From a virus, in the IMG/VR virus record IMGVR_UViG_3300005820_000004, positions 1-41,509 of that record: 41,509 bases of DNA; one strand, given 5' to 3'. Shown here piece after piece: positions 1-41,509 of the stretch. Made by a program: the position numbers and the translations under genes. Positions within the stretch are counted from its first letter, which is position 1, and the number at the start of each line of letters is the position of its first letter. The notes under the pieces are model-generated. The model saw nothing but the letters and a program-made list of their open reading frames with translations. It was not told the origin of the DNA and did not search any database.

Positions 1-2
1 CA

Positions 3-518
3 ATATTGGCGAAATTTAGAGCCGTAGATGTAAGTGTTAATTACGATGCTATCGTAGGCAAAAGGGCTGAAGGGGCAGATTATCAATATGAATTAAGGCA
101 AAACGCTTCAAAATTAAATGTTTTGACAACAGGCGGAAGCGTATCGGCAGATACGACTCTGGTAAATAATACTTGGTACACAGGTGGATTCACCCATGAC
201 GGAGCGAATGTAAGACTATATTTGAATGGATTACTGGACAGCACGCCATCAGCAAAAACAATTACACATAAAAATGTTGACGTATCTATAGGAATGGCCG
301 GCGAAACATACGACCTACATTATTGGGACGGCGATATTGAATGGGTAATGATATACAACCGTGCTTTATCTGCTTCTGAAATAGCCTTACTCTACCGAGA
401 GCCGTTTTGTATGTTCGAGCGAGACCCTATTGAATTGTGGTCGGCGGCTACTTTAGGGGCAATACCAACAGGTATGGCGGGTGCAATGACAACTAACACT
501 AGATACTGGGGATGGTAA
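3..518 (+). CDS. LamG/concanavalin-like domain adhesin, 5' end outside window
   Basis: This is the C-terminal part of a virion protein; the frame is open to the window edge, so the gene is 5'-partial. The visible 170 residues look like the second half of a LamG (concanavalin A-like) jelly roll: a GFTHDGANVRLYLNG strand pair, a WDGDIEWVMIYNRALS stretch and the usual ending SEIALLYREPF. Such domains bind carbohydrate and are common in phage receptor-binding or decoration proteins. It lies directly before a collar-domain fibre gene (3-nt gap), which supports a place in the tail tip or fibre. No catalytic residues are visible. Confidence 0.75.
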   Translation: MLAKFRAVDVSVNYDAIVGKRAEGADYQYELRQNASKLNVLTTGGSVSADTTLVNNTWYTGGFTHDGANVRLYLNGLLDSTPSAKTITHKNVDVSIGMAGETYDLHYWDGDIEWVMIYNRALSASEIALLYREPFCMFERDPIELWSAATLGAIPTGMAGAMTTNTRYWGW

Positions 519-521
519 TCT

Positions 522-2000
522 ATGGCTAATATATTTCATGTAGAAAGAGCAGCTAATAAAATAACATTGGGTACTGTTAATACTACTATAAATATAGCAT
601 CTCATACTGCATCCAAATTACTTGCTCTGGATGCCAGTAAAGATTTAACATCTACCATTGAACCTTCTACTGATGGGACATTAGGAGATAATTCTGATTT
701 AGCTATTCCAACTGAGAAAGCAGTTAAAACTTATGTAGATGGTTTAGGAGCAGGTTATCAACCGCTTGATGCAGGCTTAACAAGTCTTGCTGGATTGACT
801 GTTGTTTCTGATAGTTTCATCAAGGCAACTGCTACCGATATTTATGCAATAAGAACTATTGCTGAAACCAAAACAGATTTAAGTTTGAATCTTGTAGAGA
901 ATACTGCACTTTCAACTTGGGCAGGTTCCGGCAATATTACTACCATTGGGGCACTTGCAGCGGGGTCTATCGCAGCGGGTTTTACAGAGATAGCAGTTGA
1001 TTACACTGCTGCTAAGTGTACTGATGCAACAGCAGATAATACTGCTGGGAATGAGACATCACATGCTGATGTGCTTGTGGATGGCGATTTTGGTTCGGCT
1101 GGTTTAATGAATACTGATGGTGCGGGTAGTTATTCAATTAAAGTTATTGGTACAGATGTTCAAGCTCAACACGCTAATTTGGCAAGTCTCGCAGGATTAA
1201 CTTATGCTGCGGCGGCTTTTGTTAAAATGACAGGAGCAAATACTTTTGCATTAAGAACTATTGGGGATGTTGCTGATGACTTGGAAGCAACTATTGACCA
1301 TGATAATCTTGCTAATACACATGATTTAACAACAGATATTGACCACGACACAATAACAAATAACCACAATCTTACTACGGATATTGACCACGACTCCATT
1401 ACTAATGGGGGAGCACACGATTATTCATATATAACTGGAAATGATGGAGCAACGGATGTTTCTGCTGCTGAACTTGAAGAACTTACAGATGGTAGTGAAA
1501 CTACTCTACATAGTCACGCTGCTGATGGTGGTGCTCCAGTAGGCTCTATGATAATATGGACTACTGATACAGCACCTACGGGATGGCTTTTATGTTATGG
1601 TCAGGCAGTTTCAAGAACAGTGACTTATGATGGATTGTTTGCAGTTATTGGTACAACTTTTGGCGTAGGAGATGGAAGTACAACATTTAATTTGCCAGAT
1701 ATGAGAGGAAGATTTCCACTTGGTCAAGATGATATGGGCGGAGCTTCCGCTAATAGAGTAACACATGCTAATGCAGATAGTATTGGTGGTGTTGAAGGAG
1801 CAGAAACTCATACTCTAACAAAAACAGAAATGCCAGCACACACGCATACTATTGATGCTGGTCACGTATTAGATGGTTCTGGTCAAGTTGAAACAACTGG
1901 AGCTTCGGGTGTAACAGAGAACACAAATTCTACAGGGGGCGGTGGGGCACATAATAATATGTCTCCGTATATTACCTTGAATTATATTATAAAATATTAA
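522..2000 (+). CDS. Tail fibre protein with phage tail-collar domain
   Basis: A 492-residue fibre protein. The C-terminal third, from about residue 340, is a phage tail-collar domain: GSMIIWTTDTAPTGWLLCYG, then TFNLPDMRGRFPLGQD, a short His-containing segment (MPAHTHT) and the terminal MSPYITLNYIIKY. The N-terminal two thirds are low in complexity and rich in Thr, Ala and Asp. They carry near-repeats such as LTTDIDHD (around residues 260-300) and two copies of a LASLAGLTYA-like unit, which fits a trimeric beta-helical shaft. The likely role is receptor contact at the tail tip. The stop TAA is in the same frame as the next gene. Confidence 0.88.
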   Translation: MANIFHVERAANKITLGTVNTTINIASHTASKLLALDASKDLTSTIEPSTDGTLGDNSDLAIPTEKAVKTYVDGLGAGYQPLDAGLTSLAGLTVVSDSFIKATATDIYAIRTIAETKTDLSLNLVENTALSTWAGSGNITTIGALAAGSIAAGFTEIAVDYTAAKCTDATADNTAGNETSHADVLVDGDFGSAGLMNTDGAGSYSIKVIGTDVQAQHANLASLAGLTYAAAAFVKMTGANTFALRTIGDVADDLEATIDHDNLANTHDLTTDIDHDTITNNHNLTTDIDHDSITNGGAHDYSYITGNDGATDVSAAELEELTDGSETTLHSHAADGGAPVGSMIIWTTDTAPTGWLLCYGQAVSRTVTYDGLFAVIGTTFGVGDGSTTFNLPDMRGRFPLGQDDMGGASANRVTHANADSIGGVEGAETHTLTKTEMPAHTHTIDAGHVLDGSGQVETTGASGVTENTNSTGGGGAHNNMSPYITLNYIIKY

Positions 2001-2007
2001 TGGGAAG

Positions 2008-2021
2008 CGAGGTGTAATATC
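2008..2021 (+). promoter_or_regulatory. Ribosome-binding site pointing to a non-AUG (AUC) start
   Basis: The only good Shine-Dalgarno sequence ahead of the next gene is GAGGTG at about 2009-2014. Five nucleotides downstream, in frame with that gene, lies ATC (2019-2021), followed by codons for AIRIEHGKPTTLLTAAQ. The first in-frame ATG (2073) has no recognisable site in front of it. I infer initiation at ATC, or a recent ATG-to-ATC change. Confidence 0.45.
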
Positions 2022-2072
2022 GCAATCCGAATAGAACACGGTAAACCAACTACTTTACTAACTGCGGCTCAA

Positions 2073-2813
2073 ATGAAAGGTGAAGAACGTGCTGCACAAC
2101 AGCAGTTGGAGAGAACTGAAAGACTACAAGCCCAGCAACGGGAGTTTGAATATCGAGCTGCTATTAGACAACAGGATATGTCCATAGATTTACAGATGCA
2201 GGAACGTAGCAAACTCTGGGAAATTGAAAAGATGCAGTTACGTTCTCAAATAGATTTTCAACGTGAGGAACAGCTACGACAGCGTAAGTTAGATAGCATA
2301 GATAGTGCTTTACAACAAATAGATAAGGAAGTATTGGCTGGGAGAATTACGGAACAGGAAGCATACCCCATTAAATTAAAGTATCAAATGAATAAAATGG
2401 GCGTTGATACCCCTACTCCTTTATTGCCGCCTGGTGAGGAAGGTGATAGATATGGCGTACAGCCTTATTGGATGAAAGGACGTGAAGCCCCAGAGGGTAC
2501 ACCTGAACGACAACTATATGAAGCTAAGATGGCTGAGGGTATTTCTGGTGAGAGAAGGGGTACTGTCCCTTACTATCTTGACCCAACATTCGTAGGTAAT
2601 TATCCAGAGGCTGCTCGTCAAGCACAGGAGGCAAGGGGTATATTTCTTAGCGATGAAGAGTTTAGTGATTTGACTCGTGGAGCAGAACCAATGGAAGCTA
2701 TACCTACAGGCCGTGCTGAAATGCCTACTGTTACAACCGATGCGGAATATGATGCCCTACCGTCTGGCACGGTGTTTATAGACCCTGACGGTAATAGACG
2801 AAGGAAACCCTAA
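2073..2813 (+). CDS. Coiled-coil virion-associated protein
   Basis: Residues 1-80 are a long Gln/Arg/Glu-rich coiled coil (AAQQQLERTERLQAQQREFE and following); the rest is charged and probably extended. I do not recognise a named family, but proteins of this build often sit beside internal or ejection proteins in podovirus-like genomes. The 2073 ATG is used here as the conservative start; a true start at ATC 2019, adding 18 residues, is favoured by the ribosome-binding site. The next gene starts 1 nt after this stop. Function is inferred only from position between fibre and internal-protein genes. Confidence 0.7.
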   Translation: MKGEERAAQQQLERTERLQAQQREFEYRAAIRQQDMSIDLQMQERSKLWEIEKMQLRSQIDFQREEQLRQRKLDSIDSALQQIDKEVLAGRITEQEAYPIKLKYQMNKMGVDTPTPLLPPGEEGDRYGVQPYWMKGREAPEGTPERQLYEAKMAEGISGERRGTVPYYLDPTFVGNYPEAARQAQEARGIFLSDEEFSDLTRGAEPMEAIPTGRAEMPTVTTDAEYDALPSGTVFIDPDGNRRRKP

Positions 2814-2814
2814 T

Positions 2815-5800
2815 ATGGCTAAATGGAGACAAGCACCAATTATAGAAGAACGTCCTGAGACTGAATTTAAGTGGAAACAGGCTACATTGGTATCACCAGA
2901 GGGAGTTCGCCCATTACAGAGGCAACTGGGGACTAAATTAGATACATCCTTAATACAAGAGGCACAAAGAGGTGGTGGAAGATGGGGGGATATGCCTACA
3001 GATGGTATAAGTGGCGATTTGAGTCTACGTGGATTAAAACAAGCTATTAACATAGTACCTAATATAGCTAAGAAGATTCTTAGCCCTGAAGGTATACCTA
3101 ATAAATTTGTTATTAAAGGTTTATCCCATATACTTAGTAAGATAATGGATTTAGATATGTCTCCAGAGGAACTTGAAGATGATTTAGTAAAAAAATGGAA
3201 AAGGGTTCAAGGTAGAGTTCCATCACTTATGGTTGACCCACCAGAAGGTCTGGGGGAGAAGGTTGTTGATATAGGTGCAAATGTAGGGCAATTTGTTACT
3301 GAACTTGCTGTACTTAAAAAGGTTGCCCCTGTTGGTACTTCCGAATCGGTAATTTGGGAGATGCAAAATCTTATGTCGGGTGGTAAACCAGGTATGGGCG
3401 TTGCAATGCACGGTGCTTTTACTGCCCCTGGTAAAATTATTAAAGGTACTACGTTAGCGGCTAAAACTGGTAGGGTAGCCGCTGAGTCTGCTGGGCTTGC
3501 TGGTCTTACAGCTTTAGAACAAAAGATAGATACTGGTGAAATAGATTTTATGGGCGTTGCTACTGCTGCTGCATTACCAGTTGCTTTAAGAACACCTAAA
3601 GTTGTTAAAGCTTTAATACGAAAACGTAACCCTAAAGTTATGAAAGCCATAACTGATATACAAACAGGTAAACTGTCTCCGATAGATACTGCCAATAAAA
3701 CTGTAACAGATTGGTCTAAGAAAGCTCAGTTGTTGAATAAGACTGAGCGTAAAACTGCTGTACATAAATTACGTCAACAACAGCACGCAAGATATACAGC
3801 AAAAAAAGAATTAGAGTTAAAGAGGGGAGCTTCGAGTTTTCAGGCACATACCGCAGCTAAGAAAGTTCGTGGTGGTAAAGCTGGAACTCCTGAAATAGAA
3901 CCTTTAGTGCTTAGTCCTGTACAAATGGAGGTTTATGGTAGACAAATAGAAGCAGTATACCCTAAACATAAGGGATTTCAACGTGCTGGTACTTATGACG
4001 CAATAACTAAAATGACTAATGGGAAGATACCCACCAATTATGAGTTTGGATTACTTGAACCTGTATTTGGTACTAAGGCGACTATTGAACTTGCTCAATC
4101 ATTAAAAGGTAAAAAGGGGTTAGAGTTAGCAGATATACCAATGCTTATTCGAGATATACCTAAAGCCCTACGTTTTGGATTTGACCCACAGGCTGCAAGG
4201 GGTTTGTCTAAAATGACTATACGACATCCGCTAATTTATTTAAGTACATTAGGAAAAAATATCAGGGGTATTTTTAGTAAAAAATATGCTGATAGATTAA
4301 GTACAGCAATAGAAAAAAGTCCGGTCTATGAGTTAGGTAAGAAAAGTTATAAGACTAATTATCTTAGTATGAAACCCTGGGCAAGCGTAGATACAGGAAC
4401 TAAGTTAGAGCAGTATGGTCATGTTTCAGAAATATTCCTTAGAAGTAAGAATAGGATTATTAAAGGTATTGGTAAGTGGTTGCGTGCATCTGAGCGTGGG
4501 GCTAACTTGGGTATGAATGACGCCTTGAATAAATTAGTAATAAAAGGGGAAAAGGATTTAACTCGTTATAGTAGAAATAAAAGTCTATCAGAAGAATCTA
4601 TAGCTGCATGGAGAAAGCAGCGTGGACACGATATTAATATTTTTACTAAACGTATAACGGCTCGACATCCTAAAATTAAAGCATTGCAAAAGGCAGCAAA
4701 TTGGTTGGTCTTTTCGCCATCATATACCGCTTCTGGGTTGGCGTCTGGGCCACAAAGTTTTATAAAACTTGCTACTGGAAAGGGTTTTGCTGATAGAACT
4801 TATGCTATGCAAATAATGTTATCAAGGCTTGCTGGTTTAACTGCGGTAAGTTCAATGATAGGATATGTTGGTTATAAATGGCGTTTAAGAAATCCTACAG
4901 AAGAACCTCCAATAGATAGTTCTCCTAATCCGTTAGACACTTTGTTTGGAAAGATACGGCGTGGGGAAGATGTTTATGATTTAGGGTTTGGTGATGTTGC
5001 TGACTACAGATTAATGGCACATATAGGAGTTTCCGCTCATATAGCCGCAAAGGAATTATTGACTGGCAAACAAGTTACTACTGCTGGTAAAAAGAAACCC
5101 CCTTCAGCAGGCGAAGCATTTAGTAGGTACTTAAATTCAAAACGAACCCTATATATAACACTTGGTAAACAGTTACTAACCGGAAAGGATTGGCTTGGTA
5201 ACCCTGTAACCCTAAAAGATACTGCCCTCGATAATCTACCATTTGAGTTCTTTCAAGCTTTTGTAGAGGCTGGTGAAGCTGATGGTATATGGGAAGACAT
5301 AGCTAATGGTATGGAAATAGATGCTACTAAAAAAGCACTTGGTAACTTAGCACCATCTATTGCAGCATTAGGGGGTGTAGGTACTGGTTCTTATCCAGTA
5401 CATGCCGCTACTACACGCTACAAATTTCAAGATATTATTGCGGAACAAAAGCATAATAAGAAATGGGATGAATTATCTTTATCTGAACAGAATAGGTTAA
5501 AATCTGAGCACAAAAAACAGTTTGTGGTTTTGTCTGAAAAAGTAAGAAAGGAACGTATAGATGTACCATTTTCTTTAGAAAGGATACAAAAAGAGGAAAC
5601 CGAAGCTAATAGAAGAGTTACAAAAATGCTATCTAAAAGTAGCAGAGGTTTGGTTAAAGATATAGATTTAGGAGTAAGCAGACGGCCTAAGAACTGGTAT
5701 CTTAATGATAAGAGGTATAACAGGTATCAAGAGTTGGTTGCTCAATTTGCTGATGAGAGGTTGTCTAAAGTAGACTTTACTGATATGGAAGATAAAAGAA

Positions 5801-5880
5801 GGGTTGCAAGAGTACAAGTGATTGTGAAGGCAGCAAAGAACAAAGCATTTGGTACATTGAGAAGGGAAATAGGCAGATGA
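2815..5880 (+). CDS. Large internal virion / ejection-type protein (LPD38-like)
   Basis: A 1021-residue protein, mostly helical and basic. Around residues 555-640 it has a stretch resembling polyvalent-protein domain LPD38 of phage internal proteins: ASERGANLGMNDALNKL, then INIFTKRITARHP and NWLVFSPSYTASGLAS. Hydrophobic stretches near residues 145-265 and 660-690 could insert into membrane. The C-terminus ends in a repeat of the KRYNRYQELVAQFADERL type often found at the end of such proteins. I see no lysozyme or transglycosylase motif. The most likely role is a core protein ejected with DNA, but the family link is by eye only. Confidence 0.55.
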   Translation: MAKWRQAPIIEERPETEFKWKQATLVSPEGVRPLQRQLGTKLDTSLIQEAQRGGGRWGDMPTDGISGDLSLRGLKQAINIVPNIAKKILSPEGIPNKFVIKGLSHILSKIMDLDMSPEELEDDLVKKWKRVQGRVPSLMVDPPEGLGEKVVDIGANVGQFVTELAVLKKVAPVGTSESVIWEMQNLMSGGKPGMGVAMHGAFTAPGKIIKGTTLAAKTGRVAAESAGLAGLTALEQKIDTGEIDFMGVATAAALPVALRTPKVVKALIRKRNPKVMKAITDIQTGKLSPIDTANKTVTDWSKKAQLLNKTERKTAVHKLRQQQHARYTAKKELELKRGASSFQAHTAAKKVRGGKAGTPEIEPLVLSPVQMEVYGRQIEAVYPKHKGFQRAGTYDAITKMTNGKIPTNYEFGLLEPVFGTKATIELAQSLKGKKGLELADIPMLIRDIPKALRFGFDPQAARGLSKMTIRHPLIYLSTLGKNIRGIFSKKYADRLSTAIEKSPVYELGKKSYKTNYLSMKPWASVDTGTKLEQYGHVSEIFLRSKNRIIKGIGKWLRASERGANLGMNDALNKLVIKGEKDLTRYSRNKSLSEESIAAWRKQRGHDINIFTKRITARHPKIKALQKAANWLVFSPSYTASGLASGPQSFIKLATGKGFADRTYAMQIMLSRLAGLTAVSSMIGYVGYKWRLRNPTEEPPIDSSPNPLDTLFGKIRRGEDVYDLGFGDVADYRLMAHIGVSAHIAAKELLTGKQVTTAGKKKPPSAGEAFSRYLNSKRTLYITLGKQLLTGKDWLGNPVTLKDTALDNLPFEFFQAFVEAGEADGIWEDIANGMEIDATKKALGNLAPSIAALGGVGTGSYPVHAATTRYKFQDIIAEQKHNKKWDELSLSEQNRLKSEHKKQFVVLSEKVRKERIDVPFSLERIQKEETEANRRVTKMLSKSSRGLVKDIDLGVSRRPKNWYLNDKRYNRYQELVAQFADERLSKVDFTDMEDKRRVARVQVIVKAAKNKAFGTLRREIGR

Positions 5881-5893
5881 GGAGTGAACGACC

Positions 5894-6064
5894 ATGAACG
5901 ATAACGAACACGATTTACTAATCGAGACTGTGACTATTCTAAAGGAGCTTAAAAAGGATTTTGAAAACCATTTAGTCCATCACTTTCGTTATAATATTCT
6001 TGCGTGGTCTATAGCAGCAGGGGCTATTGTTACATTAGCTATTGCTTTGATTAAAGTATTATAA
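5894..6064 (+). CDS. Small single-TM protein, XhlA/holin-like
   Basis: This 56-residue protein starts at ATG 5894 after a GAGGAGTG ribosome-binding site. Residues 1-30 form a charged amphipathic helix (TILKELKKDFENHL) and residues 34-56 one membrane span (ILAWSIAAGAIVTLAIALI). The layout, a short helical N-terminus and a C-terminal span, is that of XhlA-type lysis-associated proteins, and it is the last gene of the virion block. A holin or lysis-accessory role is plausible but unproven. Its end overlaps a convergent gene on the other strand. Confidence 0.6.
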   Translation: MNDNEHDLLIETVTILKELKKDFENHLVHHFRYNILAWSIAAGAIVTLAIALIKVL

Positions 6065-6169
6065 CTTACTTAGTAAAAATCCCATAAAGTACATAAGTAA
6101 AGGTACAGCAACAAAAAATATAAGGATAGGGAGTACAATTCCCAAAAAATCCTCTGTATTCTTTTTCAT
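6059..6169 (-). CDS. 36-residue membrane protein
   Basis: A very short gene with an AAGGGA ribosome-binding site. It has five polar residues, then one long hydrophobic span (LGIVLPILIFFVAVPLLMY) and a short basic tail. Its stop overlaps by 6 nt the stop of the convergent 56-residue membrane gene. Two small single-span proteins meeting tail to tail could be a holin/antiholin pair, but nothing in the sequence proves it. Confidence 0.5.
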   Translation of the reverse strand: MKKNTEDFLGIVLPILIFFVAVPLLMYFMGFLLSKL

Positions 6170-6179
6170 TCTAAATCCC

Positions 6180-6329
6180 TTAAAAATATACTATAAATGT
6201 AGGTTTCTTCTGTGCTTTAGCTAAACTAATAGTGTGTTGAGTGCCTTTAGACTTACCATCCCAAAAAGCTAATACCATATCACAGGCATCTACTATCTGT
6301 TGGTTGCGTATGAACCCTAGTGTCTCCAT
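6180..6329 (-). CDS. C-terminal half of a SLOG (DUF2493-like) nucleotide-binding protein
   Basis: These 49 residues have a strong AAGGAG site, so the short form is probably expressed. The sequence matches the second half of DUF2493/YspA-type SLOG proteins: GFIRNQQIV, then DMVLAFWDGKSKGTQHTI and LAKAQKKPTFIV. The Rossmann N-terminal half with its GxR/S and GGARG loops is missing, and the preceding DNA encodes an unrelated protein. It is either a domain remnant or a stand-alone half. Family assignment is fairly firm; function is unknown. Confidence 0.65.
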   Translation of the reverse strand: METLGFIRNQQIVDACDMVLAFWDGKSKGTQHTISLAKAQKKPTFIVYF

Positions 6330-6331
6330 AT

Positions 6332-6487
6332 TTATTTCTTCTCCTTCTTACAGGTTTCTTTCCAGAAAAATAACGGATATTTTTTCATTTCTTCTTGTTC
6401 TTGTTGATACAAAGCAAAGTAGTATTCGGCCTGTTGTATCTCATACTCTTGTTGTTTTACCCAATATCCTTCATCATATATTGGCAT
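6332..6487 (-). CDS. Hypothetical 51-residue protein
   Basis: Ribosome-binding site AAGGGA, start ATG 6487, inside the end of the preceding gene. It is rich in Gln, Tyr and Glu (QQEYEIQQAEYYFALYQQEQ) and probably one amphipathic helix, with a basic tail. Its stop lies 2 nt before the next start. I do not recognise it. Confidence 0.55.
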   Translation of the reverse strand: MPIYDEGYWVKQQEYEIQQAEYYFALYQQEQEEMKKYPLFFWKETCKKEKK

Positions 6488-6674
6488 TATATATTTTCCC
6501 TTGATAATGTTTATATGCTTTAGTTATATCAATAATTTTATAACAATTCATCAATATATTAACAGACTCCAAACAATCCAAAACTTTCTTAGCATCATCA
6601 TAAGTATCAAAAGACTCTACAAACCTAAAACTGTCCCCCCAAGGGGCGGGGGTTAGCGAATAAATATGGTACAT
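6474..6674 (-). CDS. Hypothetical 66-residue protein
   Basis: A small soluble protein, opening with the beta-strand-like MYHIYSLTPAPWG, then an acidic helix with DTYDDAKKVLDCLE. Its start overlaps the previous stop and its end overlaps the next start, so it is translated within the operon. No family is recognised. Confidence 0.6.
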   Translation of the reverse strand: MYHIYSLTPAPWGDSFRFVESFDTYDDAKKVLDCLESVNILMNCYKIIDITKAYKHYQGKIYNANI

Positions 6675-6922
6675 TATTTACCTTTCAAAAAAAGTAATGG
6701 GTATTTTACTTTATCTAATGCTAATTTATAATCTTTGTGTTTCAAACACCGTTTGCAAGTAACCTTTCTGGGGTCGAATGTACCTTTAGAATCATACGAT
6801 GAGCCTCTACCTATAATAGTCGCCTCAATGGGTGCAACCATACACCATATATCACAAACTGCCTTGCTCCGACAATTATATTGCTTTATCAAATGTATTG
6901 GTTTAACTCTTGCTTTCGCCAT
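6674..6922 (-). CDS. Small cysteine-containing protein
   Basis: An 82-residue protein with four cysteines in CDIWC and CKRCLKH, likely one zinc site, followed by a Lys-rich helix. It starts inside the last codons of the polymerase gene and its stop overlaps the next start, so it is co-translated with polymerase. Role unknown. Confidence 0.6.
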   Translation of the reverse strand: MAKARVKPIHLIKQYNCRSKAVCDIWCMVAPIEATIIGRGSSYDSKGTFDPRKVTCKRCLKHKDYKLALDKVKYPLLFLKGK

Positions 6923-8435
6923 AGCGTTCTCCCCAGCCTATATCTATATCCCAAGGTATAAATATTGGTAATGCCTTAACCATACATTCATTAATATATT
7001 TCATACCTTCTTTCACATATTCTCTTTTGCACTCTATAACTAATTCATCGTGCACAATATTCACCAACATTAGATTAGGGTTCAATACAATCAGTGCAGC
7101 AGCCACTTTGACAACATCTGCACCATAACTTTGAATCTTAAAATTAAAAGCTTGCCTATAACACCTTTCTTTGCCCCACTTGTTTAACTTATGAAAGTCA
7201 GGGAACCTACGTTTACGCCCTGACATATTTCTAACAAACCCATGTTTATATACTTGCTCTCTTGTTTTTTCAATAGCCCATCTAAGTCCTGGGTACTGAG
7301 CAAAAAACTTATCAATAAATTCTTGTGCTTTTTTCTCTGAGCATTTGAAATCTTTAGCAAACCCATAAGCTGATTTACCATAAGCCGTCCCAAATACAAC
7401 TGATTTACAGTCATCACGTTGCTTTTTATACTTTATCTTTGCAGTATTATGCTCATCAGTTTTATTTGTTAAACCAAGAATAGGTATATTTAGTTTATTT
7501 ATCTCATTGGCTGTAGCCAAATGAACATCATAACCTTTTCGTAGTGCACCTTTTAAGTTGGTGTCACCACTCTCCTGAGCCATTATTCTAACTTCTTGAC
7601 CACTATAGTCAGCCACAATAAGCACATTACCAGGCTCAGATACAAATAAGTTTCTGATGTTTGCGATATTGTTTTGCTTAGGTAACTGTTCTATGTTGGG
7701 TTTACTACAACTTAATCTGCCAGTGACAGCCACAGTATTATGAAAAGAAGAACGAATACGACCATCATCATCTACAAACCTTTCAAATGGAATTAAAAAC
7801 CCATTAAGTAATTTCTCCACCTTACCAAGTTTAATTAGTAAATCAATAGCTGGGTGTTTACCTTTTAATCTATTTTTACTTTGCTTGTTCCAAGACTTTT
7901 TCTTTTCTTTTTTACTTCTCTCATATATCTCAAAACCTAATCCTTCTATTAGGGGAACTACTTGGTCTGAACTATTAAAATTTATAGATGGTTTACATGA
8001 TGTCACTCTACTTCTTGGTGTAATACTAACAATATATTTACCACCAAATATATTTAATAGTTCATTTTCTATTTCATAATATAAATGCTGTACGTCATAA
8101 GTCATTTGTTTAGCAGCACTTACGTCAGCTTTGATACCATTTATTGCAAGGTACATCAATGCTTTCTGGAATGGGAACTCAATGTCATAAGCAAGATGAT
8201 GTAATCCTTCTTTTTCTATTTGGGGTGACTGTAATTTATATAAATCATATGTATTAATTGCATCTTCTGTAGCATATTTAGCAAACTCTGGACTATCTGT
8301 ACCATACTTTATAGCGTCTTTATACTCGGTGACTTCTCTTTTAAGTTGAGTACGGGTTATATATTTCAGACCGTTCTCTTTGAGATTTTCATCGAGTAAA
8401 TGCGATGCCGTGAGCGTGTCATAGATTTTAGGCAT
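6903..8435 (-). CDS. polA: Family-A DNA polymerase, C-terminal fragment (Exo III plus polymerase)
   Basis: This 510-residue polypeptide holds the last part of the 3'-5' exonuclease domain (SHLLDEN near residue 11, Exo III YATED at 54-58) and the whole polymerase domain. Motif A is VADYSGQE (D276), motif B is the O-helix R340-x3-K344-x3-F348-x3-YG, and motif C is VHDE (D463). All catalytic residues are present. The first part of the exonuclease domain is encoded 1.2 kb upstream at 9674-9964, separated by two methyltransferase genes. The N-terminal PKIYDT continues directly from the GIDV end of that fragment. Start ATG is in a TAATG overlap. It replicates the phage genome, with proofreading requiring the other fragment in trans. 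Confidence 0.95.
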   Translation of the reverse strand: MPKIYDTLTASHLLDENLKENGLKYITRTQLKREVTEYKDAIKYGTDSPEFAKYATEDAINTYDLYKLQSPQIEKEGLHHLAYDIEFPFQKALMYLAINGIKADVSAAKQMTYDVQHLYYEIENELLNIFGGKYIVSITPRSRVTSCKPSINFNSSDQVVPLIEGLGFEIYERSKKEKKKSWNKQSKNRLKGKHPAIDLLIKLGKVEKLLNGFLIPFERFVDDDGRIRSSFHNTVAVTGRLSCSKPNIEQLPKQNNIANIRNLFVSEPGNVLIVADYSGQEVRIMAQESGDTNLKGALRKGYDVHLATANEINKLNIPILGLTNKTDEHNTAKIKYKKQRDDCKSVVFGTAYGKSAYGFAKDFKCSEKKAQEFIDKFFAQYPGLRWAIEKTREQVYKHGFVRNMSGRKRRFPDFHKLNKWGKERCYRQAFNFKIQSYGADVVKVAAALIVLNPNLMLVNIVHDELVIECKREYVKEGMKYINECMVKALPIFIPWDIDIGWGERYGESKS

Positions 8436-8971
8436 TACACTTCATCGCCCCATACATCCCAACCTGGGGTTTTCTCACGTGCAAATAATTCTATACGTGG
8501 CAAATCTCCAACAAGTTTAACAATATCACCTCGTATTCGGTCAGGCTTTCTACTGTGTTCCCTTCGAGGTTCTATAACAAGTTGTCGAACTGAGGCCGAT
8601 ACTCGTTTAATATTTCCTTTGGTTGCTAATAAACACTGTTCGGGATTAGAACGTGTCCAATTACCCCCACCAAAATGAAATTTAGTTTTAGCTAATTTAA
8701 CCCAGGTAAAAGCTACCGTCTTATAAGTAAAGCCCCAAGATTTAATTACATCTAATCCAAGTTGTATTTGTGCGTCCATAATCCACAAAAATAGAGCACA
8801 ATTATCATAGGTTATACGCTGTACGGGCAAGGCAAGAATATCTTGTGGTTTCATAGTTTCATATAAAGCCGCTTTAGCCTTAACGCTTAATCCCTTTCTA
8901 TTCTTAAAATTAAAATTCCAAGGCGGGTCAGCATATATTATTTGATATTTTTTATCTGGAAATGGAATCAT
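8435..8971 (-). CDS. MT-A70 family N6-adenine DNA methyltransferase (copy 1)
   Basis: The 178 residues start with KKYQIIYADPPWNFNF, the MT-A70 DPPW catalytic motif, with the partner segment SWGFTYKTVAFTW, and end in LFAREKTPGWDVWGDE. It lies inside the split polymerase gene; its stop forms TAATG with the polymerase fragment's start. It is a paralogue of 10135-10653, and the two 3' ends share a 44-nt exact repeat. It probably methylates adenine in phage DNA, as protection against host restriction or as a timing mark. The target sequence cannot be read from the protein. Confidence 0.88.
   Translation of the reverse strand: MIPFPDKKYQIIYADPPWNFNFKNRKGLSVKAKAALYETMKPQDILALPVQRITYDNCALFLWIMDAQIQLGLDVIKSWGFTYKTVAFTWVKLAKTKFHFGGGNWTRSNPEQCLLATKGNIKRVSASVRQLVIEPRREHSRKPDRIRGDIVKLVGDLPRIELFAREKTPGWDVWGDEV
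8448..8491 (-). repeat. 44-nt exact direct repeat, copy 1
   Basis: Identical to 10166-10209. Both encode the C-terminus of an MT-A70 methyltransferase. The pair brackets the polymerase N-terminal fragment and could recombine, deleting about 1.7 kb. Confidence 0.95.
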
Positions 8972-9681
8972 ATTTCTACCCCTTCAATTCGCTGATTTTG
9001 GATATAATATTTTACAGGAGATTGTTTCTTTATAAAAACAATAAAATAACAATGAAACTTTCTGGCGTGTTGTTGTACTTTCATATTAGGTGACATCATT
9101 CTGTGTTTGGCAAGAAGTATAAATAAATCTTTAGGATAAAAACCCAAAGCAGCGGCCTTATTAATTATTTCTATGTGCGACATATATTGCTTTGCAGAGT
9201 CTATACAATCCTGACATTTAACCACTAATATACCATTTTGTTTTAGTATTCTATAAAACTCAGTTAATGCTGCGTGGTACATAGGCCATAAATGATTTTG
9301 TGTAGTTTTATACGACCCGAAACGTGCTCTTATAATTCCATTAGTTGTATTTCCTTTACCAGCTACAAATGGCGGGTCAAATATCATAGTGTTAATAGAC
9401 TCATTATTTAATGGTAAGTTACAACAATCAGATTGTTCTACACCCTCTATTTGAGGATTCAAGTCAAACCTTAATTGTGGTTTTGGTATATTTTTGTAAA
9501 AACACCCCTTACTATAGGTAGGGTCTAATTCAAAACCAACAGGACAATAAAGTTGAATTATCCAATTTAGTATTTCATCTTGTGAATATGAAATTGATTT
9601 TATCATATTTCTACCCCCCCTTTTAACAATACCATCATCACAAACTAAATAATTAGGAAAGTCTTTAATCCTCTTAAACAT
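8968..9681 (-). CDS. DNA methyltransferase (DPPF) with NUMOD4-like N-terminal extension
   Basis: Residues 27-237 form a DNA methyltransferase: FELDPTYSKGCFYK, then LRFDLNP and the catalytic IFDPPF near residue 110, followed by FYRILKQNGILVVK. Residues 1-23 (FKRIKDFPNYLVCDDGIVKR) instead resemble NUMOD4, the N-terminal DNA-recognition module of HNH homing endonucleases. Two starts are credible. ATG 9681 uses AAGGAGGG supplied by the polymerase codons HKEG, and ATG 9606 uses AAGGGGGGG within the extension; 9606 gives a normal-looking enzyme. It lies within the split polymerase gene and overlaps the next gene by 4 nt. The substrate base is adenine N6 or cytosine N4. Confidence 0.8.
   Translation of the reverse strand: MFKRIKDFPNYLVCDDGIVKRGGRNMIKSISYSQDEILNWIIQLYCPVGFELDPTYSKGCFYKNIPKPQLRFDLNPQIEGVEQSDCCNLPLNNESINTMIFDPPFVAGKGNTTNGIIRARFGSYKTTQNHLWPMYHAALTEFYRILKQNGILVVKCQDCIDSAKQYMSHIEIINKAAALGFYPKDLFILLAKHRMMSPNMKVQQHARKFHCYFIVFIKKQSPVKYYIQNQRIEGVEI
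9607..9681 (-). pseudogene. NUMOD4-like remnant of a homing endonuclease
   Basis: Twenty-five codons in frame with the methyltransferase match the NUMOD4 pattern (WK-I-x-x-F/Y-x-x-Y-x-V-S-x-x-G-x-V-K). They begin immediately at the point where the polymerase coding sequence breaks. A run of seven G (plus-strand C7 at 9614-9620) lies near the end. No HNH catalytic motif follows, so this is probably the relic of an endonuclease replaced by the methyltransferase. Confidence 0.5.
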
Positions 9682-9964
9682 CTATGCCCTCCTTATGAAG
9701 TACAGATAAATCAAATGCGGCATTGTGCATAACCACCATCTTAGTCTCACTTAAATAGTAATCAAGAATCATTAGTAACTCTTTTTTATACTTCCTATGT
9801 ATATCTACGTAGCAAGCTTGCTGCCCATCGCATATACTAAACCCTATCATTTCAAGGTCTAACCAATTCAGGGATGTAGCCTCTGTATCCAGTGAGTAAA
9901 TTGGTTTTAGGGTTTTACACCAATCCCGAAAATCATTAGGAGTTGTTATTACTGATGTTTTCAC
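9674..9964 (-). CDS. polA: Family-A DNA polymerase, N-terminal exonuclease fragment (Exo I and Exo II)
   Basis: A 96-residue polypeptide with Exo I (IYSLDTEATSL, D26 and E28) and Exo II (MHNAAFDLSVL). It ends in HKEGIDV, exactly where the other fragment resumes with PKIYDT. Together they give about 605 residues, normal for a phage family-A polymerase. Start GTG 9964 is chosen because it overlaps the preceding stop as GTGA; a longer reading into the upstream gene gives an implausible peptide. The last codons also form the ribosome-binding site of the methyltransferase. The proofreading centre needs both chains. Confidence 0.88.
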   Translation of the reverse strand: MKTSVITTPNDFRDWCKTLKPIYSLDTEATSLNWLDLEMIGFSICDGQQACYVDIHRKYKKELLMILDYYLSETKMVVMHNAAFDLSVLHKEGIDV

Positions 9965-10125
9965 TTGTATGTTTTCCCTAATGGAATAACTATACCAAAG
10001 CACAACCAACCAATCATAAACGCCGATGGTTTCCCAATAACATCTAACTGTACAAATGGTATAATATCCCATACATACTTGTCACATCTAAATCCCCAAC
10101 GATATCTAAGTTCTTTCTTTTTCAC
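9961..10125 (-). CDS. Hypothetical 54-residue protein with hydrophobic C-terminus
   Basis: Start GTG 10125 after GAGG, 7 nt upstream. The protein has a basic start (KKKELRYRWGFRCDKYVWD) and a hydrophobic stretch (SAFMIGWLCFGIVIPLG) that could span a membrane. Its TGA stop overlaps the GTG of the polymerase N-fragment, so the two are translationally coupled. I do not recognise a family with known function. Confidence 0.6.
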   Translation of the reverse strand: MKKKELRYRWGFRCDKYVWDIIPFVQLDVIGKPSAFMIGWLCFGIVIPLGKTYK

Positions 10126-10134
10126 CTTTCTACC

Positions 10135-10653
10135 TCATAATTCTATATCTGATTCAACTTCGTTACCCCATACATCCCAACCTGGGGTTTTCTCACGTGC
10201 AAATAATTCAAGTTTAGAATATTCTGGAAAAGCAAACACTATATAATCTCTAACACAGTCAGGTTTTTGGCTGTGTTTTCTACGAGGCGATTGAAAAATA
10301 GACGACCTTCTTTTGTTTGGTACTGGCGGAGAAAATTTGCCCTTTGTGCCTATAAGGATAATTTCGTGCTGCCCTCTAAACCAATAACCTATTCCTGTTC
10401 GTTTCTTATCCCATATACCTTGAGTCTTATATGTAAAACCCCATGCCCTCATTACATCTAATGCTTCAATAATTTTAGGGGCAGTTGCCCAAAGGTATAA
10501 GACAGAATTATTTTCTGATGGAATAGATAAACTCTTTATTTCATCTAATGACATTGTATGGTAATGTATTTCAATACTGGTTTCTTTTTTTGCGGCGAAA
10601 TTGTAACGCCAGGGCGGGTCTGCGTATATTATTTGATATTTTTTGTTTGGCAT
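10135..10653 (-). CDS. MT-A70 family N6-adenine DNA methyltransferase (copy 2)
   Basis: 172 residues with the start KKYQIIYADPPWRYNF (catalytic DPPW) and the end LFAREKTPGWDVWGNE. It is a paralogue of 8435-8971: the ends are nearly the same, the middle differs (GYWFRGQHEIILIGTKG here), which suggests different DNA targets with shared terminal blocks kept alike by recombination. Ribosome-binding site GAGGTAGAATT-ATG. It is followed by the 54-residue gene and the polymerase N-fragment. Confidence 0.9.
   Translation of the reverse strand: MPNKKYQIIYADPPWRYNFAAKKETSIEIHYHTMSLDEIKSLSIPSENNSVLYLWATAPKIIEALDVMRAWGFTYKTQGIWDKKRTGIGYWFRGQHEIILIGTKGKFSPPVPNKRRSSIFQSPRRKHSQKPDCVRDYIVFAFPEYSKLELFAREKTPGWDVWGNEVESDIEL
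10166..10209 (-). repeat. 44-nt exact direct repeat, copy 2
   Basis: Identical to 8448-8491, at the 3' end of the second MT-A70 gene. A further 20-nt identity lies at the 5' ends of the two genes (8934-8953 and 10625-10644). Confidence 0.95.
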
Positions 10654-10689
10654 AATTCTACCTCATCACACTTCGTGTCGTATGCGTTT

Positions 10690-11115
10690 TTAACGCACCA
10701 TACTTACTAAATGACAATTTATTGCATGTACAATTCTCTTAAAATACTCTTCATAACTACCATCTATAGCAGAGATTACAGAAATATTACTATCTACTGC
10801 ATGGTTTATTTCTATTTGCATACCCTTAGATATATAATCATCAGGGGCAAACACAACAAGAAAATTACATCGTGATACAATATCACAATCTACATCCAAT
10901 ATCTGTTTTTCTGTTAGATATTTCTTTTTATAAGCAATTAACACAAACTCATCGTGTTCTGCTGGTATATAAAAATCTACAGTTGGAAATTCTTTTGCTA
11001 ATTGTTTACTAAAATCTATAGCTATTTGGTTATTAGTTTCCATTTGTTTATCTGTAGCAGTATTACCAAATTTCCCTCTAATCGAGTGACTTACGTATGC
11101 TCTTATTTTATCCAT
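10690..11115 (-). CDS. Nucleoside 2-deoxyribosyltransferase-like protein (copy 1)
   Basis: About 141 residues with the NDT/DUF4406 layout: strand IRAYVSHSIRG, middle DFYIPAEHDE, then DCDIVSRCNFLVVFAPDDYIS, and the catalytic-type GMQIEINHA (E in place of the NDT nucleophile) followed by ISVI. Family members split or exchange bases of deoxynucleosides or nucleotides. Start ATG 11115 is preferred for its AAAGGGG site, five residues inside the longest frame. A paralogue lies at 15755-16204. With MazG and DUF5664 nearby, it probably acts on the nucleotide pool. Confidence 0.7.
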   Translation of the reverse strand: MDKIRAYVSHSIRGKFGNTATDKQMETNNQIAIDFSKQLAKEFPTVDFYIPAEHDEFVLIAYKKKYLTEKQILDVDCDIVSRCNFLVVFAPDDYISKGMQIEINHAVDSNISVISAIDGSYEEYFKRIVHAINCHLVSMVR

Positions 11116-11130
11116 TTTTACCCCTTTCAT

Positions 11131-11277
11131 CTATACTATAAAAATTATTACATTTGCTATAGAATATAAAATACCCAAACAAAATGATTTCCAGTCACCA
11201 CTTGATAAATTTATTACTGATAAACCTAACATAGAAACCATTAACAGTACTGCGAAAAGTAACTTAATTTTACTCAT
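11131..11277 (-). CDS. 48-residue two-span membrane protein
   Basis: Starts in an ATGA overlap with the preceding gene. Two hydrophobic segments (LLFAVLLMVSMLGLSVI and FCLGILYSIANVIIFIV) are joined by a short NLSSGDWKS loop. No family is recognised; small membrane proteins recur through this operon. Confidence 0.6.
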   Translation of the reverse strand: MSKIKLLFAVLLMVSMLGLSVINLSSGDWKSFCLGILYSIANVIIFIV

Positions 11278-11540
11278 TTCTTTTCCTTATCTAATTCACT
11301 TACTGAACCATTTTCTACTTTCTTAATATTCTCATAAGGTGCAGCAATAGTTCTGTAAAGTTCAAGTTTCGCACACTCAAGTACACCTATTACTTCATTT
11401 AAGACTTGATAACGCAATCCAAAATCTTGTATGTATTTGTGCACTATTTTAGTAATAACGTAATTTAATACACCTGGGTTATTAATATCTGAAACTAATA
11501 AATCAATATGTTGCCTACATTGCTTATTTATATATGGCAT
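11274..11540 (-). CDS. Conserved phage protein, DUF6899-like
   Basis: 88 residues matching the widespread phage family that begins MPYIxxxxR, with LNYVITKIVHKYI, then VIGVLECAKLELYRTIAAPYE and a polar tail. The function of this family is unknown; it usually sits with nucleotide-metabolism genes such as MazG, as here. Start overlaps the stop of the DUF5664 gene. Confidence 0.75.
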   Translation of the reverse strand: MPYINKQCRQHIDLLVSDINNPGVLNYVITKIVHKYIQDFGLRYQVLNEVIGVLECAKLELYRTIAAPYENIKKVENGSVSELDKEKK

Positions 11541-11866
11541 TATTGTTTCCCCTTTAATACTTCATGTAACATTCCCATAGTGTTAAATAATTCAGCACAT
11601 AGAGATTCTTCCAATTCTTCCGGTTGCCATTTCAAATACAGCAATCCCCACGTTCTCATAAAATGTCTCCACTTGCTTTTCATATACACCTTGATAGGGA
11701 TACCTTTCTTCCAATTATCAGAAGCACGCATCTTACCATCAGCTTGTGTTCTGTGCTTATGCAAATATTCTGCGTATCGTTCTAATACAAAAGGACAAAG
11801 AAACCCATCATAGTCTAATTTATCTTTATCATTATCTCTTGTAGCACCCGTTTCAAATTCCCGCAT
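11540..11866 (-). CDS. DUF5664 / dATP-dGTP diphosphohydrolase N-terminal-like protein
   Basis: 108 residues with the family signature FETGATRDNDKDKLDYDGF, then the helix VLERYAEYL, SDNWKKGIPI and MKSKWRHFM. The Pfam family is named for a dATP/dGTP diphosphohydrolase and is common in phages with normal bases as well as in diaminopurine phages. There is no PurZ in this window, so modified adenine is not implied. It adjoins MazG, suggesting a shared role in trimming nucleotide pools. Confidence 0.7.
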   Translation of the reverse strand: MREFETGATRDNDKDKLDYDGFLCPFVLERYAEYLHKHRTQADGKMRASDNWKKGIPIKVYMKSKWRHFMRTWGLLYLKWQPEELEESLCAELFNTMGMLHEVLKGKQ

Positions 11867-11868
11867 AT

Positions 11869-12219
11869 CTACTCCTCTCTATTTATACTTTTATCTTTAT
11901 CAAACACACCATCTGGGTATCGCTTAGTAAGTTTCTCTATATTCAACTTACATACTTCACCTATATTAGTACCTATACAATTACACATAGATGTAAGATA
12001 GAATAGTATATCACCAAGTTCCAAAGTTATATAATGTAAATCCACTTTATGCTCTTGCCATACTACCTTTTTCATATGGTCAAGTAACTCCCCTGCTTCC
12101 CCAGATATACCTACTGATGAATGTAACATATCTAATACTAACTTGTCTGGGTCTGATTTAGCTCGTAAATTATCTACAAACTCAGGGTAATCAAAATTTT
12201 TGTATTCTTCATTAGTCAT
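11869..12219 (-). CDS. mazG: MazG-like nucleotide pyrophosphohydrolase
   Basis: 116 residues with the MazG metal-binding helices: HSSVGISGEAGELLDHMKK (ExxE type) and ITLELGDILFYL (ExxD), ending in LNIEKLTKRYPDGVFD. It is a short, single-domain phage form. It hydrolyses nucleoside triphosphates to monophosphates and may also remove alarmones. It overlaps the RNA-ligase stop by 8 nt. Confidence 0.88.
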   Translation of the reverse strand: MTNEEYKNFDYPEFVDNLRAKSDPDKLVLDMLHSSVGISGEAGELLDHMKKVVWQEHKVDLHYITLELGDILFYLTSMCNCIGTNIGEVCKLNIEKLTKRYPDGVFDKDKSINREE

Positions 12220-13117
12220 TAAATTGTTCCTTTAATAATTTGTCTTTGTACCATTCTGGTAAACCAGCCGTACATTTTTTTGACAGTGCTTTCTTTGCCC
12301 ACTCAAATATTTTTTCTTTTATAAATTCTTCTTCCTCTTCAAAAATATCCTGTTGTATTATTTTAATTAACCCACCAATATCTTTAGCGGTGTTAGTTAA
12401 TTGCCCCAACTCCCTTAGATGTTGAACGCCCTTTTCCCAACGAGCATCAGTCTTTAATGAAGAGGCAAGCAACTCAATAACATCCAATTTACTTGGGTTT
12501 CTTATCTTCCAATCTTTTTGATGCTTCTCCTTAAACATTGTACTTACGAATTTTCCCATTAAACATTTACCATCTCTGCCAAACCTATGATAGTTTTTAA
12601 CAACTACGCCCTCAATTTTACTACCGCCAAGAATACTATCATTTTCAAGAAATTTAACAAACTCATCATAACCTTCAACTTTACCAATAAATAACAATGG
12701 TACAACCTCAAACCCTAATTCACAAATAACATTAATTTTACCCATTGTCCCTGCTGGTATAAAATAATCCTCTTCCCCATAGTCTATATCAAATATAATA
12801 ATGTTGTTTTCTGGTACTCGTGAGTAACAAAGGGTGTTATGTTTAGGTTTACTAAGATACTCTCCACGATATGTCCACCCCTCCGTCAGCTTATCCTGAA
12901 CATCTCGTACTTTCTCTACGGCGAGCTTAAACATCTTATCTGTAGACTCAGGAAACTGCTCTTTGTTCTGACTTCTACAAAATAGTTGTCCATCCTTTAT
13001 GCCAAAGGAAAACTGTGAGCCATCAATTTTTTCCTCAATAATTACTTCATCAAGAAACAAATCTTTGATAGCAGAATGACCCATATTGTAAATTTTACTA
13101 TAACTTCTTAATTTCAT
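12212..13117 (-). CDS. RNA ligase (nucleotidyltransferase superfamily, Rnl2-like)
   Basis: 301 residues. Motif I with the adenylated lysine is EEKIDGSQF (K30), motif III IIIFDIDYG, motif IV KIEGVVVKNY, motif V GKFVS, and a helical C-terminal domain of about 100 residues follows. It joins 3'-OH and 5'-phosphate RNA ends; phage enzymes of this type typically repair tRNAs or other RNAs cut by host nucleases. The start ATG overlaps the TGA of the zinc protein upstream. Confidence 0.88.
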   Translation of the reverse strand: MKLRSYSKIYNMGHSAIKDLFLDEVIIEEKIDGSQFSFGIKDGQLFCRSQNKEQFPESTDKMFKLAVEKVRDVQDKLTEGWTYRGEYLSKPKHNTLCYSRVPENNIIIFDIDYGEEDYFIPAGTMGKINVICELGFEVVPLLFIGKVEGYDEFVKFLENDSILGGSKIEGVVVKNYHRFGRDGKCLMGKFVSTMFKEKHQKDWKIRNPSKLDVIELLASSLKTDARWEKGVQHLRELGQLTNTAKDIGGLIKIIQQDIFEEEEEFIKEKIFEWAKKALSKKCTAGLPEWYKDKLLKEQFND

Positions 13118-13290
13118 TGTGATATCCCCGTATCCTTTAGTACCTTTTTACATATATCCTTTTCAACTTCTGGTTCCAATCCTCCCCTACGAAATGGATA
13201 GAAAGGGCAATCCCTATCTTCGCACTCACGAATATCTTTTATCTTGTTGCCTGTACAATATAGACAAAAATCGTTCCAGTTCTTAGACAT
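13114..13290 (-). CDS. 58-residue zinc-binding protein (CxxC...C...CP type)
   Basis: Pattern FCLYCTGNK, then IRECEDRDCPFYPFRRG: four cysteines typical of a small phage zinc-finger family whose members end the finger in CPLxxYRxG. The stop overlaps the RNA ligase start. Likely binds nucleic acid or protein; role unknown. Confidence 0.65.
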   Translation of the reverse strand: MSKNWNDFCLYCTGNKIKDIRECEDRDCPFYPFRRGGLEPEVEKDICKKVLKDTGISQ

Positions 13291-13294
13291 AATA

Positions 13295-13498
13295 CTAATC
13301 CTCTAATTCTTCTCTAATTTCTCTACTTAAGTTGGTCATATCTGTTAAAAAGTCGTTTCCATAGTGGTGCATACCACGCCTCATTACCCACTCCAAAGAT
13401 GCATCCCACCCTCTTTTGGCATATTCCTCATAATCCCAATCACCCTCCCAACTATCTTTTTTCCACCACTTCTCAAACTCTTTCAGGCTTCCTCTCAT
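13295..13498 (-). CDS. Hypothetical 67-residue Trp-rich protein
   Basis: Ribosome-binding site AAGGA. The sequence opens with FEKWWKKDSWEG, then YAKRGWDASLEWVMRRG and an acidic helix. This FxxWW...GWxAxLEWV form is frequent in small phage proteins of unknown function. Confidence 0.6.
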   Translation of the reverse strand: MRGSLKEFEKWWKKDSWEGDWDYEEYAKRGWDASLEWVMRRGMHHYGNDFLTDMTNLSREIREELED

Positions 13499-13508
13499 AA
13501 CTTAATCC

Positions 13509-14198
13509 TTAAATAGAACTCTTTGTTATACGACAATAAGGTAATAGGGTTTCATAATTCTTCTTTAAATCATCTACATCCTTTTGACAATGGTCGAGAA
13601 CCTCCATACAGGACTCCTCATTACCCATCATAGCCTGTCTCCAATGTGGGTGAGATATACGAGTCTTAACAGTCTTACCATACAAGGACTCAGCTATTAC
13701 ATCCTGCCTATTAGAGTGCAGACATAACTTGGTTTTGGCCATACGCCAAACATCAGTATGGTAAAGTGCCCCTACTTCTGGGAATTTAATACCATGTATA
13801 AGTGCACGTGTTCTCAAGAAGGGTATATCAAAGTATGTGCTATAGTGACCTACTACTCTATCAAATGCCTGCATGGTTTCAATACAAGTACCAATAACTC
13901 TCTTATCCTCTGTACCCGATAGTACATCCTTCTTGGTAAGCCAATCCTGATATAGAGTACCATCCTCTGCAAGAATACACCAACATAATACTATACCAAA
14001 GTTGGCCTTTAGATTAGAAGTCTCTATATCAAGAAAACCAACCCGTTCTTTTATTTCATAATCTTTTATAAAACAATTAAAATGACGTACATAATTATGG
14101 CGGTGCATACACTTATGCGTTAGTAACCAATGTAACTGTTGTGAGTTTGCTAACTTAATATTAGTTAGACCTTTCATTATTACTGGTAGCTTATTCAT
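13509..14198 (-). CDS. RNase H-fold 3'-5' exonuclease (YprB/DnaQ-like)
   Basis: 229 residues. Exo I is VGFLDIETSNL, Exo II VVGHYSTYFDIPFL, Exo III DHCQKDVDDL, all with their acidic residues, plus HTDVWRMAK in between as in YprB-type RNase_H_2 exonucleases. It is a separate nuclease from the polymerase exonuclease domain and may support replication, recombination or host-DNA degradation. Confidence 0.82.
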   Translation of the reverse strand: MNKLPVIMKGLTNIKLANSQQLHWLLTHKCMHRHNYVRHFNCFIKDYEIKERVGFLDIETSNLKANFGIVLCWCILAEDGTLYQDWLTKKDVLSGTEDKRVIGTCIETMQAFDRVVGHYSTYFDIPFLRTRALIHGIKFPEVGALYHTDVWRMAKTKLCLHSNRQDVIAESLYGKTVKTRISHPHWRQAMMGNEESCMEVLDHCQKDVDDLKKNYETLLPYCRITKSSI

Positions 14199-14201
14199 AT
14201 A

Positions 14202-14348
14202 CTATCCCTTTCTACGTTTCTTTTCACTTTTAAGTCGTTTATTTATTTCCTTAACAAGATATAAAGCATTGCTAAGACTATACTTAGAGACAAACCTTAT
14301 ATAGTAAAGTTTCGATAATGTATCTAATTCTTTTTTGGAATACTTCAT
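14202..14348 (-). CDS. Hypothetical 48-residue basic protein
   Basis: Lys/Arg-rich with a central helix (SLSNALYLVKEINKRLK) and a KKRRKG tail. Start ATG 14348 is used; a GTG 15 nt upstream is also possible. It lies between the exonuclease and a zinc-ribbon gene. May bind nucleic acid. Confidence 0.5.
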   Translation of the reverse strand: MKYSKKELDTLSKLYYIRFVSKYSLSNALYLVKEINKRLKSEKKRRKG

Positions 14349-14369
14349 TTCATACTTTTCCACCCCATT

Positions 14370-14534
14370 TTATTCATCCTCCACTTCTTCCATTGCACAA
14401 GTACATCCTGGGCAATGGTCGCCACATTCTCTACAACCGTAATTACCACAGGTTTCACAATAGTATTGGACTATATGCTCTGCACCACATTCTCTACAAG
14501 TTGCTATTTTTACTCCCCTTTCGCAAATGGACAT
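14370..14534 (-). CDS. 54-residue double zinc-ribbon protein
   Basis: Cysteine-rich: CRECG, CETCG, CRECG, CPGCTC, with an acidic tail, so at least two zinc sites. The only in-frame ATG (14534) overlaps the end of the Cas4-like gene and has a weak site, whereas a strong AAAGGGGAG sits 5 nt before an in-frame ATA at about 14509. Initiation at ATA would give a 45-residue protein that starts just before the first CxxC. Confidence 0.6.
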   Translation of the reverse strand: MSICERGVKIATCRECGAEHIVQYYCETCGNYGCRECGDHCPGCTCAMEEVEDE

Positions 14535-15373
14535 ACACTTCTTGATTTACAATACCTGTTACAAAATATAGGTTCACTCTTACGTATATCAAACTTAAAA
14601 CGCCCTTCTTTCTGTTGATTACACCATATCTCTACTTCCTCAAAAGTACCTACTTTAGTAGGTGTCTTATTCTTACCTTTGTATGCCTCAAATCTTATAC
14701 CTCTTTGGGCATCACTACACGGCTTAGTATACATTTCAGGTTTATCAAATACAGGATGGTCTAAATGCTTCTGTACTTGACTATGAATATAATCATCTTG
14801 TGTTTTGAAGTCCCACAAGTTTAAACTAATACACTCATAAGGAATTGATGGATAATCTCTCCAATATATATTACCCTGTTTCCAATCCCTATACCACACA
14901 TCTACTAATAATTCATTTACTTCTTCTATCCCACCAGTCCACGAAGCTGTTTCACGTATACGCCTTTGCCAAGCATAGCAGTTCATCTGCTTCTCCCATT
15001 TGGGTAATCTGTATTTTGGGCCATAAACCCCTGTTTGTTTTAACTCTAACAAAGTACCACCAAAATAACTATCAGCTTTACCCACTACAATTATCCCTTC
15101 AACAACATCCTCAAACTTACGTTCTGTATCTTCATCATCCCCCGCACACATCTCATACCTACTATGCAGAGATATACCCTGTACCATTGTAAGCATATCC
15201 GAGTAATCCCTTACTATATCATCCCAATGGTTTATATATAATATCCTTGGCAGAGGTTCATCAATTAAATCGGTGATACTTAATCTATTTAGTTCTGGTT
15301 TTCGTTCTTTATATTTTCCCTGAATCGTTCTAATAACACGGTCGGGAAGCGAAAATTTGTTAGTCCACTGCAC
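14510..15373 (-). CDS. PD-(D/E)XK nuclease with C-terminal Cys cluster (Cas4/RecB-like)
   Basis: 287 residues. The nuclease core is VVGKADSY (D near residue 99), LLELKQTG (E-x-K near 109-111) and EKQMNCYAW (the Q motif). The C-terminus has FCNRYCKSRSVC, which with an earlier Cys could bind an iron-sulphur cluster as in Cas4/AddB exonucleases. Start is GTG 15373 after AAAGGAGA. Likely role: DNA end processing or recombination next to the exonuclease gene. Confidence 0.82.
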   Translation of the reverse strand: MQWTNKFSLPDRVIRTIQGKYKERKPELNRLSITDLIDEPLPRILYINHWDDIVRDYSDMLTMVQGISLHSRYEMCAGDDEDTERKFEDVVEGIIVVGKADSYFGGTLLELKQTGVYGPKYRLPKWEKQMNCYAWQRRIRETASWTGGIEEVNELLVDVWYRDWKQGNIYWRDYPSIPYECISLNLWDFKTQDDYIHSQVQKHLDHPVFDKPEMYTKPCSDAQRGIRFEAYKGKNKTPTKVGTFEEVEIWCNQQKEGRFKFDIRKSEPIFCNRYCKSRSVCPFAKGE

Positions 15374-15385
15374 GATTGTCTCCTT

Positions 15386-15535
15386 TTAATTTATTATTTT
15401 ACTTGCAAGCCACCAACAGAACTTCTTATATCTTGGTATTTGTTTCCAAGATTTATCTCCTTTATTGGTTCCTGCAATATTGTAAATTAACATACCTATC
15501 CATACTCTAATTTTTATTACTATGGGTATTTTCAT
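15386..15535 (-). CDS. Hypothetical 49-residue protein
   Basis: Start at ATG 15535 behind TAGGAG. A short hydrophobic N-terminal segment (IRVWIGMLIYNIAG) is followed by a basic, aromatic tail (YKKFCWWLASK). Possibly membrane-associated. Not recognised. Confidence 0.5.
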   Translation of the reverse strand: MKIPIVIKIRVWIGMLIYNIAGTNKGDKSWKQIPRYKKFCWWLASKIIN

Positions 15536-15665
15536 TTTTTCTCCTATTTGTAATTTTATAATACCATTCACTTATGTTTAATCTTAATTTTGCCCAACGA
15601 TAATACCATCTTAAACGCCAGTTATGTTTCATTTTCTCGTCAAGTTTTTCAAACCATTCATTCAT
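15507..15665 (-). CDS. Hypothetical 52-residue basic aromatic protein
   Basis: Sequence with NEWFEKLDEKMKHNWRLRWY, rich in Trp, Tyr and Arg. Start at ATG 15665 after GGAG; an ATG 12 nt upstream forms TAATG with the previous stop, so coupling is also possible. It overlaps the next gene by 29 nt. Not recognised. Confidence 0.45.
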   Translation of the reverse strand: MNEWFEKLDEKMKHNWRLRWYYRWAKLRLNISEWYYKITNRRKNENTHSNKN

Positions 15666-15676
15666 TTCATTCTCCA

Positions 15677-15754
15677 TTATTTACTATACAATAGTATTAC
15701 TATTACACCACAAAACATAGTAATTATAGTTATAGCTATTATTTCACAAACCAT
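15677..15754 (-). CDS. 25-residue single-span membrane peptide
   Basis: An exceptionally short gene with a perfect GGAGG site, start ATG 15754, directly after the deoxyribosyltransferase-like stop. Nearly the whole peptide is one span (IIAITIITMFCGVIVILLY) with a short SK tail. Its TAA forms TAATG with the next gene. Expression looks certain; function unknown. Confidence 0.55.
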   Translation of the reverse strand: MVCEIIAITIITMFCGVIVILLYSK

Positions 15755-16204
15755 TTAATCCTCCGCTCTAATGATAAGTTTTATTGATAGTTTTAAAGCA
15801 TCTATAGCCATTGGACTTAAATCCGGCATATTATAAATAGGTATTTTATTCTGTTCCGCACACTGTATCTCCACAGCACCGCACTCTTCATTAATTTTTC
15901 GTCCCCCAAATAGTATAAATAAATTACAGTTTTCAATAATCTTACAATTTATAGAACTTATTTGCTCTTTTGTCAAAAGCTCACTTTTATAAGCACAATG
16001 TATAAATACTTCATGGTCAGCGGGTACATACATTCTACACTTGGGCAAACCATCCATCTTCTCCCAGTCTATTAAGTATGCAAAAATCTCTACCCCTATG
16101 TTCGTATAATTTTGTAGTACTCTATAAAAATTTGTTTCATCATCCCTATTTGTAGGGTAGCCTAAGTATATACTAAATAATGTATTTGATGCTATATCTT
16201 TCAT
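15755..16204 (-). CDS. Nucleoside 2-deoxyribosyltransferase-like protein (copy 2)
   Basis: 149 residues, paralogous to 10690-11115: MYVPADHEVF, LLTKEQISSINCKIIENC, NLFILFGG and CGAVEIQCAEQNKIPIY align, with the catalytic-type Glu retained. The N-terminal part is longer and diverged. Two such enzymes in one phage suggest different nucleobase or nucleotide substrates. Confidence 0.65.
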   Translation of the reverse strand: MKDIASNTLFSIYLGYPTNRDDETNFYRVLQNYTNIGVEIFAYLIDWEKMDGLPKCRMYVPADHEVFIHCAYKSELLTKEQISSINCKIIENCNLFILFGGRKINEECGAVEIQCAEQNKIPIYNMPDLSPMAIDALKLSIKLIIRAED

Positions 16205-16208
16205 AATT

Positions 16209-16463
16209 TTATTCCATAAAACTAAATAATTGTTGTCGCCCTACTTTAAATATTGGTTCTATTTGAGAATAATTTACACTCCAAATATACGTCCTTCCCT
16301 TGTGGGATTTAAACATCTGTACTCGACAGGAACTTTCTCTATCACGCAGACTAATAACCCTACCGATACTACCAACTTCTCCTTCCAATACACCCACATC
16401 CGTAGCTGATAGTAGTATTCTTACTTTATCCCCTACTTTGAATTTTGTTTTACTTTTTAACAT
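16209..16463 (-). CDS. SH3-like mini-protein with QLF tail (family member 1)
   Basis: 84 residues; start ATG 16463 after AAGGT. N-terminal FKVGDKVRILLS is the first strand pair of an SH3/KOW-like barrel, followed by IGRVISL and IWSVNYSQIEPI. The protein ends in RQQLFSFME. It is one of nine small proteins between 16 and 24 kb with this layout and a conserved C-terminal Q-L-x-(L)-F tail. No enzyme motif; adaptor role inferred. Confidence 0.65.
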   Translation of the reverse strand: MLKSKTKFKVGDKVRILLSATDVGVLEGEVGSIGRVISLRDRESSCRVQMFKSHKGRTYIWSVNYSQIEPIFKVGRQQLFSFME

Positions 16464-16493
16464 AGCCAATACCTTCGCAATTAAAACCCAGCT

Positions 16494-16910
16494 TTAGCTT
16501 GTCTGATTTTTCAAATCAGCAATTTCTTTTCTATCTTTAGGTTTACTTATCAAGTAACTACCAGCAGTAAAAGTGCCACCAAACATAAGTAGAGAGAGTA
16601 TCCCATCTGGGGAAAATATAGTACTTTTAAGCTCTTCTCCTGATACTATAGAAATGTTCATAACATTTTGATAATACCCACATTTAATTCTTTCAAGAGA
16701 GAATTTATAATCAATAGCATTAGCAACTCGTTTCGCATCCCATAAAGTTGTATATGGCATAAATAGTTTGGGGGGCACATTTGCCCATTCAGCAGCTTCT
16801 GTATTTATATAAGCAGGGGTAACAATATCCTGTATACACCCAGCACCAACAAACACTAAAGTTATTATTCCTGCTAATACTATAATTGTTGTTTGCAATA
16901 GTTTTTTCAT
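16494..16910 (-). CDS. Putative membrane lipoprotein with second TM segment
   Basis: 138 residues. A basic N-terminus and hydrophobic core (TTIIVLAGIITLVFVGAGC) make a signal peptide with Cys24 in a lipobox-like setting (the -3 residue is Gly, so not ideal). A second hydrophobic stretch lies near residues 103-121 (DGILSLLMFGGTFTAGSYLI) and the tail is charged. The middle is soluble and extracytoplasmic if the lipid anchor is right. It could be an early membrane protein such as a superinfection-exclusion factor; this is inference. Confidence 0.6.
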   Translation of the reverse strand: MKKLLQTTIIVLAGIITLVFVGAGCIQDIVTPAYINTEAAEWANVPPKLFMPYTTLWDAKRVANAIDYKFSLERIKCGYYQNVMNISIVSGEELKSTIFSPDGILSLLMFGGTFTAGSYLISKPKDRKEIADLKNQTS

Positions 16911-16943
16911 TTTGTTCTCCTTTTAAATTTATAATTGTAATTT

Positions 16944-17207
16944 CTATAACTCAAATAACATTAATTGCCTTCTGGCTAATTCTATTTCTGATTCAAACAC
17001 AAACAAACCCCCTTTAGCATCATCGTTATCGAAACTAATGCGATACTCCCCTTCCCTATCAGGCCCAGAATTATAAACAGTATTTATAGTTCCTATACTT
17101 CCAATTCTACGGGTATTTATACCATAGCAATCCACTAATTTCTGTGGCATATCCAACCATTTCTTAACATAAACTCTATCACCCAATTTAAATTTAGATT
17201 TATCCAT
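16944..17207 (-). CDS. SH3-like mini-protein with QLMLF tail (family member 2)
   Basis: 87 residues: FKLGDRVYVKKW start, IGSIGTINTVYN core, and the end IELARRQLMLFEL. The tail QLMLF fits the bacterial sliding-clamp pentapeptide QL-x-LF exactly. It overlaps the 17200 gene by 8 nt. Confidence 0.65.
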   Translation of the reverse strand: MDKSKFKLGDRVYVKKWLDMPQKLVDCYGINTRRIGSIGTINTVYNSGPDREGEYRISFDNDDAKGGLFVFESEIELARRQLMLFEL

Positions 17208-17400
17208 CCCTATATTTCCTTTTCATTTCGCACTCTATTAGGATACAATTAATTTCCTCATCTGTAAGATATTTATACCTCCGTATTAAAGTGATAATTT
17301 GATGACACCCTTTACGTATTCTACGAATAACTGCTTTATTTTTGTCACTATCATAAATAATATGATGATTCTGAAATATTACTTTCTTCTTTTTAGCCAT
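17200..17400 (-). CDS. Small conserved phage protein with NHHI motif
   Basis: 66 residues from ATG 17400 (site AAAGGA). FQNHHIIYDSDK and RKGCHQIITLIRRY recall the His-rich strand of His-Me finger (HNH) folds and a known class of small phage proteins. It lacks enough sequence for a complete nuclease, so catalytic activity is doubtful. It lies just after the primase gene. Confidence 0.55.
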   Translation of the reverse strand: MAKKKKVIFQNHHIIYDSDKNKAVIRRIRKGCHQIITLIRRYKYLTDEEINCILIECEMKRKYRDG

Positions 17401-17427
17401 AAAATTTCCTTTCTTCAAACAACTTTG

Positions 17428-18309
17428 TCAAATCATTTTAGATAACTCTTTTCCAACAACCTCCTTACCCTTTAATTTAATATACTCTCTTATATCTTTA
17501 GCACCGTCAAAAGAAAATATGTCACAACTAATGTAATCAATACCCACATCATCATTACAAGGTATTCCTTCTATTATACCCCTTAGTTTTTCTGCCCCCT
17601 TTATTCCTACAGTATCATTATCAGGTATTATAACTACTCGTTCAACATCTTCTAAAATATCCATGAATAACACTTCAATACCTTCTGTATAGTGGCAATG
17701 TGGGCGGGATATACTTTGTAAACCTAAATCCCATACATTTATGCCATCACTAAATCCCTCACAAATAAATATATAATAATCACCAACCCAATTATATGGA
17801 TAAATAAGTCCTAAACAAGAATCCTTTACACAACGCTTATCCCCATTTGAAAACCTACGTTGTGCTCCACAAAAACTACCGTCTTTGTAATGTTTACTCA
17901 AATCCTCTCTAATCATTGGAATAATAAATGACTCACCGTCATAGCCCACTAACCATCTATCTAAACTTTTCGTACTTATATTTAATTGTTTAGTCAACTC
18001 TAATTTTAACAATGGACGTCTTTTTAAATTATTATAACAACTATAAACAAATTCTTGCCATTTTGTTGCCGATTTTTGCGAATAGTTTTTGTACCTAATA
18101 GAGTCTGATAAATTTAATAGAGCCATTTGAGTATTATTTAATAAGCCATCTTTACCACAAGCCCAACATTTATACCTTCCATAATATTTTTCTCTTAATG
18201 ATATAGAAAAATTAGGTCTAATAGTGTCATTATGAAAAGGACAATATGACCATGCGTTATCCGAATCTATAAACTTGATATTTAACTTTTCAAAATCTAA
18301 ATTTTTCAT
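17428..18309 (-). CDS. dnaG: DNA primase (CHC2 zinc finger plus Toprim)
   Basis: 293 residues. The zinc finger has C23-PFH26 and C48-WAC51. The Toprim fold follows in the C-terminal half with FICEGFSDGINVW (catalytic E and D) and VVIIPDNDTVG (D-x-D). It is compact and lacks a separate helicase-binding domain. It makes RNA primers for phage replication, with the DnaB-like helicase encoded just upstream. Start ATG overlaps the preceding stop. Confidence 0.92.
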   Translation of the reverse strand: MKNLDFEKLNIKFIDSDNAWSYCPFHNDTIRPNFSISLREKYYGRYKCWACGKDGLLNNTQMALLNLSDSIRYKNYSQKSATKWQEFVYSCYNNLKRRPLLKLELTKQLNISTKSLDRWLVGYDGESFIIPMIREDLSKHYKDGSFCGAQRRFSNGDKRCVKDSCLGLIYPYNWVGDYYIFICEGFSDGINVWDLGLQSISRPHCHYTEGIEVLFMDILEDVERVVIIPDNDTVGIKGAEKLRGIIEGIPCNDDVGIDYISCDIFSFDGAKDIREYIKLKGKEVVGKELSKMI

Positions 18310-18548
18310 ACATCACAATACATAAATGAAAATAATAACTGTCCCTTTACTTTCTCTATTTCGTCAGCATACATTAGACGCTCCCAGTTTTTATTTTGCA
18401 TCCATCTGACCCTATAATCATAGTAACCATAAGAGAACACCCCAGTAACTTCACATACTTTACCAATATTATTACGAATTGGCTTTGCAGGTCTAAACCG
18501 GGTAGAAAATTTAACTATCCGTACTATATCACCAATTTTGAATTTCAT
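18306..18548 (-). CDS. SH3-like mini-protein with QLLF tail (family member 3)
   Basis: 80 residues: FKIGDIVRIVKFS, then the block RFRPAKPI, YDYRVRW strands and the tail KGQLLFSFMYCDV. A 24-nt stretch coding RFRPAKPI (18478-18501) is identical to one in the paralogue at 19658-19891, although there it sits near the C-terminus. It lies between primase and another family member. Confidence 0.65.
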   Translation of the reverse strand: MKFKIGDIVRIVKFSTRFRPAKPIRNNIGKVCEVTGVFSYGYYDYRVRWMQNKNWERLMYADEIEKVKGQLLFSFMYCDV

Positions 18549-18551
18549 AAT

Positions 18552-18770
18552 TTATAACTCAAATAACATTAGTTGTTTTCTCGCTAATTCTATTTCTTTT
18601 GGATGATAAGGAAATGGTGAGCCTGAACCCTTATAGCTAACCCTTACATAATGACTACCAATCCTAACTACTATTCCAACTTTAGTACCTTGTGGAAACA
18701 TATGTATATACTTAGTGTGTAATTTTACTTTATCTCCAACCTTAAATTTTGTAGTTATTTTGTTATCCAT
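18552..18770 (-). CDS. SH3-like mini-protein with QLMLF tail (family member 4)
   Basis: 72 residues: FKVGDKVKLHTKYI, VGIVVRIGSHYVRVSY, and the tail IELARKQLMLFEL, almost identical to member 2. It directly follows the helicase gene (1-nt overlap), so it is made with the replisome. Confidence 0.68.
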   Translation of the reverse strand: MDNKITTKFKVGDKVKLHTKYIHMFPQGTKVGIVVRIGSHYVRVSYKGSGSPFPYHPKEIELARKQLMLFEL

Positions 18771-19648
18771 TAGAAACTCTCCTCATTAGGTAGGTTCTGA
18801 AAACTCATCCACTGTGCAATCCACCCACAATTTACAACACCAGTTCTACCACCCCTATTTTTACATACAATTAATTCTGCCTCTCCTGTATCTTCTGCAT
18901 TTGGGTCTAATTGCTTATCAAAATAACTTGGTCTATGTATCAATATAATTTTAGTAGAATCATTTTCCATAGCCCCACTTTCTCTCAAGTCAGTCATACG
19001 AGGTCTTGACGATTCTCGATATTCCACATTTCTACTAAGTTGGGAAAAAGCTACAACAGGAATATTAAACTCTCTTGCTATAGCTTTTAATTCTCTACTT
19101 ATCTCTGATACCTCCTCTTGTCTATTTACTACCTGTTTTCTCAAAGACATAAGCTGCAAATAATCTATAATTAGACATGCAATAGGCTCATCTTTTTCAA
19201 TAAACCTAAGAATATCTCTTATTGAATCGGGTACAACGTACGAATCGTCATTAACTATAATACTATACTGAGATAATTGCTCAAGTGATGCCTGAAATTT
19301 AGATAATACTTTATTATTTGCATAACCCCTTTTTATACTTTGATAATCAGCTTTAGCTAAATTTGCGGCCAGCAACTCTGTTACATCCTCACAAGACATT
19401 TCTAAAGTGCATAATAAAGCTGCACCGGCATTGCCATTTACTGCTGGCTGTCCTACATTAAGCAATATATCTCTCGCCATACTGGATTTTCCCATCCCCG
19501 GCCTACCCCCTATTGTTGACATCTCCCCTTTACCAAACCCCAAAATAAAATTATCTAATGATACAATACCAGATTTAATACCATCAAAAGGCTTTCCCAT
19601 GTTGTGTTTAATATCTTGAAGATTTTTTCTAAAATCAAAAAGTGGCAT
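18770..19648 (-). CDS. dnaB: Replicative DnaB-like helicase (RecA-fold domain only)
   Basis: 292 residues. Walker A GGRPGMGKSS (47-56), switch TLEMSCEDV, Walker B CLIIDYLQLM, then VVAFSQLSRNVEYR and ESGAMENDS, all DnaB/SF4 signatures. The DnaB N-terminal collar domain is absent, as in several phage helicases. The final LIVCKNRGGRTG holds the arginine-finger region. It unwinds the fork and works with the primase at 17428-18309. Confidence 0.92.
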   Translation of the reverse strand: MPLFDFRKNLQDIKHNMGKPFDGIKSGIVSLDNFILGFGKGEMSTIGGRPGMGKSSMARDILLNVGQPAVNGNAGAALLCTLEMSCEDVTELLAANLAKADYQSIKRGYANNKVLSKFQASLEQLSQYSIIVNDDSYVVPDSIRDILRFIEKDEPIACLIIDYLQLMSLRKQVVNRQEEVSEISRELKAIAREFNIPVVAFSQLSRNVEYRESSRPRMTDLRESGAMENDSTKIILIHRPSYFDKQLDPNAEDTGEAELIVCKNRGGRTGVVNCGWIAQWMSFQNLPNEESF

Positions 19649-19657
19649 ACTAAAGTA

Positions 19658-19891
19658 TCACTCCATAAAGGAAAACAATAATTGCTTTTTTATTGGCTTT
19701 GCAGGTCTAAACCGGTCTGAGTTATAGAGTTCTGCCACATTTTCATTTTGTTTATTTTTAGATATTCCTATCCATTCTATATAAGCAAATGATTCTCCCA
19801 CACATCTTACCACTACGGCAGTAGCCCCTGAATTTATCTCCAAAAAACTATTATCAACAAGCTCTACTAATTGTCCAACCCTAAATTTCAT
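19658..19891 (-). CDS. SH3-like mini-protein with QLLF tail (family member 5)
   Basis: 77 residues from ATG 19891 (site AAGGATTC, within the GluRS end). FRVGQLVELVDNS, ATAVVVRCVG, YIEWIG, then RFRPAKPI directly before the tail KKQLLFSFME. The ATGGAG of the tail codons supplies the ribosome-binding site of the helicase gene 9 nt later. Confidence 0.65.
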   Translation of the reverse strand: MKFRVGQLVELVDNSFLEINSGATAVVVRCVGESFAYIEWIGISKNKQNENVAELYNSDRFRPAKPIKKQLLFSFME

Positions 19892-20756
19892 TTCTGAATC
19901 CTTTACTATGTAAGTATTTGTTCTTATATTTACGATTAAATGATTGAAGCTTTTTATCATCAAATTTACTATTAGATTTTTTAAACCTATCAATAGAAAA
20001 AATACTTACCAAATCGTCTAAACTGATTATTTCCTTATTACCACCAATACTCCATCCTAACAACACAAGATAGTTTAGTAGAGCTTCTGGTAATATACCA
20101 CTATCCCTATAATCTTTAACATTAACTTTATTATCGTTACGCTTACTCATCTTACTACCATCCATGTTAAGTATTATTGATACATGAGAATAAATTGGGG
20201 TATTCTTTATTTCAAGAGAATTTCTAATTATTTGTTGTGGTATACAATTATTAAGGTGCTCTTTGCCACGTATTACATGCGTTATATTCATTTTATAATC
20301 ATCTATCACACAGGCAAAGTTATATGTAGGAAAACCATCACTTTTTCGTATAACAAAATTCTTCATACCTTTAGTGCTAACTGTTACACTACCAACAATC
20401 GTATCATGTACAGTTATATTTTGATTATGTGGTACTCCAAGAAATACAGCCTGTGTATCTGATTTTATATATGCAAGATTACTGTCTAATAATTTATCTA
20501 TATATAAATTATAAATATCTAAGTTATTAGATTGACACTCTACCTTATCACACCAATCTAACCCAAGCCATTGTAAATCTTCCATAATAATAGCAACAGC
20601 TTTCTCTTGATGTCTTTTGCGGTCTGTATCCTCAATACGTAAGATAAATCTTCCGTTATTGTGCTTTGCCAATAACCAATTAAACAGTGCTGTTCTCGCA
20701 CCCCCTACATGCAAAGAGCCTGTTGGGGAAGGTGCAAAACGGGTGGTAACATTCAT
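19881..20756 (-). CDS. Glutamyl-tRNA synthetase-like protein, catalytic domain only
   Basis: 291 residues against about 460-490 for bacterial GluRS. The HIGH-type motif FAPSPTGSLHVGG (8-19), IEDTD at 41-45, RKSDGFPTYNFACVIDD, VIRGKEHLNN and KMSKR (202-206) are present, then the usual EALLNYLVLLGW and FDDKKLQSFNRKY. The protein stops there, so the anticodon-binding domain is absent, and the zinc-finger insertion after residue 95 is much reduced. Glu-Q-RS is also short, but the long C-terminal part and KMSKR fit GluRS better. It probably activates glutamate; the tRNA acceptor is uncertain. A lone odd tRNA at 26777-26847 is a candidate. Site GAGG before ATG 20756. Confidence 0.85.
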   Translation of the reverse strand: MNVTTRFAPSPTGSLHVGGARTALFNWLLAKHNNGRFILRIEDTDRKRHQEKAVAIIMEDLQWLGLDWCDKVECQSNNLDIYNLYIDKLLDSNLAYIKSDTQAVFLGVPHNQNITVHDTIVGSVTVSTKGMKNFVIRKSDGFPTYNFACVIDDYKMNITHVIRGKEHLNNCIPQQIIRNSLEIKNTPIYSHVSIILNMDGSKMSKRNDNKVNVKDYRDSGILPEALLNYLVLLGWSIGGNKEIISLDDLVSIFSIDRFKKSNSKFDDKKLQSFNRKYKNKYLHSKGFRNEI

Positions 20757-20786
20757 AGCAATACCTCATAATATCTTTAATCTAAA

Positions 20787-21014
20787 CTACACTCGGTACA
20801 TAAAATCAAATAATGTTTGTTTCCTTGATAATGACAAACTTTGTAGTGGAAAAACCCATTCTGTCTCCTTAACAAAATAGTTTCCATAATCACTTGTACC
20901 TGTAATAGTAACTGTTTTTCCTACAAATTCATCCATTGCAGGAGAAACCCACGCACACCTACCCGTAGAAATGGGTTTAATAACTTTTACTTTATCACCA
21001 TTATTAAATTTCAT
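20787..21014 (-). CDS. SH3-like mini-protein with Q-x-LF tail (family member 6)
   Basis: 75 residues: FNNGDKVKVIKPI, VGKTVTITGTSDYGNYFVK, and the tail SRKQTLFDFMYRV. Start ATG 21014 is inside the end of the previous gene. It directly precedes the GluRS-like gene. Confidence 0.62.
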   Translation of the reverse strand: MKFNNGDKVKVIKPISTGRCAWVSPAMDEFVGKTVTITGTSDYGNYFVKETEWVFPLQSLSLSRKQTLFDFMYRV

Positions 21015-21297
21015 TTTCCCGTTCCATTTCAATTATTTTATCTTTAACAGATTTACCCTGAAATTTAGGTTTGTGAGAAACCTTATACTGTTTATCTAAG
21101 TTATTAAGTACCCATCGCATAGCTACAGCAGGCCAATACGCTATTCCTTTCCACCCCTTACTCTCAAAATATAAATAACAATTTTGTGCCATATAGTCTA
21201 ACTGTGTATTGCTAAAGGAGTACCCTTTCTTTTTAGAATATTCCTTCATAACTTCAAAAACATCTTCTTCCGATTGTGGTTTATTTACTTTAGCCAT
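21004..21297 (-). CDS. Small replication-accessory-like protein (GWK...W motif)
   Basis: 97 residues with a helix-rich start and the segment YLYFESKGWKGIAYWPAVAMRW. This resembles the C-terminal DNA-binding piece of phage helicase loaders and replisome organisers (FYxxxGWxx...DWKxxxRxW). The N-terminal domain of those proteins is missing. A helper of the helicase is a reasonable guess. It starts inside the stop region of the preceding mini-protein gene. Confidence 0.5.
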   Translation of the reverse strand: MAKVNKPQSEEDVFEVMKEYSKKKGYSFSNTQLDYMAQNCYLYFESKGWKGIAYWPAVAMRWVLNNLDKQYKVSHKPKFQGKSVKDKIIEMERENEI

Positions 21298-21553
21298 TAT
21301 ACATAAAACCAAATAATATTTGTCGGTTTGGTAATGCCAATAGTTCTACATGCTGCCAACTACATCTCCACGTAAATTTAGTACCGTCTAGCAGTACAGG
21401 ATAATACCCATCCACATGTTTATCGGCAGTCGGCAAAAATATGATAGGATTACCATTATGTTGTAACCCAACTATTGTACCTATCTTGTTATAATCTTCT
21501 GAGTTATAAATAAATCTAATCCTGGTTCCTACTGGGTATTGTTTAATTGCCAT
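21290..21553 (-). CDS. SH3-like mini-protein with Q-x-LF tail (family member 7)
   Basis: 87 residues: VGTRIRFIYNS, IGTIVGLQHNG, PIIFLPTAD, TWRCSWQHVELL, tail NRQILFGFMYNG. It forms a closer subfamily with 21852-22094 (shared GT-x-W-x-CSW-x-x-(I/V)EL). Confidence 0.62.
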   Translation of the reverse strand: MAIKQYPVGTRIRFIYNSEDYNKIGTIVGLQHNGNPIIFLPTADKHVDGYYPVLLDGTKFTWRCSWQHVELLALPNRQILFGFMYNG

Positions 21554-21562
21554 AATTTTACC

Positions 21563-21838
21563 TTAAAATGGTGTGTCCCCTGTTGGAGAACCATCTTGCT
21601 CACGCACAGGCGTTATAACATCTTTAACATAAAGATATTCAAGAATTTTAGTAATACCAAGTTGCACCTTTACTAAATCTGCTGGCTTAAAGCTCTTTGT
21701 TCGTTTCCACGTTTCGCCATCTTTATATGATTTATCAATAGTTATACTATAGAATGTACCCTTACTGGTACTATTTGCCCAAAGACTTAATTGAATACCA
21801 CCTACTTTAATTGTTTTTTCTGGTGCACTACTACTCAT
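21563..21838 (-). CDS. PC4/YdbC-like ssDNA-binding protein candidate
   Basis: 91 residues: IKVGGIQLSLWANS, FYSITIDKSYKDGETWKRTK, SFKPADLVKVQLGITKILEYL. The strand-strand-helix order and the WKRTKSF segment resemble small phage proteins with a PC4/whirly-like single-strand-binding fold. It lies within the replication operon and could be the phage SSB; no acidic SSB tail is seen. Identification is by pattern only. Confidence 0.5.
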   Translation of the reverse strand: MSSSAPEKTIKVGGIQLSLWANSTSKGTFYSITIDKSYKDGETWKRTKSFKPADLVKVQLGITKILEYLYVKDVITPVREQDGSPTGDTPF

Positions 21839-21851
21839 AATAATTTCCTTT

Positions 21852-22094
21852 CTATTGTTTCATAAAATTAAATAATAACTGCCCTCTTATTAGTTCTATA
21901 TTACCCCAAGAACATATCCACGTTCCTGTAATACCACTAGGGGTGAGAAAACTCGTTTTATTAGACTCTGGTAAATACACAATAGGGCTACTACCAATCA
22001 TACCTGCAAACTTTCCGAGCAACCCCGTATCTATTTTAGGGTGAACAAACTTAACTTTAGTACCTATCATTGGTAAGTGTTTAGGCTTTTTCAT
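21852..22094 (-). CDS. SH3-like mini-protein with QLLF tail (family member 8)
   Basis: 80 residues: IGTKVKFVHPKI, PIVYLPESN, GTWICSWGNIELI and the tail RGQLLFNFMKQ. Closest to member 7. Last gene of its stretch before the terminator at about 22140 in the upstream direction. Confidence 0.62.
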   Translation of the reverse strand: MKKPKHLPMIGTKVKFVHPKIDTGLLGKFAGMIGSSPIVYLPESNKTSFLTPSGITGTWICSWGNIELIRGQLLFNFMKQ

Positions 22095-22121
22095 AATAAT
22101 TTAATAATATATGATTGCAAT

Positions 22122-22160
22122 AAAAGGCACAGATAATTTCCATATATCTCTGTGCCTTTA
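22122..22160 (-). terminator. Hairpin terminator between two minus-strand units
   Basis: An 11-bp perfect stem AAAGGCACAGA (22123-22133) with TCTGTGCCTTT (22149-22159) and a 15-nt loop, followed on the minus strand by TTTTATT. It lies 27 nt after the 22187 gene stop and before the 22094 start. Confidence 0.75.
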
Positions 22161-22186
22161 TCTCAATAGACATTGATTACTAAATT

Positions 22187-22540
22187 TTAGCAATCAATAA
22201 ACTCGCCGGAACCGTCAGGATTATAAAACTTATCCTTTTCTGCCGGTACATCTTCAACATAACCTCTACCATTCGAGGGTTCCTGAACCATTACAACCTT
22301 ACGGCTATTACGTGCAATACCCGTATCTGTGTTGATGAGATATGCACGAAACTGACCGTTAGATTGTTTAATTCGGCAAAGTACATAAACATCACCGTTT
22401 TCATGTTTCAGGGATAAACCGATTGGAAATGTTTGTGCTGAACATGCTTCAACTAACTTAGCTAAAGCATTGGCTACTTTTGGCTTGTCGGTATCAATAA
22501 CAACCTTTTTACCATTCAACTTTACTGTCATTTTACTCAT
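22187..22540 (-). CDS. Hypothetical 117-residue protein
   Basis: Beta-rich N-terminus (MTVKLNGKKVVIDTD), a helix (VANALAKLVEACS), then GDVYVLCRIKQ and an acidic C-terminal tail (EDVPAEKDKFYNPDGSGEF). Expressed with the upstream gene (8-nt overlap) from the structured leader near 23 kb and ended by the terminator at 22.14 kb. Not recognised. Confidence 0.65.
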   Translation of the reverse strand: MSKMTVKLNGKKVVIDTDKPKVANALAKLVEACSAQTFPIGLSLKHENGDVYVLCRIKQSNGQFRAYLINTDTGIARNSRKVVMVQEPSNGRGYVEDVPAEKDKFYNPDGSGEFIDC

Positions 22541-22970
22541 TGCTTGCTCCTTTTAAGGAATCTAATACAATTTTTACACTTTCTGTTTTGGCGGGATATT
22601 TACCAAACTTACCAAGAATGTGAACAAGAACCTTTTTAGGATTAGCACTTGCTTTATACGCCTTTTTATACTCATCCATTATCAGATTAAGTATCTTTAT
22701 GCTTTGGCTATTAGGTACAGCAAGATTTAATCCTATTGCTAATTGTTCCCAATTTGGCTCATGTTTGGTATCCCTTTTTGAATCATCCTTAACACTTTTA
22801 TGCTCCAAATAGACATAATTAACATATTTTTCTGCTAATGTAGTAATCTTTTCAACGTCATAAACATCCTCCAAAGGTAATTTTTCAATTAAACTTTTTA
22901 CTATTGCTAATTTACTTATTCGCATATCCTTTTCTGCAAAACTCTTAATTTCCTCTTTTGTGTAAGCCAT
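22533..22970 (-). CDS. Hypothetical 145-residue helical protein
   Basis: Highly charged, all-helical prediction: EIKSFAEKDMRISKLAIVK, DVEKITTLAEKYVNYVY, LNLIMDEYKKAYKAS. Strong site AGGGGG before ATG 22970. First gene behind the leader that holds two matched hairpins and the element shared with the head operon, so probably strongly or specially expressed. Not recognised. Confidence 0.65.
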   Translation of the reverse strand: MAYTKEEIKSFAEKDMRISKLAIVKSLIEKLPLEDVYDVEKITTLAEKYVNYVYLEHKSVKDDSKRDTKHEPNWEQLAIGLNLAVPNSQSIKILNLIMDEYKKAYKASANPKKVLVHILGKFGKYPAKTESVKIVLDSLKGASNE

Positions 22971-23027
22971 AATACTACCCCCTATATAATTCCTGTATAT
23001 ATATATATATATAACTTATTATATTTA

Positions 23028-23103
23028 GTACTATATATAACTTTGTTTATATAAGTACTTTATTATATTTATGTGCTATATATAACTTTGTTTATATAAG
23101 CAC
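23028..23103 (-). repeat. Tandem pair of covarying hairpins
   Basis: Two units 45 nt apart. Each has a 5-bp outer stem, a one-base bulge, a 7-bp inner stem (TATATAA/TTATATA) and loop CTTTGT: 23028-23058 with GTACT/AGTAC and 23073-23103 with GTGCT/AGCAC. The A-T to G-C change on both sides of the stem keeps pairing intact. They lie in the leader of the 22533-22970 gene, next to a (TA)n run. Confidence 0.7.
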
Positions 23104-23132
23104 TTAGGTAATATATAATAATATGCCCCTCT

Positions 23133-23161
23133 GTACTTACCCCAGATTTGGGGGGGTTTTT
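23133..23161 (-). repeat. 29-nt element, copy A (minus-strand leader)
   Basis: The minus-strand reading begins AAAAACCCCCCC and contains CCCCAAATCTGGGG (5-bp hairpin), then TAAGTAC. It is a perfect match to the plus-strand sequence 31426-31454, and weaker similarity extends about 30 nt further downstream. It lies 163 nt before the 22970 start. Confidence 0.85.
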
Positions 23162-23181
23162 ACGCCCGATAAAAAATAAAT

Positions 23182-23187
23182 ATTATA
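23182..23187 (-). promoter_or_regulatory. Possible -10 box TATAAT for the 22.5-23 kb unit
   Basis: A perfect TATAAT on the minus strand, with a TTGAGA 14 nt upstream (short spacing). It is immediately upstream of the 29-nt element, so transcription from here would place that element in the leader. Confidence 0.3.
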
Positions 23188-23245
23188 ATTTTTTGTAATT
23201 TTCTCAACTTTTATCTAACGATTGTATCGGTTATAACTTTAATAC

Positions 23246-23497
23246 CTAAAATTTCTGTCGTATTGCTAAATCTTCACTTTCATAATCAAAATAATAGGCA
23301 TTTCTTATTGATTCTTGGTTTCTTTTATAAGTTTTACGAAGGTTAGCGGCATTGTTAAACTCCTTAGAGTGATTTTTACTAAGCGACTCTATTCTTTCTC
23401 GTATAGTCGCTAAACATACACCTTGTTTTTCTGCTATAACCCTTAATGAATAGTTTTGTGCGAATAATAATAATGTTGTTTTTTGTTTTTTAGTCAT
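23246..23497 (-). CDS. Small helix-turn-helix protein
   Basis: 83 residues: KKQKTTLLLFAQNYSLRVIA, then EKQGVCLATIRERIESLSKN fits a sigma-region-4/LuxR-type helix-turn-helix (LTxxQ...S-x-x-x-I-A-x-x-x-G-V-x-x-x-T-I-R). The C-terminal part is charged. Likely a DNA-binding regulator; it sits next to the structured intergenic region at 23.0-23.2 kb, a plausible target. Confidence 0.6.
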   Translation of the reverse strand: MTKKQKTTLLLFAQNYSLRVIAEKQGVCLATIRERIESLSKNHSKEFNNAANLRKTYKRNQESIRNAYYFDYESEDLAIRQKF

Positions 23498-23505
23498 AAT
23501 TGTAC

Positions 23506-23766
23506 CTAATATCTATTTTGCTCCATAAAATTAAACATTAACTGCTTTTTTGGAGGAATTATAACAATATCATACTTTTTGAACCACCGACTCGTACCTA
23601 CTGCACGACTAAAAGTTGGTAAGGTAGTTATGGTTTCGCAACTAACACAATACGTATCAAAATATTTTCCAGTTATTTTTCCTGTTAACCCACATAATTG
23701 TGGGGTTATTCCAACATATCTAACCTTATCACCTATTTTAAATCCCACTTTTATTTTAAATTCCAC
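23506..23766 (-). CDS. SH3-like mini-protein with QLMF tail (family member 9)
   Basis: 86 residues: FKIGDKVRYVGIT, LTGKITGKYF, YDIVIIPPKKQLMFNFMEQNRY. Same strand pattern and tail as the members at 16-22 kb, although in a different transcription unit. Confidence 0.62.
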   Translation of the reverse strand: MEFKIKVGFKIGDKVRYVGITPQLCGLTGKITGKYFDTYCVSCETITTLPTFSRAVGTSRWFKKYDIVIIPPKKQLMFNFMEQNRY

Positions 23767-23832
23767 TTTATAGCTCCTTAAAATGGGTTTGTTAAATACT
23801 TATCTAATTAATTTTGTTAGGTAATTATTAAA

Positions 23833-23997
23833 CTAATTGCGAGCTTCAGCCTCTTTATATTTTTTGGCTTTCCACTCTGATTTAGTATAATTAACTTGTT
23901 TATCAACCACAACACGACCAAGCCTACGTTCCCTTTTAGTTATTTTTTTATCATCCTTGCTAATCGGTCGATATGTACCTACTTTTTTGAATTGCAT
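23833..23997 (-). CDS. Hypothetical 54-residue basic protein
   Basis: Perfect AGGAGG site before ATG 23997. Rich in Lys/Arg (KDDKKITKRERRLGRVVVDK, then SEWKAKKYKEAEARN). Probably binds nucleic acid or is an unfolded partner. Not recognised. Confidence 0.6.
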   Translation of the reverse strand: MQFKKVGTYRPISKDDKKITKRERRLGRVVVDKQVNYTKSEWKAKKYKEAEARN

Positions 23998-24009
23998 ATA
24001 TCAATCCTC

Positions 24010-25347
24010 CTAATAACGATTAAGTGATTTGTTAGAGATAGCACAATTTATACATATTGGTTTTCCACTTTTAGTTATCTTTGTTGCCTGTGGTGGTATA
24101 ATTGCTTTACATTCTTCACAAATACGAGTACCCAATAACTCTTTTGTCATAGCATCTAATTTTTCACAGCACAAAGAGCAAATCTTTTCACCATCTCTAA
24201 TTTCAAAATCATTATCTGGTATAAACTCTCGGCATAGATTACAGATTAAAGATGTCGCATTTATAGCACAAGTTGGACAATACAATTTTCCATTTATACT
24301 TCTAATTACCCCACTGGTTTTTGTTAATTTCTCACCACATGACAGACAAGTATAGCTGTCTTTAGGTATTATATTGGGGCTACTATTCTTTTTGTTTTTC
24401 TCTTTTTGTTTACACTGCCAACAAACATTGCCATACTCCTTATCCTTCGTGGTAGTATTGTAGGTGTATGAAGAGAACGAATATAATTTTTTCCATTCAC
24501 CACATTTTTCACATTTTTTAGTTTTACTCCAATCATTTTTATAATTAAAGTTATTATAAGTAGTAACAATCTTTGCTGGTAGTGAAGTATATCGTTTAGG
24601 TTTTAATGTTTGTATTATTTCTTTAGTAAATTTAATACTATGCCATAAATCTTTTATAGAGATATATTCAGAGGGTGAGTGGGGGTTATAAAACCCACAA
24701 GATAAGTTAATACAAGATATACCTATTCTGTTATTCCATAATTTCATTACATCCGTAACAGTACCTATTGCTGTTTTATAGTGATACTTCTTCTTTACTG
24801 CTCCAATTTCAGATGAAAAGGTATGAGATACAGTTTTTTTACCACAATATGCTTGAATAAAATCTTTATTGCCCTTCCTGTCTAACTGAATAATATACCT
24901 GCAATCATCAAAAAACCTATGGTTTACTTTATCACTTCCTTTACAACCTACTTCTTCTCTTGAGAAAAATACAACTTTTATTTCGGGTACAACCTTTAAT
25001 AAATATAAGCAAGCAAATATACCACACTTATCATCACCGCCTATACCTACTTTTTGTTTATTACTTTTGGCAAATAATATATCTTTATTCTTTTGTCTTG
25101 TATAAATAGTAAAATCGGATACAAAACTATGAACAGTGTCCATATGTGATACTACACATGGATAGGTTTTTGATTTCCCCTTAATGACTAATATATTTCC
25201 TGCGGAGTCAATTCCGTAATCTAAATTTAGCTTATGTAATTCTTTATCAAGGTACAATACCATTAGTTTTTCATTTTCACTATTGGATTGAACTTTTAGT
25301 AACCCAAGTAATGTATTATATGATTCTGTATCTATATACTGTTCCAT
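24010..25347 (-). CDS. M20-family metallopeptidase fused to zinc-ribbon array
   Basis: 445 residues from ATG 25347 (site AAAGGA). Residues 1-250 are an M20 (PepT/aminoacylase-like) catalytic domain with all five metal ligands visible: SHMDTVH (H68), GGDD (D105), SREEVG (E131, E132), IQLDRKG (D156) and FYNPHSP (H223). The dimerisation (lid) insert is very short. From residue 278 a second region carries eight CxxC pairs (CEKC, CWQC, CLSC, CPTC, CNLC, CSLC, CEEC, CINC), about four zinc ribbons. The enzyme should cleave a peptide or N-acyl amino acid; the ribbons may bind nucleic acid or a target protein. I know of no standard phage role for this fusion. Confidence 0.82.
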   Translation of the reverse strand: MEQYIDTESYNTLLGLLKVQSNSENEKLMVLYLDKELHKLNLDYGIDSAGNILVIKGKSKTYPCVVSHMDTVHSFVSDFTIYTRQKNKDILFAKSNKQKVGIGGDDKCGIFACLYLLKVVPEIKVVFFSREEVGCKGSDKVNHRFFDDCRYIIQLDRKGNKDFIQAYCGKKTVSHTFSSEIGAVKKKYHYKTAIGTVTDVMKLWNNRIGISCINLSCGFYNPHSPSEYISIKDLWHSIKFTKEIIQTLKPKRYTSLPAKIVTTYNNFNYKNDWSKTKKCEKCGEWKKLYSFSSYTYNTTTKDKEYGNVCWQCKQKEKNKKNSSPNIIPKDSYTCLSCGEKLTKTSGVIRSINGKLYCPTCAINATSLICNLCREFIPDNDFEIRDGEKICSLCCEKLDAMTKELLGTRICEECKAIIPPQATKITKSGKPICINCAISNKSLNRY

Positions 25348-25348
25348 T

Positions 25349-26734
25349 TTATTGTCCTTTTGCGTCAAATAACAATGATTGATTTTTATTGGGCTGTTCA
25401 AATGAACTTCTAAGGTAGTATTTTTTATTAAACTTTTTTACGTTTTCCCTGTTTTTAGCATTATTTATTATAAGTTCCCCCGTAGCAAGTTTAGTGAGAC
25501 TATTTTCCATAACCATTGTTTTTATAGCTGATGTTAAGTAATATACTTCTTGGTATTCCACTTTTTCTAATATTGGGTTGTAAAAGAGGTTATATACTAT
25601 TGTTGTACATTCTTTAGGTATAAAAGGCTTTTCTGCCATAACATCTTCGTATGGTATATAAGGAAACGTAGAATCAAAAAATATTAGTTGTTGTTTTTCT
25701 GCTGTAGCCCCCCCTTCGCCGTTAAATAGTTCTTCAATTTCTTTATTTACCTTTTCTCGATTGTAGTTTATAAAACACTGTGAAATATGGTATCCTTTTC
25801 CATCATACATAATAATTTCTGGGTCTTGTTTATGGTATATCTCATTATGTATTTTTACTATATTTGATTTGTGAACAAAACCTTTATACTTTTTGGTATC
25901 GATGGCTTTAGTTTTGTCTATTTTTATACCTGTTATAGCCTCCTTAACAGAATTACTTTTTAATATCCAACCATCGAGTTGTGTATTGCAAATGTCTTTA
26001 TCGTGTGTACTATAATATGCTCCATTTATATCAACGATATTTCTTTTCAATACATACCCATCATACTTTTTTATAAAAACACAATCCCTTTTTGACACCC
26101 AATTAGCAGTAATTGCTTCCTGTAAACTGTTTGGGTCTATTTCTCTATGATACCCATAAACTGCTGTTGTTGTTAGTGAGAGGCTAAAACGAGGGTGTTT
26201 TATTTTATCGAGTTTATCATTTCCTTCAACAGATTTACGATGCCCCGATGTAATAATATTATCTTTGTAAAATAAATATCTAAAAGTATCAGTATACGGT
26301 AAATGTGTTATCCCTTCTATTGTTATATCATCTTTGTAAAAATATGTTTCTGCATCTCCTGCACTGGTACTTGGGTAGAATAGCCATTTCTTTTTTTCTG
26401 CCATGTCCCAAAATAATGGAGCATAACTACTTTTAACATAATAAACCCTATCTAAATATGTACATTTTTTGATTTTCCATTTTTTACTTTTTACATTGTC
26501 CCACAATAATGCTCTTGCATATATTTTATTATTTTTATCTGTTAAAACAACAATTCTAACCTTGTTTTTGACATAGAAATTTAATGCTTTTTGCATTTCC
26601 TTGGTTCTCATACAACTATTACCAAGAGAGTCTATTTGACCAATATAATTATTTTTAAAGTAAGCGTAATGAATTCCAGTTGATGGCCATATATGCAAAG
26701 TAAGTTGTGCATCCAATTTCTTAACCTCTCTCAT
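25349..26734 (-). CDS. Phage protein of unknown function with repeats and a QSLLF tail
   Basis: 461 residues; start ATG 26734 (GGAG 8 nt upstream). The longer frame runs into the tRNA and is not used. The N-terminal part has LGNSCMRTKEMQKALNFYV, KIYARALLWDN and LDRVYYVKSS, a pattern seen in uncharacterised phage proteins; a GNAT-like fold is possible but unproven. Residues 245-345 hold three near-repeats of the type Y-x-G-(Y/F)-V-x-K-(R/S)-N-I-V-x-I. An internal EKQQLIFF and the C-terminal NKNQSLLFDA resemble the tails of the SH3-like mini-proteins. It is the first gene after the tRNA and 1 nt before the peptidase gene. Confidence 0.6.
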   Translation of the reverse strand: MREVKKLDAQLTLHIWPSTGIHYAYFKNNYIGQIDSLGNSCMRTKEMQKALNFYVKNKVRIVVLTDKNNKIYARALLWDNVKSKKWKIKKCTYLDRVYYVKSSYAPLFWDMAEKKKWLFYPSTSAGDAETYFYKDDITIEGITHLPYTDTFRYLFYKDNIITSGHRKSVEGNDKLDKIKHPRFSLSLTTTAVYGYHREIDPNSLQEAITANWVSKRDCVFIKKYDGYVLKRNIVDINGAYYSTHDKDICNTQLDGWILKSNSVKEAITGIKIDKTKAIDTKKYKGFVHKSNIVKIHNEIYHKQDPEIIMYDGKGYHISQCFINYNREKVNKEIEELFNGEGGATAEKQQLIFFDSTFPYIPYEDVMAEKPFIPKECTTIVYNLFYNPILEKVEYQEVYYLTSAIKTMVMENSLTKLATGELIINNAKNRENVKKFNKKYYLRSSFEQPNKNQSLLFDAKGQ

Positions 26735-26776
26735 TGTTACATCTCCGTACCATAAATAATAATCAATAACATTAAA

Positions 26777-26847
26777 TGGGGAGGACAGGGATTGAACCTG
26801 CATTACTTGTCAGTAACAAGCGTCCTATACCGTTAGACGACCTCCCC
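26777..26847 (-). tRNA. tRNA with tRNA-Glu-like body and shortened anticodon arm
   Basis: Acceptor stem GGGGAGG/CCUCCCC is a perfect 7 bp, discriminator A, no encoded CCA. The D arm GUCU-AACGGUAUA-GGAC and the short variable loop match tRNA-Glu, including U11-A24 and U13-G22. The T arm is GCAGG-UUCAAUC-CCUGU. The anticodon arm is CUUGU-UACUG-ACAAG: five pairs with a 5-nt loop, or four pairs with the 7-nt loop UUACUGA, which would place ACU at 26812-26814. Either way it is two nucleotides shorter than normal. A 7-nt loop with a G-U closing pair is possible only by dropping residue 26. The decoding identity is therefore unclear. Confidence 0.8.
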
Positions 26848-26848
26848 C

Positions 26849-26906
26849 GTTCAATATAAGACTAATGCCTTTATTGAACAAACTATAATATCCATTGATA
26901 TTATAG
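26849..26906 (-). other. Two hairpins upstream of the tRNA
   Basis: GTTCAATA (26849-26856) pairs with TATTGAAC (26872-26879). Next to it CTATAATATC and GATATTATAG (26883-26906) form a 10-bp stem with a CATT loop. They lie between the 26920 stop and the tRNA 5' end and may act in termination or tRNA processing. Confidence 0.5.
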
Positions 26907-26919
26907 GTGGTTTACTTGT

Positions 26920-27108
26920 TTAGCCAAATGTTCTACAAAATATGTGTTTGGCTTTGTTTACTATTTTACAATTTTCCTCACTAAACCCAAGACTAACACT
27001 ATTTTCAACCATTAAATCAATAAGTAAATCTTCCTGTAATGTTATATCTTTAGGGTTTAATTCAGTAAACTGTACAGGTTTATTATTGTTATTTGTTTTG
27101 TTGTTCAT
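26920..27108 (-). CDS. Hypothetical 62-residue protein
   Basis: Site AAGGGGAT before ATG 27108. An Asn-rich start, then an acidic helical part (DITLQEDLLIDLMVENSVS) and a short Cys/His-containing end. Not recognised. Confidence 0.55.
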   Translation of the reverse strand: MNNKTNNNNKPVQFTELNPKDITLQEDLLIDLMVENSVSLGFSEENCKIVNKAKHIFCRTFG

Positions 27109-27154
27109 TTCTATCCCCTTAAAATTTTATCCATTGATAATTTTCTGAAATAGG

Positions 27155-27544
27155 CTAACGCTCGAATGTTTCTTTTTTACTGGCACGCAACACAAATAAA
27201 CTATATTTTTGTGTAATTCTAACCAGTTTGTACATTTTATTCTTAAACTCTATGCTCGCACTTATACACTCACAACATTCGTCAAATTTCTCTCTTGAAA
27301 TCCAACCTCTATTTTCACATCTACACAGTGCTACTTTACAAGCTAAGCATTTAGTAGTACACCCACTATTTCCTAAGTATTCACAATCTTCACAACACAA
27401 GCTCTCGCCATAACTATCACACATATATTTATTATTGCAGATAAGTGTACCATTTTCTGTTCTGATATTACAGGGGTTGTATTGTTTAAGCAGTTTATCC
27501 GCTTTGTCATAAATTAAATCATACAATTTCCATCTGTCTATCAT
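27155..27544 (-). CDS. Cysteine-rich protein (copy 1 of a tandem pair)
   Basis: 129 residues with the pattern ADKLLKQYNPCNI, ESLCCEDCEYLGNSGCTTKCLACKVALC, found in small phage and firmicute proteins of unknown role (LCC-x-x-C...GCT-x-x-x-L-x-C-K). Several zinc sites or disulphides are likely. Paralogous to the next gene; site AAAGGAG. Confidence 0.62.
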   Translation of the reverse strand: MIDRWKLYDLIYDKADKLLKQYNPCNIRTENGTLICNNKYMCDSYGESLCCEDCEYLGNSGCTTKCLACKVALCRCENRGWISREKFDECCECISASIEFKNKMYKLVRITQKYSLFVLRASKKETFER

Positions 27545-27561
27545 AAAATCTCCTTTAGATT

Positions 27562-28005
27562 TTATAGTAGGTTCTTTTTTCTACGATTTTCTGAAATCTC
27601 AAGAACCTCGCTTTTTGTGTGAAAATAAGCACGAGTATCTATTCCTTGTTTTGCAGTAAATCTTTTTAATCTAAGAAGTCGTTTACTCAATTTTTCATTA
27701 TATTGCCTAATATAAGAACAGAAAAATAGCTTACACGGTAAACATTTAATGGTACAGCCTGTCATAGACTTATGCTTACATCCACCACAACACAATAAGG
27801 AATTACATTGTTGAGAAAACTTATTGTTTTCTATGTGTGGGAATTCATTGCATAAGACTATTTTATTTTTAATATGTATATTACAAGGGTTATGTTTCTT
27901 AAACAACCTATCTGCAATATCATATATTCTATCGTAGATAGCAGATATATCAGCGTAGCTCGTATCATTCGTGTCAACTTTATTCTTTGTTGCTGTTGTA
28001 GGCAT
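27562..28005 (-). CDS. Cysteine-rich protein (copy 2 of a tandem pair)
   Basis: 147 residues with IYDIADRLFKKHNPCNI and LLCCGGCKHKSMTGCTIKCL, aligning with 27155-27544, but with a longer basic C-terminus (KRLLRLKRFTAKQG). Strong site AAGGGGG. A diverged tandem duplication. Confidence 0.62.
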   Translation of the reverse strand: MPTTATKNKVDTNDTSYADISAIYDRIYDIADRLFKKHNPCNIHIKNKIVLCNEFPHIENNKFSQQCNSLLCCGGCKHKSMTGCTIKCLPCKLFFCSYIRQYNEKLSKRLLRLKRFTAKQGIDTRAYFHTKSEVLEISENRRKKNLL

Positions 28006-28165
28006 GGTTTACCCCCTTAAAACAATCAATACACAGTTTTCTCTCCTTGACAATTTCTGTCCCTGTTGTACCGTTTGGATAATGCTTTGTTCTAATCTCA
28101 CAAGGGGTAATATTGCATCTTTCCTTTGGTTCTGATAATTTACCACATTTATCACATTTATACAT
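27980..28165 (-). CDS. 61-residue zinc-ribbon protein
   Basis: MYKCDKCGKLSEPKERCN, then TTGTEIVKERKLCIDCFKG: two CxxC knuckles framing a central strand pair, a form common in small phage proteins. Site AAAGGAT. The stop lies within the start of the next gene (26-nt overlap). Confidence 0.68.
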   Translation of the reverse strand: MYKCDKCGKLSEPKERCNITPCEIRTKHYPNGTTGTEIVKERKLCIDCFKGVNHAYNSNKE

Positions 28166-28175
28166 AATTTATCCT

Positions 28176-28331
28176 TTAATAAACAATGGCATAATATATC
28201 ACGTAAAACCAACCACACATACCATGTAAAATAGCCCATAATATAGAGGTGTTTTGTGTCCATGATGTTATCATGGCTAATGCTATACCTATTTCTCCAA
28301 CAAAATCCCATGTATGCGAATGTTCTTTCAT
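28176..28331 (-). CDS. 51-residue two-span membrane protein
   Basis: Starts in a TAATG overlap. Two hydrophobic helices (VGEIGIALAMITSW and ILWAILHGMCGWFYVIYYAIVY); the second follows the IL-x-A-I-L-H-G-x-x-GWFYVIYY pattern of small hydrophobic phage proteins. Function unknown. Confidence 0.62.
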   Translation of the reverse strand: MKEHSHTWDFVGEIGIALAMITSWTQNTSILWAILHGMCGWFYVIYYAIVY

Positions 28332-28618
28332 TAGCAGCCTATACATTTTATATCCCCTTTAATAGTATGACCTGCGAATCCACCGCCAGGTCTGTGATAC
28401 TCACCTTTGGATTTTCTTAATCGCTTACCAAAATCTTTAGAGTGATTATGAAAACTACGTGGTATCGATAGCCCCTCTTGTATAGCCTGCATTTCATATA
28501 TTGTACCGTCTATATGAGATACTTTAGGGTTATGTTGTTTTGGCCTATATGACAAGCCATATATTTTATTATGTTGTAATTGTTGTAGTCGATTGACTTC
28601 TTTGTTTAAGCTGAACAT
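28331..28618 (-). CDS. Hypothetical 95-residue protein
   Basis: Basic and rich in His, Gly and Gln (LQQLQHNKIYGLSYRPKQHN; SKGEYHRPGGGFAGHTIKG), ending in CIGC. Site AGAGGT. Not recognised. Confidence 0.55.
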   Translation of the reverse strand: MFSLNKEVNRLQQLQHNKIYGLSYRPKQHNPKVSHIDGTIYEMQAIQEGLSIPRSFHNHSKDFGKRLRKSKGEYHRPGGGFAGHTIKGDIKCIGC

Positions 28619-28648
28619 AGTTTTACCTCTGTCAATAATGTTTTCATT

Positions 28649-28780
28649 TTACTCCCATATTATATCATCAACTATATAATCTGTTCCAAACATCCTATTA
28701 TATTCTTCAACGAGTTCCACAGGAGATAAATCCAGATATGCTCTCTTTATTTCGTCTTGTAGTTCCTGTTCAGTAATCAT
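28649..28780 (-). CDS. Hypothetical 43-residue acidic protein
   Basis: Site GAGGG before ATG 28780. A helix (EQELQDEIKRAYLDLSPVEL) followed by an acidic end (DYIVDDIIWE). Strong negative charge is reminiscent of DNA-mimic or anti-host peptides, but this is only a charge argument. Confidence 0.5.
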   Translation of the reverse strand: MITEQELQDEIKRAYLDLSPVELVEEYNRMFGTDYIVDDIIWE

Positions 28781-28812
28781 TTTTAGTCCCTCATATTTAT
28801 ACTCTTTGTATA

Positions 28813-29070
28813 TTATCTGGATATTATTCTATACCATAATGGTAGTTTTACCTTTTTATAACACTTACCACAGAAGTATTTACCTTTTAAGTCCCCACTG
28901 TGATATTTATATATGCTATCTTTTAGCTCCTTTAGAGTTTTATCAGAAGAGGGAAATTCTACATGGCCAAGTAACCAACATAATCTTGAACGTATACTTA
29001 GTTGCCAGAAACTTCCTACATACTCTCCAAAACTATCTATGTAACCGAAAACTAATTGATTATTTTTCAT
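28813..29070 (-). CDS. Hypothetical 85-residue protein with CxxC
   Basis: FGYIDSFGEYVGSFWQLSIR opens the protein, then RLCWLLGHVEF, and FCGKCYKKVKLPLWY near the end; the LCWLLGH...C-x-x-C form resembles small DUF1660-type phage proteins. Likely one zinc site. Confidence 0.55.
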   Translation of the reverse strand: MKNNQLVFGYIDSFGEYVGSFWQLSIRSRLCWLLGHVEFPSSDKTLKELKDSIYKYHSGDLKGKYFCGKCYKKVKLPLWYRIISR

Positions 29071-29072
29071 AT

Positions 29073-29228
29073 TTATACCTCATGAGTAGTTATTAACTGA
29101 ACACGCCAAAATATATCTTCATTTTTTAATATATGTTGTAGGCGTTTTGCCATCTCTTTTTTTGCTTCTTTCTCACTCTTAGCAGTGAAACGGTCTTTTA
29201 TTCTTATCTCTAATTCATATATTTTCAT
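29073..29228 (-). CDS. Hypothetical 51-residue protein
   Basis: A strand-helix-strand arrangement: KIYELEIRIKDRFTAKSEKE, EMAKRLQHILKN, FWRVQLITTHEV. Compact ferredoxin-like half or dimerising fold possible. Not recognised. Confidence 0.5.
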   Translation of the reverse strand: MKIYELEIRIKDRFTAKSEKEAKKEMAKRLQHILKNEDIFWRVQLITTHEV

Positions 29229-29277
29229 GTTATATTCTCTGTATATTATCTGGAAATTACTCTGTAATTTACTTGTA

Positions 29278-29457
29278 TTATATCCTTCGGATATTATCTG
29301 GCTTACTACCGAATAACTGTATAGCTTTGTCTTTTACGCTTTGTAATGATATAGCATGAAGTATCTTTGTCTTTGCAACATAATACTTCCCGTTCCAATT
29401 ATGCCATTGGCACTTGTACCTTTTTACTATACTATTTCCTATTGCTATTGTGTACAT
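29278..29457 (-). CDS. Hypothetical 59-residue basic protein
   Basis: MYTIAIGNSIVKRYKCQWHN followed by a strand GKYYVAKTKI and a basic helix. Start ATG 29457. The last codons include one copy of the ATATTATCTGG repeat. Confidence 0.48.
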   Translation of the reverse strand: MYTIAIGNSIVKRYKCQWHNWNGKYYVAKTKILHAISLQSVKDKAIQLFGSKPDNIRRI

Positions 29458-29462
29458 ATTAT

Positions 29463-29615
29463 CTACTCTCCATTTCTACGCCATTTATGCACTGGACAGC
29501 CAGTATCTTTACATCTTTTATTATTTAGGCACTCATTACATAGATTGCCATTGATTACATTGTTGCTATAATTATATAGTTTTTGTTTGGGTTTTTTCTG
29601 TTCTGGTTTTTCCAT
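29463..29615 (-). CDS. 50-residue zinc-finger-like protein
   Basis: Lys-rich N-terminus (EKPEQKKPKQKLYNYS), then LCNECLNNKRCKDTGCPVHKW: four cysteines and a His, of the same general type as the 13114-13290 protein. Role unknown. Confidence 0.55.
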   Translation of the reverse strand: MEKPEQKKPKQKLYNYSNNVINGNLCNECLNNKRCKDTGCPVHKWRRNGE

Positions 29616-29645
29616 ATTATATACCTCATAGTTTAATTATAGTTT

Positions 29646-29708
29646 AATAGTGTATAAATCTGTACTATATAGTGGTATCTACCATATAGTACAGTATTGC
29701 ACACTATT
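29646..29708 (-). other. Large structured stem-loop after the first early gene
   Basis: Nested stems: AATAGTGT (29646-29653) with ACACTATT (29701-29708), a 6x6 internal loop, an 11-bp stem CTGTACTATAT/ATATAGTACAG, a 3-nt bulge and a 4-bp GGTA/TACC cap. It begins at the stop codon of 29707-30057 and fills the space to the next gene. No U-run follows, so attenuation or RNA processing is more likely than simple termination. Confidence 0.65.
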
Positions 29709-30057
29709 AGGCTTTGATTTTCTTTAGGTCGAAAGCACTGGCTTTGACGGCAGTGCCGGAGTATCTATCAACAAGCACTTTGAACTGCTGTGATAGACTT
29801 TCAAGGATGGCTTCACGTTGAATATCTGAAAGCCGGTTTTTCAAATTGCCAAGCAAAGTAAAATCCTTGATTGTCTTATTAACACGTAGGTTTGTCAAGT
29901 GTGCTGTTTGACAAGGGACACAACGCTGCGGTGTAATAACCTCTTCATTTTCATAAATCATTTTATTGGCCTCATATTCCTTGCCACAATCTTTACACTT
30001 GCCCTTGATAACGTCAATAGTGACAAGTGCTCCTCTGTCTTTTTTCTCTTTAGCCAT
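29707..30057 (-). CDS. 116-residue zinc-binding protein, first large early gene
   Basis: Start ATG 30057 after AGGGGAT. N-terminal KEKKDRGALVTIDVIKGKCK, then CKDCGKEYEA and RCVPC form one zinc ribbon; the C-terminal half is helical (SDIQREAILESLSQQFKVLVDR). Located right behind two promoter-like sequences, it may be an early transcription or host-takeover factor. Not recognised. Confidence 0.65.
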   Translation of the reverse strand: MAKEKKDRGALVTIDVIKGKCKDCGKEYEANKMIYENEEVITPQRCVPCQTAHLTNLRVNKTIKDFTLLGNLKNRLSDIQREAILESLSQQFKVLVDRYSGTAVKASAFDLKKIKA

Positions 30058-30120
30058 TTCTAAATCCCCTAAATAAAACAATATTGTTTTTAGTTTTTTT
30101 CTCGTTTCACAAAATCCATT

Positions 30121-30147
30121 TTTATACGATACATATTAAATTGTCAA
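30121..30147 (-). promoter_or_regulatory. Candidate sigma-70 promoter for the leftward early genes
   Basis: On the minus strand TTGACA (30142-30147), 15 nt, TATAAA (30121-30126), 64 nt before ATG 30057. Confidence 0.5.
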
Positions 30148-30165
30148 ATAACCTTGTCTATACAA

Positions 30166-30193
30166 AGTATAATACATAAATCGAAAAATGCAA
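30166..30193 (-). promoter_or_regulatory. Second early promoter candidate (TTGCAT-16-TATACT)
   Basis: TTGCAT (30188-30193) and TATACT (30166-30171) separated by 16 nt. It shares TTTGCATTT and ACTTT with the candidate at 30624-30651, which supports a real repeated promoter. Confidence 0.5.
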
Positions 30194-30202
30194 ATTAAAA
30201 AT

Positions 30203-30376
30203 TTATTTTTTCTTTTGGTGTTTGCTAAAACCTTCTGGCGGTAAACTATCATATGATTCAGTGATTATTTGTATCTTCTCCCCACACATGGGGCAGCCGT
30301 TATTAGTATCGTCTATCCATACATGGCCGCAGATACATTCAAACTCATATTGCTTTTTATACAATTTGATGTTCAT
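30203..30376 (-). CDS. 57-residue zinc-ribbon protein
   Basis: YEFECICGHVWIDDTNNGCP then MCGEKI: C-x-C and C-x-x-C knuckles, followed by a polar tail ending KHQKKK. The site AAAAGGA lies in a 12-nt sequence present twice in tandem (30380-30407). Role unknown. Confidence 0.6.
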   Translation of the reverse strand: MNIKLYKKQYEFECICGHVWIDDTNNGCPMCGEKIQIITESYDSLPPEGFSKHQKKK

Positions 30377-30399
30377 TTGCTATCCTTTTATAGCACCTT

Positions 30400-30483
30400 T
30401 TATAGCAGGGCTAAATAAGTTAAAACTGTCAATATCACGATACTATAATCAAATCCGATACTGTTGCATATTCTTTTAATCAT
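30400..30483 (-). CDS. 27-residue membrane peptide
   Basis: ATG 30483 lies 2 nt after the TGA stop of the preceding gene. A short basic start then one span (YSIVILTVLTYLALL). Too short to judge by coding bias; kept because of position and hydrophobic pattern. Confidence 0.35.
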   Translation of the reverse strand: MIKRICNSIGFDYSIVILTVLTYLALL

Positions 30484-30485
30484 AG

Positions 30486-30617
30486 TCAACTCTCTAATAG
30501 ATAACAACCTACATCTTGTTTATATTGCTCTATGCGTCTGTCAATGTATGTTCGTCTATCGATACTACGCCAGGCCAAAAGATACACTAAACAAATTGTC
30601 AATAGTGTTATAGCCAT
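30486..30617 (-). CDS. 43-residue membrane-anchored peptide
   Basis: N-terminal span (AITLLTICLVYLLAW) then a basic helical tail (SIDRRTYIDRRIEQYKQD). It is the first gene of the leftward operon, next to the promoter at 30624-30651; the start is only a few nucleotides past the expected transcript start, so the message may be nearly leaderless. Confidence 0.45.
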   Translation of the reverse strand: MAITLLTICLVYLLAWRSIDRRTYIDRRIEQYKQDVGCYLLES

Positions 30618-30623
30618 ACCTAA

Positions 30624-30651
30624 AGTGTAACACATTATCAGGGAAATGCAA
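30624..30651 (-). promoter_or_regulatory. First leftward early promoter candidate (TTGCAT-16-TACACT)
   Basis: TTGCAT (30646-30651), 16 nt, TACACT (30624-30629). Same spacing and flanks as 30166-30193. Confidence 0.5.
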
Positions 30652-30690
30652 ATAAAACCTTAAATTTATTTTTGCTTAACTTATTAGAAT

Positions 30691-30949
30691 GTTAAGTGGT
30701 TAGTAAACAACAAATGTGCATATAATAGGACAAGCAACAAGTGATATAAGTGATAGTATTGATATATTGTGAATGATTGATATAGTGTGAATAATTGATA
30801 TAAAATGGTGAGTCCACTTACAACCCACACAACCACTACAACCCCCCTAACCATTATAGATAGACCTTTATATATAGGACGTAAAGTTAAGTGATTATCT
30901 AACAACATTAGGTATATTTCATCTTGTTAAGTGATTATCAAACAAAGAT
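30691..30949 (+). repeat. Three iteron-like direct repeats
   Basis: Copies at 30691-30712, 30886-30907 and 30926-30947, consensus GTTAAGTGRTTAtcwAACAA. Copies two and three are 40 nt apart. Suggests a binding site for an initiator or regulator. Confidence 0.6.
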
Positions 30950-31425
30950 AGCCAAGCTACCACTTATACGGTTTGTATTGATTATAACGGCAGGGGAGGG
31001 GTAGGGAGATGTAAATAGAACAGGTAGGGGAGGTGTATAGACACCCAAAACCTACAACTATATTTTCCATATTTTGTATCCTATAATTACCTTGACATAA
31101 CCTATTAACGTCCGATTTCATAAATAGTTTATACAAATAAACCCTATAATATCACATATTTTTGTACCATAATCTGTAATAATATAGGACTTAATAAAAC
31201 TACCAAATTACAGCTATGCTATATTTCAGAATAATATAATTAATACTAAATTAAAATATACTTTACAATATACCTGTCTATAAAAAATTAGAAATATGGA
31301 CTACATTAGAGAGTTAGTTCTTAACAACATTATAAAATTTATTGAACATTTTTTACTACTTATATAATAAACACTTATGAGATTATAGTCCGACTTATTT
31401 TTATTTTATTACCCCCAATATCCCC

Positions 31426-31454
31426 AAAAACCCCCCCAAATCTGGGGTAAGTAC
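31426..31454 (+). repeat. 29-nt element, copy B (plus-strand leader)
   Basis: Perfect match in the same transcriptional sense to copy A at 23133-23161, 198 nt before the first head-operon start. Starts AAAAACCCCCCC and ends GGGGTAAGTAC. Confidence 0.85.
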
Positions 31455-31491
31455 GGGGGGACTATATTATTTTTAATATAACCTCAAAAGA

Positions 31492-31534
31492 TACGTGGCT
31501 AATCATAGCCGCCACGTAAATTGCTAAAGCAATT
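31492..31534 (+). other. Two adjacent hairpins in the head-operon leader
   Basis: TACGTGGC (31492-31499) pairs with GCCACGTA (31511-31518); AATTGC (31519-31524) pairs with GCAATT (31529-31534). No U-run follows. Possible operator or leader structure. Confidence 0.5.
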
Positions 31535-31651
31535 AATTAAATGAAATTAATAATATAATCTGTATCCCTAAGTGTCTTAATAAGCAGAGCTATATATGAC
31601 ACTAAATATAGTATGTTGTACCAATGTGGAATTCTATTTGGAGACAGAGAA

Positions 31652-31846
31652 ATGACAAAAAGAGAAAATAGAGAGCTGTTATTAAGTAATGCTGAATATA
31701 AGTTAAAAGAAACTATATCATATTTTGGATGTTTATATTCTGAGGACAATATAAGTAGAGCTACGTATGACTATTTGTATGAAAATGTATTATATGTATT
31801 AAATAACATTGTTCAGGATGAATTATACAAGGGTTTGGAAAAATAA
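31652..31846 (+). CDS. Hypothetical 64-residue protein, first gene of the packaging operon
   Basis: Start ATG 31652 after GGAG; a longer reading from 31613 lacks a site. Helical: KRENRELLLSNAEYKLKETI, then YDYLYENVLYVLNNIVQDEL. Its stop forms TAATG with the small-terminase start. Not recognised; position suggests a packaging accessory or regulator. Confidence 0.55.
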   Translation: MTKRENRELLLSNAEYKLKETISYFGCLYSEDNISRATYDYLYENVLYVLNNIVQDELYKGLEK

Positions 31847-32379
31847 TGGCAAGACCTAAAAAAGATACTTTAGCGGCTATGGCACTGGTTGCTAAAGACC
31901 TGCTTGAAAATAATCAAAATATCGCAGATATAGGGGTTATCATTGGTGCTCTTGGCGAAGATTCCTTGAAGTGGCTTAAAGACCTCAAGGTCGAATGTAC
32001 CACTGTCGATGAGTTTATTGAGATTGCTCGACAGCGTGCAGATATAGCTCTTATAACTGCGGCGGTTAAAACAGCTTTAGGCTATGATTATGAGGAGATA
32101 GATGAAAACTTTATAAAAATACCTGATGGTTATGATAGTGTTGGCCGTCCCAAAATGAGGAATGTTAGGAGTGGCAAAAAGGTTAAAACCAAAAGGGCAC
32201 TACCTAACGAAGCTTTACTGCGATTTCTCCTTAAGTGCCGCCTACCAGAGTATTTTCAGGAGACACAGAGAATTGAAATAAATAAAAAGACTATTGAAAT
32301 TAAAGAAATAGCCCAAAAAGAGATAGAGAGTTTCGCTGGAAAATTATTGGAAGCTATAGATGTCAAAACCCAAAGCTAA
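31846..32379 (+). CDS. terS: Terminase small subunit
   Basis: 177 residues: an N-terminal helical DNA-binding part (IADIGVIIGALGEDSLKWLK), the middle ALITAAVKTALGYDYEE, a positively charged strand region and PNEALLRFLLKCRLPEYFQE. This arrangement is common in phage TerS proteins, and it lies directly before the large subunit (20-nt overlap). It recognises the packaging site on phage DNA. Confidence 0.75.
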   Translation: MARPKKDTLAAMALVAKDLLENNQNIADIGVIIGALGEDSLKWLKDLKVECTTVDEFIEIARQRADIALITAAVKTALGYDYEEIDENFIKIPDGYDSVGRPKMRNVRSGKKVKTKRALPNEALLRFLLKCRLPEYFQETQRIEINKKTIEIKEIAQKEIESFAGKLLEAIDVKTQS

Positions 32380-33283
32380 GATATTTGATAGCCCAGAGGG
32401 GTTTTATAGGGAAATACCTACTCAAATACAGGAAAATATAAAGTTTAGGATTGAGTTGCATAAGTTACTTGCAACCGACAAAACCTTACAACAAGTATTC
32501 CTTGAGTTATGTAGAAGGTATTACCCTATCTTTTTTTCAAGTACGGCGTGGACTATAAATCCACAATTAATGCCCGGTGAAAGGAATCAGCCGTTTATAC
32601 TACGACCAGCACAGATACCCGCAGTTGAGCGGCTGAACTGGTGTATAGATAATAAACGGGATGCGGGTCTGAATAAGAGCAGAAAACAGGGGGCATCAGA
32701 GATTTGTTGTAAGTTGTTTGCTGCAAAAGCGTTATTAGAATTAGATTCACATTTTATTATCGGGTCAAGAAAGAAGGAATTGGTTGATAACTCAGGCGAC
32801 CCGACTACTTTATTTGCTAAGATAGATTCTGTGTTCAGTTGCTTACCATCCTGGTGGCTTGAATTAACAGGCTATGACCCTAAAAAGTGTCGAAAGGATA
32901 TGAATTTAGTTATTCCTGCTACTAATTCTTCATTCTCAGGTGATACTACAAATGAGAACTTTGCGGCAGGTAGTAGGGGAACAGCCCTTCTTTTGGATGA
33001 GTTTGGGAGACTTGATACTGCAACTGCAAAGTCTATTGAGGGTTCAATACATGATGTAGCTGACTGTGTTATATATTCGTCTACACATTGGTATGGTTTA
33101 AACCACCCCTTTAATCTTTGTTTAAATAAAGAAACAACGGAATTTATAGAGTTAATATGGTATGACTCGCCAGTAGAGGCTCCTGGCTTATATGAAACGA
33201 AAGACAGGGGGGAGATTACTTTAATTGATGTTGAATGGTGGAGACAGAACCACCCAGAGGTTTTAGAATACGTTATAAACTAA
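32360..33283 (+). CDS. terL: Terminase large subunit, ATPase half
   Basis: 307 residues carrying the packaging ATPase domain. The Walker-A-like loop is NKSRKQGAS (residues 105-113), the Walker B with catalytic Glu is ALLLDEFGR (D213, E214), followed by the coupling motif VIYSSTHW. The nuclease half is a separate gene beginning at the TAATG overlap (33281-33285). In related phages both halves form one polypeptide, so this is a split TerL or a frameshifted one. Confidence 0.85.
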   Translation: MSKPKAKIFDSPEGFYREIPTQIQENIKFRIELHKLLATDKTLQQVFLELCRRYYPIFFSSTAWTINPQLMPGERNQPFILRPAQIPAVERLNWCIDNKRDAGLNKSRKQGASEICCKLFAAKALLELDSHFIIGSRKKELVDNSGDPTTLFAKIDSVFSCLPSWWLELTGYDPKKCRKDMNLVIPATNSSFSGDTTNENFAAGSRGTALLLDEFGRLDTATAKSIEGSIHDVADCVIYSSTHWYGLNHPFNLCLNKETTEFIELIWYDSPVEAPGLYETKDRGEITLIDVEWWRQNHPEVLEYVIN

Positions 33284-34395
33284 TGAGTACTATACTTTAC
33301 AAAGACCAGAAATCAATTAAAGTTGATTATAAGGCTATGCCTGACCATTTAAAGAAGTTGATGGTAGCAGACGGTCTAAAGGGTTTACCTTCTCCATATC
33401 GTAGTCCCTGGTTAGATGAACAGGAAAGAAAAAGGCGGGGCAATAAAAGAGACTTTTTCTGTAATTGTCTGGCTGTAGCTTTAGGTTCAGCCGATACCCC
33501 TTTTGACCATACTGTTCTTGAGGAGATTAGAAAGAAGGACATCAGAGAGCCTGATTATAGGGGAGAGTTACTAATCTCACAGTATTCTAATGGTGTAATG
33601 AATACTGAGAATATACAATTTATTCCTGGAATAATGGGGAGATTCAAATGGTGGGGAAAACTACCTTTTGGAAGGCCGGAACAACGACATAATTATATTA
33701 TTGCAGTTGACCCATCATATGGGTTGGGTTCTGCTAATTCTGCTATAATGGTATATGATAGGAATACCTACGAACAAGTAGGGTCGTGGGCAGATGCTAA
33801 CACTAAGCCAGAAGAGTTGGCTGATATAGCCATAGGGATGGCATATTGGTGTGGTGGAATAAGGTCGTCCTATATTATTTGGGATACTGGTGGCGGTTGC
33901 GGCACTATGTTCACTAATCGTCTTGTATTTCACCGATACCCATATATTTATACTCAACGTAGAGAGGACTCTAAAACCCGTAAGCAGGTTCAGAAATGGG
34001 GTTGGATTGGACACGCTAAGGCCAAAGACGCTTTGTTAGGAGAACTTGCAATAGCATTAAGTGGTGGTCTTACTGAGGATATAGGTGAGTATAAATCAAT
34101 TATAATTCACGATAAAGACCTACTGGATGAGTTATTCGATTATGTATTTAGAGATAGTGGGGTTGGTGCAGTAGTTTCCAAGAAGGTTGATTTAAGCACT
34201 GGTGCTTTGGAGAGGCATGGTGACAGGGTTATAACTGCGGGACTGGCTGTATTAGCTTGTAGGGAACAGTTGGTAGGTAAGTGGGAAGAAGCAGAGACTC
34301 CACCAGTAAACTCCTTTCAAGCGAGATACAATAAAGTCAATGAAGAATTAAACAAAGAAAAGAGTGGGTTTGAGACTCGTAGATATTTATTTTGA
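33283..34395 (+). CDS. terL: Terminase large subunit, nuclease half
   Basis: 370 residues from ATG 33283, which overlaps the ATPase-half stop; an upstream ATG at 33235 gives a nonsense-like leader. YIIAVDPSYGLGSANS (D143) is the first acidic strand of the RNase H-like nuclease fold, with IIWDTGGGCG and GDRVITAGLAVLA supplying later acidic positions. It cuts DNA at the start and end of packaging. Its frame is -1 relative to the ATPase half, and I see no classical slippery heptamer in the overlap. Confidence 0.85.
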   Translation: MSTILYKDQKSIKVDYKAMPDHLKKLMVADGLKGLPSPYRSPWLDEQERKRRGNKRDFFCNCLAVALGSADTPFDHTVLEEIRKKDIREPDYRGELLISQYSNGVMNTENIQFIPGIMGRFKWWGKLPFGRPEQRHNYIIAVDPSYGLGSANSAIMVYDRNTYEQVGSWADANTKPEELADIAIGMAYWCGGIRSSYIIWDTGGGCGTMFTNRLVFHRYPYIYTQRREDSKTRKQVQKWGWIGHAKAKDALLGELAIALSGGLTEDIGEYKSIIIHDKDLLDELFDYVFRDSGVGAVVSKKVDLSTGALERHGDRVITAGLAVLACREQLVGKWEEAETPPVNSFQARYNKVNEELNKEKSGFETRRYLF

Positions 34396-34429
34396 TAGTT
34401 AAAATTTTTTTATCAAGAAAGTTTGATAA

Positions 34430-36208
34430 ATGCCTAAAAACACAAAAAGTTACTTATATAACAACCAAGGCGGCGAGGACAATAGGTTTGAGAAGCGGGT
34501 ACAACGTCTGACAAGAGCGTGGCAAAAGCGACAGGAAACTGCTTTGGAGAAGCGACAGAAGCTTCTTGCATTGTGGGCAAGTGGGTTTTTTGGTTCAAAT
34601 TACAGTCGTCAACATCTTATAAACCTTATCGACAGGGGAGTATTTACCATAGTCCCTTATCTTGTTGAGGGCAACCCAAAGGTTCTTGTTGATACAAAGA
34701 TAGCGAATTGTAGGCCTTGGGCTTTTACCACTCAGTTAGCATTAAACTTCATTCTTGATAAAATGAATTTTGCGGAGAGGACATTGATTCCTGCCGCTAT
34801 AAACTCTATGTTCGGTGCTGGAATTACCAGAACGTTTACCGAATATGACAGAGTTATAAATCTTGATGATAATGCTATAAAGTATGGTAATAATGTAGTA
34901 CGTGTTATTGATGATGCAGATTATATAGGAGACGTGGCGGCTAAGACAAGGGATGATTTTATTATCGAAGGGGATATTTATAAACTTCCTACAGAATATG
35001 CTAAAGACTTGTACTCTAAATATGCAGATGATATATCTTCTGATTGTAAATTAACTTCCGATTACCACCCTGAAAAGATTTCAAATGGTGAGTGGGATAT
35101 AAACAGACTATCTCTAAGAGAATATACATCTTTTATAGATTTATATTTATATGATGAGGGAATTACTATTACAATAATGCCATATGGTAAAGCAGCTAAG
35201 GTTCTTCATACTGTTGAGGAAGATGGCCCTGGTGGTTCTCCTTATGATTTCTTGGGGTACAAGTTCTTCCCAGGTACTACATATCCTATTCCCCCCGCGT
35301 GGGCGTGGCATGACTTAGATGTTACAATGAATATTATGGCTCAAACTGCAAGAGAACAAGCTGAAAGCCAAAAAGACTTATTATTTGTACCGCCAGGACA
35401 CACAGAGTTAGGAAAGAAAATAACAAGTGCTAAAAATCTTGATGTGATGGAGATGAGCACTGCTGGTGAAATAAAGAAAGAATCGTTGGGTGGTGTGAAT
35501 CCCGAAAATTATAATTGGATGAATTTTGCTGAACAAGCATTTACCAAAACAGGAGCTAACCCAGATGTTCTTGCAGGGCGTGGTGCTCAGGCCCCAACAC
35601 TCGGTCAGGAGCAAATGGTATTTCAAAACGCATCTCGTATTGTAAATAATATGCACACTCGCTTTCAAGGATTTATGACGAGCATTATAAATAAATTGGC
35701 ATACAAGGTATTGCAAGACCCTTCCGAGTATATACCTTTAATGCACCATATACCAGGTGTGGGGGAGTTACCGAAGGTATTTTCTTCTGCCGATAAAGTT
35801 GGGGATTTTTATGATTTTGTGTTTAAGATTACCCCGTACTCCACGCAGAGAACATCACCAGAAGTATTGGCTCAGAAACTTATGGGATTTATGACCCAAT
35901 GGGTATTACCAACGTATCAATTTGCTGCACAGCAGGGTGCAGAGCTTGATGTACCTACGGTTACGAGAATCCTTAGTGATTATATGGGATTTGAAAACTT
36001 TAATCAGTTTTATCGTACAGCAATACCACATGAGTTGGCAGGAATTGGCTATCAAATGCAGCCACTTGGACAGGAACAAAGACCTAAAGGGCCAAATGTG
36101 GGAAGTAAATCACCTGGTCAGCAAAATGATACATTCGGTGCGTCTGAACCATCGAGAACCGCTAATATGAACCAACAGCAACAACGAACTGGTGGGGGAA
36201 CAAAATGA
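34430..36208 (+). CDS. Portal protein
   Basis: 592 residues following the terminase: an N-terminal helix rich in Arg/Lys (KRVQRLTRAWQKRQE), NYSRQHLINLIDRGVFTIVPYL, a wing region, the crown-side helix MNIMAQTAREQAESQKDLLF and a Gln/Pro-rich C-terminal tail. Length and place fit a podovirus-like portal that forms the DNA channel at one capsid vertex. Its end overlaps the next gene by 4 nt. Confidence 0.82.
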   Translation: MPKNTKSYLYNNQGGEDNRFEKRVQRLTRAWQKRQETALEKRQKLLALWASGFFGSNYSRQHLINLIDRGVFTIVPYLVEGNPKVLVDTKIANCRPWAFTTQLALNFILDKMNFAERTLIPAAINSMFGAGITRTFTEYDRVINLDDNAIKYGNNVVRVIDDADYIGDVAAKTRDDFIIEGDIYKLPTEYAKDLYSKYADDISSDCKLTSDYHPEKISNGEWDINRLSLREYTSFIDLYLYDEGITITIMPYGKAAKVLHTVEEDGPGGSPYDFLGYKFFPGTTYPIPPAWAWHDLDVTMNIMAQTAREQAESQKDLLFVPPGHTELGKKITSAKNLDVMEMSTAGEIKKESLGGVNPENYNWMNFAEQAFTKTGANPDVLAGRGAQAPTLGQEQMVFQNASRIVNNMHTRFQGFMTSIINKLAYKVLQDPSEYIPLMHHIPGVGELPKVFSSADKVGDFYDFVFKITPYSTQRTSPEVLAQKLMGFMTQWVLPTYQFAAQQGAELDVPTVTRILSDYMGFENFNQFYRTAIPHELAGIGYQMQPLGQEQRPKGPNVGSKSPGQQNDTFGASEPSRTANMNQQQQRTGGGTK

Positions 36209-36888
36209 AAAAGATAGGTTTGTTTGAAATAGTAATAATATTGATTCTTGTTGGTTTACTTGCTTCATTTATACCTAATAACGTAATGCCAAAATTACCG
36301 TTAAGTAATGTAGTTCAAATTAAATGTGAAGTTGAATATGCTGCATACTATGATGAGTATTGTCGTCCTACCGGCAAGGAGGGAAGTGGGGTGTTTATTA
36401 GAGACAATCTAATCCTTACGGCGGGTCATATTGTAGATGGTATAGGTAGTGCTAAGATATTTACTATTGACGGTAAAGAGTATGAGGCAAAATCTTGGTA
36501 TTTAGAGACAGAGGCAGATATTGGATTTATTGAAGTTGACACTAACGATGTTGAAAGTAGACTGTTTTTTGATGATGCCAAACTTGGTGAAGGGGTTTGG
36601 GCTTATGGTAATCCCTTCGGGGTATTTCCAATACTAACTAAAGGTATTATATCAGCTATTAATGCCCATGATGGTTTTATGAATACTAAAAATATGGTTA
36701 TTACTGATACGGCAATTAATGGTGGAAACTCAGGTTGCCCTTTGTTTGATAAATGGGGAAATATTTTGGGTATATGTTCTTGGGGGTATAACTATTCGCA
36801 GGGTATGAGTTATTTTGTACGAGCAGAAGTTATCGAGTTATCGTTGGAAAAGTATGATGCTATAAAAGCATTGGAAGAGATTAAGTAA
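36205..36888 (+). CDS. Membrane-anchored trypsin-like serine protease (S1/DegP-type)
   Basis: 227 residues. A membrane span (residues 7-24, FEIVIILILVGLLASFI) is followed by a chymotrypsin-fold protease with the triad LTAGHIV (H75), ETEADIGFIE (D105) and NGGNSGCPLF (S176). There is no PDZ domain. It lies between portal and an SPFH gene. Phage head proteases are usually S14/S49/U9-type, so a DegP-type enzyme with a membrane anchor is unusual here. It could process head proteins or act on host membrane proteins. Confidence 0.85.
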   Translation: MKKIGLFEIVIILILVGLLASFIPNNVMPKLPLSNVVQIKCEVEYAAYYDEYCRPTGKEGSGVFIRDNLILTAGHIVDGIGSAKIFTIDGKEYEAKSWYLETEADIGFIEVDTNDVESRLFFDDAKLGEGVWAYGNPFGVFPILTKGIISAINAHDGFMNTKNMVITDTAINGGNSGCPLFDKWGNILGICSWGYNYSQGMSYFVRAEVIELSLEKYDAIKALEEIK

Positions 36889-37016
36889 TGCCAAAAGAGG
36901 AACATAGAAAACTAAAACGGTCGGCTAAAAAAGCAGGACTTACTGGCGAGCGTAAAGAAGCATATATTTATGGAACACTACATAAGATAAAACTTCGTAG
37001 AAAGAAAAAGTATTAA
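36888..37016 (+). CDS. 42-residue highly basic protein
   Basis: TAATG start after the protease gene and TAATG into the SPFH gene. Lys/Arg-rich (HRKLKRSAKKAGLTGERKEA, then TLHKIKLRRKKKY). May bind DNA or RNA inside the head. Similar tiny basic genes occur in other phage head clusters. Confidence 0.6.
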   Translation: MPKEEHRKLKRSAKKAGLTGERKEAYIYGTLHKIKLRRKKKY

Positions 37017-37543
37017 TGGAATGGTTAAAGGTAATATTTGATAGGCTATTATCTATCTTTCCCAGAATCCTTATTTTAACTTCTTATGAGGCGGCTATTA
37101 GAGTAACATTTGGGAAGTATTGTAAGTCAAAGCAAACTGGTTGGTACATATATTGGCCTTTAATTCAACGGGTAATTTGGTTGGAAATTCAAACACAGGT
37201 TGTTGATTTAAGAACTCAGTCAATTCGTACTAAAGATAATAAAGATATAATTATTAGTGGGGCAATTCAATATAGTATTAAAGACATAAAGAAAGCTATT
37301 GAGAATGTTCAAGATATTGATAAAGCTATTGAAACAATTTCTTTAGGAATAGTTTTTAATTTTGTACATAGTAAATCTCTAATTGAATGTCAAAATATTG
37401 ATACCCTTAAAGAGGAAATTCTTAAAGGATTAAAAGAGGCAGCTAAAGGATGGGGGCTTAAAATTGAAAAGATTTTTATAACAGACTTAGGAAAAGTACG
37501 AAATTTGAGGTTGCTAAGTAATAATTTAATAGGGGTAAAATAA
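37016..37543 (+). CDS. SPFH / Band-7 (stomatin-like) domain protein
   Basis: 175 residues. A short hydrophobic N-terminus (LLSIFPRILILTSYE) leads to an SPFH core: AAIRVTFGKYC, TGWYIYWPLIQ, VVDLRTQSIRTKDNKDIIIS, GAIQYSIKDIKKAIENVQD, then a helix and IEKIFITDLGKV. These match stomatin/prohibitin order. Cellular SPFH proteins assemble membrane cages and regulate membrane proteases; here the gene follows a membrane serine protease two genes upstream. A phage SPFH protein in a head operon is rare. Confidence 0.8.
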   Translation: MEWLKVIFDRLLSIFPRILILTSYEAAIRVTFGKYCKSKQTGWYIYWPLIQRVIWLEIQTQVVDLRTQSIRTKDNKDIIISGAIQYSIKDIKKAIENVQDIDKAIETISLGIVFNFVHSKSLIECQNIDTLKEEILKGLKEAAKGWGLKIEKIFITDLGKVRNLRLLSNNLIGVK

Positions 37544-37929
37544 TGGCAGCAGCATGTGATGTGAGTATAATTGCGGAAGTTAGTGGTTTGGGCGAAGGTT
37601 TAGTTTTTGCTGAAAAGTTTGCAGTAACAGGAACAGTTCTAAAAGCGGTTCTTAACCGGCAAATTCAGGCAGCCACCAATAATGCTGAGGCTTTGAACCT
37701 CTGTGGGATAAGTACAGTAGAGTTGGTTATTATAAAAGCAACATCTAATGACCTTCTTATTGATACAGATTGTGCTGATAATGCTTCATTTGCTAAAGAC
37801 CAATCTGTGCCCGAAGGAGAGTGTAGAATCCTGAAACCAGATAATGATGGTACAGATGGTATATTTATAAAGAACGAGGATGGTACTGAAGTGGTCACAG
37901 TAGATTATCTTATAGTGGGGTCAGCGTAA
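37543..37929 (+). CDS. Hypothetical beta-rich structural protein
   Basis: 128 residues: CDVSIIAEVSGLGEGLVFAE and repeated short strands, VELVIIKATSNDLLID, CRILKPDNDGTDGIF and TVDYLIVGSA at the end. No membrane span or catalytic motif. Likely a head or head-decoration protein from its position. Confidence 0.6.
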   Translation: MAAACDVSIIAEVSGLGEGLVFAEKFAVTGTVLKAVLNRQIQAATNNAEALNLCGISTVELVIIKATSNDLLIDTDCADNASFAKDQSVPEGECRILKPDNDGTDGIFIKNEDGTEVVTVDYLIVGSA

Positions 37930-38309
37930 TGGCAACTTATGTTGTAAGAACATATTGTTCTAAGTGTGATAAATATTTTATGCCTGTTGGTAGAGGGGCT
38001 TATGGTAATTGTAATATATGTGGAAACGCTTTAATTGGAAAGTGTGTCGAGAGATATTCTGTTCAAGACCCAGGTTCAAGAGGTGAAGTAGTTAATATTA
38101 CTTATGGGGAAAACCCCAGATATTCAGCAACATTAGGGGTTTCGGAGACACAGATTGAGGAGGCTAAGCGACTTCACCCAGGCGTAGAATGGAAAAAATT
38201 TGGACACAGTTACCGCCCACTGATAAAAAATAGACCAGAAAAATTAAAGATGATGAAGCAGGCGAACTTCGCCGAGTTTTCTCCCAAAGATTTCAAGGGG
38301 CGAAATTAA
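37929..38309 (+). CDS. 126-residue zinc-ribbon head-operon protein
   Basis: N-terminal ribbon CSKCDKYF...CNICGNAL, then NPRYSATLGVSETQIEEAKR, LHPGVEW and RPLIKNRPEKLKMMKQ, a C-terminal block common to phage proteins placed near the capsid gene. Function unknown. Confidence 0.65.
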   Translation: MATYVVRTYCSKCDKYFMPVGRGAYGNCNICGNALIGKCVERYSVQDPGSRGEVVNITYGENPRYSATLGVSETQIEEAKRLHPGVEWKKFGHSYRPLIKNRPEKLKMMKQANFAEFSPKDFKGRN

Positions 38310-38335
38310 ATAAAATTTTTTAAGGGGACAGTTAG

Positions 38336-38596
38336 ATGAAACCATTATATAAGAACATTTTAGTTGAGAGACTAACAAGGGAGCAACTTGGAAAGGTTAT
38401 ACTTCCAGACTCGGTTCAGGATGATTGGTTCAGAGGCAGGGTAATTAAAGTTGGCCCCAAAATAGAGGAAGATATTAAAGAAGGGGATATTGTGATATTC
38501 CCCCCTCCCCCTCCGCACTTAGGGGAGTACCCAGTTATAGGCGATGAGGGTTATATCATCATAAGTGAAAATATGGTTTTGGCTATTGAAGATTAA
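38336..38596 (+). CDS. GroES-like co-chaperonin (chaperonin-10 fold)
   Basis: 86 residues: KPLYKNILVERLTREQLGKV, ILPDSVQDDWFRGRVIKVGP, DIKEGDIVIFPPPPPHLGEY, GYIIISENMVLAIED. These follow chaperonin-10 strand by strand (kPL-x-dRVLV, GkViavG, GD-x-V, EeDILAi). The mobile loop is shortened to TREQLGKVILP. It should cap host GroEL so that phage capsid proteins fold, as T4 gp31 does. Site AGGGGA before ATG 38336. Confidence 0.85.
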   Translation: MKPLYKNILVERLTREQLGKVILPDSVQDDWFRGRVIKVGPKIEEDIKEGDIVIFPPPPPHLGEYPVIGDEGYIIISENMVLAIED

Positions 38597-38608
38597 AGGA
38601 GATAGAAA

Positions 38609-38914
38609 ATGGAAGAGAACAAATGTGCAGTATGTCTTTCTGAGGGGTTTAAGTCGGGAACCTTAGATAAAAATAATGTATGTACGATGTGTAATAAGTT
38701 GTGGCCTGGAGCTAAGACACCAGAAGATAGAAACAAGAAAAAGAAACCTGAAGTGGAAAGTCGTGAAGCAAGTATTAAAGAACTTGTTACTAAACAGGTT
38801 AATGAGTTGCTTGAGTCCTATGGTATATTACATAGGTGTTTGACTTGTGGGAATTTGTATTTCCGAAGAAGCCCTGCCCAAAAGAGCTGTGGGTGTGATA
38901 AGGAGATTAAATAA
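38609..38914 (+). CDS. Hypothetical 101-residue two-zinc-site protein
   Basis: CAVC...CTMC at the N-terminus, a charged Lys/Glu linker, a helix (SIKELVTKQVNELLESYGI) and a C-terminal CLTC...CGC. Its stop forms TAATG with the scaffold gene. Role unknown. Confidence 0.6.
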   Translation: MEENKCAVCLSEGFKSGTLDKNNVCTMCNKLWPGAKTPEDRNKKKKPEVESREASIKELVTKQVNELLESYGILHRCLTCGNLYFRRSPAQKSCGCDKEIK

Positions 38915-39918
38915 TGGTGGATAAAGAGACAGAATTTAACTCCTATATTGCGGAAGCCACTGACCCTGCTTCTGAATTAGATGGAGAGGTAAAAGACACA
39001 GAGGTAAAAGACACCGAAGAAGTAGATGTTAAAGACTTGGATGTTAAAGACTTAGATGTTAAAATAGATGATGTTCCCAATTCTTCTGGTGAGAAGGAGG
39101 AGAGTGGAGCAGAAGTTGTTGCAAAAATAAAGAGAGAAGTATTAGGTGAAGTTGAATCTAAAGATAAAAAAGAAGGTGGTACTGATATACCAGACGCATT
39201 TACTAATGCGTGTTTAGAGCAAGGCTGGTCGGAAAAAGAAATTGAAAATTTTGCGTTCGACCTTGATGATGCTGCATTACTTAGTTTAATACCAGAGATG
39301 TTAGACAAGGAGGAGAAACAGGAAGGTTCGGAATCTGCCGAAGGGCAGACTAAGCAAGAGGATAAAACCAAAGCTACCGATAAAACTGTTAAAGATGACC
39401 CCACAAATGAAGAGTTAGCCATAGTCAAGAAGGAGCTTGCAGAAATTAAGAAGCAAATAGGAGAAGCAAGCAAGGAGAGAAATGCTAAAGAAGAAGAGGC
39501 TACAATTCAAACGGTCAATCAAGTGTTCGATGAGGCAGGTAAGGATTTTGAGATATTCGGAAAAACCGAAGAACTCTTAAAATACCCCGCTGGCCCTAAG
39601 AAGGGTCAATTAGTGCCTACATCACCCGCTATGATTGCTCGTAGTGAAGTATGGGATAAAGCCGTTCCATTTATTGAGAAGGGTATACCAGTCAAAGATG
39701 CTATGGATATTGCTTTGACTTGGTACAAGGGAGCAAATCTGGAGAAGGATGTGCAGCGTAAGTTGATAAAGGATTTGAAGAAGCATGAGACCAAGTTGTC
39801 AGCAAAACGTTCAGGTAAGGAAACTGTTAAAGTATATGAGGATGAGGAGGAACGGCAAGCTGCTGTGGTACGTGATGCGGCTCGTAAAGCCGGTATCAAA
39901 GGAAAGTATGATATATAA
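38914..39918 (+). CDS. Scaffold protein
   Basis: 334 residues, strongly acidic and Lys/Glu-rich, with a coiled coil near residues 160-200 (EELAIVKKELAEIKKQIGEA) and a basic C-terminal helix (KKHETKLSAKRSGK). This is typical of phage scaffolding proteins, and it lies directly before the major capsid gene. Residues 27-53 are tandem hexads of the type VKDTE/VKDLD. The C-terminus probably binds the capsid protein. Confidence 0.8.
   Translation: MVDKETEFNSYIAEATDPASELDGEVKDTEVKDTEEVDVKDLDVKDLDVKIDDVPNSSGEKEESGAEVVAKIKREVLGEVESKDKKEGGTDIPDAFTNACLEQGWSEKEIENFAFDLDDAALLSLIPEMLDKEEKQEGSESAEGQTKQEDKTKATDKTVKDDPTNEELAIVKKELAEIKKQIGEASKERNAKEEEATIQTVNQVFDEAGKDFEIFGKTEELLKYPAGPKKGQLVPTSPAMIARSEVWDKAVPFIEKGIPVKDAMDIALTWYKGANLEKDVQRKLIKDLKKHETKLSAKRSGKETVKVYEDEEERQAAVVRDAARKAGIKGKYDI
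38980..39072 (+). repeat. Tandem 15-18 nt repeats in the scaffold gene
   Basis: Units coding VKDTE (two) and DVKDLDVK (two and a half) follow one another, e.g. GATGTTAAAGACTTGGATGT. Recent slippage-type expansion of an acidic linker. Confidence 0.7.
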
Positions 39919-39948
39919 AGGAAAATATAATATTTAAGGAATATTAAA

Positions 39949-41043
39949 ATGGCAGAGGTAACATTTGAACAGAACCTCGACGTTGCCTATGGCACACTCT
40001 GGGATATTCGTAGAAAGAATCCCCCTCTTGCTACTTATGCTTATTCCAACTATCAGTTTTACAATACCTTTTTCAGAGGTAATGTTAAGACTGTGGGAAA
40101 GGCATTGGAGGGTCACGTGACTCTTAGTAGTGAGGGTAATGCTACGCATAGTGGTTTCTGGGCACAAGATGCTCTGATTAAGGATAATATTAATCAGCGA
40201 TACCGTCTTGGTTGGGCAAAAGCTACCGGCGGTATGATGTGGAATTTGATTGAGCAGGACATCAATCAATCACCTGCACAGATTTATGATGTATGGAAAC
40301 AGCAGTATAATTCGTGTGTTAAAGATATGGTAGAGGAAGTACTGGATGCCATGATTAATGGTAGGAATAGTGCTACTGATACCAATAGACCATACTCTGT
40401 ATTCCAGTGGATAGGACTTGGTACTACAAGTCAGACTGGTGGATTTAATGGGTATTGGGGTTGCTATAATGATGGTAATGTACCTGGTACGGCGTTTGAT
40501 AAAGGTGGCATTGCTGCCGATACTTACACTGATTGGGCTAACTATTTTGGCGACCATGATAATAACATTGATGATAGTTTGTTGACCATTCTTGATACAG
40601 CTACTCGTAAGTTAAACTTCCAACCGCCGGTAATTCCTGAGAAGTTACCGATGGAGAAGATAAACTATGCAATGTATACGAATGATACGGTTATTAAAAA
40701 CCTTAATGCGTTCTACGCAAAGAGTGATGATAATATGGGTTACCGTCCAGATGCCCATTATGGGACACCTGGTTTCAATCGTATACCTATGGTTTATACC
40801 CCGCCACTGGATACAGCTAATACTGCTGTTTATGGTACTAATCCGATTCTTGGATTAAATCATAACTTTATATATCCGGTTATTCTGCGGAATTGGGATT
40901 TCCGTATTACGAAGCAAGTTGCGAATCTAAGACATACTGTTATGGAATTATACATGGACTTAGTATATCAGATTTGGTGTAATAGTTCACCTAAGTATGC
41001 TGGTTTCCTTCTGAGTAACAGTACAGTTTCACCTTCCGACTAA
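39949..41043 (+). CDS. Major capsid protein
   Basis: 364 residues: FEQNLDVAYGTLWDIRRKNP, an N-terminal loop, AKATGGMMWNLIEQDI, central MNG-type strands, and the C-terminal HNFIYPVILRNWDFRITKQV, LRHTVMELYMDLVYQIWC and SPKYAGFLLS. This ending is common in HK97-fold capsid proteins of environmental podo/siphophages. It directly follows the scaffold. Site AAGGA before ATG 39949. No cleavage site is evident. Confidence 0.85.
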   Translation: MAEVTFEQNLDVAYGTLWDIRRKNPPLATYAYSNYQFYNTFFRGNVKTVGKALEGHVTLSSEGNATHSGFWAQDALIKDNINQRYRLGWAKATGGMMWNLIEQDINQSPAQIYDVWKQQYNSCVKDMVEEVLDAMINGRNSATDTNRPYSVFQWIGLGTTSQTGGFNGYWGCYNDGNVPGTAFDKGGIAADTYTDWANYFGDHDNNIDDSLLTILDTATRKLNFQPPVIPEKLPMEKINYAMYTNDTVIKNLNAFYAKSDDNMGYRPDAHYGTPGFNRIPMVYTPPLDTANTAVYGTNPILGLNHNFIYPVILRNWDFRITKQVANLRHTVMELYMDLVYQIWCNSSPKYAGFLLSNSTVSPSD

Positions 41044-41146
41044 TAGTGTATAATAATAAATAATAAATGGAGTGACTAAGGAGGCTCAATTAAAGGAAAA
41101 CGATGGATAGGTTCGAGCAATCAATATTTTTTTAGAGAGGTAAATA

Positions 41147-41509
41147 ATGGATAATTTAACTGCTGGAAATCCCAGAGCACACGCTATTCGTGTGTATTAT
41201 AATGATACTGATACAATTTATGAAGGTATGCCGGTATGTTATAATTATGATACTGATACCAACTGGTTTGGTGGAAGTGTCAGTAATGGAGAAGTAACTG
41301 CTACTAATACCACAGCAGATGGTTCTCAAAATGAGAGGCGTTATATTGAGGTTGAAAGTCCATCAGATAATAACCTTAGTTCTTTTGCCGGTGTGGTTAA
41401 GAAGGGTGGTTGGTGTGGTAAGTCAGGTGCAAGAGTACTTGATATTTATGTTCCCAATGGGGCTATTGTTCCTGTACGTTGTGATGTTGACACTACAAAA
41501 GGTGTAACA
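41147..41509 (+). CDS. Head/decoration-type protein, 3' end outside window
   Basis: Starts at ATG 41147 after GAGAGG and stays open to the window end (121 codons). Strand-rich and Thr/Asn/Gly-rich: HAIRVYYNDTDTIYEGMPVC, YNYDTDTNWFGGSVSNGEVT, FAGVVKKGGWCGKSGARVLD. Resembles small proteins placed after the major capsid gene, such as decoration or head-tail proteins. Function not determinable from this fragment. Confidence 0.55.
   Translation, partial: MDNLTAGNPRAHAIRVYYNDTDTIYEGMPVCYNYDTDTNWFGGSVSNGEVTATNTTADGSQNERRYIEVESPSDNNLSSFAGVVKKGGWCGKSGARVLDIYVPNGAIVPVRCDVDTTKGVT

Follow-up and report, generated by a model that had tools for sequence, protein, structure and literature searches.

Small SH3/KOW-like phage proteins share a C-terminal tail reminiscent of the bacterial sliding clamp-binding motif

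Why do nine small genes, interleaved with the replication genes of one phage, end in almost the same few residues, and which partner might such a tail address? The window, i.e. the whole stretch of 41,509 nucleotides analysed here, is a virus record of IMG/VR (IMGVR_UViG_3300005820_000004), in which a first-pass annotation had delineated nine genes for mini-proteins with an SH3-like start and a common tail. Their coordinates, their location on the minus strand throughout and their C-termini were verified. The genes encode mini-protein 1 (16209..16463, 84 aa), an ORF with an SH3/KOW-like head in the AlphaFold2 (AF2) model and the tail RQQLFSFME, mini-proteins 2 (16944..17207, 87 aa) and 4 (18552..18770, 72 aa) with the canonical pentamer tails RRQLMLFEL and RKQLMLFEL respectively, mini-protein 3 (18306..18548, 80 aa, tail KGQLLFSFMYCDV), mini-protein 5 (19658..19891, 77 aa from ATG, tail KKQLLFSFME), mini-protein 6 (20787..21014, 75 aa from ATG, tail RKQTLFDFMYRV), mini-protein 7 (21290..21553, 87 aa, tail NRQILFGFMYNG), mini-protein 8 (21852..22094, 80 aa, tail RGQLLFNFMKQ) and mini-protein 9 (23506..23766, 86 aa, tail KKQLMFNFMEQNRY). 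All nine ORFs stand, with one boundary corrected: the ORF at 19658 extends up to 19993 from a TTG start (111 aa), but as homology points to the ATG at 19891, the start of mini-protein 5 was placed there.

Among the neighbours named in that annotation, a primase-like protein with Zn ribbon and Toprim (17428..18309), a DnaB_C helicase (18770..19648), both on the minus strand and without the tail, and a GluRS catalytic domain are supported by Pfam, whereas the SSB candidate has neither a Pfam nor a PHROG match. The phage family-A DNA polymerase (6903..10072, minus strand), the exonuclease and polymerase parts of which sit in separate ORFs, has no clamp motif found at its C-terminus.

The sharing of the tail within the window is confirmed. 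When ORFs of at least 60 aa were assessed for a clamp-like motif in their last 16 residues, 11 of 106 carried one, 10 of these being the reported proteins, while over 1000 residue shuffles an average of 0.43 ORFs did so, and never more than 3, and internal 16-mers contained the motif in 0.4%. The tenth reported carrier is p484 (25349..26734, minus strand), a large protein with a sequence unrelated to the mini-proteins, for which the same kind of tail had been noticed. It comprises 461 aa from this start and 484 aa from 26803; since a tRNA-Ser gene (26777-26847) covers the longer start, the one at 26734 is preferable. As its C-terminus reads NQSLLFDAKGQ, a few residues follow the motif. A clamp-like motif occupies this C-terminal site in all seven p484 orthologues, the window included, in the aligned forms QSLLF, QLAFDF, QLLFEF, QLQFSF, QLLLF and QLLLL, and a cousin at 37% identity displays QLNLF, the clamp motif of Escherichia coli UmuC (PMC3716654), at the same position. 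Position 4 is Leu in four of the seven (QSLLF, QLLLF, QLLLL, QLNLF). An internal QQLIFF of p484 was set aside and left uncounted because it is not conserved in relatives.

A search with the DnaB_C helicase (18770..19648) as query recovered eight further virus contigs with the same gene array. Genomes of this uncultured phage lineage hold 9 to 12 distinct mini-proteins of 64-98 aa. Their heads fall into orthologue groups that persist from genome to genome; several of these hold a constant gene slot, as is mostly the case for the orthologues of mini-protein 1. Of 692 ORFs from five relatives, 55 carry a C-terminal clamp-like motif compared with a shuffled mean of 4.0, and all 61 matches of the family HMM inside the lineage possess the tail. 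Distant helicase matches showed no tails. In cultured phages, tblastn of the mini-proteins gave weak matches only (E 0.2 or worse), a weakly related protein of Pseudomonas phage ventosus is tailless and p484 homologues in Cellulophaga phages and huge phages lack the tail, which therefore looks, as judged from sequence, specific to this lineage. The lineage also has in common p91, p102, p117 and p145, conserved unannotated early proteins that occur in every relative and belong to no known family. Scanning of genome contigs with alignments of the primase and p91 for a host gave no match.

The mini-proteins indeed represent one homologous family with an SH3-like head and a common tail, in which the heads are only approximately 25-30% identical. 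Rather than varying freely among homologues, the tail Gln, Phe and Phe are nearly invariant in 59 proteins, and tail columns hold 3.4 bits of information versus 1.4 bits in the head. Motif position 1 is Gln in 59/59 mini-proteins (55 QxxFxF, 3 QLMLF and 1 QLLLW) as well as in 7/7 p484 orthologues. Position 2 is Leu in 53/59, with exceptions including Q, T and I, and Ser in p484 of the window. Position 4 is Phe in 55/59 and Leu in the four with QLMLF or QLLLW, and the last anchor (position 5 of the pentamer, 6 of the hexamer) is Phe or Leu in 58/59 and Trp in one. Basic residues often sit before the Gln. Synonymous Ser, Leu and Gln codons are mixed among the copies, so that, as had been claimed, selection acts on the protein, and a DNA-level repeat is ruled out. 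Likewise ruled out as a general register is the pentamer [QEKR]QLLF, as Q precedes the invariant Gln in only 27/59 and position 3 is free.

How is this tail presented? In the AF2 model of a mini-protein (pLDDT 83.8), residues 13-70 form a small SH3/KOW-like β-barrel, and residues 71-84 with the tail are placed as a coil outside the barrel (pLDDT about 60-66) rather than buried in its core. In p484, residues 470-484 have a pLDDT below 50, and the models thus agree with an accessible, flexible segment in both proteins. Both this model and the occurrence of the tail on p484 led to the rejection of the tail as part of the barrel. With Z scores of 10.3, 9.4 and 8.9 by VIA, the model resembles DSIF KOW6-7, YorP and NusG, the closest folds including the KOW of DSIF/Spt5 and the NusG C-terminal domain; unlike these fold matches, the sequence profile of the head is nearest to HERC2/MIB1 domains. 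PHROGs 10201, 5785 and 5546 match mini-proteins with E-values of 2e-3 to 2e-5.

Described β-clamp motifs fall into a pentamer, Q-phi-x-[LM]-[FL], and a hexamer, Q-phi-x-[LM]-x-[FL], are often C-terminal and flexible, and are helped by acidic flanks (PMC11139829). The two lengths that the clamp accepts (PMC11139829) are those that interchange at orthologous sites here: p484 shows both, mini-protein groups exchange QLMLF or QLLLW for QLLFxF, and mini-protein 4, ending in the pentamer RKQLMLFEL in the window, has the hexamer form in the orthologues of four relatives. The first-pass annotation had assigned both QLMLF and QLLFSF to clamp motifs; the pentamer matches the described motif, and the hexamer departs from it by a Phe at position 4. 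Natural motifs described so far are restricted to Leu or Met there, and Phe had a weakening effect on an E. coli motif peptide (PMC11139829). Leu or Met at this position is thus absent from the dominant form and present in minority forms.

We favour, with a probability of roughly 0.6, that the tails are C-terminal clamp-binding motifs through which numerous small adaptors attach to the host sliding clamp, with DnaN as the candidate partner. Each mini-protein would consist of a small SH3/KOW-like barrel and a short, flexible arm at its C-terminus, and the arm may dock in the peptide pocket of the clamp by its conserved Gln and its two hydrophobic anchors (QLxFxF or the pentamer QLxLF). The clamp would most likely be host DnaN, since no DnaN-type clamp was found in the phage: the search covered the window and the eight, partly fragmentary, relatives, and detected the family in 10 of 14 control genomes, and a gp45-type clamp had no Pfam match among the large window ORFs scanned. 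The heads, diverged into several subfamilies, might each hold or recognise something different. During infection, the 9-12 paralogues and p484 could fill the clamp sockets and redirect or block host clamp clients, while phage DNA would be copied by the phage's own family-A polymerase, primase and helicase. We infer the host clamp as partner, together with early expression, ligands for the heads and an adaptor or shut-off role. A weak point is position 4, which is Phe in 55 of the 59 tails, compared with Leu or Met in known motifs. As a lead only, QLSFF, the DnaN-binding motif attributed to Bacillus subtilis MutS, has Phe at this position too. The frequent basic residues before the Gln and the tailless phage polymerase, primase and helicase also count against clamp docking, as does the number of paralogues, which docking alone does not explain. 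More tentatively, and at less than even odds, a clampless phage lineage might have made the host DnaN ring an adaptor hub, with a family of as many as twelve SH3/KOW-like paralogues, their genes interspersed among almost all the core early genes. Docked by a common Phe-anchored tail, with QLxFxF as a new clamp-motif class, these mini-proteins might bring different partners to replicating DNA or displace host clients from it.

That clamp likeness is coincidental and the tail docks to another hub of phage or host origin, such as a conserved early operon protein or host RNA polymerase, would accommodate the departure of QLxFxF from the described motif at position 4, and p91, p102, p117 and p145 are conserved without a known family; the match of QLMLF, QLLLF, QLLLL and QLNLF to the canonical pentamer and the interchange of both lengths at one site make this unlikely. 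Distinctly more improbable are readings of the tail as a degron, as a DNA-level repeat or as a structural part of the barrel, which its constantly C-terminal, hydrophobic nature might suggest: AF2 places the tail outside the barrel at low confidence, p484 carries it without being an SH3-like mini-protein, its codons vary freely, and a degron would have no need of an invariant Gln.

Docking on the clamp may also serve narrower ends. Many competing tails could jam the clamp and shut off host replication, the heads being mere carriers. An over-expressed clamp-motif peptide halts E. coli growth (PMC11139829), the toxins SocB and RipA act at the same pocket (PMC12795458), and the phage combines its own family-A polymerase with the lack of a DnaN-type clamp. 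One protein would, however, be enough, and the persistence of head orthologue groups between genomes, several of them at a constant gene position, makes the heads appear selected for distinct jobs, which renders pure shut-off doubtful. An improbable alternative is a transcriptional role, in which KOW-like heads tethered to the clamp would couple phage transcription to replication in the manner of T4 gp33 and gp55 with gp45. The fold neighbours DSIF/Spt5 and NusG and the interchangeable C-terminal clamp-binding tails of T4 gp43, gp55 and gp33 (PMC2988020) speak for it, but the SH3-like barrel is a widespread fold that does not reveal a function, HERC2/MIB1 domains come closest by sequence profile instead, and neither a phage clamp nor a sigma factor was found.

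If adaptor docking on the host clamp holds true, the phage would use the host ring as a multi-socket adaptor, its battery of small proteins making the clamp a hub of takeover, the clamp motif would extend to a Phe-x-Phe class, and natural peptides would become available for clamp-inhibitor work. Many SH3-like phage mini-proteins lacking an assigned role are thereby offered a testable function. Polymerases, repair proteins, T4 late-transcription factors and a few toxins are known to bear a clamp-binding motif as a single tag. The claim that such a set of adaptors is undescribed agrees with the open-access literature, in which no published phage family of this kind was found. B. subtilis YorP, matching over the full AF2 model (Z 9.4), and PHROGs 10201, 5785 and 5546 are alike in barrel size and start; we know of no comparable invariant tail in these or other SH3/KOW-like small phage proteins.

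With the bacterial motifs of Pol II (QLGLF), UmuC (QLNLF), Pol III alpha (QVELEF), Hda (QLSLPL) and ImuB (QLPLWG, the mycobacterial motif; PMC10421592), the tails share the leading Gln, an aliphatic second residue, two hydrophobic anchors (positions 4 and 5/6), the occurrence in both pentamer and hexamer lengths and an often C-terminal, flexible location (PMC11139829, PMC3716654, PMC10421592). They differ in the dominant QLxFxF, which is not among described natural motifs, and in residing on 64-98 aa phage proteins of a multi-copy array. Caulobacter SocB, which uses the usual clamp-binding motif, Streptococcus RipA and phage Twort Gp168 are likewise aimed at the host sliding clamp, the predicted partner here (PMC9690074, PMC12795458). 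SocB and RipA, however, are single toxins with antitoxins, and Gp168 exerts its inhibition within the DNA channel of the clamp (PMC11139829); none forms an array or joins an SH3-like head to a shared tail. In T4, gp33, gp55 and gp43 are, as here, several unlike phage proteins with one interchangeable hydrophobic C-terminal clamp tail (PMC2988020). Those tails bind the phage's own gp45, whereas no DnaN-family phage clamp was found here, and most carriers in the present lineage are paralogues of one small barrel.

The window is an IMG/VR virus record of 41,509 bases. The tail, a QxxFxF or QLxLF-type motif near the stop codon, is borne in it by nine short minus-strand ORFs (16209 to 23766) encoding the mini-proteins and by the large protein p484 (25349-26803, minus strand), as the first-pass annotation had claimed and as the ORF reading confirms. 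A clamp-like motif lies within the last 16 residues of 11 of the 106 window ORFs of at least 60 amino acids, while residue-shuffled ORFs gave a mean of 0.43 (maximum 3, 1000 trials) and only 0.4% of internal 16-mers of the same ORFs contain it; the tail observation stands.

Relatives were sought with the DnaB-type helicase, a DNA pattern encoding the tail and alignments of neighbour genes. The mini-protein array is present in eight additional IMG/VR records, namely 3300008516_000904 (near identical to the window), 3300022538_000217, 3300022538_000248, 3300005253_000289, 3300009034_000068, 3300022540_000325 with its near-identical partner 3300022542_000566, and 3300037245_001563, a fragment of a distant cousin; p484 is also encoded by 3300033148_003689, a fragment which stops short of the mini-protein region. 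Where the region is complete, records encode 9-12 mini-proteins, all with the tail; one cut contig holds six, and the cousin fragment four, with the tails QLHFMFK, QTYFQFK and QLHFQFK. No clear relative emerged among bacterial genome contigs scanned with primase and p91 alignments or, by mini-protein tblastn, among cultured phages. A family HMM over all fetched DNA recovered 63 ORFs, the only two tailless ones being SH3-like proteins of Pseudomonas phage ventosus (6007-6438 and 6774-7160), which have longer C-termini and are encoded near DNA polymerase A and endonuclease VII.

The mini-proteins are a real, strongly selected protein family, apparently undescribed so far. BLAST joins 57 of 59 heads at E below 1e-3, a recognisable homology at an identity of only about a third, and in the 59-row alignment conservation reaches 90% only at one Gly of the head and at Q, F and F of the tail, with a mean information per column of 3.4 bits in the tail versus 1.4 bits in the head. 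The tail does not vary freely among homologues, and synonymous codons for serine, leucine and glutamine are mixed within it, in agreement with the earlier claim that codons differ among copies. AlphaFold2, run on mini-protein 1 (16209-16463, minus strand, 84 residues) with this alignment, predicts a small beta barrel at residues 13-70 (mean pLDDT of the model 83.8), beyond which the tail, residues 71-84, extends as coil (pLDDT about 60-66) rather than packing in the domain core. The closest solved folds are KOW6-7 of human DSIF (Z 10.3), Bacillus subtilis YorP (Z 9.4) and the NusG C-terminal domain (Z 8.9), and by sequence profile the head comes closest to domains of HERC2 and MIB1 (E 1.5e-6). 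The ligands of SH3/KOW-like barrels are peptides or nucleic acid. For p484 the model is of low confidence (66.6), its last 15 residues falling below 50.

The core early gene order, p484, peptidase, HTH, p145, p117, p91, p102, helicase, primase, p72, p138 and p149, is kept in relatives, p72 or p138 being undetected in some, and nearly every gap holds a mini-protein gene. In reciprocal-best-hit groups several paralogues each stay in their own gap across genomes, and others have relocated, such as window ORF 20787, located between p102 and GluRS, with orthologues mostly between HTH and p145; the heads thus look like distinct subfamilies, each kept separately. The GluRS catalytic domain (19881-20756, minus strand, 291 residues) is apparently not long enough to be a complete GluRS and is shared with only one main relative, 3300022540_000325 (77% identity, same place). 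ORF 15755-16204, part of the conserved core order, and ORF 10690-11130 (minus strand, about 147 residues each) look like mutual paralogues. The pair formed by p484 and the adjacent M20/M42-type peptidase (24010-26803, minus strand) recurs in Cellulophaga phage phi40:1, and a 735-kb huge phage apparently has it too, the p484 homologue there being tailless, and a tRNA-Ser with the unusual anticodon ACT (26777-26847, minus strand) overlaps the longest p484 start. Elsewhere, the terminase large subunit appears spread over overlapping plus-strand ORFs in different frames (32360-33283 and 33235-34395), apparently by a frameshift or a true split.

Two motif lengths occur among orthologues. Mini-protein groups mix QLLFxF with QLMLF or QLLLW, and p484, unrelated in sequence, at one C-terminal position aligns QSLLF (window) with QLAFDF, QLLFEF, QLQFSF, QLLLF and QLLLL, and in the distant cousin with QLNLF. 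The bacterial beta clamp would fit, taking a Gln and two hydrophobic anchors at either spacing: its motif reads Q-phi-x-[LM]-[FL] or, one residue longer, Q-phi-x-[LM]-x-[FL] (PMC11139829), that of UmuC being QLNLF (PMC3716654) and that of ImuB QLPLWG (PMC10421592). The main caution arises because the prevailing mini-protein form, QLxFxF, differs from this motif by a Phe at position 4, where reviewed natural motifs have only Leu or Met and where Phe weakened one Escherichia coli clamp-motif peptide (PMC11139829). The DnaN family, that of the clamp itself, had no match in the window or the eight related records, which may be fragments, while 10 of 14 control genomes were positive; should the tail be a clamp motif, the likeliest source of the clamp is the host. 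A family-A polymerase, a primase and a helicase are all encoded by the phage itself, none of them tailed. The polymerase is split within its 3'-5' exonuclease domain (9674-10072 and 6903-8435, minus strand), at the same point in four relatives with different intervening DNA, only about 160 bases in two; Rfam found no intron family over the window, and the first half lies between two MT-A70 methyltransferase genes (8435-8971 and 10135-10653, minus strand), which are 44% identical to each other.

Docking of the tails on the host clamp seems a credible mechanism, to which we assign a probability of 0.6; host shut-off and a role in transcription are sub-versions of it, with overlapping confidences. 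That the conserved tail instead docks on some other common partner is considerably less probable, and a non-docking role has only a small chance. No paralogous phage array of such kind was found in the open-access literature. Clamp docking has precedents: the best for tail sharing is T4, in which several phage proteins share one interchangeable C-terminal clamp tail (PMC2988020), and the toxins SocB and RipA best show small proteins at work in the clamp pocket (PMC12795458).
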